Assembly: GCA_009996615.1 (NCBI GenBank)
Contig: JAACZU010000002.1
Span: 268,045 to 332,044, forward strand
Direction of reading: 5' to 3'
DNA length: 64,000 bases
DNA from: Rhodanobacteraceae bacterium
Lineage (GTDB): Bacteria; Pseudomonadota; Gammaproteobacteria; Xanthomonadales; Rhodanobacteraceae
A program made the position numbers and the translations under genes. The notes below the pieces were generated by a model. The model was given only the letters and a program-made list of their open reading frames with translations, searched no databases and was not told the DNA's origin. This document shows positions 1 to 64,000 of this stretch, one piece after another. Each line of letters starts with the position of its first letter. Positions within the stretch are counted from its first letter, which is position 1.

Positions 1-102
1 CGCGACCCATTCGCCGCGGCCGACGACGAGATCGACGCCGCGCAGCACGTCGCGCTCGGCGTGGCCACCGCGTAACCCGGCGACATGCAGCGGCGCGCTC
101 AT
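1..102 (-). CDS. ABC transporter ATP-binding protein, N-terminal fragment (runs off the left edge)
   Basis: Only the first 34 residues lie in the window. They begin MSAPLHVAGLRGGHAERDVL and run into a 'LRGVDLVVGRGEW' stretch, the usual beta-strand region just before the Walker A loop of ABC ATPases. The Walker A motif itself is outside the window. The start codon overlaps the stop of the upstream membrane protein (ATGA arrangement), so the two are probably co-translated as ATPase and permease of one exporter. The substrate cannot be told from this piece. Confidence 0.6.
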   Translation of the reverse strand, partial: MSAPLHVAGLRGGHAERDVLRGVDLVVGRGEWVA

Positions 103-1265
103 GCGGCGCGCATCCGGCGGCCGTCGCGCCACCATAGTGCCGGCAGCAAGAACGCCAGCGCCGCCGGCAGCGTGGCGGTGAGCGCGAGCAGCAGCGCGGC
201 GTAGGCGACCAGTTCGACGCGCAGCGGCCCGGTGCGATGGCGCCGCGCCAGCGCGCACGCGGTGGCGGTCAGCACCCATGCCAGCCAGGCCGCCGCGAGC
301 GCGAGCGCGCGCACCGGCGCGACGCCGAGTGCGGCCAGCAGCAGGGCGCCGCACGCGCCGGCGACGAGCTGGCCGGCGAGGGCACGCCGGCACAGCGCGA
401 GCGTGAAGCGGCCCGATGCGAGTGGCGTCGCGCGCAGCCAGTCGGCCGCCCGCGGGATCACCGCCAGCTGCGCGTTCAGCAGCGCCGTCGCGCCGAGCGC
501 AGTCGCGATCAGCAGCAGTGCCAGCACCACGACATGCGCCGGAATGCCCATCGGCATGCCCACCAGCGCAGCGCCGACGATCTGTGCGTGCACGCGTGGC
601 GCAAGTGCTGCGCGCAGCTGCGCGAACGGCCAGCGACCGAGCGCCGTGAGCGTGACTTCGAACGCATGCTCATGCCGCGCCTGGCGCAGCCGCGGCAGTG
701 TCGCGACGGATGGCGCATGTGCCGCCCGCCCGCCGGCATACCAGCCGATCACGGCGCCGCCGGCGAAGCCGAGCGCGACGGCGCCGATGGGTGCGGCGAC
801 CGTGACCGCACCGACCGTTCCGGCTGCTGCAAGCAGCACGAGCACGACCACCGCCGCCGGCAGCCAGCGCGCCGCCAGGCGCCGGCGCAGCGCGGCGCGC
901 ATGTCGCGCGCGGCGATCGGTGCGCTGGCCAGCCACGCCGTCGCCCATTGCCGCTCGGCGTGGCGCCGGCCGTGCACGATCGCGCTCGTGGCCACGAGCG
1001 TGGCGGCTACGGCCAGCGACAGCAGATGCGCCGGCAGCAGCGCGACCAGTGCGGCCGCATCGCCACGCAGGCGCTGTCCGAGCGCGACCGCGGCGATGCC
1101 GGCGAACACGCCGATCAGCGCGAGCAGGGTCCCCGCGCGTGCGCGCCGGGCGAAGAACTGCCGCACGCGCCGGCGCCGCTCGAAGCGCCACGCGAGCAGG
1201 ATCGGGTTGGCGGACGGAGCGAGGAAAAAGGCGTGAGAAGCGAGAAACGAGTGAACATGCCGCAC
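99..1265 (-). CDS. Probable ABC transporter permease, multi-spanning membrane protein
   Basis: The protein is about 388 residues of Ala/Leu/Val-rich hydrophobic segments separated by short Arg-rich loops, typical of an inner-membrane permease with roughly 8 to 10 spans. No catalytic motif is visible. It lies downstream of acs and overlaps the ATPase gene that follows. The GTG start at 1265 was chosen because GAGG lies 8 bases upstream. The frame stays open to 1352, but that extension runs through a low-complexity intergenic repeat and is probably not translated. Family assignment rests mainly on the neighbouring ATPase. Confidence 0.55.
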   Translation of the reverse strand: MRHVHSFLASHAFFLAPSANPILLAWRFERRRRVRQFFARRARAGTLLALIGVFAGIAAVALGQRLRGDAAALVALLPAHLLSLAVAATLVATSAIVHGRRHAERQWATAWLASAPIAARDMRAALRRRLAARWLPAAVVVLVLLAAAGTVGAVTVAAPIGAVALGFAGGAVIGWYAGGRAAHAPSVATLPRLRQARHEHAFEVTLTALGRWPFAQLRAALAPRVHAQIVGAALVGMPMGIPAHVVVLALLLIATALGATALLNAQLAVIPRAADWLRATPLASGRFTLALCRRALAGQLVAGACGALLLAALGVAPVRALALAAAWLAWVLTATACALARRHRTGPLRVELVAYAALLLALTATLPAALAFLLPALWWRDGRRMRAA

Positions 1266-1336
1266 TCCGTTCGCCTCAACGCGACGTGGCCGGCCCGAAC
1301 TCTCGTTTCTCATTTCTGTCTCTCGTTCCTCGCTGT
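1233..1336. repeat. Low-complexity GAGAAGCGAGAAACGAG-type intergenic repeat
   Basis: Short purine-rich units (GAGAAGCGAGAAACGAG) occur on one side and pyrimidine-rich counterparts (CTCTCGTTTCTC, CTCTCGTTCCTCGCTGTC) on the other, forming an imperfect inverted arrangement between acs and the permease gene. A related purine-rich stretch lies just after comM near 6051-6082. This looks like a dispersed intergenic repeat, not a gene part. Confidence 0.45.
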
Positions 1337-1358
1337 CACTCCTCCAACGCATTCCTCG

Positions 1359-3299
<1,941 letters not shown>

Positions 3300-3402
3300 G
3301 GCGTTCTCCTCGATCGGGCGGGTTCGAAGCGGCAGTTTGCCACGCGCGTGCGACGCAGGCGCAGGTGCGGCGCGCCGATCGCGCCGCGCGGGACACGCTC
3401 GC

Positions 3403-3774
<372 letters not shown>

Positions 3775-3847
3775 CTATACCGGATCGCCCGAACCGCCCG
3801 GGCGCGCCGTCGCGCATCGACCGACCCGCGGCGCGGCGGCCGAGGCC

Positions 3848-3865
3848 TGTAGGAAATTTCCTACA
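3848..3865. promoter_or_regulatory. Perfect palindrome TGTAGGAAATTTCCTACA, candidate response-regulator site
   Basis: The 18 bases are a perfect inverted repeat. The inner TAGGAAATTTCCTA equals two inverted TTTCCTA heptads, the arrangement known for BvgA/NarL-type (LuxR-family) response regulators. It lies about 107 bases upstream of the PII start and 44 bases before a TAGACT box reading toward ubiK. Which regulator binds it is not visible here. Confidence 0.55.
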
Positions 3866-3963
3866 ACGACTTCCGAATTCGCCGGCTGGTGCCGCGCCGG
3901 GCGATGGCTAGACTGTCTCTGGCGGGGACGAGCGTCGATGGATCGGCGCCGCAGGGAGGCTCC

Positions 3964-3997
3964 GACCGGTGGCTGGCGCAAGCGCCCGCCACCGGTC
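3964..3997 (+). other. Strong GC-rich hairpin in the ubiK leader region
   Basis: Arms GACCGGTGGC and GCCACCGGTC pair over 10 bp, with an inner GGCG/CGCC stem closing a CAAG loop after one T-C mismatch. No T tract follows, so it is not a normal intrinsic terminator. It would lie inside any transcript starting near 3920. Confidence 0.5.
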
Positions 3998-4056
3998 GAT
4001 CCCCACGGACCGAAGCGGCAACGGATGCCCGCCGCCACGGCCCACGGACGGGTCGG

Positions 4057-4062
4057 TACAAT
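4057..4062 (+). promoter_or_regulatory. -10 box TACAAT for ubiK
   Basis: TACAAT lies 59 bases before the ubiK start in otherwise GC-rich sequence. No good -35 hexamer is seen. The same TACAAT form precedes ttcA (35825) and occurs at 46632. Confidence 0.45.
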
Positions 4063-4120
4063 CGGCGCGGCCCACCGGGACACCGGGGGCCGCACCGAAT
4101 GCAACACGCCAGGACACGCC

Positions 4121-4393
4121 ATGATCAACGTGCAAGCCATCGATGAACTCGCGCAGAAGCTCGCCGCGCTGGTTCCGCCGGGCCTCGACGACGCCCGCAA
4201 GGACCTCACCGCGACCTTCCGCAGCGCGCTGCAATCGGGCCTGCGCGGGCTGGATCTGGTGACACGCGAGGAGTTCGACGTACAGCGCTGCGTGCTGCTG
4301 CGCACGCGCGAGAAGATCGAGCAACTGGAGCAGCAGCTGCAGGCCCTCGAACGCACGCTCGGCGCCAGCGCGGAGGCGCCGCCGAGGCACTGA
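4121..4393 (+). CDS. ubiK: Ubiquinone biosynthesis accessory factor UbiK (BMFP family)
   Basis: The 90-residue product starts MINVQAIDELAQKLAALVP and has a long C-terminal coiled coil (REKIEQLEQQLQALERTL), the layout of the YqiC/UbiK family of membrane-fusogenic small proteins. UbiK works with UbiJ as an accessory factor of aerobic ubiquinone synthesis. The ATG at 4121 has AGGA six bases upstream. comM follows 163 bases downstream on the same strand, a frequent neighbour of this family in Xanthomonad-like genomes. Confidence 0.85.
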   Translation: MINVQAIDELAQKLAALVPPGLDDARKDLTATFRSALQSGLRGLDLVTREEFDVQRCVLLRTREKIEQLEQQLQALERTLGASAEAPPRH

Positions 4394-4556
4394 CGCCGCC
4401 GCTGTTCCGCCCGGCCGTCGCGACGCGGCGGCCGGCAGGCGCGGCCCGCACACCGGACCGCGACATGCGCAAGAACGATTTCCCGGGATGTCCGCTGCCC
4501 TGTGCAGATCACCCCCTGGCGGGGGCAGCGGGCTCTTTTCCGTTCGGGCGCGGCGC

Positions 4557-6050
4557 ATGAGCCTCGCCGTCGTCTACAGCCGCGCACAGGACGGCATCGC
4601 CGCGCCGCAGGTCGCCTGCGAAGTGCACCTGTCCGGCGGCTTGCCCGGCACCTCGATCGTCGGCCTGCCCGAGACTGCGGTGAAGGAGGCACGCGACCGC
4701 GTGCGTGCGGCGATCCTGACCGCGCAATACGACTATCCGCAGCGGAAAGTCACGGTGAACCTGGCGCCGGCCGACCTGCCCAAGGACGGCGGCCGCTTCG
4801 ACCTGCCGATCGCGCTCGGCATCCTCGCCGCCAACGGCGGCGTGCCGCGCGAGCGGCTGCAGGACTGCGAATTCATCGGCGAACTGGCGCTGTCCGGCGA
4901 ACTGCGCCCGGTCCGCGGCGTGCTGCCGGCCGTCGTGCAGGCGACGCGGCGCGGCCGCCGCGTGATCGTGCCGCGCGGCAACGCGGCCGAGGCGGCGCTG
5001 GTCGCCGATGCCGAGGTGCGCGTGGCCGGTTCCCTGCTCGAGGTCTGCGCGCACCTGGCCGGTCGCGCCGAACTGGCGCCGGCGGTGGCGGCGCCGCAGG
5101 CCGACACGCCGCTGCCCGATGCGCCCGACCTCGCCGACGTGCGCGGCCAGCCGCAGGCGCGACGCGCGCTCGAGATCGCCGCCGCCGGCGCGCACAACCT
5201 GCTGCTGGTCGGCCCGCCCGGCACCGGCAAGACCATGCTGGCCAGCCGCCTGCCCGGCATCCTGCCGCCACTGGAGGAGCACGAGGCGCTCGAGCTCGCC
5301 GCGGTGCGCTCGGTCGCCGGCCACGACGGCGACGTCACGCGCTGGAAGGCGCGCGCGTTCCGTTCCCCGCACCACACCGCCTCGGCCGTCGCGCTGGTCG
5401 GCGGCGGCTCGATCCCGCGCCCGGGCGAGGTCTCGCTCGCCCACCACGGCGTGCTGTTCCTCGACGAACTGCCCGAGTTCGACCGGCACGTGCTCGAGGT
5501 GCTGCGCGAGCCGCTCGAATCGGGCCGCATCGCGATCTCGCGCGCGGCGCGCCAGGCCGAGTTCCCGGCGCGCTTCCAGCTCGTCGCCGCGATGAACCCG
5601 TGTCCGTGCGGCTACGTCGGCGACCCGGGCGGCCGCTGCCGCTGCACGCCCGACGCGATCGCGCGCTACCGCGCACGCCTGTCCGGCCCGCTGCTCGACC
5701 GCATCGACCTGAAGCTCGAGATGCCGCGCGTGCCGCAGGCCGAGCTGCGCGACAGCGCCGCCGGCGAATCCAGCGCGACCGTCGCCGCGCGCGTCGCCGC
5801 CGCGCGCACGCGCCAGCTCGCCCGCGCCGGCAAGCCGAACGCCTGGCTCGGCAACCGCGAAGTCGAACGCGACTGCGTGCTCGACGCCGCGCAGCACGTG
5901 CTGCTCGACCGCGCGGTCGAGCGCCTCGGCCTGTCCGCGCGCGCCTACCACCGCGTGCTGCGCGTCGCCCGCACGATCGCCGACCTCGCCGGCAGCGAGC
6001 GGATCGAGACAGCGCATTTGTCCGAGGCGATCCAGTACCGGCGGACGTGA
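4557..6050 (+). CDS. comM: YifB/ComM family Mg-chelatase-like AAA+ ATPase
   Basis: The 497-residue protein begins MSLAVVYSRAQDGIAAPQV, typical of ComM, and has an N-terminal ChlI-like domain (residues 1-170), Walker A GPPGTGKT near residue 219, Walker B VLFLDELPEF near 300, and a C-terminal Mg-chelatase domain with the CPCGY cysteine cluster. ComM is a hexameric helicase that promotes branch migration during natural transformation. An upstream in-frame extension exists but lacks a better ribosome site than the ATG at 4557. No other competence gene is in the window. Confidence 0.92.
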   Translation: MSLAVVYSRAQDGIAAPQVACEVHLSGGLPGTSIVGLPETAVKEARDRVRAAILTAQYDYPQRKVTVNLAPADLPKDGGRFDLPIALGILAANGGVPRERLQDCEFIGELALSGELRPVRGVLPAVVQATRRGRRVIVPRGNAAEAALVADAEVRVAGSLLEVCAHLAGRAELAPAVAAPQADTPLPDAPDLADVRGQPQARRALEIAAAGAHNLLLVGPPGTGKTMLASRLPGILPPLEEHEALELAAVRSVAGHDGDVTRWKARAFRSPHHTASAVALVGGGSIPRPGEVSLAHHGVLFLDELPEFDRHVLEVLREPLESGRIAISRAARQAEFPARFQLVAAMNPCPCGYVGDPGGRCRCTPDAIARYRARLSGPLLDRIDLKLEMPRVPQAELRDSAAGESSATVAARVAAARTRQLARAGKPNAWLGNREVERDCVLDAAQHVLLDRAVERLGLSARAYHRVLRVARTIADLAGSERIETAHLSEAIQYRRT

Positions 6051-6125
6051 GAGGGGAGACGGGAGAGGCGAGAGGCGGGACGCGTAGCTCCCGCGCACCA
6101 CTTGTCAGGTCGAGACGTCGAGGTA

Positions 6126-6153
6126 GGCCGGATCAAGCCGCACAGCGGCGGAT
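6126..6153. repeat. GGCCGGATCAAGCC dispersed repeat, copy 1
   Basis: GGCCGGATCAAGCC is followed by a GCGGCGGAT segment. The same 14 bases followed by CGGCGGCGGAT occur at 54347-54374 upstream of the mnmG stop. Both copies are intergenic. Confidence 0.5.
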
Positions 6154-6360
6154 GACTCCGGGCGTCCTGCCCTCCGATCCTTCGGATCCGACCATGTCGT
6201 TCGCGCCGCTCCTGCGCCGGGATGACGGCAAGAGCACTTCGACATCGACGCGCTGGCACGACCTGCGCGCAGGCCGAACGGGCCTTGCGTGGTGAGGCCG
6301 GCGAGGTGATGCGCGGGGCGACCCTTGGTTCCCATGCCGCGCAATCACCAGCACAATGGA

Positions 6361-6385
6361 TTTCCGGCCTGCGCCGGAATGACGA
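6361..6385. repeat. Inverted-repeat unit TTCCGGCCTGCGCCGGAA (intergenic palindrome)
   Basis: TTCCGGC and GCCGGAA arms flank CTGC and are followed by TGACG. A shorter relative, CTGCGCCGGGATGACG, is at 6214-6229. This resembles the widespread 'ATTCCCGC...GCGGGAATGACG' class of dispersed palindromes. Confidence 0.5.
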
Positions 6386-6458
6386 CACCAGCGATGTGTC
6401 CGCGCGCCGGCGCTGCGCGTGCGCATGCCTCCCGTCTCGCGTTTCACGTCGCCCGCCC

Positions 6459-8237
6459 ATGATCGCGATCGAGCATGTCTACTGGGTCTTCGCCGCTGCC
6501 GCCGCGCTGGTGCTGGTCGGCATCGCGTCCAGTCTCGTCGCGCGGCGCTTCAGCGCGCCGCTGCTGCTGGTGTTCCTCGTCATCGGCATGCTCGCCGGTG
6601 CCGACGGGCCCGGCGGCATCGCGTTCGACGATTACAGCAGCGCCTACAAGCTCGGCTCGTTCGCGCTGGCGATCATCCTGTTCGACGGCGGCCTGCGCAC
6701 GCGCATGGCGACGGTGCGGCGCGTGCTGGCGCCGACGCTGCTGCTGGCGACGCTCGGCGTGCTGCTCAGCGCATTGTTGACCGGCGCCGCGGCGGCGTGG
6801 CTGCTCGACCTCGAACCGGCGGTCGGCTTCCTGGTCGGCGCGGTGGTCGCCTCGACCGACGCCGCGGCGGTGCTGTTCCTGCTGCGCGCCGGCGGCCTGC
6901 AGTTGCGCGAGCGTGTTGGCGCGACGCTGGAGATCGAGTCGAGCGCGAACGATCCGGCCGCGATCCTGCTGACCATGCTGCTGGTCGACTACCTCGCCGC
7001 GCCGCACGCGCTGCATGCGCCCGGGCTGCTGCGCGAACTCGTCGTGCAGTTCGGCATCGGCGGCGCCGCCGGCGTGCTCGGTGGCGGCGCGATCGCGCGC
7101 GGCCTGTCGCGGCTGCAGCTCGGCAACGCGCTGGCGCCGCTGTTCGCGCTGGCCGCGGCGGTGCTGGTGTTCGGCGTCACCGGCCAGCTCGGCGGCAGCG
7201 GCTTCCTCGCCGTCTACGTCGCCGGCCTGGTGGTCGGCAACCGCGTCACCAGCGGCCTGACCAACCTGCTCGGCACGCTCGACGCGGCGACCTGGCTGTG
7301 CCAGATCGCGATGTTCCTCGTGCTCGGCCTGCTCGCCTCGCCGCACATGCTGCTGCCTTCGCTGCTGCCGGCGCTCGGCGTCGCCGCGTTCCTGATGTTC
7401 GTCGGCCGCCCGCTCGCGGTGGTCGCCTGCCTCGCGCCGCTGCGCCGCTACGGCAAGCGCGAGATCGCGTTCATCGCGTGGATCGGCCTGCGCGGCGCGG
7501 TCGGCATCTTCCTCGCCTCGATCCCGATGCTGGCGCAGCTGCCGCACGCGCCGCTGGTGTTCAACGTCGCGTTCGTGGTCGTGCTGGTCTCGCTGCTGGT
7601 GCAGGGCTGGACGCTCGGTTTCGCCGCGCGCCTGTTCGACGTCGCGCTGCCACACCGCGAGCGCGCAGTGCGCCGCGTCGAGCTGGACCTGCCAGGTTCG
7701 CTCGAACGCGAGCTGGTCGGCTACCCGGTCGCGGCCGAGGCGCGCATCCTCGCCGCCGCGCCGGTGCCGGGCTGGGCGCAGCTGACGATGGTCGTGCGCG
7801 GCGGCGAGATCCTGACGCCCGAGTCGGCCGGCGCGCTGGCGCCGGGTGACTACGCCTACCTGCTCGCGCCGCCCGGCCGCGTGTACCGGCTCGACTGGCT
7901 GTTCGCGCCGCCCGACGAGGCGCGCGAGGCCGAGCGCGAGCTGTTCGGCGAGTTCAGCTTCGAGGCCGGCGTGCGGCTGGCCGACGTGGCCGGGTTCTAC
8001 GGCCTGCCGGTGCGCGCGAAGGATGCGCCGCTGACGCTCGGCGAGCACTTCGCGCGCCGCTTCGAGCACACGATCCAGGTCGGCGACCGCGTGCGGCTCG
8101 GCGCGCTCACGCTGGTCGCGCGCGAGCTGGCCGACGACGGCGGCGTGGCCAGGGTCGGCCTGAAGCTCGGCGGCGCGGTGGCGCGGCGTGCGTGGCTGGT
8201 CGAGCGGCTGGCCTGGCTGCGCCGGCGGCCGCGCTGA
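6459..8237 (+). CDS. nhaP2: Potassium/proton antiporter, NhaP2/CvrA type
   Basis: The 592-residue protein has an N-terminal Na+/H+-exchanger domain of about 12 hydrophobic segments (residues 1-390), with the conserved 'ASTDAAAVLFLLR' and 'ESSANDPAAILLT' segments carrying the acidic ion-binding residues. A hydrophilic C-terminal part (about 410-592) resembles the RCK_C and CorC_HlyC-like domains that regulate CvrA. It would exchange cytoplasmic K+ for external H+. The ATG at 6459 begins the membrane domain directly; an open frame further upstream runs through repeat DNA and was ignored. Confidence 0.88.
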   Translation: MIAIEHVYWVFAAAAALVLVGIASSLVARRFSAPLLLVFLVIGMLAGADGPGGIAFDDYSSAYKLGSFALAIILFDGGLRTRMATVRRVLAPTLLLATLGVLLSALLTGAAAAWLLDLEPAVGFLVGAVVASTDAAAVLFLLRAGGLQLRERVGATLEIESSANDPAAILLTMLLVDYLAAPHALHAPGLLRELVVQFGIGGAAGVLGGGAIARGLSRLQLGNALAPLFALAAAVLVFGVTGQLGGSGFLAVYVAGLVVGNRVTSGLTNLLGTLDAATWLCQIAMFLVLGLLASPHMLLPSLLPALGVAAFLMFVGRPLAVVACLAPLRRYGKREIAFIAWIGLRGAVGIFLASIPMLAQLPHAPLVFNVAFVVVLVSLLVQGWTLGFAARLFDVALPHRERAVRRVELDLPGSLERELVGYPVAAEARILAAAPVPGWAQLTMVVRGGEILTPESAGALAPGDYAYLLAPPGRVYRLDWLFAPPDEAREAERELFGEFSFEAGVRLADVAGFYGLPVRAKDAPLTLGEHFARRFEHTIQVGDRVRLGALTLVARELADDGGVARVGLKLGGAVARRAWLVERLAWLRRRPR

Positions 8238-8307
8238 CCTTCGCTTCATCGCCCGGCGCGCGCTACGCTGGCACGTCCGCGTCCGCCCCGCGCCGCTCAC
8301 CTTCGCC

Positions 8308-9351
8308 ATGTCCGTTGCCCACGCCGCTTCGCCCGTCCCGTCCGCCGCGCCGCCGCTCGGCGGCCTGCGCGCGCTCGCGGCCGGCCTGCGCGAACTGGCG
8401 CGCGAGCAGGCCGCCGGCGTGCTCGGCGTGGTCGTCGCCACGCGCGGCTCGACCTATCGCAAGCCCGGTGCGCTGATCCTGCTCGACGCGCGCGGCGTGC
8501 GCGTCGGCGTGTTGTCCGGCGGCTGCCTCGAGGCCGAGCTGGAGGCGCGCGCGCAGGCGGTGCTCGCGCACGGCGCCGCCGCGCCGGCGCTGTTCGACAC
8601 CAGCGGCGACGAGGACCGCGTGTTCGGCTCCGGCACCGGCTGCGGCGGCTCCACGCGGCTGCTGCTGCTGCCGCTGCCGCCGGCGCAGGCGCCGCTGCGC
8701 GAGGCGCTGCTCGCGGCGGACGAACGCGGCCTTGCGCTGACGCTCGCCCTCGATGCGCTCGGCGCCGGCACGGCGCGGCTCGATGGCGACGACGCGCACG
8801 TCTACCGCTTCGACCGCCATGGCGCGCCGGCCGTGGCAGCGGCACTGCCCGAGCCTGCCTTCGAGCTGACGATCCGGCCGTCCAGACGGCTGTTGCTGCT
8901 TGGCGCCGGGCCGGAGACGCGCCCGCTGCTGCAGCTGACGCGCCTGCTCGGCTGGCGCGTCGAGCTGCTCGAGCGGCGCGAGCGCTGGCTGCGCTACGCC
9001 GACGATGGCGGCCTCGACGCGGTCCATCACGCCGGCCCCGATGCGTTGCCGCAGCTGCTCGCGGCCACGCGCTTGGATGCCGCGCTGGTCATGCACCACA
9101 ACTTCGACCTCGATGCGCGCGGCCTGGCGCTGCTCGCCGCGGCCGCGCCGCCCTACATCGGCCTGCTCGGTCCGGCCGCGCGCCGCGACGAGCTGCTGGC
9201 CGGGCTCGATCCCACCGCGCGCGAGGCACTGGCGCCGCGCCTGCACGCGCCGGTCGGCCTGCCGCTCGGCGGCGAGGGCGCCGAGGCGATCGCGCTGGCG
9301 ATCGCCGCCCAGCTGCAGGCCCGCTTCGCCGACGATGAACGCCGCCGCTGA
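8308..9351 (+). CDS. XdhC/CoxI family molybdenum-hydroxylase maturation protein
   Basis: XdhC proteins bind Mo cofactor and insert its sulfurated form into xanthine-dehydrogenase-type enzymes. The 347-residue product has the N-terminal XdhC_CoxI signature ([43 protein letters not shown]) and a C-terminal Rossmann-like XdhC_C domain from '[16 protein letters not shown]' onward. It overlaps the next gene by 17 bases, so the two are translationally coupled. The likely client is the IorAB enzyme at 30235-32962. Confidence 0.87.
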
Positions 9352-10390
9352 CATCCCGCGCCACGCGGCGATCCTGCTCGCCGCCGGCGCGTCGAGCCGG
9401 CTCGGCCAGCCCAAGCAGCTGCTCGCGCTCGACGGCGAACCGCTGCTGCGCCGTGCCGCGCGCGCGCTGCTGGCGACTGCGCCGGCGGAACTGGTGGTCG
9501 TGCTCGGCCACGACGCCGAGCGCCTGCACGCCGCGCTCGCCGGCCTGCCGCTGCGCACGTGCGTCGCGCTGGATCATGCCGAGGGCCTGGCTGCCTCGCT
9601 GCGCGCCGGCCTCGCCGCGCTCGCGCCGGACTGCGCCGGCGCGCTGGTCGCGCTGACCGACCAGCCCGCGCTCGCCGCCGCGCACCTGTGCGCGCTGCGC
9701 GACGCCTGGCGCGCGGCGCCACGGCGCGCGGTCGCCAGCGCCTATGCCGGCGTGCTCGGCGTACCGGCGCTGCTGCCGCGCGCCTGGTTCGACGAGCTGA
9801 TGCGGCTGCACGGCGACACCGGCGCGCGTAGCCTGTTGCGCACGCGCGCCGGCGAGGTGACCGCGCTCGCCGCACCAGCGCTCGCGCACGATCTCGACAC
9901 GCCCGCGCAGTGCGCGGCTACCCCCGGAGTGACTTCGATGACCATGCCCTTCGATCCGACCCCGCACCGCTCGGCCTCCGGCTTCGACCTGACGCCGCCG
10001 TCGGCGGACGAGCGCGAACGCCTTGCCGCGCGGCTGACGCCGGAGCAGCGCTACGTGCTGTTCGAACACGGCACCGAGCGGCCGTTCTGCGGCGGCCTGC
10101 TCGACGAACACGGCGAGGGCGTGTTCGCCTGCCGCCTGTGCGGCCTGCCGCTGTTCCGCTCGGAGACGAAGTTCGACTCCGGCACCGGCTGGCCAAGCTT
10201 CTTCACGCCGTTCGATCCGGCGCACGTGCGCGCGATCCGCGATACCAGCCACGGCATGGTGCGCACCGAGATCCGCTGCGCGCGCTGCGACAGCCACCTC
10301 GGCCATGTGTTTCCGGACGGCCCGCCGCCGACCGGTTTGCGCTACTGCATGAACGGCGCCGCGCTGGCGTTCACCGCCGCGCCGGAATGA
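9335..10390 (+). CDS. msrB: In-frame fusion: MocA-like nucleotidyltransferase + methionine-(R)-sulfoxide reductase MsrB
   Basis: Residues 1-195 form a MobA/MocA-type nucleotidyltransferase: the GTP/CTP-binding loop [16 protein letters not shown], then TDQPAL, and an end in HDLDTP. MocA cytidylylates Mo cofactor for hydroxylases. Residues about 205-351 are a complete MsrB, with zinc-binding CRLCG and CARC pairs, the SGTGWPSFF signature and the catalytic cysteine in LRYCMNG. No stop separates the two parts, giving one 351-residue frame. An internal ATG at 9938 with GGAG eight bases upstream could make separate 150-residue MsrB. The two functions have no known link, so a lost stop codon is likely. 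Confidence 0.85.
9927..9940 (+). promoter_or_regulatory. Internal ribosome site and ATG for free-standing MsrB
   Basis: GGAG followed by TGACTTCG and ATG at 9938 lies exactly at the junction between the nucleotidyltransferase and MsrB parts. A second in-frame ATG follows at 9944. This would let MsrB be made alone as well as fused. Confidence 0.5.
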
Positions 10391-10397
10391 GCGGCGC

Positions 10398-12707
10398 TCA
10401 CGTGGCAGCCGCGCCCGCGGCGGCGTCGGCGCGCATGCCGGCGTAGCCCTTGACCGCGGCGATCGCGAGCGGCAGCGCGCCGAACACGATGAACACGAGG
10501 TCGCCCGGCAGGCGCAGCCATTCGATCAGTTGCGAGCGCGCGCTGGAGACGTAGTCGAGGCTGCGCGCGTGCCAGTAGCCGTGCTGCACCACGTCCCACA
10601 CCTGCAGCACGCCGCTCGGGAACAGGCTCAGAGCCAGCATCATCGCCAGGCCGATGTTGAGGCCCCAGAACGCGACGCGGATGTGCTTCTCGATGCCCGC
10701 CCAGCGCGCATCGCTGCTGGCCTGGCGCAGCATCAGCACGAGCAGCGCGATCGCCAGCATGCCGAACACGCCCATCAGCGCCGCGTGGCCGTGGGTCGGC
10801 GTCATCTGCGTGCCGACCTCGTAGTAGCTCACGATCGGCAGGTTGATCAGGAAACCGAACATGCCGGCGCCGACGAAGTTCCAGAAGCCGACCGCCATCA
10901 GGAAGTGGAACGTCCAGCGGTGCGGCAGCGCGATCGCCTTGCCGCAGATGTCGCAGCGGCCCTGCGTGGTCTTGACGAAATCCCACGCGTCCAGCGTCAG
11001 CAGCGTCAGCGGCACCACTTCCAGCACCGAGAACATCGCCGACATCGCCATGTTGAAGCCGGTCTGGCCGGTGAAATACCAGTGGTGGCCGGTGCCGATC
11101 AGGCCGCCGCCGAAGTACAGGATCGCGTCGAGGTAGATCACGCGCAGCGCGACGTTGCGGCGGGTCAGGCCGAGTTGGTAGAAGGTCAGCGCGACCACGG
11201 TGGTGGCGAAGAACTCGAAGAAGCCTTCGACCCACAGGTGGACGATCCAGAAGCGCCAGGTGTCGACCACGGTGTAGTTGGTCTTCGCGCCGAAGAACAG
11301 CGCCGGCAGGTAGAACAGCGGGATCGCCAGCGAGGCGAACAGGAACATCCGCGCGATCGGCCGCGCCCGCGCGTCGGCGAGCGTGCGCGGGCCGGCCAGG
11401 CGCACGAGCAGCGCGAACCAGACCAGCAGCCCGACCACCAGCAGGAACTGCCAGATCCGCCCGAGCTCGAGATACTCCCAGCCCTGGTTGCCGAGCCAGA
11501 ACCACAGCCCGCCGAGCAGCTGTGCCTGGCCCAGCCACTCGCCGAGCAGGCTGCCGCCGATCACGATCACGAACGCGCCGAACAACAGGTGTATCCAGCC
11601 ACCGAGGCCACCCGGCTCGTCGCGGCGCAGCGAGCGGCCGAGGAACAGCGCGGCGGCGACGTAGGCGGTTGCGATCCACAGGATCGCCAGTTGCAGATGC
11701 CAGGTGCGCATCAGGTTGCTCGGGAAGATCCGCTCGAGCGGCAAGCCGTAGAAACTGGCCGGGTCGGCGCGGTAATGCGCGGTCGCGCCGCCGACCAGGG
11801 TCTGCGCGAGGAACATCAGCGCCACCAGCACGCAGAACTTGACCAGCGCGCGTTGCCCCGGTCCGGCCGCGCCGGGCAACAACTGCGGGTGCACGTGGTG
11901 GCCGCGCGTGATCCAGCCGAGGTAGTCGAACTTGCCGAACGCGAGCAGCACCACGCCGATGCCGGCCAGCAGCACGAGCAGGCTGAGCGCGCTCCACAGC
12001 AGCGCGTCGGACGTCGGCACGTTGCCGACGTCCGGGTCGTAGGGGAAGTTGTTGGTGTAGGAGTGCGTGTAGCCGGGCCGGTTCGCGACCGACGCCCACG
12101 CGGCCCAGGTCACGAACGCGGTGAACTGGCGCAGTTCGAGCGGATCGCGGATCAGGTCGCGCTGGAGGCCGCCGTTGCGCGCGGGGTCGTGGAAATAGTC
12201 GGTCCACAGCGCCAGTTGCTGGCGGTAGGCGGCGGTCTCCGGCACGGTCAGGCGCAGCGTTCCGCTGGCCGGCTCGTAACGGTTGGTCTTGAGCACCACC
12301 GCCACCTGTGCGCGCACCGCGGCCTGCTGCGCCGGCTCCAGCGCGGCCAGCGGCTGGCCGTACTGCTGCTGCGCGATCGCCGCGGCGCTGTCCTCGCCGA
12401 TCCGGTGCAGCGCGGCGGCCGCGAAGTCCGGCCCGAGGTAGGCGCCGTGGCCCCAGATGCTGCCGTTGTCCATCAGGCCGTACTTGAGGAATACGGCCTG
12501 GCCGGCCTCGATGTCGGCGCCGCTGAACAGCGTCGTATCGTGCGCATCCACCACTTGCGCCGGGATCGGCGGCGCGTTGCGGTAGGCCAGCAGCGTGATC
12601 GCGAGCAGGCCGGCAAAGCCGAGCACCAGCACCGCCAGCACCGCGCGCCGCCACCATGGCGAGAGATCGTGTTCGTCTTCGGTCAACGGCAGCGTGGCGA
12701 TGCTCAT
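10398..12707 (-). CDS. norZ: Quinol-dependent nitric oxide reductase (qNOR, single subunit)
   Basis: qNOR reduces NO to N2O at the inner membrane using quinol electrons. The 769-residue length fits single-subunit NorZ/NorB. After one N-terminal span comes a periplasmic domain (about 40-220), then 12 or more spans with heme and non-heme iron ligands visible in GHHWYFTGQ, LWVEGFFEFFATTV and THGHAALMGVFGM. No CxxCH heme-c motif is present in the N-terminal domain, as expected for qNOR. The ATG at 12707 was preferred over an upstream in-frame ATG. No other denitrification gene is nearby, so the role is probably NO detoxification. It is divergent from the activator at 12986. Confidence 0.93.
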   Translation of the reverse strand: MSIATLPLTEDEHDLSPWWRRAVLAVLVLGFAGLLAITLLAYRNAPPIPAQVVDAHDTTLFSGADIEAGQAVFLKYGLMDNGSIWGHGAYLGPDFAAAALHRIGEDSAAAIAQQQYGQPLAALEPAQQAAVRAQVAVVLKTNRYEPASGTLRLTVPETAAYRQQLALWTDYFHDPARNGGLQRDLIRDPLELRQFTAFVTWAAWASVANRPGYTHSYTNNFPYDPDVGNVPTSDALLWSALSLLVLLAGIGVVLLAFGKFDYLGWITRGHHVHPQLLPGAAGPGQRALVKFCVLVALMFLAQTLVGGATAHYRADPASFYGLPLERIFPSNLMRTWHLQLAILWIATAYVAAALFLGRSLRRDEPGGLGGWIHLLFGAFVIVIGGSLLGEWLGQAQLLGGLWFWLGNQGWEYLELGRIWQFLLVVGLLVWFALLVRLAGPRTLADARARPIARMFLFASLAIPLFYLPALFFGAKTNYTVVDTWRFWIVHLWVEGFFEFFATTVVALTFYQLGLTRRNVALRVIYLDAILYFGGGLIGTGHHWYFTGQTGFNMAMSAMFSVLEVVPLTLLTLDAWDFVKTTQGRCDICGKAIALPHRWTFHFLMAVGFWNFVGAGMFGFLINLPIVSYYEVGTQMTPTHGHAALMGVFGMLAIALLVLMLRQASSDARWAGIEKHIRVAFWGLNIGLAMMLALSLFPSGVLQVWDVVQHGYWHARSLDYVSSARSQLIEWLRLPGDLVFIVFGALPLAIAAVKGYAGMRADAAAGAAAT

Positions 12708-12738
12708 GGCAGCCCCCGGCGTCGAAAGGACGCGTCGG

Positions 12739-12744
12739 AGTCTA
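12739..12744 (-). promoter_or_regulatory. Candidate -10 box TAGACT for norZ
   Basis: On the minus strand TAGACT lies 32 bases upstream of the norZ ATG. The same TAGACT hexamer occurs in promoter position at 3909, 24416 and 43273. No clear -35, FNR box or sigma-54 element was found in the 278-base divergent region. Confidence 0.35.
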
Positions 12745-12985
12745 CGCCGCGGGCCGGACGCGTTCACGCGGCCGTGGCAGGGCGGGTGTGTCGCATTCAT
12801 GCTGCGGCGCCAATCCGCTTGCGTGCCCGCACCGCTTCGCGGGAGCGGCGTCAGCCGCGCTGCGTTCCGGCCGGCTTGCGCTTGCCGCTGGCGAGGGCCA
12901 CGCTAGGCCGGTCGGAACACTCCCGCCACGGCGGTCCTGGCGGCCGGCGCGTCCACCCGCGCCACGCACTGGAGGAGAGACGGCG

Positions 12986-14917
<1,932 letters not shown>

Positions 14918-14919
14918 CC

Positions 14920-17052
14920 ATGCCCCGTATGACCGTCTGCCGCCTCCTCGCGGCGAGTGGAAGCCTGCTGTCCGCGTTCGCCGCCGCGGCCGGCGCCGCC
15001 CCGCCGGACGCGGCCAGCCTGCCGGTCGTCGTCGTCACCGCCACGCGCAGCGAGCAGCCGCCGTTCGAGGTGCCGGCCTCGATCGACGCGGTGCGCATCG
15101 ACGCCGTGCCCGACACCGCCGGCGTGAACCTGTCCGAGTACCTCGCCGCGATCCCGGGCCTGCTCGCGCGCGACCGCCAGAACTACGCACAGGACGCGCA
15201 GATCTCGATCCGCGGCTTCGGCGCACGCGCGACCTTCGGCGTGCGCGGCGTGCGCCTGTACACCGACGGCATCCCGGCGACGATGCCGGACGGCCAGGGC
15301 CAGGTGTCGCATTTCAACCTCGATTCGGCCGAGCGCGTGGAGATCCTGCGCGGGCCGTTCTCGGCGCTGTACGGCAACTCCTCCGGCGGCGTGATCCAGC
15401 TCTTCACCGCCGACGGCCGCGAGCCGCCGCAACTGGAGTTCGGCACGGTCGGCGCGCGCTACGGCCTGTGGCGCGCGAGCGCGAACGCGCGCGGCGTGGC
15501 CGGGCCGCTCGACTACAACCTCGACCTGACGCATTTCCAGACCGACGGCTACCGCGACCACAGCCGCGCGCAGCGCGAGTCGGGCAACGCCAAGCTCGGC
15601 CTCGACCTCGGCGATAGCGGCCGCCTGACCCTGCTCGCCAACACGCTGGCGCTGCCCGGCGCGCAGGATCCGCTCGGCCTGACCCATGCGCAGTTCGACG
15701 CCGACCCGCGCCAGGTCGCCGCGGTCGCGACGCAGTTCGACACGCGCAAGAGCGTGCACCAGGCGCAGGGCGGCGCGATCTGGGAACAGGACCTCGGCGG
15801 CGGCCACCAGCTGCGCCTGATGGGCTACGCCGGCCAGCGCGGCGTCGAGCAGTACCTCGCCGTGCCGGCCGCGGCGCAGGCCAGTCCGCTCAGTTCGGGC
15901 GGCGTGGTCGACCTCGCCAGCGACTACGGCGGCAGCGACGCACGCTGGAGCTGGCGCGGCGACCTCGGCGGGCGGCCGTTCGAGCTGACCGCCGGCCTCG
16001 CCTGGGACCGCCAGCAGCAGCATCGCCGCGGCTACGAGAACTTCGTCGGCACGCGCCTGGGCGTGCGCGGCGCGCTGCGCCGCGACGAGGACGACACCGT
16101 GTCGAACTTCGACCAGTACGCGCAGGCGACCTGGCGCCTCGCCGAACGCTGGTCGCTGACCGCCGGCGTGCGCCACAGCCAGGTGCGCTTCCGCTCCGCC
16201 GACCGCTACATCGTGCCCGGCAATCCCGACGACAGCGGCCACGTCGCCTACGCCGCGACCACGCCGGTGGCCGGCCTGATGTTCCGTGCCAGCGAGCGCG
16301 TGCACGCCTACGCCTCGTACGGCAAGGGCTTCGAGACGCCGACCTTCAACGAGCTGGGCTACCGCGCCGATGGCGGCGCCGGCCTCGCGTTCGACCTGCG
16401 CCCGGCGCGCAGCCGCAACGCCGAGCTCGGCCTGAAGCTGCGTCCGACCCAGGACATCGAGGCGAACCTCGCGCTGTTCCGCGCCGACACGCGCGACGAA
16501 CTCGCCGTCGCGACCAGCATCGGCGGCCGCACGACCTACCAGAACATCGGCCGCGCGCGCCGCGACGGCCTCGAGGCCGCGCTGGACTGGCGCTTCGCGC
16601 CGGCGTGGACGCTGCAGCTGGCCTGGACGCGGCTCGACGCGACGTTCCGCAGCGGCTTCCTGACCTGCGCGACGTCGACCTGCACGACGCCGAACACGCC
16701 GGTCGCCGCTGGCGCGCGCATCCCGGGCCTGCCCAGGTCCGACCTGCACGCCGCGCTGCGCTGGGGCGGCGAGCGCGGCTGGCGCGCCGGACTCAGCGCC
16801 GATTACGTCGGCGCGGTCGTTGTCAACGACCGCGGCAGCGACGCCGCCCCGGCCTACACCGTCGCCGCCGCCGACCTCGGCTACGGCCGCGACCTTCCCG
16901 GCGGCCACCTGCGCCTGTTCGGCCGCATCGACAACCTGTTCGACCGCCGCTACGCCGGCTCGGTCATCGTCAACGACGCCAACGGCCGCTACTTCGAACC
17001 GGCCCCGGACCGCACGCTGATGCTCGGCGTGCAGTGGCGCTGGGTGCTGTAG
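14920..17052 (+). CDS. TonB-dependent outer-membrane receptor
   Basis: The 710-residue protein has a signal peptide (about 1-27, ending AAAAGAA), a plug domain with VVVTATRSE near residue 40 and 'ISIRGFGARATFGVRGVRLY', then a 22-strand-like barrel rich in alternating aromatic residues, ending in VQWRWVL. Plug and barrel resemble FecA/FhuA/YncD-type iron-chelate receptors, but the ligand cannot be assigned. The ATG lies two bases after the regulator's stop codon, so regulator and receptor are probably one transcription unit. A GTG at 14914 overlapping that stop is an alternative start. Confidence 0.85.
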   Translation: MPRMTVCRLLAASGSLLSAFAAAAGAAPPDAASLPVVVVTATRSEQPPFEVPASIDAVRIDAVPDTAGVNLSEYLAAIPGLLARDRQNYAQDAQISIRGFGARATFGVRGVRLYTDGIPATMPDGQGQVSHFNLDSAERVEILRGPFSALYGNSSGGVIQLFTADGREPPQLEFGTVGARYGLWRASANARGVAGPLDYNLDLTHFQTDGYRDHSRAQRESGNAKLGLDLGDSGRLTLLANTLALPGAQDPLGLTHAQFDADPRQVAAVATQFDTRKSVHQAQGGAIWEQDLGGGHQLRLMGYAGQRGVEQYLAVPAAAQASPLSSGGVVDLASDYGGSDARWSWRGDLGGRPFELTAGLAWDRQQQHRRGYENFVGTRLGVRGALRRDEDDTVSNFDQYAQATWRLAERWSLTAGVRHSQVRFRSADRYIVPGNPDDSGHVAYAATTPVAGLMFRASERVHAYASYGKGFETPTFNELGYRADGGAGLAFDLRPARSRNAELGLKLRPTQDIEANLALFRADTRDELAVATSIGGRTTYQNIGRARRDGLEAALDWRFAPAWTLQLAWTRLDATFRSGFLTCATSTCTTPNTPVAAGARIPGLPRSDLHAALRWGGERGWRAGLSADYVGAVVVNDRGSDAAPAYTVAAADLGYGRDLPGGHLRLFGRIDNLFDRRYAGSVIVNDANGRYFEPAPDRTLMLGVQWRWVL

Positions 17053-17096
17053 GCGCGCCGCAGGCGCGATTGTCGGATAGCCCGGGCAAGCGAAGC

Positions 17097-17135
17097 GCCA
17101 TGCGCTGGCGACACAACCTGTCGCGAGCGCATGGC
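17097..17135. promoter_or_regulatory. 17-bp-arm hairpin holding dyad site 1 (GCGACA-CAACC-TGTCGC)
   Basis: Arms 17097-17113 and 17119-17135 pair over 17 bp with one G-G mismatch around a CAACC loop. The core GCGACA-N5-TGTCGC (17108-17124) is the same dyad found at 20294, 24393 and 26185. It lies between the TonB receptor stop and cobB, 44 bases before the cobB ATG. No T tract follows, so an operator is more likely than a terminator, although both roles are possible. A related half site, TGTCGGATAG, is at 17071. Confidence 0.6.
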
Positions 17136-17168
17136 ATCCTGATCGCACCGAATGCCCGTTAGCCCGCA

Positions 17169-17996
17169 ATGAACGTGCTTCCCACCCTTCCTGCCCGCTT
17201 CGCCGACTGCCTGCGCGCGGCGCGCTCGGTCCTGATCCTGAGCGGCGCCGGCATGTCGGCCGAAAGCGGAGTGGCGACCTTCCGCGGCGCGCGCGGCGGC
17301 CTGTGGTCCGACCACGACCCGGCGCAACTGGCGACCGCGCAGGCCTGGCGCGCCGATCCGGCGCTGGTGTGGGGCTGGTACCTGTGGCGCATGGCGCAGG
17401 TCCGCCACGCGCAGCCGCACGCCGGCTACCACGCGCTCGCCGCGCTGCGCGCGCGCGTGCCCGCGCTGCACATCGTCACGCAGAACGTCGACGACCTGCA
17501 CGAACGCGCCGGCCTCACCGACGTGATCCACCTGCACGGCGAGCTGTTCGCGCACCGCTGTTTCGCCTGCGCGCGCCCGCACGCGCCCGTCGCGATCCCG
17601 GACGCCGCCGCGCACGCACCGCGCCTGCGCGTCGAGCCGCCGCGCTGCGCGCACTGCGGCGAGCGCATCCGTCCCGGCGTGGTCTGGTTCGGCGAATCGC
17701 TGCCGGAAGCCGCGTGGAACGCGGCGGTGACGCTCGCGAACCGCTGCGACCTGCTGCTCGTCGTCGGCACCGCGGGCGTCGTCTACCCCGCCGCCGGCCT
17801 GCCGGCGATCGCCCGCCGCGCCGGCGCCACCGTGGTCGAGATCAACCCGGAGGACACCGAATTGTCGGCCAGCGCGGACCTGTGCCTGCGCACGTCCGCG
17901 GCGCTCGGCCTTTCGGCCTGCGCGCAGGCCGTTGCGGCATCCGACGATCACGCCGGCGCGCGGTGTCGTCGACCCTGCCCGGCAAGACTGCCTTGA
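17169..17996 (+). CDS. cobB: Sirtuin, NAD-dependent protein deacylase (CobB type)
   Basis: The 275-residue enzyme carries the NAD-binding GAGMSAESG near residue 26, TQNVDDLHERAG, the catalytic histidine in HLHGELF near 123, and a zinc finger of two pairs, CFAC (about 132-135) and CAHC (about 160-163). The YLWR tetrad near residue 60 fits the Y-x-x-R signature of class III sirtuins that remove succinyl or malonyl groups. Acs (1359-3299) is a classical CobB substrate. The gene is the first after dyad site 1 and is followed closely by two genes of the accessory island. The last 25 residues look unrelated to the family. Confidence 0.9.
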   Translation: MNVLPTLPARFADCLRAARSVLILSGAGMSAESGVATFRGARGGLWSDHDPAQLATAQAWRADPALVWGWYLWRMAQVRHAQPHAGYHALAALRARVPALHIVTQNVDDLHERAGLTDVIHLHGELFAHRCFACARPHAPVAIPDAAAHAPRLRVEPPRCAHCGERIRPGVVWFGESLPEAAWNAAVTLANRCDLLLVVGTAGVVYPAAGLPAIARRAGATVVEINPEDTELSASADLCLRTSAALGLSACAQAVAASDDHAGARCRRPCPARLP

Positions 17997-18015
17997 CCAA
18001 AAGGACGGAAGCATC

Positions 18016-18252
18016 GTGAAGAGCGAGATCGGGGAGGCGCTGCATATCCGCCTGTCGCCGGAGCAGACGCGGCAGTTGCACGAGTGGGCGGCCCGGCGCA
18101 CCGCGGCCGAAGTCGAGGCGGGATGCGAGCCATCGGGGTTCCACCTCGAGGTCGCAGTCAGCGGCGGCTATCCGTCGACCATCGAGGCGATCGCAGGCGC
18201 TGAGCGCCTCGATCTGGGCGACGTGGAAGTCGTGGTGGTGGCGGGGGAGTGA
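18016..18252 (+). CDS. Small protein of unknown function
   Basis: This gives 78 residues from a GTG start with AAGGA about 11 bases upstream: VKSEIGEALHIRLSPEQTRQ, then an acidic C-terminus ending VEVVVVAGE. It is predicted soluble, alpha/beta, with no recognisable motif. It begins 20 bases after cobB and ends 24 bases before the PD-(D/E)XK-like gene, so the three are probably co-transcribed. Base composition drops noticeably in GC here compared with cobB. Confidence 0.5.
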   Translation: MKSEIGEALHIRLSPEQTRQLHEWAARRTAAEVEAGCEPSGFHLEVAVSGGYPSTIEAIAGAERLDLGDVEVVVVAGE

Positions 18253-18276
18253 GTTTCCAAACACGGGGAGGGAGTG

Positions 18277-19434
18277 ATGGTTGAGCTGGAACGCGGGAAC
18301 GATGAGGCCTTCTGGAGCGCATTGCTGGCAAAGCTCATCGACAAGGGGCGACGCATTCCAAAGTTCCAGGTCGAGCGTGCGGTCGGGCCGATCCTGGGGT
18401 TCTTTCTGGACCAGGCGATATCGCATCTGCTTGGCAGCAAAGTGGTCACCCTGGCGGCGGAATTTCCGCTGAAGAAACCGGGGAACAGGCAGTCGACGAA
18501 CATCGACTGGCTGATGTACGACCAGCAGAAAGGGGAGCTGGTGCTGCTGGAATTGAAGACCGAACCCGGGAGCTTTCGGAGCGAGCAGTTCGATACCTAC
18601 CTTGCGCTCGCCAACCAAGAGGCTCCTTGGACGGACATGAAAAAAGCCTTCCACTCGATCCGCGATGCTTCCGCGTACAGCCGGAAATACGACTACGTGG
18701 CAAAGCAATTGGAGGCGGTGTCCGCCACCTGCGCTGGCATCGAACGGGCGCAGGTAAGGGTCTTGTATCTCGCCCCCAAGTCGGCCGCCGAATCGTTCCG
18801 CCGGGCGCTCGCTGAATTCACGAAGGAACATCCCGGCTCGGCGCTTGGAGATCGTGTGGAGTTCCGGTCCTTCGAGGACCTGAGGGGAAGCGCGCATGCC
18901 GCTGGCGAGTTCGATTTCGCGCGCTACCGCGACATCCTGTATGACGCGTTGCTCTTATTGGACAAGAACGACGAGGACGATGCCGGCGGCCCGCCGGGCG
19001 TGGTCGGATCGAACTATCGCGGGCTGGTTCCTCTGGATGAAGCGCTCGCGCTGTGCAAGGGCGCCGAGCCGGTCATCGTCGGCTTTGCGGGCGGCGAGCG
19101 CGAACTGCAGCGACAGGATGTCGCGCGTCTCGAGGAGCGTCTGTACAAGTGGGATTGGGCGGGCGATGCCGGCAAGGGCACGATCGGCACCAAGGCGACT
19201 GGCAACTGGATCGACGGTGCGACGTTCGTCGAGATCGTCGAAGCCGTGCGCTCGCGCCGGTTGCGCAGCGAGGCCGACGTCCAGCGCATTGCCGCGCGCA
19301 TCGGCGATGCGCTCAGGGTCAATCCGGACCTGAAGCTCGGCCAGCTCATCGAGCGCGTGTCGCGCGACGCGGCGCTCGCGCTGGACGAGATGACGGACGA
19401 CGATCTGGTCGACGCCCTGGCGGCGCGGCAGTAG
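18277..19434 (+). CDS. PD-(D/E)XK nuclease-like protein
   Basis: The 385-residue protein carries a plausible PD-(D/E)XK core: 'STNIDWLMYDQQKG' with an aspartate near residue 76, then 'ELVLLELKTE' with E-x-K near 91-93, and a following helix with Q/E residues. The C-terminal half contains a region with KGTIGTKATGNWIDGATF that I do not recognise. A strong GGGGAGGGAG lies just ahead of the ATG. Codon use includes TTG, TTA, AAA and GGG and is clearly less GC-biased than the flanking housekeeping genes, a sign of transfer. The nuclease call is by motif only. Confidence 0.55.
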   Translation: MVELERGNDEAFWSALLAKLIDKGRRIPKFQVERAVGPILGFFLDQAISHLLGSKVVTLAAEFPLKKPGNRQSTNIDWLMYDQQKGELVLLELKTEPGSFRSEQFDTYLALANQEAPWTDMKKAFHSIRDASAYSRKYDYVAKQLEAVSATCAGIERAQVRVLYLAPKSAAESFRRALAEFTKEHPGSALGDRVEFRSFEDLRGSAHAAGEFDFARYRDILYDALLLLDKNDEDDAGGPPGVVGSNYRGLVPLDEALALCKGAEPVIVGFAGGERELQRQDVARLEERLYKWDWAGDAGKGTIGTKATGNWIDGATFVEIVEAVRSRRLRSEADVQRIAARIGDALRVNPDLKLGQLIERVSRDAALALDEMTDDDLVDALAARQ

Positions 19435-19465
19435 GTAGCGAGCCTTCCGGCTGGTGGCGTGCCCA

Positions 19466-20245
19466 TCAGCCGGAAGTCGTTCTCGCCAGCGCGATCACCG
19501 AGAAATTGTCGGGCGCGCCCGCGCGAGGTACGGCGTGTCGCGTCGCCGCAATCAGCGTCGGCGGATCACCGGACGCACGAAGGATTCGATGCCAATCCGC
19601 CTCGGCCAGCACGTCGTGCACGCCGTCGCTGCACGGTACGAGCAGGTCGCCCATCGCCAGCCGTGCCTCGACGCGATGGATCGAGAAATCCGAGTCGTCG
19701 GGATCGGTGCCGATGCAGTCCGTCAGCATGTCGTAGAGGCTGGCGTACTCGACGCCTTCGCCCGCGATCCCGGCATCGCGCAACCGTTGCAGCTCGGTGT
19801 GGTCGCGGCTAAGCTGGCCGATGTCGCCGTCCGCCCGCCGCAGATAGGCGCGGCTGTCGCCGCAGTTCAGGATCGCGACGCGATCCTCACGCACCTGCGC
19901 GGCGACCAGCGTGCTCGCGCCGCCGCGCAGGCCGGGCGAGCGTTCGGCGCGATCGCATAGCCGCGTATGCGCTTCGCGCAAATGCCGGTTCGCCAGCAGG
20001 TCATCGCGCAGCCAGTCGGGGTGCTCGCGCACGATCGCCGGCAGCAGTTCGAGCAGGGTGCGGCTCACGCGGCCTGATCGCGGGCTGACCGCCAGGCCGT
20101 CGGCGATCGCCGCCAGCATCCCGTGGTCGATGACGACCTGCGCCTCGAGATCCATGGCTTGATGTACCCGCGTTCCGACGAGGACGGCGTCCTGCTGCCC
20201 CGGGGGCGAGCCGCGATGCGTGCAGAACGCAGCGTGCAGGTGCAT
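19466..20245 (-). CDS. PP2C-family serine/threonine protein phosphatase
   Basis: The 259-residue product shows the PP2C metal-binding and core motifs in order: MLAAIADGLA near residue 49, GGASTLV near 107, NCGDSRAYL near 128, PCSDGVHDV near 205 and DNFSVIAL near 248. It is a soluble Mn/Mg-dependent phosphatase for phospho-Ser/Thr. GAGG lies 7 bases upstream of the ATG. It is divergent from the unknown gene at 20368, with dyad site 2 between them. No partner kinase is visible in the window. Confidence 0.88.
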   Translation of the reverse strand: MHLHAAFCTHRGSPPGQQDAVLVGTRVHQAMDLEAQVVIDHGMLAAIADGLAVSPRSGRVSRTLLELLPAIVREHPDWLRDDLLANRHLREAHTRLCDRAERSPGLRGGASTLVAAQVREDRVAILNCGDSRAYLRRADGDIGQLSRDHTELQRLRDAGIAGEGVEYASLYDMLTDCIGTDPDDSDFSIHRVEARLAMGDLLVPCSDGVHDVLAEADWHRILRASGDPPTLIAATRHAVPRAGAPDNFSVIALARTTSG

Positions 20246-20291
20246 GTCCGGTCCTCATCGAGGGATTCGAGGCCTCCAAATGGCGGCATGG

Positions 20292-20312
20292 ATGCGACAT
20301 GCGCTGTCGCAT
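20292..20312. promoter_or_regulatory. Dyad site 2 (ATGCGACA-TGCGC-TGTCGCAT)
   Basis: Perfect 8-bp arms flank five bases. The core GCGACA-N5-TGTCGC is 20294-20310. It sits 47 bases upstream of the PP2C start and 56 bases upstream of the divergent gene at 20368, so one bound protein could control both. Confidence 0.65.
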
Positions 20313-20367
20313 GCACCAACCACGATCGCCCCTCGGCGTGGGAATTTCGACATGCGGGGAGGTGCCA

Positions 20368-21111
20368 GTGGAGCAGAACGGATTCCGTGTCACGACGCTC
20401 GCGCACGCACCGGGTTTCGTCGCGGTCAGGTCGGGGGCGGAGCTCCGCATCGCCGGGCCCGCCACGGTCGTCTTCGAACTGCTCGAGTCCGGCTGCGGGT
20501 TTCTCGCGTTGACTGCATTCCGGCTAGCGGCGTCCGTGCAGGAGAACGTGGAGGCGTTCCTCGCAGTGCCGGGGTGCTTGCGTGCGCGGCTCGGAAGGCG
20601 GTCGCCCGGATACTGGCTGATCGCCCATTGGCGGGACGCCGCGGATCGGCGTTGCCACGCGAGCGGTTCGGGGCCCGAAGGGCAGGTCACGTCCGGCGCC
20701 GAATATCTGTGGCTGGTTCCGAAGCCGCAGGGCGTGGAGGACGGCGACTGGGTCGCAGCGGCCGAATCGCTCGCGACCGAGACCGGTCAGGGCGCGTTCG
20801 TGATCCGCCGGGCGCAGGACCGGCAGGCCGAGGTCCGCGGCACGGACGGTCGCGTGTGGGCGACGCTCGATGCGACTGCGGAGGTCATGTCCGCGCTGGG
20901 CGACCTGGCGCACGCGCGAGCCCGGACGGGCACCCTCGAGCGCGAGCGCATCCGTGACCTTCTGCAACGCGGCTCCGTCGCCGACGCAGCGGCCAGCGGC
21001 GAGGCAGCGACGGGGTCATCGGATGTGGTGCTCAGCGTGGCAACCGCGCACAGCATCGGCACACACTGGCTGTTCAAGCACATCGACGCATTGCCGGGGC
21101 CGCGGCTTTGA
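20368..21111 (+). CDS. Protein of unknown function, divergent partner of PP2C phosphatase
   Basis: The frame encodes 247 residues from a GTG start at 20368 with GGGGAGG five bases upstream. It is soluble with no signal peptide and no motif I recognise. The N-terminal half (FRVTTLAHAPGFVAVRSGAE onward) is beta-rich; the C-terminal third is helical and acidic. It shares its intergenic control region, including dyad site 2, with the PP2C gene, which suggests a shared process. Whether it is a phosphatase substrate cannot be said. Confidence 0.55.
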   Translation: MEQNGFRVTTLAHAPGFVAVRSGAELRIAGPATVVFELLESGCGFLALTAFRLAASVQENVEAFLAVPGCLRARLGRRSPGYWLIAHWRDAADRRCHASGSGPEGQVTSGAEYLWLVPKPQGVEDGDWVAAAESLATETGQGAFVIRRAQDRQAEVRGTDGRVWATLDATAEVMSALGDLAHARARTGTLERERIRDLLQRGSVADAAASGEAATGSSDVVLSVATAHSIGTHWLFKHIDALPGPRL

Positions 21112-21166
21112 CCGCCTGCAAGGAGCCTGACGGATGCAAGGCCGGCCCCGGTCAATCGTACGGCGG

Positions 21167-21421
21167 CTACTTTTCGTGAACCCTGTTCGGGCTATACGAG
21201 CAGCCCGATCCGGAGGACGCGGAACGACACCAGATGCACTTGTTGGCGCCATGTCCGTGACGATGCTTGTGTGTCGGGCTGTAGGAGCAGCCCGAGCCGT
21301 AGGACGACGAGCCGCAAAACTCGCACTTGCGTTCGTCGTCGGTGTGCTCGTGCTTCTTGTGCGGGCTGTACGAGCAGCCGCTTCCGTACGAGGTCGAATT
21401 GCAGTAGCGGCACTTGCTCAT
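21167..21421 (-). CDS. Three-repeat Cys/His mini-protein (C-x2-C-x8-C-x7-H), putative zinc binder
   Basis: The 84-residue protein is built of three copies of a 29-residue unit in exact register: C4-C7-C16-H24, C33-C36-C45-H53 and C62-C65-C74-H82. Each unit reads like CxxCxSxSYGSGCSYSP followed by a His-rich linker. The spacing C-x2-C-x8-C-x7-H would suit one zinc per unit. A GGAGGAGAGGG ribosome site precedes the ATG at 21421. Similar SYGSGC-type small proteins occur in other bacteria as hypothetical proteins; I know no function. It is between the PP2C pair and an HD-domain gene. Confidence 0.7.
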   Translation of the reverse strand: MSKCRYCNSTSYGSGCSYSPHKKHEHTDDERKCEFCGSSSYGSGCSYSPTHKHRHGHGANKCIWCRSASSGSGCSYSPNRVHEK

Positions 21422-21535
21422 GCTCCCTCTCCTCCGTTTGGCACCACGACGTGTGTGCACCGGTGATGCGCCGGCTCGGTGGCCGGATCGTCCTGCACAG
21501 GCGATTTCTTCGGGCCGGCCGGTCGGGTGTGCACG

Positions 21536-22051
21536 TCAGTCCGGCAACTCGGCCAGCGCATCGAACATTTCCGTGCTCCGGCCGCTGAGGCTCCTGGCAT
21601 AAGCCCACCGCACGAACTCGGCATCACGCGCGGCCTCGCAGCACAGGCGGTCGGAGTCCGGCACGATGCCGACCCTGCCCAGGTCGAGTCGATCCGCGTC
21701 CCAGCAGGTCTGCACCGTGACGTCCGCCTTCATGTGGCCATCGCTGTGGCCTTCGCACGCGTGGGCGAGCAGCTCGACCTCGTCGGTCGACAGGCGCACC
21801 AGTTCGCGCGGAAGCGATCGCGCGAACGCCGCGGCGCGCGGACCGTGGAACGGATCGTGGCCGTCGTTCCGGCGCTGCGAGTCGTGCAGGAACGCGAACA
21901 GTTCGACGACGGATGGATTGGCGCCGGTCAGTGCGGCCAGGCGAAGCCCGTTCAGTCGTACGCGCGCCCAGTGCGGAGCGCCGTGGATGCCGTGCCAATC
22001 GAGAACGAACTGCCGCCGGATCAGGCGGATCAACGTGCCGGAAATTGCCAT
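21536..22051 (-). CDS. HD-domain phosphohydrolase-like protein
   Basis: The 171-residue soluble protein shows an HD-type metal site: HGAPHWARVRLNG, the central HD in FAFLHDSQRRNDGHD, later histidines in ELLAHACEGHSDGH and an aspartate in CWDADRLDLGRVG. HD proteins hydrolyse phosphate esters or (d)NTPs; the substrate here is unknown. The ATG at 22051 was chosen because AGGGGG lies about 7 bases upstream; an in-frame ATG at 22069 is possible. It lies in the accessory island, downstream of the tandem ATPase on the same strand. Confidence 0.7.
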   Translation of the reverse strand: MAISGTLIRLIRRQFVLDWHGIHGAPHWARVRLNGLRLAALTGANPSVVELFAFLHDSQRRNDGHDPFHGPRAAAFARSLPRELVRLSTDEVELLAHACEGHSDGHMKADVTVQTCWDADRLDLGRVGIVPDSDRLCCEAARDAEFVRWAYARSLSGRSTEMFDALAELPD

Positions 22052-22231
22052 CTGTGGCCCCCTGTGCATGCGACGGCGGCATCATCCGTGCGCGGGTGCG
22101 TGCCCACGCCGCCGGTCGTCGCATCTCCCCGCCGCAATATGTCATCGCGCTTGCCGTGCGGGCAAGCCAGCGCCGGGAGTCCGCGTCGTGCTTCGCCGGA
22201 ACCCTCTCCCCACCGCTCTCCCGACCGCCAT

Positions 22232-24346
22232 TCAGTGGAACCCGATCCCGCGCCGCCGCCCCTCCGGCTTCATCGCCTGCTCTACCGACAGCAGCCGCAC
22301 GAGGCGCTCCGCGGTCGCGCGCTCGCCCGTCACGCGCATCTGCCGCAGCGCATTCGCGAAGTCGCCCGGGGTCAAATGGTCGAGGCGGTCGAGTTGCGCG
22401 AGCGCCGGGCGCAGCGCGTCGAGTGCTTCGCCGGTGTCGGCGACGACGCGCAACAGCAGCGCGCGGCGTTGTTCGCGCGTCAGGTAGTCGAACTTCACCT
22501 TGAAGTCGAAGCGGCGCAGCGAGGCGGCTTCGAGCGTGTCGACGAGGTTGGTCGAGGCGACGAAGATCCCGTCGAACGCTTCCATCTGGGTCAGCAGTTC
22601 GTTGACCTGGGTGACTTCCCAGCGGCGCTGCGCGCCGGCGCGGTCGCGCAGGAAGCCGTCGGCTTCGTCGATGACGAGGATCGCGCCGTCGCTGGTGGCC
22701 TGCGCGAACGCGGCGCGGATCCTCGCCTCGGTGCCGCCGACGTACTTGTCGAGCAGGTCGGAGGCGCGGCGCACCAGCACCGGGCGCTCGAGCACGCGGC
22801 CGAGGTGGTGCGCGAAGGCGGTCTTGCCGGTGCCGGGCGGGCCGTACAGGCACAGGCGCGCGCCGTGGCCGGTGGCGAGGCCGCGCGCGAGCGCGTCGAG
22901 GTCGCGGTCGGTGTTGAGGAAGGCCGGGTCGTAATGGGCGGGAAGGGCCGGCTCGGCCACCGTCGCCGCGTGGCCCATCGCGCGCAGCGAGGCGCCGATC
23001 ACGCGCTCGGCGCAGGCATCGCGCGCGGCCTGGCTGCGACCGCGCAGCGTGCGCACGACGCGCGCGGCGCGTTCGGCCTGCGCCGGTGCGAGACCCTCGA
23101 TCGCGGCGAGCCGCGCGAGGCAGGCGTCGGACACCTGGCCCGGCGCGAAGTAGCGTTCGAGCACGCGCCGGCGGATCGCCGCGCCGGGCGCGCGGAACTC
23201 GACCACGAGGTCGAAGCGGCGCAGGAACGCCGGGTCGATCGCGCCGATCGTGTTGCAGGCCCAGATCGCCGGTACCGGGTTCGATTCCAGTGTCTCGTTG
23301 ACCCAGCTCTTGCGCAGGCGGTCGGGGTCGGCGCTGCGCGGGCGCGCGCCGAACAGCGCGAGCAGGGCGCCGTCCTCTTCGCTGCCGAACACGTCTTCGA
23401 CCTCGTCGAACAGCAGCAGCTGGCGCGGGCGCGCGGCGAGCACCGACTGGCAGGCCGAGTAGGCGCGAAAGCGGCGCTGGCCGGAGATCGGATCGCCGTC
23501 GCTGTCGCAGTTGGGCACCTCATGCACGCTCGCGCGCAGCGGCCCGGCGAGCATGCGCGCGAACTCGGTCTTGCCGGTGCCGGGCGCGCCGTGCAGCAGG
23601 ATGTTGACGCCGCGCTGGCGCCGCGAGAGCGCTTCGGCGAGATAGTCGCGCACGAGGTCGGCGTCGGCGACGTGCGCGTAGTCCTCCAGCGTCAGGCGCG
23701 GCGGTGGCGCCGGGCGCACCAGGTGACGCAGGAAGCCCGCCTCGTCGAAGCTCGGCGAGAGCAGCGCGTCGGCCAGACCGTCATTGAGCGCGGTCGGAAA
23801 GCTCAAGCCGATCGTGCCCGAGTCCAGGAAGCCGCTGCGGCGCAGCGTGCCGGCGGGTCGGTAGGCACCGGCCAGGTCCTGTGGCCGGCAACCGGTTGCG
23901 TGCCGCATCAGCTCGAGGAAGTCGCGTTCGGTCGTCACGGCCACGCGGTAGAAGTCGTGCACGTGGTTGACGCGCGCGGCGATCACCATCACGCGCAACA
24001 GCGCGCACTCGGTGCGGCCCAGGTGGAGCATGTCGCCGAGCCGCTCGATGTTGCGCGCGAGCCGATCGCGGCCGCCGCCGCGCCGCGCCTGCAGCGATCG
24101 CAACTGCCGTTCCACCGCCGCGCGCAGGTCGGCGGCGCCGGCGCGGCCGTCATACTCGTCGCTCTCCTCCAGCCCGAGCAGGGTCAGCACGTCGTGGTCG
24201 CGCAGGCGGCCGCGCTCGAACAGGCGCTGGTACCAGCCGCTGCCGGCGAGCATGCGTGTGGCCAGCAGCGCCGCCTCGCGCGCGAGCGGCGAGCGGAACG
24301 GGATCGGTGCGTAGGCGGCGGTCGCGGCCGTATCGATGGCGGACAT
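22232..24346 (-). CDS. Tandem AAA+ ATPase
   Basis: The 704-residue protein has an N-terminal helical region (1-220) and two AAA+ modules. Module 1 has Walker A GAPGTGKTE near residue 249 and Walker B LLLFDEVEDVF; module 2 has Walker A GPPGTGKTA near 500, VGGTEARIRAAFAQA and Walker B ILVIDEADGF near 555. Both contain RRFD arginine-finger motifs and ASTN/ACNT sensor-1 segments. No protease, transmembrane or nuclease domain is fused. It is divergent from the WYL regulator, with dyad site 3 between them. I cannot name a specific family; remodelling or defence roles are both possible. Confidence 0.82.
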   Translation of the reverse strand: MSAIDTAATAAYAPIPFRSPLAREAALLATRMLAGSGWYQRLFERGRLRDHDVLTLLGLEESDEYDGRAGAADLRAAVERQLRSLQARRGGGRDRLARNIERLGDMLHLGRTECALLRVMVIAARVNHVHDFYRVAVTTERDFLELMRHATGCRPQDLAGAYRPAGTLRRSGFLDSGTIGLSFPTALNDGLADALLSPSFDEAGFLRHLVRPAPPPRLTLEDYAHVADADLVRDYLAEALSRRQRGVNILLHGAPGTGKTEFARMLAGPLRASVHEVPNCDSDGDPISGQRRFRAYSACQSVLAARPRQLLLFDEVEDVFGSEEDGALLALFGARPRSADPDRLRKSWVNETLESNPVPAIWACNTIGAIDPAFLRRFDLVVEFRAPGAAIRRRVLERYFAPGQVSDACLARLAAIEGLAPAQAERAARVVRTLRGRSQAARDACAERVIGASLRAMGHAATVAEPALPAHYDPAFLNTDRDLDALARGLATGHGARLCLYGPPGTGKTAFAHHLGRVLERPVLVRRASDLLDKYVGGTEARIRAAFAQATSDGAILVIDEADGFLRDRAGAQRRWEVTQVNELLTQMEAFDGIFVASTNLVDTLEAASLRRFDFKVKFDYLTREQRRALLLRVVADTGEALDALRPALAQLDRLDHLTPGDFANALRQMRVTGERATAERLVRLLSVEQAMKPEGRRRGIGFH

Positions 24347-24392
24347 GCAAGGTTCCTCGTCGCTTCGAGACGGCCATTGTCGGCAACGGTCA

Positions 24393-24421
24393 CGACAGAT
24401 CCTGTCGGATAGGGGTAGACT
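24393..24421. promoter_or_regulatory. Dyad site 3 (CGACA-GATCC-TGTCG) over the WYL promoter
   Basis: CGACAG-ATC-CTGTCG (24393-24407) is a perfect dyad with the same CGACA-N5-TGTCG core as three other sites. Its left arm occupies the -35 position exactly 17 bases before a TAGACT -10 box (24416-24421) reading into the WYL gene, an arrangement expected for autoregulation. The same region must also hold the promoter of the divergent AAA+ gene, whose ATG is at 24346. Confidence 0.65.
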
Positions 24422-24450
24422 GCCGCGTCACTCCCGCCATCGAGGCCGCC

Positions 24451-25449
24451 ATGTCCGATACGATCCAGCGCCATCTGGCGATGCTGAGCCTGATTCCGGC
24501 GTTGCCGCGCAAGACCACCGCCTCGCAGCTGCGCGCGCAGCTCGCCGCGCAGGGTTTCGACGTGCACGTGCGCAGCATCGAGCGCGACCTGCACAAGCTG
24601 TCGAACTTCGGCCTGGTCGACGACGGCGCCAAGCCGGCCGGCTGGTCGTGGGTCGCGGACCGGAAGGTGCCGACGCTGCCGCCGATGAGCACCGAGAACG
24701 CGCTCGCGCTGGAGCTGGTGCGGCGGCACCTGGCGGCGATCCTGCCGCGGCGCATGCTGGCGCTGCTCGAGCGGCCGTTCGACGAGGCGCGGCGCACGCT
24801 CGACCTGTTCGCCGAGGTGCCGGTCGGCCGCTGGAGCGAGCGCGTCGCGGTGCTGCCGGACGGTCCGCCGCTGCTGCCGCCGGAGGTCGCGCCGGACGTG
24901 CTCGAAGCGGTTTGCGACGCGCTGCTGCGCGGCCGCCAGCTGCAGGCGAGCTACCGCGCGATCGGCGCGCCGCGCGGCCGCCGCTACACGCTGCATCCGC
25001 TCGGCCTGGTCCATCGCGACGGCGTGTTCTACCTCGTCGCGACGGTCAACGACTACGACGATCCGCGCCACTTCGCGCTGCAGCGCATGGGCAGCGCGCA
25101 GGTGCAGGACGCGCCCGCGGCGCGGCCGGACGCCTTCGACCTCGACCGCCACATCCGCGAGCAGCGCGCATTCGAGTGGCCGCATGGCGAGACGGTGCGG
25201 CTGGAGCTGCGCGCCGACGCGTGGCTGGCCGAACACCTCGGCGAGCGCCGCCTCGCTGCCGACCAGGCCGTCGTGCCGTTGCGCGGCCGCGCCGGCATGT
25301 TCCGCGTCACCGCCACCGTCGCCGCGACCGAGCAGCTGTACTGGTGGCTGCGCAGCCTCGGCCCGAGCGTCGAGATCGTCAAGCCCGCGCGGCTGCGCAA
25401 GCGGCTGGCCGACGAGGTCGCGCAGCTCGCCGCGGCGTACCGCGTGTAG
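24451..25449 (+). CDS. WYL-domain transcriptional regulator
   Basis: The 332-residue protein has an N-terminal winged-helix DNA-binding domain (TTASQLRAQLAAQGFDVHVR, residues 20-60), a WYL domain (about 150-225) in which the motif region reads GLVHRDGVFYLVATV, that is FYL in place of WYL, and a C-terminal WCX extension. WYL regulators commonly bind nucleic-acid-type ligands and control phage-defence or DNA-damage genes. It is divergent from the tandem ATPase and followed by the HEPN gene. Dyad site 3 overlaps its promoter, and the same dyad recurs near other island genes. Confidence 0.88.
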   Translation: MSDTIQRHLAMLSLIPALPRKTTASQLRAQLAAQGFDVHVRSIERDLHKLSNFGLVDDGAKPAGWSWVADRKVPTLPPMSTENALALELVRRHLAAILPRRMLALLERPFDEARRTLDLFAEVPVGRWSERVAVLPDGPPLLPPEVAPDVLEAVCDALLRGRQLQASYRAIGAPRGRRYTLHPLGLVHRDGVFYLVATVNDYDDPRHFALQRMGSAQVQDAPAARPDAFDLDRHIREQRAFEWPHGETVRLELRADAWLAEHLGERRLAADQAVVPLRGRAGMFRVTATVAATEQLYWWLRSLGPSVEIVKPARLRKRLADEVAQLAAAYRV

Positions 25450-25480
25450 GCGCGGCTTCCGCCGGCGTCGCGGCGCGGCC

Positions 25481-25486
25481 TAGAAT
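25481..25486 (+). promoter_or_regulatory. Candidate -10 box TAGAAT for the HEPN gene
   Basis: TAGAAT lies 27 bases upstream of the first possible ATG at 25508. No clear -35 hexamer is visible. It suggests the HEPN gene can be transcribed separately from the WYL gene. Confidence 0.3.
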
Positions 25487-25513
25487 CGGCGCTCCCCGGG
25501 GGAGGGCATGCAC

Positions 25514-26170
25514 ATGGCGCGCGACGGGCACGCTCAGCGGCTGAAGGACAAACTGCGCGGGGCGGCGGACCACGCCGAGCCGTCGCGCATCCGCCTGCAT
25601 CGCGCGATCAGCTGGCTGGCGCGCGCCGAGGCCGAGACGGACGACCACGACGCGTGCTTCGTGTTCCTGTGGATCGCGTTCAACGCGGCCTACGCACAGG
25701 AGCTGGGCGGCAGCGCCAGCGCGCGCGAGCAGCTCAAGGCGTTCTTCGCGCGCCTGCTCGCGCTCGACCGCGCCGGGCGCCTGGCGGCGCTGCTGCTGTC
25801 GCAGTTCTCCGGCCCGATCCGCACGCTGATCGAGAACCGCTACGTGTTCGAGCCGTTCTGGCGCGCGCTGCGCGAGCACGACGCCAGCGAGCGCTGGCAG
25901 GAGCAGTTCAGCGCCAGCCGCCGGGTCGCCACGCGCGCGATGGTCGGCGGCCAGGCCGGCACCGTGCTCGAGGTCGTGTTCGACCGCCTGTACGTGCTGC
26001 GCAACCAGCTCGTGCACGGCGGCGCGACCTGGAGCAGCCAGGTCAACCGCGCCCAGGTGCGCGACGGCGCCAACCTGCTGATGGCGATCGTGCCGGTCGT
26101 GATCGAGCTGATGCTGGACCACCCGGCGGCCGACTTCGGCGACATCCTCTATCCGGTGTTGCCGGACTGA
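25514..26170 (+). CDS. HEPN-like domain protein
   Basis: The 218-residue soluble helical protein starts a HEPN-like fold with RLHRAISWLARAEAE and FLWIAFNAAYAQEL, and near residue 162 carries RNQLVH, fitting the R-x4-H catalytic signature of HEPN ribonucleases. HEPN proteins are frequent effectors of toxin and defence systems. The ATG at 25514 sits 7 bases after GGGGGAGGG; an ATG at 25508 is too close to it. It lies between the WYL regulator and the DUF2779 nuclease. No cognate MNT antitoxin gene is adjacent. Confidence 0.65.
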   Translation: MARDGHAQRLKDKLRGAADHAEPSRIRLHRAISWLARAEAETDDHDACFVFLWIAFNAAYAQELGGSASAREQLKAFFARLLALDRAGRLAALLLSQFSGPIRTLIENRYVFEPFWRALREHDASERWQEQFSASRRVATRAMVGGQAGTVLEVVFDRLYVLRNQLVHGGATWSSQVNRAQVRDGANLLMAIVPVVIELMLDHPAADFGDILYPVLPD

Positions 26171-26184
26171 GCCCGGCATCCGAC

Positions 26185-26201
26185 GCGACACGAACTGTCG
26201 C
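26185..26201. promoter_or_regulatory. Dyad site 4 (GCGACA-CGAAC-TGTCGC)
   Basis: A perfect dyad lies 14 bases after the HEPN stop and 42 bases before the DUF2779 start, the same core and spacing as sites 1 to 3. It implies the nuclease gene has its own regulated promoter. Confidence 0.6.
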
Positions 26202-26243
26202 CAGCGGCTCGCACACTGGCGCCTCGAACGAGGAGGAGCAGCC

Positions 26244-27770
26244 GTGGCCGGTACCAGCGCGACGACACCCCGATTGTCCAAATCCCGCGTCCAGTCCGGC
26301 CGCCAGTGCCACAAGCGGCTGTGGCTGGAACTGCACCGGCGCGACGCGGCGCAGTGGAGCGAGGCGGCGCAGGCGGTGCTCGACGCCGGCACGCAGTTCG
26401 GCGAGCTGGCGCGCGAGCTGCTCGGCGGCGGCGTGCTGATCGAGGCCGACCACCTGCACGTGGACGACGCGCTGGCCGAGACGGCGGCCGCGCTGGCGCT
26501 GCCGCGGCGGCAGGCGCCGCGCCTGTTCGAGGCCGCGTTCTCGCACCGCGGCGTGCGCGTGCGCGTCGATGCGCTCGAACGCGGCCGCCGCGGCGACACC
26601 CTGGTCGAGGTCAAGTCGACCGCCTCGGTCAAGGACGAGCACCTGTGGGACTGCGCGATCCAGACCTGGGTCGCGCGCGGCGCCGGCCGCGCGATCGCCA
26701 AGGTCGTGCTGGCGCACGTGGACACGGCGTTCGTGTATCAAACGCCGGGCGACTACCGCGGCCTGCTGCACCGGGTCGACATCACCGCCGAGGTCGAGGC
26801 GCGGCTGCCGGAGATCCCGCGCCTGGTCGCCGAACTCAAGCGCGTCGCGGCCGGGCCGATGCCGGCGATCGCGACCGGCGCGCACTGCGCGCAGCCGTAC
26901 GACTGCCCGTTCTTCGAGCACTGCCGCGCGGCCGAGCCGCCCGGTCCCGAGTACCCGGTCGACCTGCTGCCGCACGCGGTCGGCGTGATCGCGCGCCTGC
27001 TCGCCGCCGGCTACACCGACCTGCGCAAGGTGCCGACCAGCGCGTTGCCGCCGGGCCGGCTGCAGCGCATCGCGCGCGTCACGCGCACCGGCCGCGCGCA
27101 TGTGTCGCCGAAGCTGCCGCGCCTGCTCGCCGCGATCGCGTATCCGCGCTACTACCTCGACTTCGAGACGGTCAGCTTCGTCGTGCCGCGCTGGCCCGGC
27201 ACGCGGCCATTCCAGCCGGTGCCGTTCCAGTTTTCGTGCCACGTCGAGCAGCGCCCCGGCGAGCTCGCGCACGCGGACTTCCTCGACCTGTCCGGCGCCT
27301 CGCCGCTGCGCGCGTTCGCCGAATGCCTGCTCGCCACGCTCGGCACGCACGGGCCGGTGCTGGTGTGGAACCGCGGCTTCGAGGCTGCGCCCCTGCGCGA
27401 CCTCGCCGCGCTGTTTCCGGACCTGGCCGACGCGCTGCTCGGCGTGGCCGAACGCCTGCTCGACCTGCTGCCGCTGTACCGCGCGCACTACTACCACCGC
27501 GACATGCGCGGCTCGTGGTCGATCAAGCGCGTGCTGCCGACCGTCGCGCCGGAGCTCGCCTACGACGAGCTCGCGATCGGCGACGGCAACGCGGCGCAGG
27601 CCGGCTACCTCGAGGCGATCGACGCCGCCACGCCGCCGCAGCGGCGCGCCGCGCTGCACGCGGAGCTGAGCGCGTACTGCCGCCGCGACACCGAAGCGAT
27701 GCTGCGCCTGATGACGCCACCGGCGCCGCGCCGTGCGCCGCGCGCGGCCGGTGCATCGCCGCCCGCGTGA
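26244..27770 (+). CDS. DUF2779 protein: Cas4-like Fe-S PD-(D/E)XK nuclease fused to a DEDD-type exonuclease
   Basis: The 508-residue protein has an N-terminal Cas4/RecB-like part: Cys22 in GRQCHKRLWL, an active-site aspartate near residue 107 (VRVDALERG), E-V-K near 122 (TLVEVKST), then C215-x5-C221-x5-C227. These four cysteines match the iron-sulfur arrangement of Cas4/AddB nucleases. The C-terminal part has DEDD exonuclease motifs: YLDFETVSF near 304, VWNRGFE near 374 and YCRRDTEAM near 478. A GTG start follows AGGAGGAG. It is the last gene of the island and is preceded by dyad site 4. DNA processing is likely; the pathway is unknown. Confidence 0.8.
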   Translation: MAGTSATTPRLSKSRVQSGRQCHKRLWLELHRRDAAQWSEAAQAVLDAGTQFGELARELLGGGVLIEADHLHVDDALAETAAALALPRRQAPRLFEAAFSHRGVRVRVDALERGRRGDTLVEVKSTASVKDEHLWDCAIQTWVARGAGRAIAKVVLAHVDTAFVYQTPGDYRGLLHRVDITAEVEARLPEIPRLVAELKRVAAGPMPAIATGAHCAQPYDCPFFEHCRAAEPPGPEYPVDLLPHAVGVIARLLAAGYTDLRKVPTSALPPGRLQRIARVTRTGRAHVSPKLPRLLAAIAYPRYYLDFETVSFVVPRWPGTRPFQPVPFQFSCHVEQRPGELAHADFLDLSGASPLRAFAECLLATLGTHGPVLVWNRGFEAAPLRDLAALFPDLADALLGVAERLLDLLPLYRAHYYHRDMRGSWSIKRVLPTVAPELAYDELAIGDGNAAQAGYLEAIDAATPPQRRAALHAELSAYCRRDTEAMLRLMTPPAPRRAPRAAGASPPA

Positions 27771-27882
27771 CGCGCCGCGCGAATTCGCCGATCATGCGCG
27801 CCGGTCCATCACCGGAACAATGCGGCAGGTGCGGACGCGGCGCGGCGGGAAGCGCGTCGCCGGCGGCGCCTGCTTCCACGCC

Positions 27883-28803
27883 ATGCAGACCTTTCCACCG
27901 ATTTCCTTGATCGGCGCGCCGACCGACATCGGCGCCGGCCACCGCGGCGCGTCGATGGGGCCGGAGGCGCTGCGCGTCGCCGGCCTGGCGCCGGCGCTCG
28001 CCGCGCGCGGGCTCGACGTGGTCGACCGCGGCAACGTCAGCGGTCCGCTCAACCCGTGGCTGCCGCCGCTCGGCGGCTACCGCCATCTGGCCGAAGTGGT
28101 CGCCTGGAACCGCGCGGTGATGCGCGCGGTCGCGGCCGAGCTGGCCGGCGGCCGCCTGCCGATCCTGCTCGGCGGCGACCATTGCCTGGGCATCGGTTCG
28201 ATCACTGCGGTCGCGCGCCACTGCCGCGAGCAGGGCAAGCGCCTGACCGTGCTCTGGCTCGACGCGCACGCGGACTTCAACACCAGCGCGATCACGCCGT
28301 CGGGCAACGTCCACGGCATGCCGGTCGCGTGCCTGTGCGGCTTCGGGCCGGCCGAGCTGACCGACCTCGGCGGCGCCGCGCCTGCGCTGACGCCGGACCG
28401 CATCCGCCAGATCGGCATCCGCTCGGTCGATGCCGGCGAGAAGAAGCTCGTGCACGACGTCGGCCTCGACATCTACGACATGCGCTACATCGACGAGGTC
28501 GGCATGAAGCGCGTGATGGAGGAGGCGCTGGCGGGCCTGCGCGAGGACGACCACCTGCACGTCAGCTTCGACATCGACTTCCTCGACCCGTCGATCGCGC
28601 CCGGCGTCGGCACCACGATCCCGGGCGGGCCGAACTACCGCGAGGCGCAGCTGTGCATGGAGATGATCGCCGACAGCGGCCGCCTCGGCTCGCTCGACAT
28701 CATGGAGCTGAACCCGGCGCTGGACGTGCGCAACCAGACCGCGATCCTCGCCGTCGACCTGGTCGAGAGCCTGTTCGGCAAGTCGACCTTGATGCGGGAT
28801 TGA
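27883..28803 (+). CDS. rocF: Arginase
   Basis: The 306-residue ureohydrolase converts arginine to ornithine and urea. Manganese ligands are visible in GGDHCLGIGS, WLDAHADFN and SFDIDFLDP, and the substrate loop in SGNVHGMP; the length matches bacterial arginases. The start MQTFPPISLIGAPTDIGAG was chosen over an open upstream extension of poor codon character. It is single, flanked by the island on one side and by a convergent secreted-protein gene on the other. Confidence 0.93.
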   Translation: MQTFPPISLIGAPTDIGAGHRGASMGPEALRVAGLAPALAARGLDVVDRGNVSGPLNPWLPPLGGYRHLAEVVAWNRAVMRAVAAELAGGRLPILLGGDHCLGIGSITAVARHCREQGKRLTVLWLDAHADFNTSAITPSGNVHGMPVACLCGFGPAELTDLGGAAPALTPDRIRQIGIRSVDAGEKKLVHDVGLDIYDMRYIDEVGMKRVMEEALAGLREDDHLHVSFDIDFLDPSIAPGVGTTIPGGPNYREAQLCMEMIADSGRLGSLDIMELNPALDVRNQTAILAVDLVESLFGKSTLMRD

Positions 28804-28884
28804 CGCGCCGGCCGCGCTGCGCGCGTCCAGCCGACGACGGCGGACTTCGCAGGCTGGACGGCCGCAGGCCGGCCGGCGGGCGCC

Positions 28885-29979
28885 TCAACGCTCGAAGCCG
28901 TTCGCGAACAGCGGATCGGCCAGCGGTGGCGGGTCGAACACGATCACGTCGTAGCTGAGGCTGGCCGGCGCGCCGCCGCCGCTGAGGCCGCTGATCGTGA
29001 CGCGGTAGGTCACGTCGGCGGCCGGCTGTGCATAGGTCACGCCTTGCGGCTTCCAAACCAGCGTGTTGTCGCCGTAACCGTTCGTGATCGCCTCGTAGCT
29101 CGGCGCGCCGAGCGGCACGCCGTTGCGCGTCATGCTGACCGTGGCGCGGCTGAAATCGGCGCCCGGCCACGAGAACGACCAGCGGTTCGAGCGCTGCGGC
29201 AGCAGCGGCCACGGCACGTAGCCGCGCGGCGGCCAGGCCACGCCATTCGGCGTCGGCGGGCGCGCGCCCCAGCCCGACAGCACCCACAGCGCGTTCGCGG
29301 CCCATTGCGACCCCGACGGGATCGAGCCGGAATCCATCTGCGCCTGCGGCGGATACAGCAGCCAGCGGCGGTGGCCGGCCGCCTCGTTGCCGGTGCCGGC
29401 GTCGTCCATGTACAGGTCGACCGCGGCCGGGCCGGCGGCGAGGCTGCTCGATCCGAGCGCGATGTTCGATTGCCCGGCCGCGCTCGCGCCGTCCTGCGTC
29501 CAGCAGGTCCAGCTGCTCGGCGGACTGTGGCTGAGCGAACGGTTCGCGCTGAACATCAGTGCGGCGGCCTGCGTGCCAGTGGCCTGGCTGCCGCCGGCCA
29601 GCGCGACCGTGCCGGGCAGGCCGGCCAGCGCGCGGTAGACGTTGACGCGGCCGATCGTCGCCTCGCGGTAGGCGGAGGCGGTGGTGCCGGCGAGGCAGCC
29701 GGCGACGCCGCCGCTCCAGCCGGGCGCGACGTCGCCCTGCGGCAGGTAGACGCCGCGGTAGATCGCGGTGACCTGGTCGCGGTTTTGCGGGTCGACCACG
29801 ACCGCCGGCACGCCGGCGGTGGTCGCGACCGGCCACGGCTGCAGCGCGGCCGGCGCGGCGCCGGCCGTGTCCAGCCGCGGCGCCGGGCCGAGCTGCGCGT
29901 CGTCGGCCGCGCCGGCGGCGCCGAGCGCGAGGGCGAGGGTGAGCGCGAGCGGGGCGCGCGGGAGCATGAGGATCGACAT
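28885..29979 (-). CDS. Secreted CAP-domain (SCP/PR1-like) protein with FxNGFE C-terminal tail
   Basis: The 364-residue protein has a signal peptide (about 1-25, MSILMLPRAPLALTLALALG), a CAP domain with VNVYRALAGL, SANRSLSHSPP and GHRRWLLYPP, and a C-terminal beta-rich region. The last residues are DPLFANGFER, similar to the end of the surface protein at 38532 (NDRVFADGFEQP). Bacterial CAP proteins are extracellular with poorly known function. A second in-frame ATG at 29967 would also precede the signal peptide. Neither start has a strong ribosome site. Confidence 0.72.
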   Translation of the reverse strand: MSILMLPRAPLALTLALALGAAGAADDAQLGPAPRLDTAGAAPAALQPWPVATTAGVPAVVVDPQNRDQVTAIYRGVYLPQGDVAPGWSGGVAGCLAGTTASAYREATIGRVNVYRALAGLPGTVALAGGSQATGTQAAALMFSANRSLSHSPPSSWTCWTQDGASAAGQSNIALGSSSLAAGPAAVDLYMDDAGTGNEAAGHRRWLLYPPQAQMDSGSIPSGSQWAANALWVLSGWGARPPTPNGVAWPPRGYVPWPLLPQRSNRWSFSWPGADFSRATVSMTRNGVPLGAPSYEAITNGYGDNTLVWKPQGVTYAQPAADVTYRVTISGLSGGGAPASLSYDVIVFDPPPLADPLFANGFER

Positions 29980-30054
29980 GAGGCGGGCGAGGCTCGCAGA
30001 TCGCGCGGCGCGAATCCGCGCAGGCGGCGTGAAGAAACGGTCAAGCGCTCTTCT

Positions 30055-30095
30055 AGCCCTCCCCTTCAAGGGGAGGGTTGGGTGGGGATGGTGTT
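30055..30095. repeat. CCCTCCCCTTCAAGGGGAGGG intergenic repeat, copy 1
   Basis: A 41-base unit begins with a CCTCCCCTTCAAGGGGAGG palindrome and ends GGGTGGGGATGGTGTT. An identical 41-base copy lies at 60042-60082 and a diverged copy with an insertion at 35313-35450. All are intergenic. Confidence 0.7.
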
Positions 30096-30234
30096 CGACG
30101 CGGTGATGTCTGGTGGGCAAAAGCATCGCGGCTGAAGCCGCTCCTGCCGCCGCCGCGGGTCTGCCGGCCGCGCACTGGTGCGGCCGCGCGCGGCGGAGTA
30201 GCGTGCCGTTCCCAGCTTGGCCCGGGAGACGTCC

Positions 30235-30699
30235 ATGAAGCTCGTCGTCAATGGCCGCGCGCACGAGGTCGACGCGCCGGCCGACATGCCGCTGTTGTGG
30301 GTGCTGCGCGACCTGGTCGGCCTGACCGGCACCAAGTTCGGCTGTGGCATGGCGCTGTGCGGCGCCTGCACCGTGCACGTCGGCGGCCAGCCGGTGCGCG
30401 CCTGCGTGACGCCGGTGGCGGCGGTCGCGGGGCAGCCGGTCACGACGATCGAAGGTCTGTCGCCGGATGGCACGCATCCGGTGCAGCGCGCCTGGCAGGA
30501 GGTCGACGTCGTGCAGTGCGGCTACTGCCAGTCCGGCCAGATCATGGCCGCGGCCGCGCTGCTCAAGCAGAACCCGGCGCCGAGCGATGCCGACATCGAC
30601 ACCGCGCTGGCCGGCAACCTGTGCCGCTGCGGCACCTACCAGCGCATCCGCGCGGCGGTGCATCGCGCGGCGGAGCTGCAGAAGGGCGCGGCCGGATAG
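30235..30699 (+). CDS. iorA: (2Fe-2S) subunit of molybdenum oxidoreductase (IorA-like)
   Basis: The 154-residue protein has an N-terminal plant-ferredoxin-type cluster ([16 protein letters not shown]) and a C-terminal [2Fe-2S]-binding helical domain (CGYCQSGQ and NLCRCGTY). This is the small electron-transfer subunit of isoquinoline 1-oxidoreductase-like aldehyde or N-heterocycle dehydrogenases. GGGAG precedes the ATG at 30235. The catalytic subunit follows 109 bases downstream. There is no FAD subunit, as usual for Ior-type enzymes, which pass electrons to a cytochrome or the membrane. Confidence 0.9.
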
Positions 30700-30808
30700 C
30701 GCCGACGACCCCTCCGGGTCGTCGGCCCGGCCGCGCGACCGGCAGGGATGCCGGGCCGGAACCCCGCGCCATGGATGGCTGCTTGCGCACGATTGCATCG
30801 GAGTCGCC

Positions 30809-32962
30809 ATGAGTACCGTCATCGACACGTCACGTCGCGCTTTCCTGTCAACAACGGCCGTTGCCTCGGCCGGCCTCGTCGTCGCCTGCTGCATCCCGCC
30901 GACGCTGCGCAAGGCATTGGCCGAGGCCGCGCCGGCGGCCAAGGCGCCGGTGGCGCCGAACGCGTTCATCCACATCGCGCCGGACAACCGCGTGACGATC
31001 CTGCTCAAGCATTCGGAGATGGGGCAGGGCGTGTGGACCTCGCTGCCGATGGTCGTCGCCGAGGAGCTCGGCTGCGACTGGGCCACGATCCAGGTCGAGC
31101 ACGCGCCGGTCGCGCCGGCGTATGCGCACACGGTGTTCGGCCTGCAGATGACCGGCGGCTCGACCAGCACGTGGGAGTCGTTCGACCAGTTGCGCATGGC
31201 CGGCGCGGTCGCGCGCGAGCTGTTGGTCGCCGCTGCGGCGGCGCGGCTCGACACGGCGCCGGCGAACTGCCGCGTCGAGCGCGGCTACGTCTTGCACGAT
31301 GCCCGCCGCGTCAGTTTCGGCGAGGTAGCCGCGGCCGCGGCGAAGCTGCCGACGCCGGCCAACGTCAAGCTCAAGGACGCTCGCGACTGGACCCTGATCG
31401 GCCAGCCGACGCGGCGCCTGGACAGCCTCGCCAAGACCACTGGCCGCGCCGAGTTCGGCTTCGACGTGAAACGGCCGGATCTTGCCGTCGCGCTGGTCGC
31501 GCGCGCGCCGGTGTTCGGCGCGACGCTGAAGACGTTCGATGCGCGCAAGGCCAAGGCGATGCCCGGCGTCATCGACGTCGTGCAGGTGCCGAGCGGCGTC
31601 GCCGTGCTTGGCAAGCATTTCTGGGCCGCCAAACAGGGGCGCGATGCGCTCGTGCTCGACTGGGACGAAGGCGCGTTCGCGCGCACCTCGACCGCCTCGT
31701 TGCGCGAGCAGTACCGCGCACTCGCGGCGACGCCGGGTGCGCCGGCGAAGGCCGCCGGCGACGTCGAGGCGGCGCTGAAGGCGGCCTCCGGCGTGATCGA
31801 GGCCGAGTACGAGGTGCCGTTCCTCGCGCACGCGCCGATGGAGCCGCTCAACTGCACGGTCGAGCTCGGCCCGGACGGCTGCGAGATCTGGACCGGCACG
31901 CAGTTCCAGGGCGTCGACCAGGGCACCGTCGCCAAGCTGCTCGGGCTGAAACCCGAGCAGGTGCGCCTCCACACGATGTTCCTCGGCGGCGGCTTCGGCC
32001 GCCGTGCGAACCCGCAGTCGGACTTCGTCGTCGAGGCGGTGCAGGTCGCGCGCGCGGCCAAGCGCCCGGTCAAGGTCGTGTGGACGCGCGAGGACGACAT
32101 CCACGGCGGCTACTACCGGCCGATGTGGCTGTCGCGGCTGCGCGCGGCGCTCGGCAAGGACGGCAAGCCGGTCGCGTGGGCGCACACGCTGGTCGGCCAG
32201 TCGATCATGGCCGGTACGCCGTTCGCGGCGTCGATCAAGAACGGCGTCGACGGCAGCTCGGTCGAGGGCGCCGCCGACTCGCCCTACCTCGCCGCGATCG
32301 CGGCGCACCGCGTCGACCTGCACTCGCCGACCAGCCCGGTCACGGTGTTGTGGTGGCGCTCGGTCGGGCACTCGAACACCGCGTTCGTGGTCGAGAGCTT
32401 CATCGACGAACTCGCGCACGCGGCCAGGCAGGACCCGCTCGAATACCGCCGCGCGCTGCTGCCGAAGGATTCACGCGAACGCCGCGCGCTCGACCTCGCC
32501 GCGGCGAAGTTCGGCTGGGGCCAGCCGTTGCCGCAAGGCCACGCGGCCGGGCTCGCGGTGCACGCCTCGTTCGGCAGCTACGTCGCGCAGGTCGCCGAGG
32601 TGTCGCTGCAGGACGGCAAGCCGCGCGTGCACCGCGTGGTCTGCGCTATCGACTGCGGCCCGGTCGTCAACCCGCTCACGGTCGAGGCGCAGATGCAGTC
32701 CGGCATCGTGTTCGGCCTGTCGGCCGCGCTGTACGGCGAACTGACGTTCAAGGACGGCCGCGTCGAGCAGGGCAATTTCCACGATTATCCCGTGCTGCGC
32801 CTGCCCGACATGCCGCGCGTCGAGGTGCACATCGTGCCGAGCACCGACAAGATGGGCGGCTGTGGCGAACCTGGCACGCCGCCGATCGCGCCGGCGGTCG
32901 GCAACGCGCTGTTCGCGCTGACCGGCCAGCGGTTGCGCCGCCTGCCGTTCAGGCTCGCCTGA
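30809..32962 (+). CDS. iorB: Molybdopterin-binding catalytic subunit, xanthine dehydrogenase family (IorB-like), Tat-exported
   Basis: The 717-residue protein starts with a Tat signal (TSRRAFLSTTAVASAG, residues 7-22) and has two aldehyde-oxidase/xanthine-dehydrogenase Mo-cofactor domains; visible motifs include GQGVWTSLPM, GGGFGRRANPQSDF, AIDCGPVVNP and GGCGEPGTPPIAPAVGNALF with the conserved active-site glutamate. It would oxidise an aldehyde or heterocycle in the periplasm together with IorA. Substrate is not predictable. GGAG lies six bases upstream of the ATG. The Tat translocase is encoded at 45226-46572 and likely maturation factors at 8308-10390. Confidence 0.9.
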   Translation: MSTVIDTSRRAFLSTTAVASAGLVVACCIPPTLRKALAEAAPAAKAPVAPNAFIHIAPDNRVTILLKHSEMGQGVWTSLPMVVAEELGCDWATIQVEHAPVAPAYAHTVFGLQMTGGSTSTWESFDQLRMAGAVARELLVAAAAARLDTAPANCRVERGYVLHDARRVSFGEVAAAAAKLPTPANVKLKDARDWTLIGQPTRRLDSLAKTTGRAEFGFDVKRPDLAVALVARAPVFGATLKTFDARKAKAMPGVIDVVQVPSGVAVLGKHFWAAKQGRDALVLDWDEGAFARTSTASLREQYRALAATPGAPAKAAGDVEAALKAASGVIEAEYEVPFLAHAPMEPLNCTVELGPDGCEIWTGTQFQGVDQGTVAKLLGLKPEQVRLHTMFLGGGFGRRANPQSDFVVEAVQVARAAKRPVKVVWTREDDIHGGYYRPMWLSRLRAALGKDGKPVAWAHTLVGQSIMAGTPFAASIKNGVDGSSVEGAADSPYLAAIAAHRVDLHSPTSPVTVLWWRSVGHSNTAFVVESFIDELAHAARQDPLEYRRALLPKDSRERRALDLAAAKFGWGQPLPQGHAAGLAVHASFGSYVAQVAEVSLQDGKPRVHRVVCAIDCGPVVNPLTVEAQMQSGIVFGLSAALYGELTFKDGRVEQGNFHDYPVLRLPDMPRVEVHIVPSTDKMGGCGEPGTPPIAPAVGNALFALTGQRLRRLPFRLA

Positions 32963-32981
32963 GCGGCTGCGGCCTCCACAA

Positions 32982-33096
32982 GCATCGCGCCTGCCGGCGC
33001 TCCCACGGAAGCAGGGTGGCTTTGGGTGGGAGCGGCGGAAGCCGCGATGCGGTTGCCTTCTGCAGGCACAGGCATCGCGCCTGCCGGCGCTCCCAC
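32982..33096. repeat. REP-like GCGCCTGCCGGCGCTCCCAC repeats between iorB and tkt
   Basis: Two identical 25-base copies (32982-33006 and 33072-33096) flank an inverted relative GTGGGAGCGGCGGAAGCCGC (33026-33045) ending GATGC. The group belongs to the GGGAGCGGC...GCCGCGATGC palindrome family, with related pieces at 30122, 12838 and 44255. It separates the convergent iorB and tkt genes and may help end transcription. Confidence 0.6.
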
Positions 33097-33113
33097 AACG
33101 GCCATGGCGCGCC

Positions 33114-35129
33114 TCAGGCCGCGCGCGCCGCCTCGGCGATCTTCTGCGCGGTGAAGCCGAAGAACTCGAACAGCTTGCCGGCCGGCGCCGACTCGCCGAA
33201 GCGGTCGATGCCGATCACGCTGCCGTTGCCGCGCACGTACTTCCACCACAGCGCGCTGCTGCCGGCCTCGATCGCGACCTTCGGCACCGCGGCCGGCAGC
33301 ACCTGCGCCTGGTAGGCCGCGTCCTGGCGGTCGAACGTCTCGGTCGACGGCATCGACACGACGCGCGTCGGCAGGCCTTCGGCGTCGAGCAGCTGCTTGG
33401 CCGCCAGCGCGAGGCCGACCTCCGAGCCGGTCGCAATCAGGATCCGCGCCGGCGCGCCGTCAGCCTCGGCCAGCACGTAGCCGCCGCGCTCGATCGCGGC
33501 GATCTGCGTGTCGCTGCGCGGCACGAACGGCAGGTTCTGGCGCGACAGCGCGAGCGCGGTCGGCGCGTTCGCGCGCTCAAGCGCGAGCTTCCACGCGACG
33601 GCGGTCTCGACCGTGTCGCACGGGCGCCAGACCTCGAGGTTCGGGATCAGGCGCAGGCTCGACACGTGCTCGATCGACTGGTGCGTCGGGCCGTCCTCGC
33701 CCAGGCCGATCGAGTCGTGCGTGAACACGTGGATCACGCGCAGGTTCATCAGCGCGGCCATGCGGATCGCGTTGCGGCTGTAGTCGCTGAAGGTCAGGAA
33801 CGTGCCGCCGAACGGGATGAAGCCGCCGTGCAGCGCGAGGCCGTTCATGATCGCGGCCATGCCGAACTCGCGCACGCCGTAGCCGACGTGGCGGCCGGTG
33901 CCGGCGCCGGTCAGCAGCGGCGCGTCCTTCCACGCGGTCAGGTTCGAGCCGGTCAGGTCGGCCGAGCCGCCGATCATCTCCGGCAGCGCCGGCGCGAACG
34001 CCTCGAGCGCGAGCTGGCTGGCCTTGCGCGTGGCGACCGTCTCGGCCTTCGCGTTGGCGCCGGCGATCAGCTTCGCGGCGACCTGCGCGAAATCGGCCGG
34101 CAATTCGCCGGACAGGCGGCGCAGCAGTTCGGCCGCCTCGGCCGGATAGGCGGCGCGGTAGGCATCGAAGCGGCGCGTCCAGTCGGCCTCGCACGCGGCG
34201 CCGTCGGCGCGCGCGTCCCAGCCGGCGTAGACGTCGTCGGGGATCTCGAACGGCGCATGCGCCCAGTCGAGCGCCGCGCGCGTCGCGGCGAGCTCGGCCG
34301 CGCCGAGCGCCTCGCCGTGCGCCTTGGCGGTGCCGGCGCGGCTCGGCGCGCCCTTGCCGATCACGGTGCGGCAGACGATCAGGCTCGGCTGCGCGGTGTG
34401 GCGCCTGGCCTCGGCGATCGCGGCGTCGACCGCGTCGACGTCGTGGCCGTCGACCGGGCCGATCACCTGCCAGCCGTAGGCGCGGAAGCGCGCCGCGGTG
34501 TCGTCGGTGAACCAGCCCTGCACCTGGCCGTCGATCGAGATGCCGTTGTCGTCGTACAGCGCGATCAGCTTGCCGAGCTGCCAGGTGCCGGCCAGCGAGC
34601 AGGCCTCGTGCGAGATGCCTTCCATCAGGCAGCCGTCGCCGAGGAACACGAAGGTGTGGTGGTCGACGACCGCGTGGCCGGGGCGGTTGAACTCGGCCGC
34701 GAGCAGCTTCTCGGCCAGCGCGAGGCCGACCGCGTTGGCCAGGCCCTGGCCGAGCGGGCCGGTGGTGGTCTCCACGCCCGGCGTGATGCCGACTTCCGGA
34801 TGGCCCGGCGTCTTGGAGTGCAGCTGGCGGAAGTTGCGCAGCTCGTCCAGCGGCAGGTCGTAGCCGGACAGGTGCAGCAGCGCGTACAGCAGCATCGAGC
34901 CGTGGCCGTTGGACAGCACGAAGCGGTCGCGGTCGGCCCAGGCCGGATTGGCCGGGTTGTGCTTGAGGTGGCGCGTCCACAGCGCGACGGCGATCTCGGC
35001 CATGCCCATCGGCATGCCGGGGTGGCCGGACTTGGCCTGTTCGACCGCGTCGGCGGCGAGGAAACGGATCGAATGGGCGAGACGGGCGGTATCGACGCTC
35101 GACGCGGCCAGCGGTTGCGCGCTGCTCAT
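33114..35129 (-). CDS. tkt: Transketolase
   Basis: The 671-residue thiamine-diphosphate enzyme moves two-carbon units in the pentose phosphate pathway. Motifs include the N-terminal [15 protein letters not shown], the ThDP-binding [13 protein letters not shown]...[13 protein letters not shown], and [13 protein letters not shown] with RPCDTVE in the pyrimidine domain. The length is normal. The ATG at 35129 has GGAG eight bases upstream; a GTG at 35138 is also in frame. It is a single-gene unit on the minus strand. Confidence 0.97.
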
Positions 35130-35519
35130 GGACTGCACTCCACGGGGGATTGCCGGGCCTGCGTCTTCTGCTGGTTGTGCACGAGGATGCGCCAGACCGC
35201 GGCGTAAAGGGACTTGCGAAGGGATGGCACCGGCGAGGGTCGGTGCACGGGGTGGCGCATCATATCACGCGGGGCTGGGCTAGCCGGACGCGACGGATCG
35301 GGCGCGCTTTCAAGCCCTCCCCTTCAAGGGGGTGAGCCGGGCTTCCGAGCGATGCCATCGGGCATCGCGAGCCGGCGAACGGCCGCACAGGGATGTGCGG
35401 ACCGGGCTTGCGAGCGCAGGGATGCGCGAGGGGTGGGTGGGGATGGGGTTGTTTCTACGTCACCGTGTTTACGAAAACCGACCCGCATCCCTGCGTTTCC
35501 GCTCGCATCCCTGCGAGCG

Positions 35520-35555
35520 GGTTACTTTCTCTTGCTTGTCCAAGAGAAAGTAACC
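35520..35555. repeat. Perfect 15-bp inverted repeat GGTTACTTTCTCTTG
   Basis: GGTTACTTTCTCTTG (35520-35534) and CAAGAGAAAGTAACC (35541-35555) form perfect 15-bp arms around CTTGTC, followed by AAAGAGAAGGACACCCC. The block looks like the core of a dispersed repeat found intergenically in Xanthomonad-type genomes. Lower GC than the surroundings makes it stand out. Confidence 0.65.
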
Positions 35556-35824
35556 AAAGAGAAGGACACCCCAACAGCGGCGCCCTCCGGGCATCCTGCC
35601 CTGCGGGTGCGTGGTCGCCGGCCGGGGTTCGCCGACGGCACGTCCGTGTGCCGACGGCGAACGCGCGCGCATCGTGCGCGCGCCCCTGCGGGCTGATCCG
35701 TCCGGCGCCCACCGCCGCTGACGGGGACCCGGTAAAGCAGCGCGCTCCTGCGCGCAGAAGCGGGAGCGACAAGCCCCACAGGAGTGACGCGCACAACGTA
35801 TCGGTAACTGAGACCGGCGGCGTC

Positions 35825-35830
35825 TACAAT
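35825..35830 (+). promoter_or_regulatory. -10 box TACAAT for ttcA
   Basis: TACAAT lies 28 bases before the ttcA ATG in a short non-repeat segment. No strong -35 is seen. Confidence 0.4.
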
Positions 35831-35857
35831 GCACGGCTCGTCCGCCGCGCCGCCGCC

Positions 35858-36715
35858 ATGAACGCGATCCCGAATCGAAAGCACGACTACGAAGCCGGCA
35901 AGCTGGCCAAGCGCCTGCGCCACCAGGTCGGCCAGGCGATCGCCGACTTCAACATGATCGAGGATGGCGACCGCGTCATGGTTTGCCTGTCCGGCGGCAA
36001 GGATTCCTACACGCTGCTCGACATCCTGCTGAAGCTGCAGGCGAAGGCACCAGTGCGCTTCGAGCTGACCGCGGTGCACCTGGACCAGAAGCAGCCCGGC
36101 TACGATCCGGACGTGCTGCCGGCGTACCTGCGCGCGCTCGGCGTGCCGTTCCACATCGTCGAACAGGACACCTACAGCGTCGTCAAGCGCGTGATCCCGG
36201 AAGGCAAGACGATGTGCAGCCTGTGCTCGCGCCTGCGCCGCGGCTCGCTGTACACGTTCGCGGCCGAGCAGGGCTTCACCAAGATCGCGCTCGGCCACCA
36301 CCGCGACGACATCGTCGAGACGCTGTTCCTGAACCTGTTCCACCAGGCCACGCTGAAGGCGATGCCGCCGAAGCTGCGCTCGGACGACGGCCGCAACGTG
36401 CTGATCCGCCCGCTGGCGTACTGCGCCGAGGCCGACATCGCCGAATACGCGCAGCAGCAGGGCTTTCCGATCATGCCGTGCAACCTGTGCGGTTCGCAGG
36501 AGAACCTGCAGCGCAAGGCGATCAAGGCGATGCTGGCCGAGTGGGACGCGAAATTCCCCGGCCGCGTCGAGAACATCTTCCGCGCGCTCGGCAACGTCGC
36601 GCCGTCGCAGCTGGCCGACCGCAGCCTGTTCGACTTCGCCGGCCTCGGCGCGAACGCCGCCGCGCCGCGCGCCGACGCGCACGCCTGGCTGGCCGGCCGC
36701 GAGCCGGCCGAGTAA
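35858..36715 (+). CDS. ttcA: tRNA 2-thiocytidine(32) synthetase TtcA
   Basis: The 285-residue enzyme thiolates cytidine 32 of certain tRNAs using ATP and an iron-sulfur cluster. It shows the PP-loop [11 protein letters not shown] near residue 44 and two cysteine pairs, CSLC near 120-123 and CNLCG near 208-211, that bind the cluster. ATG at 35858 begins [20 protein letters not shown]. It is followed 39 bases later by rdgC. Confidence 0.95.
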
Positions 36716-36719
36716 GCCT

Positions 36720-36750
36720 TTTCCGAATCCCCAATCCCCAATCCCGGCCC
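36720..36750. repeat. CCGAATCCCCAATCCC tandem heptamer repeat
   Basis: The short ttcA-rdgC spacer consists mostly of CCGAATCCCCAATCCCCAAT. A related string appears in frame inside pepN (59669-59691). This is a small dispersed repeat. Confidence 0.5.
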
Positions 36751-36754
36751 CTAC

Positions 36755-37669
36755 ATGTTCTTTCGCAACCTGACCCTGTTCCGCTTCCCCGAAAGCGTCG
36801 TCAACTCCCTCGAAAGTCTCGAAAATGACCTCGATCAGCGCCGATTGCGCCCGTGCGGTCCGCTCGAGCTGGCGACCCGCGGTTTCGTCTCGCCCTACGG
36901 TCGCAACGACGAGGCGCTGGTGCACCGGCAGGGCGCCTTCTCGCTGCTGGCGATCGGTGCCGAGGAACGCATGCTGCCGGGCGTGGTGGTCAACGAGGCG
37001 CTCGCCGCCAAGCTGGCCGAGATCCATGAAAAGGAAGGCCGCCGCGTCGGCGCGAAGGAGCGCAAGCGCCTGAAGGACGAGGTCATGACCGACCTCATGC
37101 CGCGCGCGTTCATCCGCCCGTCACGCCGCTCTGCTTATCTGGATGCCAAGGACGGCTGGTTCGTGGTCGACAGCGCCAGCCGCAAGGCGGCCGAGGACGC
37201 GGTCAGCGAGGTGCGCGAGGCGCTCGGGTGCTTCCCGGCCACGCCGATGGCGCCGGAGGAATCGCCGCGCACGCTGATGACGGCCTGGCTGGTCGACGGC
37301 AACTTGCCGGCCGGCCTGGCGCTGGGCGAAGAGTGCGAGCTGCGCGACCCGGCCGAGGCCGGCGCGATCGTGCGCTGCCGCCGGCAGGACCTTGAATCGG
37401 ACGAGGTGCGGGAGCATCTGAAGTCGGGCAAGCAGGTGTTCCAGCTCGGCCTCGTGTTCGACGACCGCATCAGCTTCGTGCTCGGCGAGGATCTGGTCGT
37501 GCGCAAGCTGCGCTTCCTCGACGCCGTGCTCGACCAGCTCGACGACAGCGCCGAGTCGGCGCGCGCCGAGCTCGACGCGAGTTTCGCGCTGATGACGCTC
37601 GAGCTGAAGAACCTGTTCGCGCAGCTGGAACAATGGTTTGGAGTCCCCCGCCCGGGCGAGAGCGGCTAG
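36755..37669 (+). CDS. rdgC: Recombination-associated protein RdgC
   Basis: The 304-residue protein begins MFFRNLTLFRFP, a nearly invariant RdgC start, and has full family length. RdgC forms a ring-shaped dimer on double-stranded DNA and restrains RecA activity. Coiled-coil KERKRLKDEV and the C-terminal MTLELKNLFAQLEQWFG match the family. It is followed by the YgjP-like gene after 23 bases and probably shares its transcript. Confidence 0.95.
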   Translation: MFFRNLTLFRFPESVVNSLESLENDLDQRRLRPCGPLELATRGFVSPYGRNDEALVHRQGAFSLLAIGAEERMLPGVVVNEALAAKLAEIHEKEGRRVGAKERKRLKDEVMTDLMPRAFIRPSRRSAYLDAKDGWFVVDSASRKAAEDAVSEVREALGCFPATPMAPEESPRTLMTAWLVDGNLPAGLALGEECELRDPAEAGAIVRCRRQDLESDEVREHLKSGKQVFQLGLVFDDRISFVLGEDLVVRKLRFLDAVLDQLDDSAESARAELDASFALMTLELKNLFAQLEQWFGVPRPGESG

Positions 37670-37692
37670 GCGGGGTCGACGGAGAAGAAGAA

Positions 37693-38457
37693 GTGGATCT
37701 TGCGAACGACTACCTTGAACTGGCCACGCCGACCGGCGACACGATCAAGGTGTTGCGCAAGAGCCACCCGCAGGCGCGCCGCCTGCGCCTGACCGTGACG
37801 CCGGGCGGCGCGCGCGTGACCTACCCGGAAGGCACGCATCCGGCACAGGTGTTCGCGTTCCTGCGCAAGCACGGCGAATGGCTCGAGCGCAAGCTCGACG
37901 AGCTCAACCTCGGTTCGGCGCCGCCGCCGCTCAAGCCCGGTGCGGCGACCGTGATCCCGCTGCGCGGCGAAACCACGCGCCTGTCCTGGCGCGACGGCCC
38001 GTATCCGCGCATCGAGCAGGTCGACGACCGCCTCGTGCTGACGCTGCCGCGCCCGCACGGCAAGGCGACGCTGCCGGCCGCGCGCGCGCTGCTGCGCTCG
38101 TTCCTCGAGGCGCAGATCCGCCGCGACGTCAGCCGCTACCTCGCGCGGTACTGCCCGGAGCTGGAGCGCGCGCCGACCGGCGTCAAGCTGCGCCCGCTCA
38201 AGAGCCTGTGGGGGAGCCTGGACACGCGCGACCGCGTCACGCTCGACCTCGCGCTCGCGCTGGCGCCGCCGGCCGCGCTGAAATACGTGGTCGTCCACGA
38301 ACTGTGCCACCTGCGCATCCGCAGCCATGCGCCGCGCTTCTGGGCGCTGGTCGAGAAGCTCTACCCGGAATGGCGCGAGCAGCGCGACTGGCTGCGTATC
38401 CACGGCCAGGCGCTGAAGGCCGAGCTGAACCGCCTGATCCAGCCGGGCCAGGCGTAG
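37693..38457 (+). CDS. YgjP/SprT-like zinc metallohydrolase (M48-type HELCH)
   Basis: The 254-residue protein has the zinc-binding helix VVHELCHLRIRSHAPRFW near residue 200, with HExxH and a third histidine, and the preceding 'LKSLWGSL' segment typical of the YgjP (DUF45) family. The physiological substrate is unknown. The GTG start at 37693 follows GGAGAAGAAGAA. An ATG upstream at 37633 would overlap the end of rdgC. Confidence 0.85.
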   Translation: MDLANDYLELATPTGDTIKVLRKSHPQARRLRLTVTPGGARVTYPEGTHPAQVFAFLRKHGEWLERKLDELNLGSAPPPLKPGAATVIPLRGETTRLSWRDGPYPRIEQVDDRLVLTLPRPHGKATLPAARALLRSFLEAQIRRDVSRYLARYCPELERAPTGVKLRPLKSLWGSLDTRDRVTLDLALALAPPAALKYVVVHELCHLRIRSHAPRFWALVEKLYPEWREQRDWLRIHGQALKAELNRLIQPGQA

Positions 38458-38531
38458 CAGCGCCGCGCGACCGTACGCCGCGGCGCGTGGCGCCGCCGCG
38501 CCAACAACACGCGCCCTGTCCGGGTCGTCCG

Positions 38532-41045
38532 CTACGGCTGCTCGAAGCCGTCGGCGAACACGCGGTCGTTCGCCAGCACCGTGAAGGCGTGGCTGGCCGA
38601 GTCGACGCTGGTATTGCCGGCGACGTCGGTCGCGCGCGCCCTGGCGGTGTGCAGGCCGTCGGCGAGCGGCGCGGGCATCGCGAACAGCCACTGGCCCGCC
38701 GCGTCCGCGCTGGTGCTGCCGATCGCGCTGCCGTCGACGAGCACCGTCACCGTGCTGCCCGGTTCGGCGGTGCCCGACACCGCGGGCCGGTTGTCGAGGG
38801 TGACGCTGCCGTCGGCCGGGGTCGCCAGCACCGGCGCCGGCGGCGGCGTCGTGTCGATCGTGAACATGTGCGGGGCCGAGTCCGGGCTGGTGTTGCCGGC
38901 CGCATCGGTCGCACTCGCCTTGACCGTATGTGCGCCGTCGGCCAGCGCCGTCGCCGGCGTGAACGACCAGTGGCCGGCCGCATCGGCCGTGGCCGTGCCG
39001 ACGACCGCGCCGTCCACGCTGACGGCTACGAGGCTGGCCGGCTCGGCCGTGCCGCTGATGGCCGGCTGGTTGGCGTTGGTCGTGCTGCTGTCGGCCGGTG
39101 TCGCCAGCACCGGCGCCGGCGGCGGTGTCGTGTCGATCGTGAACGTGTGCGGGGCCGAGTACGGGCTGGTGTTGCCGGCCGCATCGGTCGCACTTGCCTT
39201 GACCGTGTGCGCGCCATCGGCCAAGGCGGTGGACGGCGTGAATGCCCAGTCCCCGCCCACGGACGCGGCGACCGTGCCGGCGATGCCGCCATCGATGTAG
39301 GTCGTCACCATGCTGTTGGCCTCGGCCGTGCCGGCAAAGGTCGGGCGGTTGTCGTTGCCGACGCTGCCGTTCGCCGGCGTGAGCAGCACCGGCGCCGGCG
39401 GCGGCGTAGTGTCGATGGTGAAGCTCGTCGGCGCGCTGCGCAGGCCGAGGTCGCCCTGGTCGTACACCGCCGCCTGCACCTGGTGGACGCCAGTGCCGAG
39501 GGCGGTCGGGATCGTTGCGCTGAAGGTGCCCGCGCCGTCCGCCGTCGTCACGAGCTGCAGCGCGCCGTCGACGAAGAGCGCGACGCCGCGACTGGCCTGC
39601 GCGCCGCTGCCGGTGACGACCGGCGTGGGGTTGCCCACGTAGCTGCCGTTGGCGGGTGTATGCACGACCGGCGCGGCGGCCTGCGCATAGCCGCCCGGCA
39701 GCACCGTGGCGATGCCCGTGCCGCCGCTCAGCGCGCCGTAGGCCAAGCCGCCCGGCGCGGTCATATCGGCCTGCACGCCGGCGCTGGCGCCGAGGATCTG
39801 GGGATTGCAGCTGCCGCCGGCACTCTGCAGCAGCACGCGGCCGCCACCGCCGCCACCGCCCGGTCCGACCCGCATGCCCTGGGCGTTCCCGCCCACGCCG
39901 CCCGGTGCCTGCAGTGCATTGCATGAAGCGCTGCCCGCCACGCGCAGGTGGATCGTGCCGCCGGCGCCGCCGCCGCCGGCCGCATCGCCCGTCGCGACGG
40001 CTGGGGCGCTCGCGCCGGCGGCCTGCAGCACGCCGCCACTGCCGACGATGCTGCCGGCGCGCAGGAACACGACGCCGCCCCCCCGGCCTCCCTGGCCGTT
40101 GCCGCCGCTGTCGCCGTGGCCGGCGCCGCCGCCACCGCCCATCAGCAGCGCAGCCTGGGGCAGCGGCGCGGCCAGCGCCGCGCCGCCGAGTCCGCCGGCC
40201 GCACGACTGCCGTCGAGATAGCCGTCGCTGTAGCCGCCTTGCCCGCCGCTGCCGCCGTTGCCGCCGCCGCCGCCACCGCTGTGGTAGCACGCGCCGCCGC
40301 CACCGCCGTTGGCGACGTTGCCGCGGCCGGTCTGCGCGACGCCGAAGCGCGTCGCCGCCACGCCCTCGCCTTTCTGCGCGCCGGCCGCGGCCGGCTCGTC
40401 CAGGCCGGTGCATCCCATCGCACCGCTTGCGTCGTCGACGTAGTTGCCGCCACGCAGGCCGGTGCCGTTCGCCGCGAAGGCCTTGGCGGTGGAGAGGTTG
40501 ACGGTGCCCTGCACGAGCGCCGCGACGATGCCGCCGACGCTGCCGTTCCACGGCAGCGGCCTGACGCTGCCGGTGCTGCCGAATGTCAGCGTGGTGTATT
40601 CGGGCAGCCGCACCACCTGCGTCGCATCCGCCGGGAACGCCGCCAGCAGCGGCGCCGTCAGCGTGAGGGCGCTGGGCGTCACCGCCGCGACACGCGCCAG
40701 CTCCCAGTGGCCGACGCCGTCCGTGCCGAGGTCGAACGGACCGGGCTGGCCGCTGGCCGGCTCCGGCACGAGGCCGGTGGCCTGCCACAGCATCACAAGG
40801 TCGCCGGGCGCGAATCCTTCCACGCCACCGCTGGACGCGCCGATCGCGACCAGCGTGTCACCCGCTGCCACTGGCACGCTCACCGGCGCGTAGGTGTTGA
40901 TCACGGTGTTGGCGACGCCGACGGTGAGGCTGCCGTGGTGGCCGTCGCCGAGATGGAAGCCGTCGGCTTCGGCACGCGCCGCCTGCGCAACGAGGCACAG
41001 CGCGAAGATCAGCGCCGCGGCGGCGGCGCTCCGGATGCGTTGCAT
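38532..41045 (-). CDS. Large secreted Ig-like-repeat surface protein with Gly-rich core and FxDGFE tail
   Basis: The 837-residue protein has a signal peptide (residues 1-25, ending AQAARAEA), an N-terminal domain, a very Gly-rich segment (about 215-450), then about four bacterial Ig-like repeats of about 93 residues, each with 'FTIDTTPPPAPVL' and 'DGAHTVKASATDAAGNTS'. It ends NDRVFADGFEQP. The design resembles AgmC-type adhesins and other BIG-repeat surface proteins. An adhesion or matrix role is inferred. The DNA repeats at 38580-39680 have a period of about 279 bp and come from the protein repeats. Confidence 0.75.
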   Translation of the reverse strand: MQRIRSAAAAALIFALCLVAQAARAEADGFHLGDGHHGSLTVGVANTVINTYAPVSVPVAAGDTLVAIGASSGGVEGFAPGDLVMLWQATGLVPEPASGQPGPFDLGTDGVGHWELARVAAVTPSALTLTAPLLAAFPADATQVVRLPEYTTLTFGSTGSVRPLPWNGSVGGIVAALVQGTVNLSTAKAFAANGTGLRGGNYVDDASGAMGCTGLDEPAAAGAQKGEGVAATRFGVAQTGRGNVANGGGGGACYHSGGGGGGNGGSGGQGGYSDGYLDGSRAAGGLGGAALAAPLPQAALLMGGGGGAGHGDSGGNGQGGRGGGVVFLRAGSIVGSGGVLQAAGASAPAVATGDAAGGGGAGGTIHLRVAGSASCNALQAPGGVGGNAQGMRVGPGGGGGGGRVLLQSAGGSCNPQILGASAGVQADMTAPGGLAYGALSGGTGIATVLPGGYAQAAAPVVHTPANGSYVGNPTPVVTGSGAQASRGVALFVDGALQLVTTADGAGTFSATIPTALGTGVHQVQAAVYDQGDLGLRSAPTSFTIDTTPPPAPVLLTPANGSVGNDNRPTFAGTAEANSMVTTYIDGGIAGTVAASVGGDWAFTPSTALADGAHTVKASATDAAGNTSPYSAPHTFTIDTTPPPAPVLATPADSSTTNANQPAISGTAEPASLVAVSVDGAVVGTATADAAGHWSFTPATALADGAHTVKASATDAAGNTSPDSAPHMFTIDTTPPPAPVLATPADGSVTLDNRPAVSGTAEPGSTVTVLVDGSAIGSTSADAAGQWLFAMPAPLADGLHTARARATDVAGNTSVDSASHAFTVLANDRVFADGFEQP

Positions 41046-41145
41046 GGTGGACCCCTGGTGGCACGGCATGGTCGTGCGGGCGCGCCATCATCGCGCACGC
41101 CGGGCGCGGTCGTCACGGGGCGCCGCCGAGTGGGCTGCGTGGTGG

Positions 41146-42006
41146 TCAGGCGCGAATGGGAGCGCCGGCCAGCGCCGCCGCGACCGCCGCCGCGTCTTCC
41201 AGGTGCAGGTGGTGGTGGCCCGGCAGCCGCACCACGCGGATGTCGGCGACGCGCGCGGCGCGCGCGTCCATCATCGCGCGCGGCAGGTAGCTGGTGGCCG
41301 GGTCGGCCAGCACCAGCACGGTCGGCGCGCGGATGCCGGCGAGCATCGCCAGCACCTGCTCCTCGGTGAAGCGTTGCGGGCTGGGCAGGGTCAGGCGCGG
41401 ATCGGTCGACCAGACCCAGCCGCCCTCGACCGGCTTGACGCCGCGCGTGACGATCGCGCGCGCGCCGGCCTCGGACAGGTCGTTCACGCTGACGCGCGCG
41501 GCGATCGCCTCGTCGAGCGTGGCGAACACGCGCAGCGGCCGCCGCGCGCCGAACGCGGCGTGCTGGTCGAGCGCGCTGCGCAGGCGCGGCAGCGCCTCGT
41601 CCAGCGTCGCGGTCAGCGGGCCGAGCGCCTCGATCAGCAGCAGGCGCCCGACGCGCTCGGGGCAGGCCGCCGCGAACAGGCTGGCCAGCGTGCCGCCGAG
41701 CGAATGGCCGAGCAGGTCCGCGCGCGCCCAGCCGAAGTGGTCGAACGCGGCGCGCAGGTCGTCGAGCGCATCGACGTAGTGGTACCAGGCACCCGCTGGC
41801 AGGTGGCTGGAGCGGCCGTGCCCGCGCAGGTCGAGCGCGACGACGCGCCAGTGCGCGGCCAAGAGCGGCGCCAGATGGTCGAACGTGCCGGCGTTGTCGA
41901 GCCAGCCGTGCAGTGCGAGCAGCGGCGGCGCGGCCGGATCGCCCCAGCAGCGCGCCGCCAGCGTGCCCTGCGGCAGCGCGAGCGTGAGTTCCTCAGCGGC
42001 GTGCAT
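41146..42006 (-). CDS. Alpha/beta-fold hydrolase
   Basis: The 286-residue hydrolase has LLALHGWLDNAGTFD (oxyanion region), the nucleophile elbow GHSLGG near residue 103, and a catalytic histidine in the LPGHHHLHLE segment. It is a cytoplasmic esterase, lipase or similar enzyme of unknown substrate. Its start overlaps the ferrochelatase stop by 14 bases, so the two are co-translated; the conserved hemH-hydrolase pairing does not by itself reveal a haem role. Confidence 0.85.
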   Translation of the reverse strand: MHAAEELTLALPQGTLAARCWGDPAAPPLLALHGWLDNAGTFDHLAPLLAAHWRVVALDLRGHGRSSHLPAGAWYHYVDALDDLRAAFDHFGWARADLLGHSLGGTLASLFAAACPERVGRLLLIEALGPLTATLDEALPRLRSALDQHAAFGARRPLRVFATLDEAIAARVSVNDLSEAGARAIVTRGVKPVEGGWVWSTDPRLTLPSPQRFTEEQVLAMLAGIRAPTVLVLADPATSYLPRAMMDARAARVADIRVVRLPGHHHLHLEDAAAVAAALAGAPIRA

Positions 42007-43108
42007 CGCGCAGGCGCTCGTGGCGGGTGCGCACCGCGGCGCCCTGCGCGGCTGCGCGCGCGGCGTCCCAGCCCGGCTCGAACTCGGGCCAGCCCTGAGC
42101 CTGGCGCAGCACCAGCTCGGCCAGCGCGGCGACGTGGTCGTCGCTGCTGTTCAGCGCCGGGATGTACTCGAAGCGCTCGCCGCCGGCGTGCAGGAAGCGC
42201 GCATGGTTGGCCATCGCGATCTCCTCCAGCGTCTCCAGGCAGTCGATCGCAAAGCCCGGGCACAGCACCTGCACATGCTTGACGCCCTGGCCGGGCAGCG
42301 CATCGAGCGTGGCCTCGGTGTACGGCTGCAGCCACTTGGCGCGGCCCACGCGCGACTGGAACGTGACCAGCAGCTCGTCCTCGCGCAGGTCCAGCCGCTC
42401 GCGCAGGCGCCGCGCGGTCGCCTGGCACTGGCAGAAGTACGGATCGCCGGCGCGGAAGTACTTGTCCGGAATGCCGTGGTAGGACAGCACCAGCCGCTGC
42501 GCGCGGCCGTGGCGCTGCCAGTGCGCCTCGACGCTGCGCGCGAGCGCTTCGATGTAGCGCGCGTCGGCATGGTAGTCGGCGACGAAACGCAGGTCCGGCA
42601 CCCAGCGCCAGCGCGCCAGTTCCGCGCCGACCGCATCGAGCACCGAGGCCGTCGTGGTGCCCGAATACTGCGGAAACAGCGGCAGCACCAGCACGCGGCG
42701 CGCGCCGGCTGCGGCCAGCTCGCGCAGCACCGGGCCGACGCCGGGTTGGCCGTAGCGCATCGCGTGGCGGACCAGGATCGGCCCCGGCCGTTGCGCGCGC
42801 AGCGCCGCCTGCAGCCGCTCGGCCAGTGCGGCGGTGCCGGTCGCCAGCGGCGAACCTTCGGCGGTCCAGATCTTGGCGTATAGCGCGGCCGAGCGCGCCG
42901 GCCGCACGCGCAGGATGATGCCGTGCAGGATCAGCCGCCACAGCACGCGCGGCATCTCGACGATGCGCGGGTCGGCGAGGAACTGGCCGAGGTAGCGGCG
43001 CAGCGCGCGCGGCGTCGGTGCGTCCGGCGTGCCGAGGTTGACCAGGAGCACGGCGGCGGCGGCTTCGCTGCCATGCCGGAATTGGGGCTGTCCGTAATAA
43101 CGCGGCAT
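41993..43108 (-). CDS. hemH: Ferrochelatase
   Basis: The 371-residue enzyme inserts Fe2+ into protoporphyrin IX in the last step of protohaem synthesis. Visible signatures are AVLLVNLGTPDAP at the N-terminus, the catalytic histidine in LSYHGIPDKYFRAGD, TFQSRVGRAKWLQPYTE and CPGFAIDCLETLEEIA. Its length is typical of gammaproteobacterial HemH. It heads a two-gene unit with the hydrolase. Confidence 0.97.
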   Translation of the reverse strand: MPRYYGQPQFRHGSEAAAAVLLVNLGTPDAPTPRALRRYLGQFLADPRIVEMPRVLWRLILHGIILRVRPARSAALYAKIWTAEGSPLATGTAALAERLQAALRAQRPGPILVRHAMRYGQPGVGPVLRELAAAGARRVLVLPLFPQYSGTTTASVLDAVGAELARWRWVPDLRFVADYHADARYIEALARSVEAHWQRHGRAQRLVLSYHGIPDKYFRAGDPYFCQCQATARRLRERLDLREDELLVTFQSRVGRAKWLQPYTEATLDALPGQGVKHVQVLCPGFAIDCLETLEEIAMANHARFLHAGGERFEYIPALNSSDDHVAALAELVLRQAQGWPEFEPGWDAARAAAQGAAVRTRHERLRDARR

Positions 43109-43250
43109 CGGTGGGGTGTGCTGGGTTCTACGCGGACCGGTCGTGCCGGCCCGCCGCCTGGCGGGGATCGTCGCTTGCCCGGCAGTCGCTCTCGAGCAGG
43201 CGCGGTGATGGCAGGCCGGAACGGCGGCTCAGGCCTGCATTAACATGGTT

Positions 43251-43278
43251 TTGACGTCGTCGGAATTGCTGTTAGACT
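43251..43278 (+). promoter_or_regulatory. Sigma-70-type promoter TTGACG-N16-TAGACT
   Basis: TTGACG (43251-43256) and TAGACT (43273-43278) are spaced by 16 bases and lie in a locally AT-richer segment 61 bases before the ATG at 43339. It is the best sigma-70 match in the window. Confidence 0.6.
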
Positions 43279-43338
43279 CGGGCATGCCACCGCGGACCAC
43301 CGCGGGGCTGACGACTACTATAACGATAACACGCCGCC

Positions 43339-44256
43339 ATGCGCCCACTGACCTGCCTCATCGCAGCAGGGATGTTTGCTGTCGCCGCGGCGTCCGCACA
43401 CGCGGCGCCGGTTGCCTATGGAGAGGCATTCGATACGCTCTACCGCATCGACCTCGATGCGCGCACCGCGACCGCGGTCGGCGCGGCGGGCAGGTATGCC
43501 GGCCAGGACATCGTCAACATCAGCGGCCTGGTGCAGGCGCGCGAAGCGTTCTATGCGATCGCCGGCGGCTTCAAGCTGCTGCTGCGCGTCGATCCGGGCT
43601 CCGGTGCCGCCACTGTGATCGGCAGCCTCGGCCTCAGCGGCCAGGGCTCGGGCCAGTTCGACCCGCTCGACCTGAACATGACGGCGGCCTGCGACGGCAC
43701 GCTGTGGCTGTCCTCCGCGGTCGCCAACAAGCTGTGGACGGTCGATCGGGGCACCGGCGCGACGACCCTGGTCGGTCCGACCGGTCGCACGATCACCGGC
43801 CTCGCCGCGCATGGCAAACGCCTCTACGGCGCTGGCGGCAAAGGCGACAACAGCCTTTACGACATCGATCCCGCGACCGGCGCAGCCACGCTGATCGGCC
43901 CATTCGGCGCCGCCGCTCCGGCCTGGATCACCACGGTATCGATGAGCTTCGACGAGCGCGGCGCGCTCTGGGCCGTGTTCAACTACACGCCACCCGCGCC
44001 GGGTTCCTCGTCGACGCCGGACTGGAGCGATCTGGCGAAGATCGATCCTGTCACTGGCAAGGTCACCATGCTCGGTCCGATCACCGGGCCCGGTGCATTG
44101 CGCGGGGTCGGCATGAAGGGCTTCACGGTCGGGCCGGCGCCGTGCGGCACGCTGCCCGCGGCGCAGCCGGCGCCGGTCGGCGCACCGTGGGCGCTGGCGC
44201 TGCTCGGCGCATTGCTGGCCATCGCCGGACGCCGCCACTTCCGCCGCGCTTTTTAG
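43339..44256 (+). CDS. Secreted beta-repeat protein with PEP/IPTL-CTERM-like C-terminal anchor
   Basis: The 305-residue protein has a signal peptide (about 1-23, ending ASAHA), repeated TATAVGAAG / AATVIGSLG / ATTLVGPTG / AATLIGPFG units about 50 residues apart suggesting a propeller-like fold, and a C-terminal tail PVGAPWALALLGALLAIAGR followed by Arg-rich residues. That tail has the motif-helix-basic layout of PEP-CTERM/IPTL-CTERM sorting signals. No exosortase gene is in the window. It has its own strong promoter. Confidence 0.7.
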   Translation: MRPLTCLIAAGMFAVAAASAHAAPVAYGEAFDTLYRIDLDARTATAVGAAGRYAGQDIVNISGLVQAREAFYAIAGGFKLLLRVDPGSGAATVIGSLGLSGQGSGQFDPLDLNMTAACDGTLWLSSAVANKLWTVDRGTGATTLVGPTGRTITGLAAHGKRLYGAGGKGDNSLYDIDPATGAATLIGPFGAAAPAWITTVSMSFDERGALWAVFNYTPPAPGSSSTPDWSDLAKIDPVTGKVTMLGPITGPGALRGVGMKGFTVGPAPCGTLPAAQPAPVGAPWALALLGALLAIAGRRHFRRAF

Positions 44257-44419
44257 GAGCGGCGCAGCCGCGACGAGGCGCCGCGACGTTGAACCAAGCC
44301 CGGTCGCGCCTGCGTCGCTCCTGCACGCTGTGCGGCATCGGTATGCGGCCGCGCCGGTCATGGCCCACTCAGGCCGGACTGGTAACGTGGGCGCCGCTTC
44401 CTTACCCCACGGAGACGAG

Positions 44420-45106
44420 ATGCCCATGCGCCGCACCCTGCTGACGTTCACGCTGGCCCTGTTTGCGACCATCGCCCTGACCGCGAGCGCGGGCGAGCGC
44501 GAGAACAAGCGCGCGGAGAACGCGCTGCGCGTGCTGAGCGAGGTCATGCAGGCGCCGGACAAGGCGATCCCGCGCGACCTGCTGCAGAACGCGCAGGCGA
44601 TCGCGGTGATCCCGGACGTGATCAAGGCCGGCTTCGTGCTCGGCGGCCGCCATGGCGAGGGCCTGATCGCGGTCAAGACGCGCGACGGCACCTGGTCCAA
44701 CCCGAGCTTCATCAGCCTGACCGGCGGCAGCGTCGGTTTCCAAGCCGGCGTGTCCTCGACCGACGTGATCCTGGTGTTCCGCACCCAGCGCGGCGTCGAG
44801 TCGATCGTGCACGGCAAGTTCACGCTCGGTGCCGACGCCTCGGCCGCGGCCGGCCCGGTCGGCCGCTCGGCGCAGGCGGCGACCGATGCGCAGCTCAAGG
44901 CCGAGATCTATTCCTACTCGCGCGCGCGCGGCCTGTTCGCCGGCGCGGCGCTCGACGGCAGCGCGCTGACGATCGACAACGGCGCCAACCAGGCCGTCTA
45001 CGGCGAGGGTGTGACCGCCCGCCGCATCTTCGAAGGTGGCGTCGGCAACGTGCCGAACGCGGTGGTCGACTTCCGCGACCGCCTCGAGGAGTACACTAGC
45101 AAGTAA
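44420..45106 (+). CDS. SYLF (Ysc84/DUF500) domain lipid-binding protein, exported
   Basis: The 228-residue protein has a signal peptide ([20 protein letters not shown], ending TASA) and a SYLF domain covering the rest: [45 protein letters not shown] and the end '[12 protein letters not shown]'. SYLF domains bind phosphoinositide-type lipids in eukaryotes; bacterial periplasmic versions are uncharacterised. GGAGACGAG precedes the ATG. tatA follows 119 bases downstream. Confidence 0.85.
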
Positions 45107-45225
45107 GTCGCAACGCCCCGGAACCGGCTATTCTGGGCGTTTCGGGCGCCGGCCCCACGGCCGGCGCCGCCATTCCCGGCGTGCGCCGCCGCAGGCGCGC
45201 ACGCACCGCGCAGAGGAACCGGATC

Positions 45226-45468
45226 ATGGGTAGTTTCAGCATTTGGCATTGGCTGGTCGTGCTGGTGATCGTGGCGCTGGTGTTCGGCACCAAGCGGCTG
45301 CGCAACATCGGCGAGGACGTCGGCGCCGCGATCAAGAGCTTCCGCAAGGGCATGCAGGATGGCGAGTCCGCCGATCCGGCGCAGCTGAAGGCCGATCCGC
45401 CGCCCGCGGCGCCCGGCGCGACGCCGGACGCGCAGGCAGACGCCAAGGCGTCCGAGCGCAACCCCTGA
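45226..45468 (+). CDS. tatA: Twin-arginine translocase subunit TatA
   Basis: The 80-residue protein has one N-terminal span ([21 protein letters not shown]), the hinge [23 protein letters not shown] and a hydrophilic acidic tail, the standard TatA layout. TatA oligomers form the pore that exports folded proteins. It is first in a tatABC operon. Confidence 0.95.
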
Positions 45469-45503
45469 GTGCCGCCGCCGGCCCCGGCGGAGGATGACCC
45501 GTC

Positions 45504-45818
45504 ATGTTCGATGTCAGCTTCAGCGAGCTCGCGCTGATCGCGGTCGTCGCGTTGCTCGTGCTCGGCCCCGAGCGGCTGCCGCGCGTCGCGCGCACGGCCG
45601 GCGCGCTGCTGCGGCGCGCGCGCTCGAGTTGGCAGAGCGTGCGCAGCGAGATCGAGCGCGAGCTGGCCGCCGAGGACCTGAAGAAGTCGCTCGACGAGGC
45701 GCGCCACGCGGCCGACATCCGGCCCGACGTCGCGGCAGCCGCGGCCGACCTGGACGCTTCCACGCGCACGCCCGCCGCGCCGCCACCGACCTCCACGCCG
45801 ACCGATGACCGACGCTGA
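45504..45818 (+). CDS. tatB: Twin-arginine translocase subunit TatB
   Basis: The 104-residue protein starts MFDVSFSELALIAVVALLVLGPERLPRVAR, the characteristic TatB N-terminus with the GPERLP hinge, followed by amphipathic and charged regions. TatB forms the receptor complex with TatC. GGAGGA lies nine bases before the ATG and the gene overlaps tatC by 14 bases. Confidence 0.95.
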   Translation: MFDVSFSELALIAVVALLVLGPERLPRVARTAGALLRRARSSWQSVRSEIERELAAEDLKKSLDEARHAADIRPDVAAAAADLDASTRTPAAPPPTSTPTDDRR

Positions 45819-46572
45819 GCGCCCCGAGGACGACGCCGAGCAGTCGTTCGTCTCGCACCTGGTCGAGCTGCGTTCGCGCCTGCTCAAGGCGGTCGCCGCC
45901 GTGCTGCTGCTGCTGCTGGCGCTGCTGCCGTTCGCCAACAAGCTGTACGGCTGGCTCGCGCTGCCGCTGATCCGGCACCTGCCGCAGGGCGGCACGATGA
46001 TCGCGACCGAGGTCGCCTCGCCGTTCCTGACGCCGCTCAAGCTGGCGTTCTTCGTCGCGCTGTTCGCGGCGATCCCGTACGTGCTGTACCAGCTGTGGGC
46101 GTTCGTCGCGCCGGGCCTGTACCGGCACGAAAAGCGCCTGGCGGTGCCGATCCTGGTCTCGTCGGTCGTGCTGTTCTACCTCGGCTGCGCGTTCGCCTAT
46201 TTCCTCGTGCTGCCGGCCGTGTTCACGTTCATGACCCACATCGCGCCGGCCGGCGTCGCGGTGATGCCGGACATCGGCCACTACCTCAGCTTTGTACTCG
46301 GCCTGTTCCTCGCGTTCGGGCTGTGCTTCGAGCTGCCTGTGGTGCTGGTGATCCTGGTCGCGCTCGGCATCGTCACGCCGGCGCAGCTGGCCGACAGCCG
46401 GCGCTACGCGATCGTCGGCTCGTTCGTCGTCGCGGCGGTGCTGACCCCGCCGGACGTGCTGTCGCAGACGATGCTGGCGCTGCCGATGTGCCTGCTGTAC
46501 GAGCTCGGCATCGTCGGCGCGCGCACGCTCACGCGCACCGCGCCGGCGCCCGAGCCGCGCGAGGACGGATAG
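45805..46572 (+). CDS. tatC: Twin-arginine translocase subunit TatC
   Basis: The 255-residue polytopic protein has six predicted spans with family signatures HLVELRSRLLKA near the N-terminus, YQLWAFVAPGLYRHEKR, and LAFGLCFELPVVLVIL. TatC recognises twin-arginine signals, such as that of IorB at 30809. It ends the operon. Confidence 0.96.
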   Translation: MTDAERPEDDAEQSFVSHLVELRSRLLKAVAAVLLLLLALLPFANKLYGWLALPLIRHLPQGGTMIATEVASPFLTPLKLAFFVALFAAIPYVLYQLWAFVAPGLYRHEKRLAVPILVSSVVLFYLGCAFAYFLVLPAVFTFMTHIAPAGVAVMPDIGHYLSFVLGLFLAFGLCFELPVVLVILVALGIVTPAQLADSRRYAIVGSFVVAAVLTPPDVLSQTMLALPMCLLYELGIVGARTLTRTAPAPEPREDG

Positions 46573-46879
46573 CCGGCTGTCCACGCCGTTCGCGGTTCAG
46601 CGAATTTTACTTCGGGCGTTTGCCACGTCTGTACAATGTCCGCCACGCGCGGCATGCGCCTCGATATGCGCCGCGCGCGGCCAGGGCCGGACCCTGCGGA
46701 AGCGCCTGCCGGCGGCGCGCTGCGTCTCATGGGGGCTTAGCACATTCCGGCCCATGCCGTCCGACGATTACCTCACAAGATCAACGGCTGCCGATGCCAA
46801 TAGCGTGACGCAGTTGGCATAGTTACACTTGTCGACGAGGCAGCAACCGTCCTCGCCTCGACGGAGCAGGATTACCGCC
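46573..46879. other. Intergenic region with TACAAT box and an inverted repeat
   Basis: This 307-base stretch has no credible long gene. It holds a TACAAT -10 box at 46632-46637, followed by a GC-rich, foldable segment (46645-46735) that could be a leader or small RNA, and the inverted repeat TGCCAA-N13-TTGGCA (46795-46819) before the RHH gene. I compared the foldable segment with 6S, SRP and tmRNA hallmarks and saw no match. Confidence 0.5.
46795..46829 (+). promoter_or_regulatory. Inverted repeat TGCCAA-N13-TTGGCA at the RHH promoter
   Basis: The dyad (46795-46819) directly precedes a TACACT -10-like box (46824-46829), 51 bases before the RHH gene. RHH proteins typically repress their own promoters through such repeats, so this is a candidate operator. 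Confidence 0.4.
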
Positions 46880-47098
46880 ATGAAGAAGACCACGATCGCC
46901 AATGAAGATGCGCGCGATGCAAGCCTGCGCGTCTCCAAGCGCGTGCGCGACAGCCTGAAGGCGGCTGCCGCGGTGATGGGGCGGCCGCTGTACGACGTGA
47001 CCAACGAGGCGATCAGCAACTACCTCGCCGGCCTGCGTCTGGGCGACCCGCTCGCCGCGATCCGCCGAACCGGCCGCAGCCGCAAGGCCGGCGGCTGA
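46880..47098 (+). CDS. Ribbon-helix-helix (Arc/MetJ-like) small DNA-binding protein
   Basis: The 72-residue basic protein contains ASLRVSKRVRDSLKAAAAVM, a beta-strand plus helix of an RHH fold, then GRPLYDVTNEAISNYLAG as the second helix. Such proteins are usually antitoxins or autorepressors. No toxin gene is adjacent: upstream is non-coding and downstream is a convergent GATase gene. The ATG at 46880 was preferred over an in-frame upstream extension. Confidence 0.6.
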   Translation: MKKTTIANEDARDASLRVSKRVRDSLKAAAAVMGRPLYDVTNEAISNYLAGLRLGDPLAAIRRTGRSRKAGG

Positions 47099-47099
47099 C

Positions 47100-47849
47100 C
47101 TAGCGCGCCAGCGCTATCGAGCGGAAGCGCCGCAGCAGGCGCCGCGCGTGCGGTGCCGGACGGTCGCCGCGCTGCGCGCAGCAGGCGGCGCGGCAATCGA
47201 ACGCCGCCGCGTGCGGCGCGCGGTGCAGGTAGCCGCGCAGCGCCGCGACGCTGAACTCCGGATGGAACTGCAGGCCCCAGGCCCGCGGCGCATAGCGCAC
47301 CGCGTGGTGCGGATCGTGCGCCGAGCGCGCCAGCGCGACCGCGCCCGGCGGCAGCTCGAGCACGCTCTGGCGGTGCGTGGCGTGCGCGAGGAAGCGTGCC
47401 GGCGCGACGCCGAGCAGCGCATCGCCGGCCGCCGCCGGCAGCCGTTCGATGTCGATCGTGCCGACCTCGCGCCCGTCCGGGTGGTAATCGACACGGCCGC
47501 CGAGCGCGTGCGCGAGCAGCTGGTGGCCGTAGCAGACGCCGAGCACCGGCACGCCGGCGTCGACCACCGTGCGCAGCCAGGCGGCGGTGTCCTCGCTCCA
47601 GCGCAGCCGTTCGCTGACCATCGCGCCGGAGCCGGTCACGATCACGCCGGCGTGGCGGCCGTGTGCCGGCAAGGCCTCGCCGGCATCGACGCGGACCACC
47701 TCGACCGCCGCGCGCGGCAGGCGCAGGCAGCGCCGGAACCACTCCGGGAAGTCGCCGTGGCGCGCGCGCAGGTGCGCGAGCGTGGTGCCGGTCTGGACGA
47801 TCAGGAAGCGGCGGGCGAGGGCAGGGTCAGTCGGTCGGTGGCAGGACAT
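47100..47849 (-). CDS. Class I glutamine amidotransferase-like protein
   Basis: The 249-residue protein has the GATase nucleophile motif GVPVLGVCYGHQLLAHALGG near residue 100 and the catalytic HPEFS near 199, giving a Cys-His-Glu triad. It resembles the stand-alone GMP-synthase-like GATases often annotated YfeJ-like. The partner or substrate is unknown. It overlaps the end of the GspE gene by 23 bases and is probably co-translated. Confidence 0.85.
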   Translation of the reverse strand: MSCHRPTDPALARRFLIVQTGTTLAHLRARHGDFPEWFRRCLRLPRAAVEVVRVDAGEALPAHGRHAGVIVTGSGAMVSERLRWSEDTAAWLRTVVDAGVPVLGVCYGHQLLAHALGGRVDYHPDGREVGTIDIERLPAAAGDALLGVAPARFLAHATHRQSVLELPPGAVALARSAHDPHHAVRYAPRAWGLQFHPEFSVAALRGYLHRAPHAAAFDCRAACCAQRGDRPAPHARRLLRRFRSIALAR

Positions 47850-49650
47850 TGAGGACTTCGGGGATCGTGGTCAGGCCGCGCGCGACCTGCGCGGCGGCCG
47901 AGGCACGCAGCGGCCGCATGCCTTCGCCATAGGCGGTTTCGGTGAGCCGGGCCAGGTCCATCGCCGGCTGGATCAGCGCGCGCACCGCCGGCGAGATGCG
48001 CAGCATCTCGTAGATGCCGGTGCGGCCGAGGAAGCCGGTCTTGCGGCACTCCAGGCAGCCCTTCGGGCCGTAGTAGCGTGGCGGCGGCGCCATCGCGCAG
48101 CGGTGCGTCAACGCGGCCCAGGCCGGCACGTCGAGCGCCGCCTCGGCCTTGCAGTGCGGGCACAGCGTGCGCACGAGGCGTTGCGCGACCACGCCGCTCA
48201 GCGTGGACTGGATCAGGTAGTTCGGCACGCCCAGGTCGAGCAGGCGCGTCAGCGCGCTCGGCGCGTCGTTGGTGTGCAGCGTCGACAGCACCAGGTGGCC
48301 GGTCAGCGAGGCCTGCACCGCCATCTGCGCGGTCTCCAGGTCGCGGATCTCGCCGACCATGATGATGTCCGGGTCCTGCCGCAGCAGCGTGCGCACGCCG
48401 GCGGCGAAATCGAGGTCGATCGACGCCTGCACCTGCATCTGGTTGAACTCGGGCGAGACCATCTCGATCGGGTCCTCGACCGTGCAGACGTTGAGGTCGG
48501 GCGTGGCCAGCACCTTCAGCGTCGAATACAGCGTGGTCGTCTTGCCCGAGCCGGTCGGGCCGGTCACCAGCACGATGCCGTGCGGCCGCTCGACCAGGCT
48601 GCGCCAGGTCGCCTCCTCCTCGGCAGAGAAGCCCAGCTGCGCGAATTCCTTGACCACGATGTCCGGGTCGAAGATGCGCATGACGACCTTCTCGCCGAAC
48701 GCGGTCGGCATCGACGACAGGCGCAGCTCGACCTCGCGGCCGCCCTGCGAGCGCGTCTTGATGCGGCCGTCCTGCGGCCGGCGCTTCTCGGCCACGTCCA
48801 TGCGCCCGAGGATCTTGATGCGGCTGGTCACCGCGGTCATCACCGGCGTCGGCAGCTCGAACACCTTGTGCATGACGCCGTCGATGCGGAAGCGGATGTT
48901 GCTGGTGTCGCGGCGCGGCTCCAAGTGGATGTCCGAGGCGCGCTGCTCGAACGCGTACTGCAGCAGCCAGTCGACGATGTGCACGACGTGGCGGTCGTCG
49001 GCGCCGACCTCGCCGGTCTTGCCGAGCTCGACCAGCTGCTCGAAGTTCAGGATCGCGCGACCGTCGTGCAGGTCGGTCTTGGCGTCGCGCGCGCGCTGGA
49101 TCGAGCGCTGCACGCTCCACCACTCGGCCAGGTAGCGGTTGACGTCGAGCGGGCTGGCGACCACGCGCTGGATGTCGCGGCGCAGGATGTGGCCGAGGTC
49201 GGCCAGCCAGCGCGTGTCGAACGGCTCGGACGTGGCGAACACGACCTGCAGCTCGCTGACCGCGACCGGCAGGATGCGGTAGCGCTGCGCATACGCGTGG
49301 CTGACCACCTGCGTCACCGCGGCGACGTCGATCTTCATCGGATCGATCTTCAGGTACGGCAGGTTCGCGCGCTGCGCCAGCCATTGCGTCAGCACTTCCA
49401 GGCTCAGCGGCTTGTCCGGCGCACGCGGATCGGGGAACCTCAGGTTCGCCACCAGGACCAGCGGATGCAGCTCGCTGCGACCGCGCACGGTGCGTACGTC
49501 GGCGCGCACGCGCTGGGCGTCGGCCTCTTCGAGCAGGCCATCGGCAACCAGCGCCGCCAGTGCCTCGTCGAGGTCCAGGCGCGTGTAGCGGCCGAGCACC
49601 GTCCCGGCCGCGGCGGCCCCGTCCGCCGGAATCCCGCTCACGCTGGCCAT
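47827..49650 (-). CDS. GspE/PilB family secretion or pilus ATPase
   Basis: The 607-residue ATPase has an N-terminal GspE_N (MshEN) domain, a catalytic domain with [21 protein letters not shown], Walker [10 protein letters not shown], the Asp box, Walker [13 protein letters not shown], the His box [16 protein letters not shown], and the zinc tetracysteine CPHC...CLEC. It would drive pseudopilus or type IV pilus assembly. No other gsp or pil gene is adjacent, so it is a stand-alone copy and gspE against pilB is undecided. Confidence 0.9.
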
Positions 49651-49679
49651 GCTGGAAAGTCCGCGTTCGGCATCGCCGC

Positions 49680-49685
49680 TATACT
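49680..49685 (+). promoter_or_regulatory. -10 box TATACT for glyQ
   Basis: TATACT, in the context GCTATACTAG, lies in the gap divergent from the GspE gene and would start a leader of about 155 bases before glyQ. Confidence 0.45.
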
Positions 49686-49753
49686 AGCCTGCTTTTCGCC
49701 CCCGACTTCGTGCGCGGCTGGGCAAAGCCGCGCCCCGGCACAGGGAGGTGCCG

Positions 49754-49837
49754 CCGTCCGAAACGCGTAGCGATTCGGGCGGAAAAGGTGGCGCGGCTCC
49801 GCCGCGACTGTTTTCTGTTTTTGCAACTACCGAATGA
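49754..49837 (+). promoter_or_regulatory. Possible attenuator in the glyQS leader
   Basis: The leader can form CCGTCCGAA/TTCGGGCGG (49754-49782), then a terminator-like CGCGGC-TCC-GCCGCG stem (49792-49806) followed by the T-rich ACTGTTTTCTGTTTTT. A frame ending at TGA 49835-49837 reads four glycine codons (GGC GGA AAA GGT GGC, 49778-49792) between the two hairpins. This would suit glycine-dependent attenuation, but the leader frame lacks a well-spaced ribosome site, so the reading is tentative. Confidence 0.35.
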
Positions 49838-49847
49838 GTGCCGGCGC

Positions 49848-50753
<906 letters not shown>

Positions 50754-50760
50754 TGCTGTT

Positions 50761-50880
50761 CCCTCTCCCGTCGGGAGAGGGTGGCCCGCAGGGCCGGGTG
50801 AGGGTTCGGCATCGCACCGGGCCTCGCCGCACGACCGAACCCTCACCCCTGCCCCTCTCCCGAGGGGAGAGGGGTTCAAG
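50761..50880. repeat. CCCTCTCCC...GGGAGAGGG double-hairpin element between glyQ and glyS
   Basis: The element begins with CCCTCTCCCGTCGGGAGAGG (50761-50780), has inverted GTGAGGGTTCGG / CCGAACCCTCAC arms, and ends with CCCCTCTCCCGAGGGGAGAG (50852-50871). It is a typical mobile palindromic intergenic repeat. Its last GGGGAGAGGGG sits six bases before the glyS ATG at 50881 and so appears to provide the ribosome site. Confidence 0.7.
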
Positions 50881-53040
50881 ATGGAAGCCAATCGCGACAT
50901 GAGCACGAACGCATCCCTGCTGATCGAACTCGGCACCGAGGAACTGCCGCCGAAGGCGCTCGACGAACTCGCCGCTGCGTTCGCGAGCGGCGTCTGCGAC
51001 GGCCTGGCCCGGCGCGGCATCGCCGCCGACCTCGCGCACGCGAAGACGTACGCCTCGCCGCGCCGCCTCGCCGTGCTCGTGCCGGGCGTCGCCGCGCAGC
51101 AGCCGGCGCAGACGTCCGAAGTGCTCGGGCCGTACCTCAACATCGGCCTCGATGCGAACGGCGCGCCGACGCCGGCGCTGGCCGGCTTTGCCGCGAAGAA
51201 CGGCGTCGCGGTCGACGCGTTGCAGCGCATCACCGACGCCAAGGGCGAGCGCTTCGTCGCGCGCAGCGAGAAGCCCGGCCAGCCGACCGCCGCGCTGGTG
51301 CCGGCGATCGTCGCCGAGGCGCTGAAGGCGCTGCCGATCCCCAAGCCCATGCGCTGGGGCGACCACGACTACGCATTCGTGCGCCCGGCACACTGGCTGG
51401 TCATGCTGCACGGCGCGCAGATCATCGACGGCGAGGTTCTCGGCCTGAAGTCCGGCCGCACCTCGCGCGGCCACCGCTTCCATCATCCGCAGCCGGTGCA
51501 CGTGGCCGACGCCGACTCCTGGCTCGAGGCGCTGCGCGCGGCCAGGGTGCTGGCCGATCCGGCCGAACGCCGCGCGCGCGTGCGCGCCGAGGTCGCGCGT
51601 GTCGCGCCGGTCGGCGCCGCGCCGCGCCTGTCCGACGCGCTGTGCGACGAGATCGCGAACCTGACCGAATGGCCGGTCGCGATCGCCTGCGCGTTCGAGC
51701 GCGAGTTCCTCGCCGTGCCGCAGGAAGCGCTGGTCATGACGATGGAGACGAACCAGAAGTTCGTGCCGGTGTTCGATGCGAACGGCAAGCTGACCGAGCA
51801 TTTCATCGGCGTGGCCAACATCGAGTCGAAGGACCCGGCCGAGATCCGCAAGGGCTACGAGCGCGTGATCCGCCCGCGCTTCGCCGACGCCAAGTTCTTC
51901 TTCGACGAGGACCTGAAGACGCCGCTGGCCGGCTACCAGGACCAGCTCAGGAACGTCACCTACCAGCAGGCGCTCGGCAGCCTGTGGGACAAGACCGTGC
52001 GCGTGGCCGAACTGGCGCGCGTGATCGGCAACCGTGTCGGCGTCGACGCCAGCCTCGCCACGCGCGCGGCGGCGCTGGCCAAGTGCGACCTGCTGACGCG
52101 CATGGTCGGCGAGTTTCCCGAGCTGCAGGGCGTGATGGGCCGCTGCTACGCGGCCGCGCACGGCGAGCCGGCCGAGGTCGCCGCCGCGCTCGACGAGGTC
52201 TACGCGCCGCGCTTTGCCGGCGACGCGATCGCTGCCGGCAAGGTCGGCCAGGTGCTCGCGGTGGCCGAGCGCCTCGACACGCTGGCCGGCATCTTCGCGG
52301 TCGGCCTGAAGCCGTCCGGCAACAAGGACCCGTTCGCGCTGCGCCGCGCCGCGCTGGGCTTGGCGCGCACGCTGATCGAGGGCGGCCTGGCGCTCGACCT
52401 CACCGCGCAGATCGACGAGGCGCTGGCGCAGTTGCCGGAGGCGGCGCTCGCCGCCGGCCTGCCCAAGCCGAAGAAGGATGGCCCGGCGCCGGCGCTCGAC
52501 GCCGGTGCGCGCCGCGCCGCGCTCGGCGCCGAGCTGTACGAGTTCATCCTCGACCGCCTGCGCGGCTACTACGCCGAGCAGGGCATTGCGGCGGAGGCGT
52601 TCGAGGCGGTGCGTGCGCTCGCGCCGGCCGACCTGACCGACTTCGACCAGCGCCTGCGCGCGGTGGTCGCGTTCGCGGCGCTGCCCGAGGCGCAGGCGCT
52701 CGCCGCCGCCAACAAGCGCATCGGCAACATCCTGCGCCAGGCCGGCGCGCCGGCAGCCGGCACGGTCGACGCCGCGCTGCTCGAGGCCGGCGCCGAGCAG
52801 GAACTGGCTGCCGCGCTCGCCGCGGCGCAGGCCGACGGCGCGCCGCTGGTCGCCGCGCGCGACTACGTCGGCCTGCTCAAGCGCCTGGCGCAACTGCGCG
52901 CGCCGGTCGACCGCTACTTCGACGCGGTCATGGTGATGGCCGACGACGCGGCCGTGCGCGCGAACCGGCTCGCGCTGCTCGGCAACCTGCGCAGCCTGTT
53001 CCTGCGCGTGGCCGACATCTCGCTGCTGCCGGCGGCCTGA
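50881..53040 (+). CDS. glyS: Glycine--tRNA ligase beta subunit
   Basis: The 719-residue subunit binds tRNA in the alpha2beta2 enzyme. It starts with or near SLLIELGTEELPPKALDELA and has HRFHHPQPVHV, VPQEALVMTMETNQKFVPVFD, the KCDLLTRMVGEFPELQGVMGRCYA segment and the ALERRALGLARTL-like KDPFALRRAALG motif, plus a C-terminal DALR-like anticodon domain. Two starts are possible: ATG 50881, with the repeat-derived ribosome site, and ATG 50899, closer to the family start but with a weaker site. Confidence 0.96.
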   Translation: MEANRDMSTNASLLIELGTEELPPKALDELAAAFASGVCDGLARRGIAADLAHAKTYASPRRLAVLVPGVAAQQPAQTSEVLGPYLNIGLDANGAPTPALAGFAAKNGVAVDALQRITDAKGERFVARSEKPGQPTAALVPAIVAEALKALPIPKPMRWGDHDYAFVRPAHWLVMLHGAQIIDGEVLGLKSGRTSRGHRFHHPQPVHVADADSWLEALRAARVLADPAERRARVRAEVARVAPVGAAPRLSDALCDEIANLTEWPVAIACAFEREFLAVPQEALVMTMETNQKFVPVFDANGKLTEHFIGVANIESKDPAEIRKGYERVIRPRFADAKFFFDEDLKTPLAGYQDQLRNVTYQQALGSLWDKTVRVAELARVIGNRVGVDASLATRAAALAKCDLLTRMVGEFPELQGVMGRCYAAAHGEPAEVAAALDEVYAPRFAGDAIAAGKVGQVLAVAERLDTLAGIFAVGLKPSGNKDPFALRRAALGLARTLIEGGLALDLTAQIDEALAQLPEAALAAGLPKPKKDGPAPALDAGARRAALGAELYEFILDRLRGYYAEQGIAAEAFEAVRALAPADLTDFDQRLRAVVAFAALPEAQALAAANKRIGNILRQAGAPAAGTVDAALLEAGAEQELAAALAAAQADGAPLVAARDYVGLLKRLAQLRAPVDRYFDAVMVMADDAAVRANRLALLGNLRSLFLRVADISLLPAA

Positions 53041-53389
53041 AGCCGCTTGCATGGCGAGGCACGCGGCCGCGGCCGGCACGCGCGAAGGGACGGCCGAACG
53101 GCCGTTCCGCTGCCGTTCACGCGCCGGCCACATGACGGCGCGAGCATGACGGTCTCGGCGGCAGGATCGACCGGGGCGGCAGGGCGGCCCGCATGGCCGG
53201 CCCGGCGTGGCCGGGGCGCGATTGCGCGCCGCGGCCGCGCGGATTATCGTGCCGCCCCCGAGATCGCGCGCCACCCCGCTCCAGCAGAGGCGCGCAGCCC
53301 AAACACGGCGTCCCCTGCGGCTCGTTACCACCCTCGGCAACCGCCGGTGCGATCGTAGTACGATACATTTCGTTTTTCGGAGAACTGTC
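53041..53389. other. Intergenic region between glyS and the YbaY-like lipoprotein gene
   Basis: This 349-base GC-rich stretch has no credible gene. It contains the palindrome GAACGGCCGTTC (53096-53107), which could fold as a weak terminator for glyS, and near its end a locally AT-rich TACGATACATTTCG segment (53359-53372) that is the likely promoter region of the next gene. Confidence 0.45.
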
Positions 53390-54214
53390 ATGCGGAATTT
53401 GTGGATTGCGGCGCTGACCGCGTTGGTGTTCCTCGGCGGCTGCAATTCCGCCGACCAGGGTGCGAACGGCGGCAAGCAGGCGACGCCGGCGATCGCGCCG
53501 GGCACGACGATCACCGGTACCGTCACGCTGCGCGACCAGATCGCGATCGGTGCCGGCGCCAAGCTCGACGTGCGCCTGGTCGACGTCGCCCAGCCCGAGC
53601 TGCCGCTGGCGGAGAAGTCGATCGACGTGACCGGCGCGCCGCCGTACCAGTTCTCGCTCGACTTCGACCCGGCCAAGGTCACGGCCAACCGCACCTACGT
53701 CATCAACGCCGTGCTGACCGACGGTGCGCGCCGCTTCCTGCCGGCGCTGAACTCGCCGGTGCTCACGCACGGTTCGGGCATCACGACCCAGGTCGTGCTG
53801 GTCGCCGAGCCGACGCCGGCCGAGAAGACGAAGGAAGAGTTCACCAGGCTGCAGACGCAGATCGGCGGCATGAAGAAGGTGGAGGGCACCTACACCACCG
53901 ACAACGCCTCGATCGGCTGGGACGCGTTCGGCGAGAAGGGCGCGATCCGCTTCGTGCGCATCAACACGGTCATGGACGAGGACAAGGGCGGCGCGCGCAG
54001 CTCGGTCCACTACGCGTTCAAGGACGGCAAGCCGATGGTCGCCAAGCAGAAGGGCGGCGCCTTCGTCGGCTGGGGCGACGACGGCAAGGTGCTGTGGAAC
54101 GAGAAGCCGGGCGGCGGCGAGCTCGGCGATGCCGAGGTCAAGGCGCTGCACGACGACGCGATGAAGGCGCTGCAGATGGCGCAGGACAAGCTCGACGCGA
54201 GCAAGAAGAAGTAG
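53390..54214 (+). CDS. YbaY/YscW-family lipoprotein
   Basis: The 274-residue protein has a lipoprotein signal with lipobox LGGC (Cys18), then a YbaY-type beta-sandwich domain (about 35-150; TITGTVTLRDQIAIGAGAKL, YQFSLDFDPAKV, TYVINAVLTDGARRFL) and a C-terminal lysine-rich region with GWDAFGEKGAIRFVRIN. It is expected to be anchored in the outer or inner membrane facing the periplasm. Its function is unknown. A strong terminator follows. Confidence 0.82.
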   Translation: MRNLWIAALTALVFLGGCNSADQGANGGKQATPAIAPGTTITGTVTLRDQIAIGAGAKLDVRLVDVAQPELPLAEKSIDVTGAPPYQFSLDFDPAKVTANRTYVINAVLTDGARRFLPALNSPVLTHGSGITTQVVLVAEPTPAEKTKEEFTRLQTQIGGMKKVEGTYTTDNASIGWDAFGEKGAIRFVRINTVMDEDKGGARSSVHYAFKDGKPMVAKQKGGAFVGWGDDGKVLWNEKPGGGELGDAEVKALHDDAMKALQMAQDKLDASKKK

Positions 54215-54240
54215 GCGCGCCGCGCAAGCCGCCGACACGA

Positions 54241-54269
54241 AAAGGCCGGGCATTGCCCGGCCTTTTTTG
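54241..54269 (+). terminator. Rho-independent terminator
   Basis: GGCCGGGC-ATT-GCCCGGCC (54245-54263) is flanked by AAAA and by TTTTTT (54264-54269). It ends the YbaY-like gene and, with A tracts on the other side, may act in both directions. It is the clearest intrinsic terminator in the window. Confidence 0.9.
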
Positions 54270-54346
54270 CGTCTGGACGGCCACGGCGCAATCGCGACCA
54301 AGCCGCGGTCGCGCACAGGGTGCGCTCCTACATGCGCAGCTTCGCA

Positions 54347-54374
54347 GGCCGGATCAAGCCATACGGCGGCGGAT
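54347..54374. repeat. GGCCGGATCAAGCC dispersed repeat, copy 2
   Basis: GGCCGGATCAAGCC followed by ATACGGCGGCGGAT repeats the unit at 6126. It lies between the terminator and the mnmG stop. Confidence 0.5.
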
Positions 54375-54395
54375 CCGGCCTGCGGTGCCTCACCT

Positions 54396-56267
54396 TTACG
54401 CCGCGCGTACGTTGCGCTTGAGATGGATCAGCAGCAGCGACACCGCCGCCGGCGTCACGCCGGCGATGCGGCGCGCCTCGCCGACCGTCTGCGGGCGCAC
54501 CGACTTGAACTTCGCCAGCACCTCGGCCGACAGCCCGCGCACGCGCTCGAACTCGAACGCGGGCGGGATCGGCGTGTCGTCGTGGCGGCGGCTGCGCTCG
54601 ATTTCCTCTTGCTGGCGCTCGAGGTAGCCGGCGTACTTGACCGCGACCTCGACCTGCTCGGCCACGCGCGCATCGTCCACGCCGGGCCCGAAGCCCTCGA
54701 CCGCGACGAGGTCGGCATAGCCGATTCCGGGCCGGCGCAGCAGGTCGAGCGCGTTGGTCTCGCGCGACACCGCCACGCCGAGCGCGGCCTCGAGGGTGCG
54801 CCCGAGCGCGTTCGCCGGCGTCGCCCACAGCGCGCGCAGGCGCTCGCTCTCGGCCGCGACCGCGTCGCGCTTGCGGCGCAGTGCGTCGTGGCGCGCGGCC
54901 GGCACGCAGCCGAGTTCGAAGCCGCGTTCGGTCAGGCGCAGGTCGGCGTTGTCCTCGCGCAGCTGCAGGCGATACTCGGCGCGCGAGGTGAACATGCGGT
55001 ACGGCTCGGTGGTGCCGTTGGTGACCAGGTCGTCGATCAGCACGCCGATGTAGGCCTCGTCGCGGCGCGGCGTCCATGGCGCCTCTCCGCGCGTCGCGCG
55101 CGCCGCGTTGAGGCCGGCGATCAGGCCCTGCGCGGCCGCTTCCTCGTAGCCGGTGGTGCCGTTGATCTGGCCGGCGAAGTACAGGCCGTCGATCGCCTTG
55201 GTCTCGAGCGAGGCCTTGAGGCCGCGCGGGTCGAAGTAGTCGTATTCGATCGCGTAGCCGGGCCGCGTGATGTGCGCCTGCTCGAGGCCGCGGATCGAGC
55301 GCACCAGCGCGACCTGCACGTCGAACGGCAGCGAGGTCGAGATGCCGTTCGGGTAGACCTCGTGCGTGTCCAGGCCTTCCGGTTCGAGGAAGATCTGGTG
55401 CGAGCCCTTGTCGGCGAAGCGCACGACCTTGTCCTCGATCGACGGGCAGTAGCGCGGGCCGATGCCCTCGATCACGCCGCCGTACAGCGGCGAGCGGTCG
55501 AGCGCGCCGCGGATCAGCGCGTGCGTCTGCTCGGAGGTATGCGTGATCCAGCAGCTGACCTGGCGCGGATGGTCGGCCACTGAGCCGAGGAACGAGAACA
55601 CCGGCGCCGGATCGTCGCCGGGCTGCTCCTCCAGCACCGACCAGTCGATCGTGCGGCCGTCGATGCGCGGTGGCGTGCCGGTCTTCAGGCGCCCGACCGG
55701 CAGCGCCAGTTCCCGCAGCGTCTCGGCCAGGCGCTGCGACGGCGGATCGCCGGCGCGCCCGGCCGCGTGCTGGGTCAGGCCGACGTGGATCTTGCCGGCG
55801 AGGAACGTGCCGGCGGTCAGCACGACCGCGGCGGCGCGGAATTCCAGGCCCGACTGCGTGACCACGCCGGTCACGCGGCCGTGCTCGACCTTGAGCGCAT
55901 CGACCGCTTGCTGGAACACCGCCAGGTTCGCCTGCGTCTCGACCGTGCGGCGGATCGCCGCCTTGTACAGCACGCGGTCGGCCTGGCAGCGCGTCGCGCG
56001 CACCGCCGGCCCCTTTGATGCGTTCAGCGTGCGCCACTGGATGCCGGCGCGGTCCGCCGCCGCCGCCATCGCGCCGCCGAGCGCGTCGATCTCGCGCACG
56101 AGGTGCCCCTTGCCGATGCCGCCGATGGCCGGGTTGCAGCTCATCGCGCCGATCGTCTCGATGTTGTGCGTCAGGAGCAGCGTGCGCGCGCCACAGCGCG
56201 CGCTGGCGAGCGCGGCTTCGGTGCCGGCATGGCCGCCACCGACCACGATGACGTCGTAGCTATGCAT
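54396..56267 (-). CDS. mnmG: tRNA uridine-5-carboxymethylaminomethyl(34) synthesis enzyme MnmG (GidA)
   Basis: The 623-residue flavoprotein modifies the wobble uridine of tRNAs together with MnmE. It shows the FAD-binding [21 protein letters not shown] at the N-terminus, [45 protein letters not shown] and the C-terminal [16 protein letters not shown] segment. The ATG at 56267 starts [12 protein letters not shown]; an upstream open frame was rejected. The partner mnmE is not in the window. Confidence 0.97.
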
Positions 56268-56721
56268 GGAGGATTCTCTGGCGGCCGCATCGGCCGCATT
56301 GCGAGGCAGCCATTTTACCAAGCGCCGCGCACAGCGCTGGCATGGAACCTGCTGCTGCTCTCGCCACTCCCACCGGCGCACGGCGTATGCGAGCACGCCG
56401 AGGCCGGAATTCAGGGGCCGGCCGCGCGCCGGTGGGAGCACTGCCTCGTCACGGCCCCATCTTCGAGCGATCGCCGCCTTGGCGTCCTCGACGCGCCGCC
56501 CGTCCCGGGCGGAACCGCTGCCGTACAAGCTTCATGCGATGCGCCCGGCTGGAACGAACGCCTTCGGCGGCGCCGTGCGGCAGGCTGCTGCCGTGGAGAA
56601 GGCTGGCGCCCGGCGGTCCCAGGAACAGGGGGGAATCCAGTAAGACCGTATGCCGGGCGCCAGTGACCGTGAAGACTTCCTGGTCCGAAAGACGGAGGCG
56701 GCTTCGCCGCGATCCGTCACA

Positions 56722-56758
56722 TGCAAGATTCCACAAAGTAACCTTACGCAATCTTGCA
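56722..56758. promoter_or_regulatory. Inverted repeat TGCAAGATT-N19-AATCTTGCA, candidate enhancer
   Basis: Perfect 9-bp arms surround 19 bases in a locally AT-rich patch. The centre is about 200 bases upstream of the predicted sigma-54 transcription start, a usual distance for activator binding. Confidence 0.5.
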
Positions 56759-56912
56759 GACTGTGATGACTGTCCCGATGTCCCGTCGCCGGGCGCCGTC
56801 GATGCGCAGCCAAGGTCAGTTTTGGACGAATCCCGTCACAGTTCTGCCGCCGACTGCCAACGGTGCCGCACTCGGCAGCGTGAAATCGCGCGTGACCTGT
56901 ATCTCGTTTTTC

Positions 56913-56928
56913 TGGCACGGCCCTTGCT
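56913..56928 (+). promoter_or_regulatory. Consensus sigma-54 promoter TGGCACG-GCCC-TTGCT
   Basis: The sequence matches TGGCACGN4TTGCW at every fixed position, with correct spacing between the GG and GC elements. The expected transcription start is near 56939, leaving a leader of about 23 bases with AGGAG before the ATG at 56962. Confidence 0.75.
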
Positions 56929-56961
56929 GGACCCGCTGCAAGCATCCAGGAGCCTGCCGAC

Positions 56962-57147
56962 ATGAGCACCGCCGCGAGCATGAGCGTGAACCCGCTGTTC
57001 CTGCGCCACGACCTGATGATCGAGCTCGGTCGCCTCGAGATGGCGATCGACAGTGCGCGCCAGCAGGCCGCGGCGAACGACACGCTGGTGCAGCTCGAGA
57101 CGCGCTGCGCGAAGATCAATGAGGCGCTGAGCCGGCTGCCGGCGTGA
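56962..57147 (+). CDS. Small helical protein under a sigma-54 promoter
   Basis: The 61-residue product contains one long predicted amphipathic helix (FLRHDLMIELGRLEMAIDSA, continuing QQAAANDTLVQLETRCAKIN) with coiled-coil character and a single cysteine. AGGAG lies nine bases upstream. I do not recognise the family. The exact sigma-54 promoter just upstream strongly suggests a real, regulated gene, perhaps linked to motility, pili or nitrogen, the usual sigma-54 targets. Confidence 0.6.
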   Translation: MSTAASMSVNPLFLRHDLMIELGRLEMAIDSARQQAAANDTLVQLETRCAKINEALSRLPA

Positions 57148-57302
57148 ATTCGGGCGCTCGTCCATGAGCGCTGCACTGGCAGGCGCGCGTCGCAACGGCG
57201 TGCGCTGCTTAGGGTAGTCCACAGCGGCCATCCATGGCTGCACTTTTCAATAACCGCACATTGGACTTGCGGCTCCTGCCGGAGCCGAACGCGGTTGCAT
57301 GC

Positions 57303-59969
57303 TCAATCAGCCAGGCTGCGCGCGAGGATGTCGGCCAGATCGGGTGAGTTGCCGGCGCGCGCGGCCAGGCGCTCGAGTTCGGCGCGCATCAGCGCGCGGC
57401 GCGCCGGCTCGAGGCGGCGCCAGCCGCCGAACGCGGTCGCCAGCCGCGCCGCGACCTGCGGCGTGAGGCCGTCCAGGCGCGCGATCGCCTCGGCGACGCA
57501 GCCGTAGCCGGCGCCGTCGGCGCGGTGGAACACGCGCGGGTTGCGCAGCGCGAATGCGCCGAACAGCGCGTAGACGTTGTTCGGGTTGCTCCAGCGGAAC
57601 GCCGCGTGTGCGCTCAGCGCCTCGATGCGCGCGAGCGTGGCCGGATCGGCGACCGCGGCCTGCAGCGTGAACCACTTGTCCAATACCAGCGCATCGCCGG
57701 CGTGGCGCGTGGCGAACGCGGCCAGCGCGTCGTCCGCCTCGTCGCCGCCGCCACGGACCAGCGCCGCGAGTGCGGCGAGGCGGTCGGTCAGCGTTGACGC
57801 GTCGGCGAACTGGCGGCGCGCGAGTTCCAGATGTGCCGGATCGGCGCGGCACAGCAGCGCGAGGCAGGCATTGCGCAGGCGCCGCTGCGCCTGCGCGGCG
57901 AGCGTCGTCGCGGCGAGGTCGTCCTGCGCCAGCGCGTGGTAGCGCGCCAGCAGCGGGCCGGCCAGCGCGGTCGCGAGCGCCTGCTCGACCTGCGTGCGCG
58001 CCTGGTGGACGGCTTCCGGATCGACCTCGGCGAGGCCGTCGGCCAGCGAGCCGGCATCGGCCAGGGTCAGCAGCTCGGCCAGCAGCGCCGCGTCGGATCC
58101 GTCCACGCGCAGCGCGTGCTCGAGGCAGCCGGTCCACAGCGCGCACAGCTGCGCATCCGGCGCGCCATGCGCGAGCGCATCGGCAAACACGCGCCGTGCC
58201 AGCGCGTCGGCGGCGAACCAGCGGTTGAAGCCGTCGCTGTCGTGGCGCACCTGCAGCGCGAGCGCCGCGGCGTCGACGTCGTGACGCAGGCGCACCGGCG
58301 CGGAATAGCCGCGCAGCAGCGAGGCAACGGGCGCCGCGTCGACGCCGATGAAGCGGAACGTCGCGCGCGCGCGCTCGAGCAGCAGCACGCGCTCGTGCAT
58401 CGGCGCGTGTTCGCCCTCGAGCGGAACGGCCAGCGGCGCGCCGTGCGCGTCGAACAACGCCAGCGCGACCGGCAGCGGCAGCGCCTGCTTGTCCGGCTGG
58501 CCCGGCGTCGGCGCGGTGTGCTGCTCCAGCGTCAGTTCGTAGCTGCGCGCGGCCGCGTCGTAGTGGCCGTGCGCGCGCAGCTCCGGCGTGCCGGCCTGGC
58601 GGTACCAGGCCAGCCAGGGCGTCAGGTCGCGGCCGTTCGCGTCCCCGAGCGCGGCGAGGAAATCCTCGACCGTCGCCGCCGCGCCATCGTGGCGCTCGAA
58701 GTACAGGTCCAGCCCGCGCCGGAAGCCGTCGCGGCCGAGCAGGGTCGCCAGCATGCGCACGACCTCGGCGCCCTTCTCGTACACGGTCGCGGTATAGAAA
58801 TTGTTGATCTCGCTGTACTGCTCGGGGCGCACCGCGTGCGCGAGCGGGCCGCCGTCCTCGCTGAACTGCGCGCGCCACAGCGTCTTCACGTCCTCGATCC
58901 GGCGCAGCGTGCGCGCGGCGAGGTCGGCCTCGAATTCCTGCTCGCGGTAGACGGTCAGGCCTTCCTTCAGGCACAGCTGGAACCAGTCGCGGCAAGTCAC
59001 GCGGTTGCCGCTCCAGTTGTGGAAATATTCGTGGCCGACCACGGCCAGCACGTGGCGGTAGTCGTCGTCGGTCGCGCTGTCCGGATCGGCCAGCAGGTAC
59101 TTCGCGTTGAAGATGTTGAGGCCCTTGTTCTCCATCGCGCCCATCGTGAAGTCGTGCGTGGCGACGATGTGGAACACGTCGAGGTCGTAGCAGCGGCCGA
59201 AGCGCTGCTCGTCCCAGGCCATCGCGTACTTCAGGCACTGCATCGCCCAGCCGCAGCGGCCGATCGCATCGGCCTCGGCGTGGATGACCAGGCGCACGCG
59301 GCGGCCCTCGGCGGTGACGAATTCGTCCTCGATCGACGCGAGGCGGCCGGCGACCAGCGCGAACAGGTAGCTCGGCTTGGGATGCGGATCGACGAAGCGC
59401 GCCCAGTGGCGGCCATCGGCCAGCTCGCCGGCGCCGTCGGCATTGCCGTTGGCGAGCAGCAGCGGAAAGCGCGCGCGGTCCGCGCGCAGCGTGACCGTGT
59501 AGCGCGCGAGCACGTCCGGCCGGTCCGGGAACGGCGTGATGCGGCGGAAGCCCTCCGCTTCGCACTGGGTCAAGAGGAACCCGGACTCGCGCGCCCCGGA
59601 CAGGTACAGGCCCTGCAGCGCGGTGTTGTGCTCGGGCGCGATGCGCACGCGCGTTTCGACGGTCAAAGCCGGGATTCGGGAATCGGGATCGTGCGGGCCT
59701 GGGATGGTCAGTTGCTTCGCGTCGAACGCGTATTCGTCCGCGCTGAGCACGCGGCCGTCGATGCGGACTTCCAGCAACTCGAGCTCTTCGGCATCGAGCA
59801 CCAGCGGCGCCGAAGCCTGCGCCGGATCCCGTTCGACGACGAGGCGCGCCGCGACCTCGGTCGCCGCCGGGTCGAGATCGAAGGTTAGCTCGATCTCGCG
59901 CACGCGCCAGGCCGGCGCGCGGTAGTCGTGCAGGTACACGGTCGGCTTGGCGCCGCTGGGGTCGGTCAT
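57303..59969 (-). CDS. pepN: Aminopeptidase N
   Basis: The 888-residue M1 zinc peptidase removes N-terminal residues from peptides. The substrate-binding GAMENKGLNIFN and the zinc site VVGHEYFHNWSGNRVTCRDW with downstream glutamate in LKEGLTVYREQEF are present, and the C-terminal DUF3458-type domains give the expected E. coli PepN-like length. A repeat-like string is embedded in frame near residue 95 (DPDSRIP). It is a single-gene unit. Confidence 0.96.
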   Translation of the reverse strand: MTDPSGAKPTVYLHDYRAPAWRVREIELTFDLDPAATEVAARLVVERDPAQASAPLVLDAEELELLEVRIDGRVLSADEYAFDAKQLTIPGPHDPDSRIPALTVETRVRIAPEHNTALQGLYLSGARESGFLLTQCEAEGFRRITPFPDRPDVLARYTVTLRADRARFPLLLANGNADGAGELADGRHWARFVDPHPKPSYLFALVAGRLASIEDEFVTAEGRRVRLVIHAEADAIGRCGWAMQCLKYAMAWDEQRFGRCYDLDVFHIVATHDFTMGAMENKGLNIFNAKYLLADPDSATDDDYRHVLAVVGHEYFHNWSGNRVTCRDWFQLCLKEGLTVYREQEFEADLAARTLRRIEDVKTLWRAQFSEDGGPLAHAVRPEQYSEINNFYTATVYEKGAEVVRMLATLLGRDGFRRGLDLYFERHDGAAATVEDFLAALGDANGRDLTPWLAWYRQAGTPELRAHGHYDAAARSYELTLEQHTAPTPGQPDKQALPLPVALALFDAHGAPLAVPLEGEHAPMHERVLLLERARATFRFIGVDAAPVASLLRGYSAPVRLRHDVDAAALALQVRHDSDGFNRWFAADALARRVFADALAHGAPDAQLCALWTGCLEHALRVDGSDAALLAELLTLADAGSLADGLAEVDPEAVHQARTQVEQALATALAGPLLARYHALAQDDLAATTLAAQAQRRLRNACLALLCRADPAHLELARRQFADASTLTDRLAALAALVRGGGDEADDALAAFATRHAGDALVLDKWFTLQAAVADPATLARIEALSAHAAFRWSNPNNVYALFGAFALRNPRVFHRADGAGYGCVAEAIARLDGLTPQVAARLATAFGGWRRLEPARRALMRAELERLAARAGNSPDLADILARSLAD

Positions 59970-60041
59970 GGGTCGGGCCTTGGTGATGTCGTGCAGATGT
60001 TTCGGCTTTCCGCGCGCGCTGCGGCGCCGGCTGCGCTTTCA

Positions 60042-60082
60042 AGCCCTCCCCTTCAAGGGGAGGGTTGGGTGGGGATGGTGTT
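60042..60082. repeat. CCCTCCCCTTCAAGGGGAGGG intergenic repeat, copy 2
   Basis: These 41 bases are identical to 30055-30095, including the trailing GGGTGGGGATGGTGTT. The copy lies in the 235-base divergent gap between pepN and the dehydratase gene. Confidence 0.7.
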
Positions 60083-60204
60083 AATGGCACGCGACACGAC
60101 GTATGCCACTTCCGCCCTCGGCAAGCCGTCAACAGGCAGGCTAGCACGCGCGCCGAACGCGCGTGTATCGTGCGGCGCTTCGTCCCGCCGGAGCTTGCAG
60201 CGCC

Positions 60205-61158
60205 ATGTCGACGCCCGCCCTGCCCACGTTCGCCGACGTCGAGGCCGCCGCCGCGCGCATCGCGCCGCATGCGCAGCGCACGCCGGTGCTGCGCTCGTCC
60301 TCGCTCGATGCGCTGGCCAGCGCGCAGCTCTACTTCAAGTGCGAGAACCTCCAGCGCGTCGGCGCGTTCAAGTTCCGCGGCGCCTGCAACGCGGTCTGGT
60401 CATTGAGCGACGCCGAGGCCGCGCGCGGCGTGGTCACGCATTCGTCCGGCAACCACGGCGCGGCGCTCGCGCTGGCGGCGCGCACGCGCGGCATCCCGGC
60501 GCACGTGGTCGTGCCGGAGGGTGCGGTCAAGTCCAAGCTCGCCGCGATCGAGGCGTTCGGCGCGATGCTGCACCGCTGCGCGCCGACCATCGCCGCGCGC
60601 GAGGCGGCGGCCGAGCAGGTCCGTGTCGCGACCGGCGCCACGCTCGTGCATCCCTACACCGACCCACGCGTGATCGCCGGCCAGGGCACTGCCGCGCTGG
60701 AGCTGCTGCATGAGACCGGCCCGCTCGACGCGCTGGTCGCGCCGATCGGCGGTGGCGGCCTGATCGGCGGCAGCGCGATCGTCGCGCGAAGGCTGCACCC
60801 TGGCATGGCCGTCCATGCGGCCGAACCGCTCGGCGCCGCCGACGCGGCCGAGTCGCTGCGTCGCGGCGAGCGCGTCACCGATATCGTGCCGGACACGCTC
60901 TGCGACGGCCTGCGCGGCACGATCGGGCCGATCAACTTCGACCTGCTGCGCGCGCACGCGGTCGAGGTGCTGACCGTCGCCGACGCCGACACGGTTGCCG
61001 CGATGCGCCTGATCTTCGAGCGCCTGAAGCTCGTCGTCGAACCGTCCAGCGCGATCGCGCTCGCCGCCGTGCTGAACAATCCGGCCCGCTTCGCCGGCCA
61101 CCGCGTCGGCCTGATCCTGTCCGGCGGCAACGTCGACCTCGACGCGCTGCCGTGGTGA
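60205..61158 (+). CDS. PLP-dependent threonine/serine dehydratase-like enzyme
   Basis: The 317-residue fold-type II enzyme has the PLP lysine in CENLQRVGAFKFRGACNAV near residue 53, THSSGNHGAALALAA, the phosphate-binding GGGGLIGG near 186 and a C-terminal SGGNVDLDAL. There is no ACT regulatory domain, so it resembles catabolic threonine dehydratase or serine racemase. It converts Thr or Ser to the 2-oxo acid and ammonia, or racemises serine. It is convergent with the permease gene. Confidence 0.88.
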   Translation: MSTPALPTFADVEAAAARIAPHAQRTPVLRSSSLDALASAQLYFKCENLQRVGAFKFRGACNAVWSLSDAEAARGVVTHSSGNHGAALALAARTRGIPAHVVVPEGAVKSKLAAIEAFGAMLHRCAPTIAAREAAAEQVRVATGATLVHPYTDPRVIAGQGTAALELLHETGPLDALVAPIGGGGLIGGSAIVARRLHPGMAVHAAEPLGAADAAESLRRGERVTDIVPDTLCDGLRGTIGPINFDLLRAHAVEVLTVADADTVAAMRLIFERLKLVVEPSSAIALAAVLNNPARFAGHRVGLILSGGNVDLDALPW

Positions 61159-61177
61159 AGCGCGCCGAGGTGCGCGG

Positions 61178-62566
61178 CTAGCCGGCCGCCGCGCGGCTGG
61201 CGCGTGACGCGGCCATCCGCCGGCGGCGCACCAGCCGGTACAGCGGGTAGCTCGCCGCGATCGCCGCGAGCCCGAGCAGGCTGCCGTGTGGATCGTGGAC
61301 GAGGAAGCCGATGAAGATGGCCAGCGCGATCGTTGCGTACAGCAGCGGCGCGAACGGATAGGCGAACGCCTTGTACGGCCGTTCGAGCCCGGGTTCGCGC
61401 CGGCGCAGCACGAACAGCGCGATCGCCATCGAGCCGTCGAGCAGCACGCCGATGAATGCGCCGAGCAGGAACAGCTTCTCGAACGTACCGCTGGCCGCGA
61501 GCACGGCCGCGCCTACGGTGCAGACCAGCAGCGCGGTGACCGGCGTGCCGCCGGCGTTGACCGTCTGCGCGCGATCGGCGAACAAGCCGTCGCGGCCGAG
61601 CGCATAGAGGATCCGCGGCGTGTTCATCAGGCCGGCATTGAGGATGCCCAGCAGCGACAGTGCGGCGAGCGCGGTGACGAGCTGCGCGCCACGCGGGCCG
61701 AACACCGCATGCATCGCGTCGGCCGCCGGCAGCTTGGAGGCGGCCAGCACCTCCATCGGCAACACGTGCAGGTAGGCCAGGTTGACCAGCACGTAGATGC
61801 CGATGACCAGCAGTGCGCCGCCGAACAGCGCGCGCGGCAGGTTGCGGCCTGGATTGCGGTCCTCCTCGGTGAAATAGACCGCCGAGTTCCAGCCCGAGTA
61901 GGTCTCGAACACCATCTGCATCGAGACCACCATCGCCATCAGCAGCAACGCCCCGCGCAGCGGCTCGGCGGGAGGCGCGGCAGGTGCGGCGACCGGCGTC
62001 GGCGCCGGATCGGCCCATAGACACACGGCGACGAATCCGATCAGGGCCAGCATTTTCAGCACGCTGGCCAGTTGCTGCACGGCGCTGCCGCTGCGCACGC
62101 CGGTCCAGTGCAGCAGCGCGAATGCGGCCAGCGTGACTACGGCGACCGCGCCTTCATGGCCGGCCAGCGGCGGCACCAGCGCGCCGGCGTACTCGGCGAA
62201 GGCGACCGCCAGGAAGGCCTGCGCCACCGTGTAGTTGAGCCAGTCGCCCCAGCCGACCACGAAGCCGGCGTAATCGCCGTAGGCGCGTCGCGCGTACACG
62301 CACGGCCCGCCCGCGCGCGGCAGGGCCGTTGCCAGTTCCGCCAAGCTGTTGGCGCCCAGCAGCACGTAGAAGCCGCCGAGCAGCCAGACCGCGATGATCA
62401 GCGTCGGGTCGTTCAGGGTGGCGGCGATCGGTCCGGGCGCGCGCAGGATGCCGATGCCGATCGTGCCGCCGACCACGACGGCGAGGCCGAAGCCGACGCC
62501 GAGCACGCGCAGCAGCGCGTGCGATGGCCATGCGTCGGTGGTGCGCGTTGCCTCGAGACTGCTCAT
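61178..62566 (-). CDS. APC-family amino acid permease
   Basis: The 462-residue protein has 12 predicted spans, the APC-type first helix VVVGGTIGIGILRAPGPIAA, ALPRAGGPCVYARRAYGD in helix 3 and NTPRILYALGRDGLFADRAQ between spans 8 and 9. It imports an amino acid or related amine in symport; the substrate is not predictable. The start codon overlaps the stop of the amidohydrolase gene (ATGA), so the two are co-translated. Confidence 0.88.
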   Translation of the reverse strand: MSSLEATRTTDAWPSHALLRVLGVGFGLAVVVGGTIGIGILRAPGPIAATLNDPTLIIAVWLLGGFYVLLGANSLAELATALPRAGGPCVYARRAYGDYAGFVVGWGDWLNYTVAQAFLAVAFAEYAGALVPPLAGHEGAVAVVTLAAFALLHWTGVRSGSAVQQLASVLKMLALIGFVAVCLWADPAPTPVAAPAAPPAEPLRGALLLMAMVVSMQMVFETYSGWNSAVYFTEEDRNPGRNLPRALFGGALLVIGIYVLVNLAYLHVLPMEVLAASKLPAADAMHAVFGPRGAQLVTALAALSLLGILNAGLMNTPRILYALGRDGLFADRAQTVNAGGTPVTALLVCTVGAAVLAASGTFEKLFLLGAFIGVLLDGSMAIALFVLRRREPGLERPYKAFAYPFAPLLYATIALAIFIGFLVHDPHGSLLGLAAIAASYPLYRLVRRRRMAASRASRAAAG

Positions 62567-64000
62567 GGCGTGCCTCCGTGGGAAAGCCGGCCAGCGGACG
62601 CCGAGTCGGTCGTTCCGGGCAGGATGCCGGCGTCGTGCACGACGCGGCCGCCGACCACGGTCAGCACGCTGGTCGTGGCCGGCAGCGCCTCGGCGTCGAC
62701 CGTGAAGATGTCCTGCGACAGCACGGCGAGGTCGGCGAGTTGGCCCGGCGCGAGCCGGCCCTTGTCGTGCTCGGCAAACTCTGCGAAGGCCGAGCCGTAG
62801 GTGTAGGCGATCACCGCCGCTTCGCGCGAGATCGCCTCGGCCGGGTTGTTCGGATGGGTGATTGCGAACTTGAGGTTCAGGAACGGGTTGACCGGCCCGT
62901 CCGAGCCGAGCGCGAGCGGGATGCCGGCCGCGATGAGCGAGCGCAGCGGCTGGTACTGGCGCACGCGCTGCGGGCCGAGGCGCGCCAGCGAGAGGCCGGG
63001 CGGATCGTCGAAGTGTGTCGGGTTCTCGACCACGACCACGCCGAGTTCGCGCGCCAGCGCGTGCAGGTCGTCGAACAGGCCCTCGGCGTGTTCGAGCCGC
63101 ACGCGGCGCGCGCGCCAGTCCGCCGCGGGTGCCAGCTCGCGCATCAGTCGCAGCACCTGCTCCGCGCTGCGGTCGCCGCAGGTGTGCAGCAGCAGCTGGT
63201 GCGCGGCTCCCGGCAGCTGCGCCAGCGCCGCGCGCAGCCGCACGCGCAGGTCGGCGTCGGAGAAGTTGATCGCGCCCGCCTCGCCCGGCCGGTCCGCATA
63301 CGGCGCGCGCAGCGCGGCCTGCCGTTCCAGCGGCGTGCCGTCGAGCATCCACTTCACGCCGGCCACGCGCACGCTGCCGTCCTTCGGCAGCGGCCAGATG
63401 CGCTCGGCCGTGCGCCAGGCGGACAGAGGGGCCTCGGCATCGGTGGTCGGCATCGGAATCAGGCGCAGTCGCAGCGGCAGCGCCAGCCGATGCAGCGCGT
63501 GCAGCGTCGGCTTGGGCGCGATGTTGCTCGCGATGCCCTGCAGCGAGGTGATGCCCAGCGGCAGCGCCTCGGCGGCGGCCTGCTGCAGCGCGGCGCGGTG
63601 CACCGCCGTGGAACGTCGGCCGACCTGCCGCATCACCGCATTCGTGTTGGCGTACTCGAGCAGCACGCCGGTCAGGCGGCCATCGCGGTCGCGCAGGAAG
63701 CGGCCACCGGGCGGATCGGACGAGCGCTCGCCGTAACCCAGCGCGCGCAGCGCGGCGGAATTGAGCACGCTGCCGTGGCCGGTGTCTGCGGTGAGCATGA
63801 CCGGATGGTCCGGCGCGACGCGGTCGAGCGCCTCGCGTGGTGTCGGCGCGTCCAGCACCGCGGCGCTGATGCGGCTGCTCAGGATCCAGCGTCCGCGCGG
63901 CGTGTCGGCCACGGTGCGGGCGAGCGCATCGAGCACCCGCGCCATCGGCGGATCGGGCGGCGGATCGTGTTCGCCGAAGTCCAGGCGCACGCCGCCGCGA
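62563..64000 (-). CDS. Amidohydrolase family 3 (YtcJ-like) enzyme, N-terminus beyond the window
   Basis: At least 478 residues of a metal-dependent amidohydrolase are present: VMLTADTGHGSVLNSAALRA, the metal-ligand histidines in LLLHTCGDRSAEQVL and RRVRLEHAEGLF, the aspartate in ALGSDGPVNPFLNL, and the C-terminal composite domain ending DAGILPGTTDSASAG. YtcJ-type proteins are about 550 residues, so roughly the first 80 to 100, including the HxH motif, are missing off the right edge. Pairing with an amino acid permease suggests uptake and hydrolysis of an N-acyl or cyclic amino compound. Confidence 0.85.
   Translation of the reverse strand, partial: RGGVRLDFGEHDPPPDPPMARVLDALARTVADTPRGRWILSSRISAAVLDAPTPREALDRVAPDHPVMLTADTGHGSVLNSAALRALGYGERSSDPPGGRFLRDRDGRLTGVLLEYANTNAVMRQVGRRSTAVHRAALQQAAAEALPLGITSLQGIASNIAPKPTLHALHRLALPLRLRLIPMPTTDAEAPLSAWRTAERIWPLPKDGSVRVAGVKWMLDGTPLERQAALRAPYADRPGEAGAINFSDADLRVRLRAALAQLPGAAHQLLLHTCGDRSAEQVLRLMRELAPAADWRARRVRLEHAEGLFDDLHALARELGVVVVENPTHFDDPPGLSLARLGPQRVRQYQPLRSLIAAGIPLALGSDGPVNPFLNLKFAITHPNNPAEAISREAAVIAYTYGSAFAEFAEHDKGRLAPGQLADLAVLSQDIFTVDAEALPATTSVLTVVGGRVVHDAGILPGTTDSASAGRLSHGGTP

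Follow-up and report, generated by a model that had tools for sequence, protein, structure and literature searches.

The island described here lies in a window of 64 kb (the whole stretch of DNA that was analysed) and encodes a WYL regulator of 332 amino acids (24451..25449, + strand; PF13280 7e-17, PF25583 6e-12), in which an AF2 model and Foldseek indicate an N-terminal helical or winged region followed by three helices, WYL and WCX. Divergent from it is an ATPase with two AAA domains (22232..24346, - strand; PF00004 8.2e-40 over two stretches), and behind it follow a 220-aa helical protein carrying RNQLVH, a HEPN-like Rx4H motif (25508..26170, +), and a 508-aa protein that combines a Cas4-like N-terminal region with a DUF2779 domain (26244..27770, +, begun at 26274 by the codon-score caller; PF11074 3.2e-39, PADLOC Cas4 5.1e-6). 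The island also holds cobB, a Sir2-family NAD-dependent deacylase (17169..17996, +; PF02146 8.6e-46, NF001753 5e-87); a small ORF of 78 aa (18016..18252, +) and a 385-aa protein (18277..19434, +), both without family matches; a PP2C-type phosphatase (19466..20245, -; PF13672 3e-9, NF033484 7.8e-23, the latter under its cut-off); and a 247-aa protein (20368..21111, +) whose sole match is a sub-threshold ABM. An LELK motif, seen by eye, suggests that the 385-aa protein may be a PD-(D/E)XK nuclease. For the 247-aa protein the GTG at 20368, behind GGGGAGG, is a likelier start than the ATG at 20299, which falls within one of the repeats described below (site 2).

HEPN ribonucleases have an all-helical fold with an Rx4-6H motif. 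RNQLVH is invariant in all eight homologues of the 220-aa protein and the structure model is helical; comparison with PDB folds returned no match (best E 0.42), so that fold does not support a HEPN assignment. The ATPase resembles anti-phage IetA (PADLOC IetA; NCBIfam NF042959), to which its match is distant, in the AAA ATPase domain, but its partner genes differ and it scores 107.5 bits against a curated cut-off of 510, far short of what assignment to the IetAS defence system requires.

As originally predicted, the island contains four exact CGACA-N5-TGTCG dyads, each with a spacer of 5 bases and each outside the genes called by codon score. Site 1, GCGACA-CAACC-TGTCGC (17108..17124, +; 5-base arms 17109-17123), is a predicted operator before cobB; site 2, GCGACA-TGCGC-TGTCGC (20294..20310, +; 5-base arms 20295-20309), lies between the PP2C and 20368 genes; site 3, CGACA-GATCC-TGTCG (24393..24407, +), lies between the AAA and WYL genes and has a counterpart in many relatives; and site 4, GCGACA-CGAAC-TGTCGC (26185..26201, +; 5-base arms 26186-26200), is a predicted operator before the DUF2779 gene. 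The arms extend to GCGACA/TGTCGC at sites 1, 2 and 4. The expectation that such dyads would be rare by chance was borne out: 0.14 copies are expected in the window against the 4 seen, a number reached by none of 100 shuffles. Across the genome (3,910,402 bases) there are 5 copies of CGACA-N5-TGTCG, 4 of them in the window, and 3 of GCGACA-N5-TGTCGC, all in the window, against 1 for the control pattern in each case. The dyad is thus not common and randomly placed on the chromosome, since four of its five copies lie within 9.1 kb; the fifth is inside a called 805-aa ORF (L098). On the shuffles, together with genome-wide rarity and clustering, we rejected a chance origin. With one mismatch allowed, the dyad is not in excess in the window (5 found, 4.06 expected), so the signal is confined to exact copies; with two mismatches allowed, it is not above control in the whole genome, and near matches are therefore not counted as evidence except where marked.

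It is very improbable that the dyads are something other than operators, be it RNA hairpins, terminators, repeats or chance occurrences. Site 1, with 17-nt arms that are 94% complementary and a place after the stop codon of a gene resembling TonB receptors, could be taken for such a structure. However, within 17000-26300 a terminator-like match occurs only at 18383, away from the sites, and upstream of cobB in a relative (G014) the dyad is kept and the long arms are not, which disfavours a terminator or hairpin. Spacing, position and -10 geometry also recur across gene families.

In relatives, the dyad recurs in front of the WYL orthologue as well as AAA, DUF2779 and cobB, as expected if it were conserved. 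An exact copy stands upstream of the WYL gene at 8 of the 12 loci in a first set and at 7 of 17 further order-wide loci with no contig-end cut (4 of 21 were excluded for such a cut). Counting longer stretches of those four (L142-L144, L146), 18 of 32 WYL regions have an exact dyad just upstream. WYL-positive means, order-wide, E below 1e-40, with at most five candidates scored per genome; gene calls outside the window come from the codon-score caller, which performs poorly on contigs of low GC content (L141, for example), where 'intergenic' is accordingly a loose label. When all five-base arms with spacers of 0-12 were compared at WYL regions, CGACA-N5 was the clear winner, and unrelated palindromes reached 2. 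The dyad is also found in upstream regions of AAA (14/20), DUF2779 (5/12) and cobB (2/5), and where WYL lies behind AAA in one operon it stands before AAA instead (L147, L148, L150 and, on a Rhodoferax plasmid, L254).

Conservation is patchy, and thinner outside the order, where an exact dyad within 250 bp is limited to 5 of 28 WYL loci. Even with one mismatch, none was found in 11 of the 32 WYL regions and 6 of the 12 DUF2779 regions, and in the 250 bp upstream of the HEPN-like gene none of 10 regions has an exact copy (one has a copy with one mismatch). Upstream of cobB, the dyad is present in G014 (exact) and G009 (one mismatch, at -204) and absent at 14 of 17 loci; it is lacking at cobB in G049, G058 and G038, though all three carry this WYL gene. 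A WYL relative occurs in 22 of 72,556 plasmid records. Of the five plasmids examined among the 15 matches listed, two (Marinobacter, Rhodoferax) have exact dyads; those of Vibrio and Methylomonas have one-mismatch dyads only, with the 11-bp hexamer described below in the former and without it in the latter, and on the Halomonas plasmid neither an exact nor a one-mismatch dyad was found.

The dyad tracks the island WYL gene. None of 18 loci of more distant WYL paralogues has it; among 19 DUF2779 loci scanned, it is present at 5 of 8 from WYL-positive genomes versus 1 of 11 from genomes without a WYL match; and the 17-base form has 18 copies in 12 WYL-positive genomes versus 25 in 49 others. These counts weigh against another regulator binding the dyads, for example a chromosomal WYL paralogue (G000:C18) that is also similar to the Caulobacter crescentus regulator DriD, and we regard this as improbable. 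In its favour, the paralogue matches DriD over nearly its full length (residues 8-317; E ~5e-11), slightly better than the island protein does (8e-10), WYL matches of some kind are widespread (50 of 61 genomes), and one genome (G192) has a dyad before DUF2779 with no WYL match.

At all four window sites, a hexamer of the form xAxxxT starts 11 bp past the dyad, towards a gene. These are CATCCT (17135..17140, +), the predicted -10 of the cobB promoter; CACGAT (20321..20326, +), predicted for the 20368 gene; GACAAT (24376..24381, -), predicted for AAA; and CACACT (26212..26217, +), predicted for DUF2779. With duplicate sites collapsed, such a hexamer starts exactly 11 bp past the dyad in 16 of the 23 target sites, and 4 more have it at 10 bp. 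Of the intergenic sites at WYL loci, 30 of 43 have the 11-bp hexamer, against none of the 28 directions of 14 dyads lying inside genes elsewhere (a subset, from 11 WYL-positive genomes and G008); binomial significance for this second comparison is overstated because related genomes are not independent. The hexamer at 11 bp does occur with one dyad inside a gene, in the WYL locus L149. Towards the four targets, the -35 matches only 0-2 of 6 positions. With this layout, the dyad falls on the -35 of weak promoters, which is an activator's position, unlike that of CapW. No consensus sigma-70 promoter was found in 17000-26300, which is little informative because only 0.2 are expected.

Site 2 suits the 20368 gene better than PP2C, in whose direction CCATTT occupies the -10 position, and site 3 is a better fit for the divergent AAA gene than for the WYL gene, whose candidate -10, TAGACT (24416..24421, +), starts 8 bp past the dyad and not at the conserved spacing. 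The original prediction had site 3 covering the WYL -35, 17 bases before TAGACT. At that spacing the hexamer is CGACAG, with 0 of 6 matches to TTGACA; the overlap itself stands at an 18-bp spacing, where ACGACA matches at 4 of 6.

DriD is an ssDNA-activated WYL activator that responds to DNA damage. In the parts of its description used here (PMC12340889), the consensus is ATACGAC-N7-GTCGTAT with core CGAC-N7-GTCG, a test oligo contains CGACA-N5-TGTCG, the site lies over the -35 (1-2 of 6 matches) at a constant distance from the -10, and the site adjoining driD serves a divergent operon. The island dyads match the DriD core, likewise lie over a poor -35 at their targets and, at site 3, face away from the regulator gene towards AAA. 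Two of the three DriD promoters printed there (didA, CCNA_03891) have 11 bp to the -10; our scan of the printed promoters found no site in bapE and needed 3 mismatches for that of didA. Domain order is similar (wHTH, three-helix bundle, WYL, WCX): the AF2 model, built on alignments from an organism-named collection (6 loci), has helices at 81-97, 100-119 and 124-131, and the DriD bundle spans 79-133. The best Foldseek matches are DriD entries (E 1e-14), with a low global TM-score of 0.27. Sequence similarity is confined to WYL-WCX, and the wHTH of the island protein is suggested by the structure model only; the DriD HTH hardly aligns with it, and the DNA-recognition arginines have no confident mapping. 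DriD sites also differ in their flanks (ATA, against GC in the island), as do its targets (didA, bapE, recJ and dnaG, against AAA, DUF2779, cobB and others).

We consider it likely, at a probability of roughly 70%, that the WYL protein at 24451-25449 binds at the dyads and works like the activator DriD, turning on island genes. Four copies of one site probably switch the nuclease/ATPase cluster through the regulator encoded among them. The single WYL-controlled regulon originally proposed gains support from the rarity of the dyad and its recurrence before WYL, AAA, DUF2779 and cobB, and its layout points to DriD-type activation and not generic WYL control. Binding and activation are what we infer from the observed sites, which recur, go with this WYL clade and share a promoter geometry.

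It is unlikely that the WYL protein binds the dyads as a repressor, blocking RNA polymerase at the -35 and releasing on infection or damage. BrxR and CapW, WYL repressors of CBASS, BREX and other defence islands (PMC9122588, PMC9122601, PMC9122589), are described in the sections used here as having palindromic operators and adjoining defence-type genes, as in the island; site 3 overlaps the better -35 of the WYL promoter, and a constant operator-to-minus-10 distance could equally suit a blocker. However, CapW operators are reported to overlap the -10, whereas the island dyads end 11 bp before it; with -35 matches of only 0-2 of 6, little promoter remains at the targets to repress; and the geometry equals that described for DriD. 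CapW is further described as affecting transcription both ways, and BrxR arms as ~10-11 bp, against common arms of 5-6 bp in the island, with longer arms at single dyads: those of site 1 measure 17 nt, and those of one in L126 at least 9 nt. Both proteins match the island regulator in structure and sequence more weakly than DriD does. Other WYL activators of damage or stress genes, PafBC and SiwR of mycobacteria, resemble the proposed regulator in that role. SiwR controls adjacent genes through a palindrome, but this is imperfect, 19 bp long and placed between -35 and -10 (PMC10693628, in the parts used); PafBC is a heterodimer binding near -24 (as described in PMC12340889).

Under DriD-like activation, a WYL homodimer would bind CGACA-N5-TGTCG centred on the -35 of promoters without a usable -35 hexamer, and would recruit RNA polymerase to the -10 hexamer starting 11 bp downstream. 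The genes it switches on would be cobB and the gene at 20368, perhaps with PP2C, together with the AAA ATPase and the DUF2779 nuclease. Site 3 would serve the AAA gene, and the WYL gene would have its own promoter, with its -35 region overlapped by site 3. By analogy with DriD, we infer as trigger single-stranded DNA that arises when DNA is damaged or a phage replicates, and the island may represent an inducible, SOS-independent nuclease/ATPase response with a role in defence.

DriD-type control is known; what appears new is that a DriD-like regulon would cover a set of uncharacterised genes. Tentatively, at somewhat less than even odds, CGACA-N5-TGTCG, 11 bp and xAxxxT may form a portable promoter code read by ssDNA-activated, DriD-like WYL proteins: a common SOS-independent induction circuit for an undescribed anti-phage system. 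Its core would be a two-AAA ATPase, a Cas4-like/DUF2779 nuclease and an HEPN-like protein, found in several orders of proteobacteria on both chromosomes and plasmids and extended to NAD/ADP-ribose enzymes (Sir2, ADP-ribosylglycohydrolase). The defence-island regulators BrxR and CapW repress, in the accounts used here; for the island the reverse is predicted, namely activation from a DriD-type promoter. It would also tie DUF2779 to a damage-type switch, provide an exact sequence rule with which to search other genomes, and make of an uncharacterised gene cluster a testable inducible system.

Four perfect copies of the dyad CGACA-N5-TGTCG lie between positions 17108 and 26201, exactly as the original prediction claimed, against 0.14 expected and with none of 100 shuffles reaching four. 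They stand before cobB, between the PP2C phosphatase gene and the gene of a 247-aa protein (20368-21111; the 20368 gene), between the AAA ATPase and WYL regulator (24451-25449) genes, and before the DUF2779 gene. A scan of the complete 3.91 Mb assembly, by which the prediction could be checked, found the dyad rare and concentrated in this 9.1-kb stretch: it holds four of five copies of the 15-base form, and all three copies of the 17-base form GCGACA-N5-TGTCGC, against one copy of the control pattern for each. The fifth copy falls within a called 805-aa open reading frame. Looser searches, which tolerated a single mismatch in the window and two genome-wide, showed no excess over control.

From left to right, the island encodes the Sir2 deacylase CobB, a 78-aa ORF, a 385-aa protein without a family match (18277-19434) whose NIDWLMYDQ...ELVLLELKTE segments resemble a PD-(D/E)XK core, the PP2C phosphatase, and the 247-aa protein, which has no known function. 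On the minus strand follow a small Cys-rich ORF (21167-21460) showing, by eye, repeated units of YGSGCSYSP...K-H...C-x2-C, and a gene for a 171-177-aa protein of no known function. Next come the two-AAA ATPase and the WYL regulator, then a helical, HEPN-like protein of 220 aa in which the motif RNQLVH is invariant, and finally the DUF2779 protein, whose N-terminal region is Cas4-like. The flanks appear ordinary by eye: a TonB-dependent receptor gene lies to the left of the island and an arginase-like gene to its right. We found no description of this gene set in the open-access literature searched.

The dyad recurs in relatives. Among 61 genomes (60 relatives and the window's own), 12 carry a WYL gene of the island clade (E < 1e-45), with an exact dyad within 160 bp upstream in eight, a one-mismatch copy in one and neither in three; DNA around more distant WYL paralogues, at 18 loci (L062-L079), contained no exact copy. 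Order-wide, 41 of 398 genomes have an island-type WYL gene (E < 1e-40), and the 17 loci uncut by a contig end, out of 21 examined, gave seven exact dyads within 220 bp, two with one mismatch and eight with none. Conservation, which the original prediction had left to be checked, proved partial in a joint scan. The exact dyad lies upstream of WYL in 18 of 32 regions (the window, L080-L090 and L133-L152), of AAA in 14 of 20 (two more with one mismatch) and of DUF2779 in 5 of 12 (one more), as well as of cobB in 2 of 5 (two more) and PP2C in one of two. Against this, three WYL regions have a one-mismatch form only and 11 have neither, and the HEPN-like gene has no exact copy in any of 10 regions, one of which has a one-mismatch copy. 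When all five-base arms with spacers of 0-12 were enumerated across the 32 WYL regions, unrelated palindromes reached at most two. Where WYL lies downstream of AAA in one operon (L147, L148, L150), the dyad precedes AAA instead of WYL, as it does in the AAA-DUF2779-WYL operon of a Rhodoferax antarcticus plasmid. An FtsZ/tubulin-like gene (L254:4048-5157) is divergent from that operon on the Rhodoferax plasmid. Outside the order the signal thins: of 28 WYL loci, 5 have an exact copy in the 250 bp upstream, and CGACA-N5 is still the commonest palindrome there, jointly with its own register shift.

The dyad is also associated with a single WYL clade. DUF2779 occurs in seven of the 61 genomes, all among the 12 WYL-positive ones, and order-wide in 29 of 398, with 15 found among the 41 WYL-positive genomes and 14 among the other 357 (the WYL and DUF2779 searches each drew 398 genomes, treated as the same set). 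Across 19 DUF2779 loci scanned, surrounding DNA contained an exact dyad at five of eight from WYL-positive genomes, in G132 nearly 1.5 kb off, and at one of the 11 whose genomes lack a WYL match (G192, 84% complete). By hand sum, 18 copies of the 17-base dyad occur across the 12 WYL-positive genomes and 25 across the other 49. The link to cobB is weaker than that to DUF2779, as cobB loci taken broadly gave an exact dyad at 2 of 17 and one mismatch at 1 of 17. Taken together, these associations make the island WYL protein the probable reader of the dyad, short of proof.

Promoter geometry is activator-like. Among 23 unique exact sites oriented towards target genes (AAA, DUF2779, cobB and the 20368 gene), a candidate -10 hexamer, xAxxxT, begins exactly 11 bp past the dyad at 16 and at 10 bp at four more; the median count over offsets 0-44 is zero. 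All four window sites have a gene-facing hexamer, CATCCT (cobB), CACGAT (20368), GACAAT (AAA) and CACACT (DUF2779), and in these directions the dyad covers the -35 position, which has 0-2 of 6 matches to TTGACA at spacers of 16-18. Towards WYL the 11-bp hexamer occurs in 5 of 18 cases. Pooling 37 sources gave 44 unique dyads of WYL loci. Of these, 43 lie between genes, and 30 of the 43 have the 11-bp hexamer in at least one direction, as does the sole intragenic one (L149). Elsewhere, 28 dyads retrieved from 11 WYL-positive genomes and G008 divided evenly: the 14 intragenic dyads had the hexamer in none of 28 directions, and five of the 14 intergenic dyads had it, four of them no more than 250 bp from the start of a called gene. 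These include one preceding an ADP-ribosylglycohydrolase gene distant from the WYL locus (L095:4973-5971, G014) and one near the start of a 5'-nucleotidase gene (L093); such genes are possible distant regulon members. At L133, the dyads at 12521 and 12556 share an intergenic region, 35 bp apart, and their 11-bp hexamers face opposite ways. At L254 an exact dyad at 5221 faces the FtsZ/tubulin-like gene with CACATT and a one-mismatch dyad at 5277 faces AAA with GACAAT, both at 11 bp.

In PMC12340889, the Caulobacter DriD site is ATACGAC-N7-GTCGTAT, and the test oligo includes CGACA-N5-TGTCG. DriD is described there as an activator switched on by ssDNA. Its sites overlap the -35, which scores 1-2 of 6 matches, and their distance from the -10 is constant; the site adjoining driD controls the divergent operon rather than driD itself. 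Our script scan of the three DriD promoters printed there placed CAAGGT 11 bp from a site with three mismatches (didA) and CAATCT 11 bp from one with one mismatch (CCNA_03891), and gave no such site in the bapE promoter. CapW operators overlap the -10, whereas the island dyads do not. An AF2 model of the island WYL protein (mean pLDDT 80, pTM 0.59) matched DriD-DNA complexes best in Foldseek (E 1e-14), followed by PafBC, CapW and BrxR, with low global TM-scores (0.27). Sequence alignment to DriD covers the WYL-WCX half only, and a chromosomal WYL paralogue aligns slightly better and nearly full length. Thus, we limit the claim, on alignment and model, to a protein that probably works like DriD, not a DriD orthologue.

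Elsewhere, a WYL gene of the clade is followed by a pair of genes for GTPase-type proteins, of which one carries a dynamin-like helical domain (L139:10697-14631; PF18709, E 4.6e-121). On a Methylomonas plasmid, ADP-ribosylglycohydrolase and DUF1819/DUF1788 genes lie downstream of a WYL relative (L252:12982-15296); we take the latter two to be BrxA/BrxB-type BREX genes. A plasmid operon elsewhere also encodes a PLD-like protein and a helicase.

We suggest that the island WYL protein would bind the dyads and activate the target genes, and that ssDNA may be its signal. Because the island encodes a nuclease and an ATPase, and because of the company these genes keep at other loci, it may serve in a response to DNA damage or phage.
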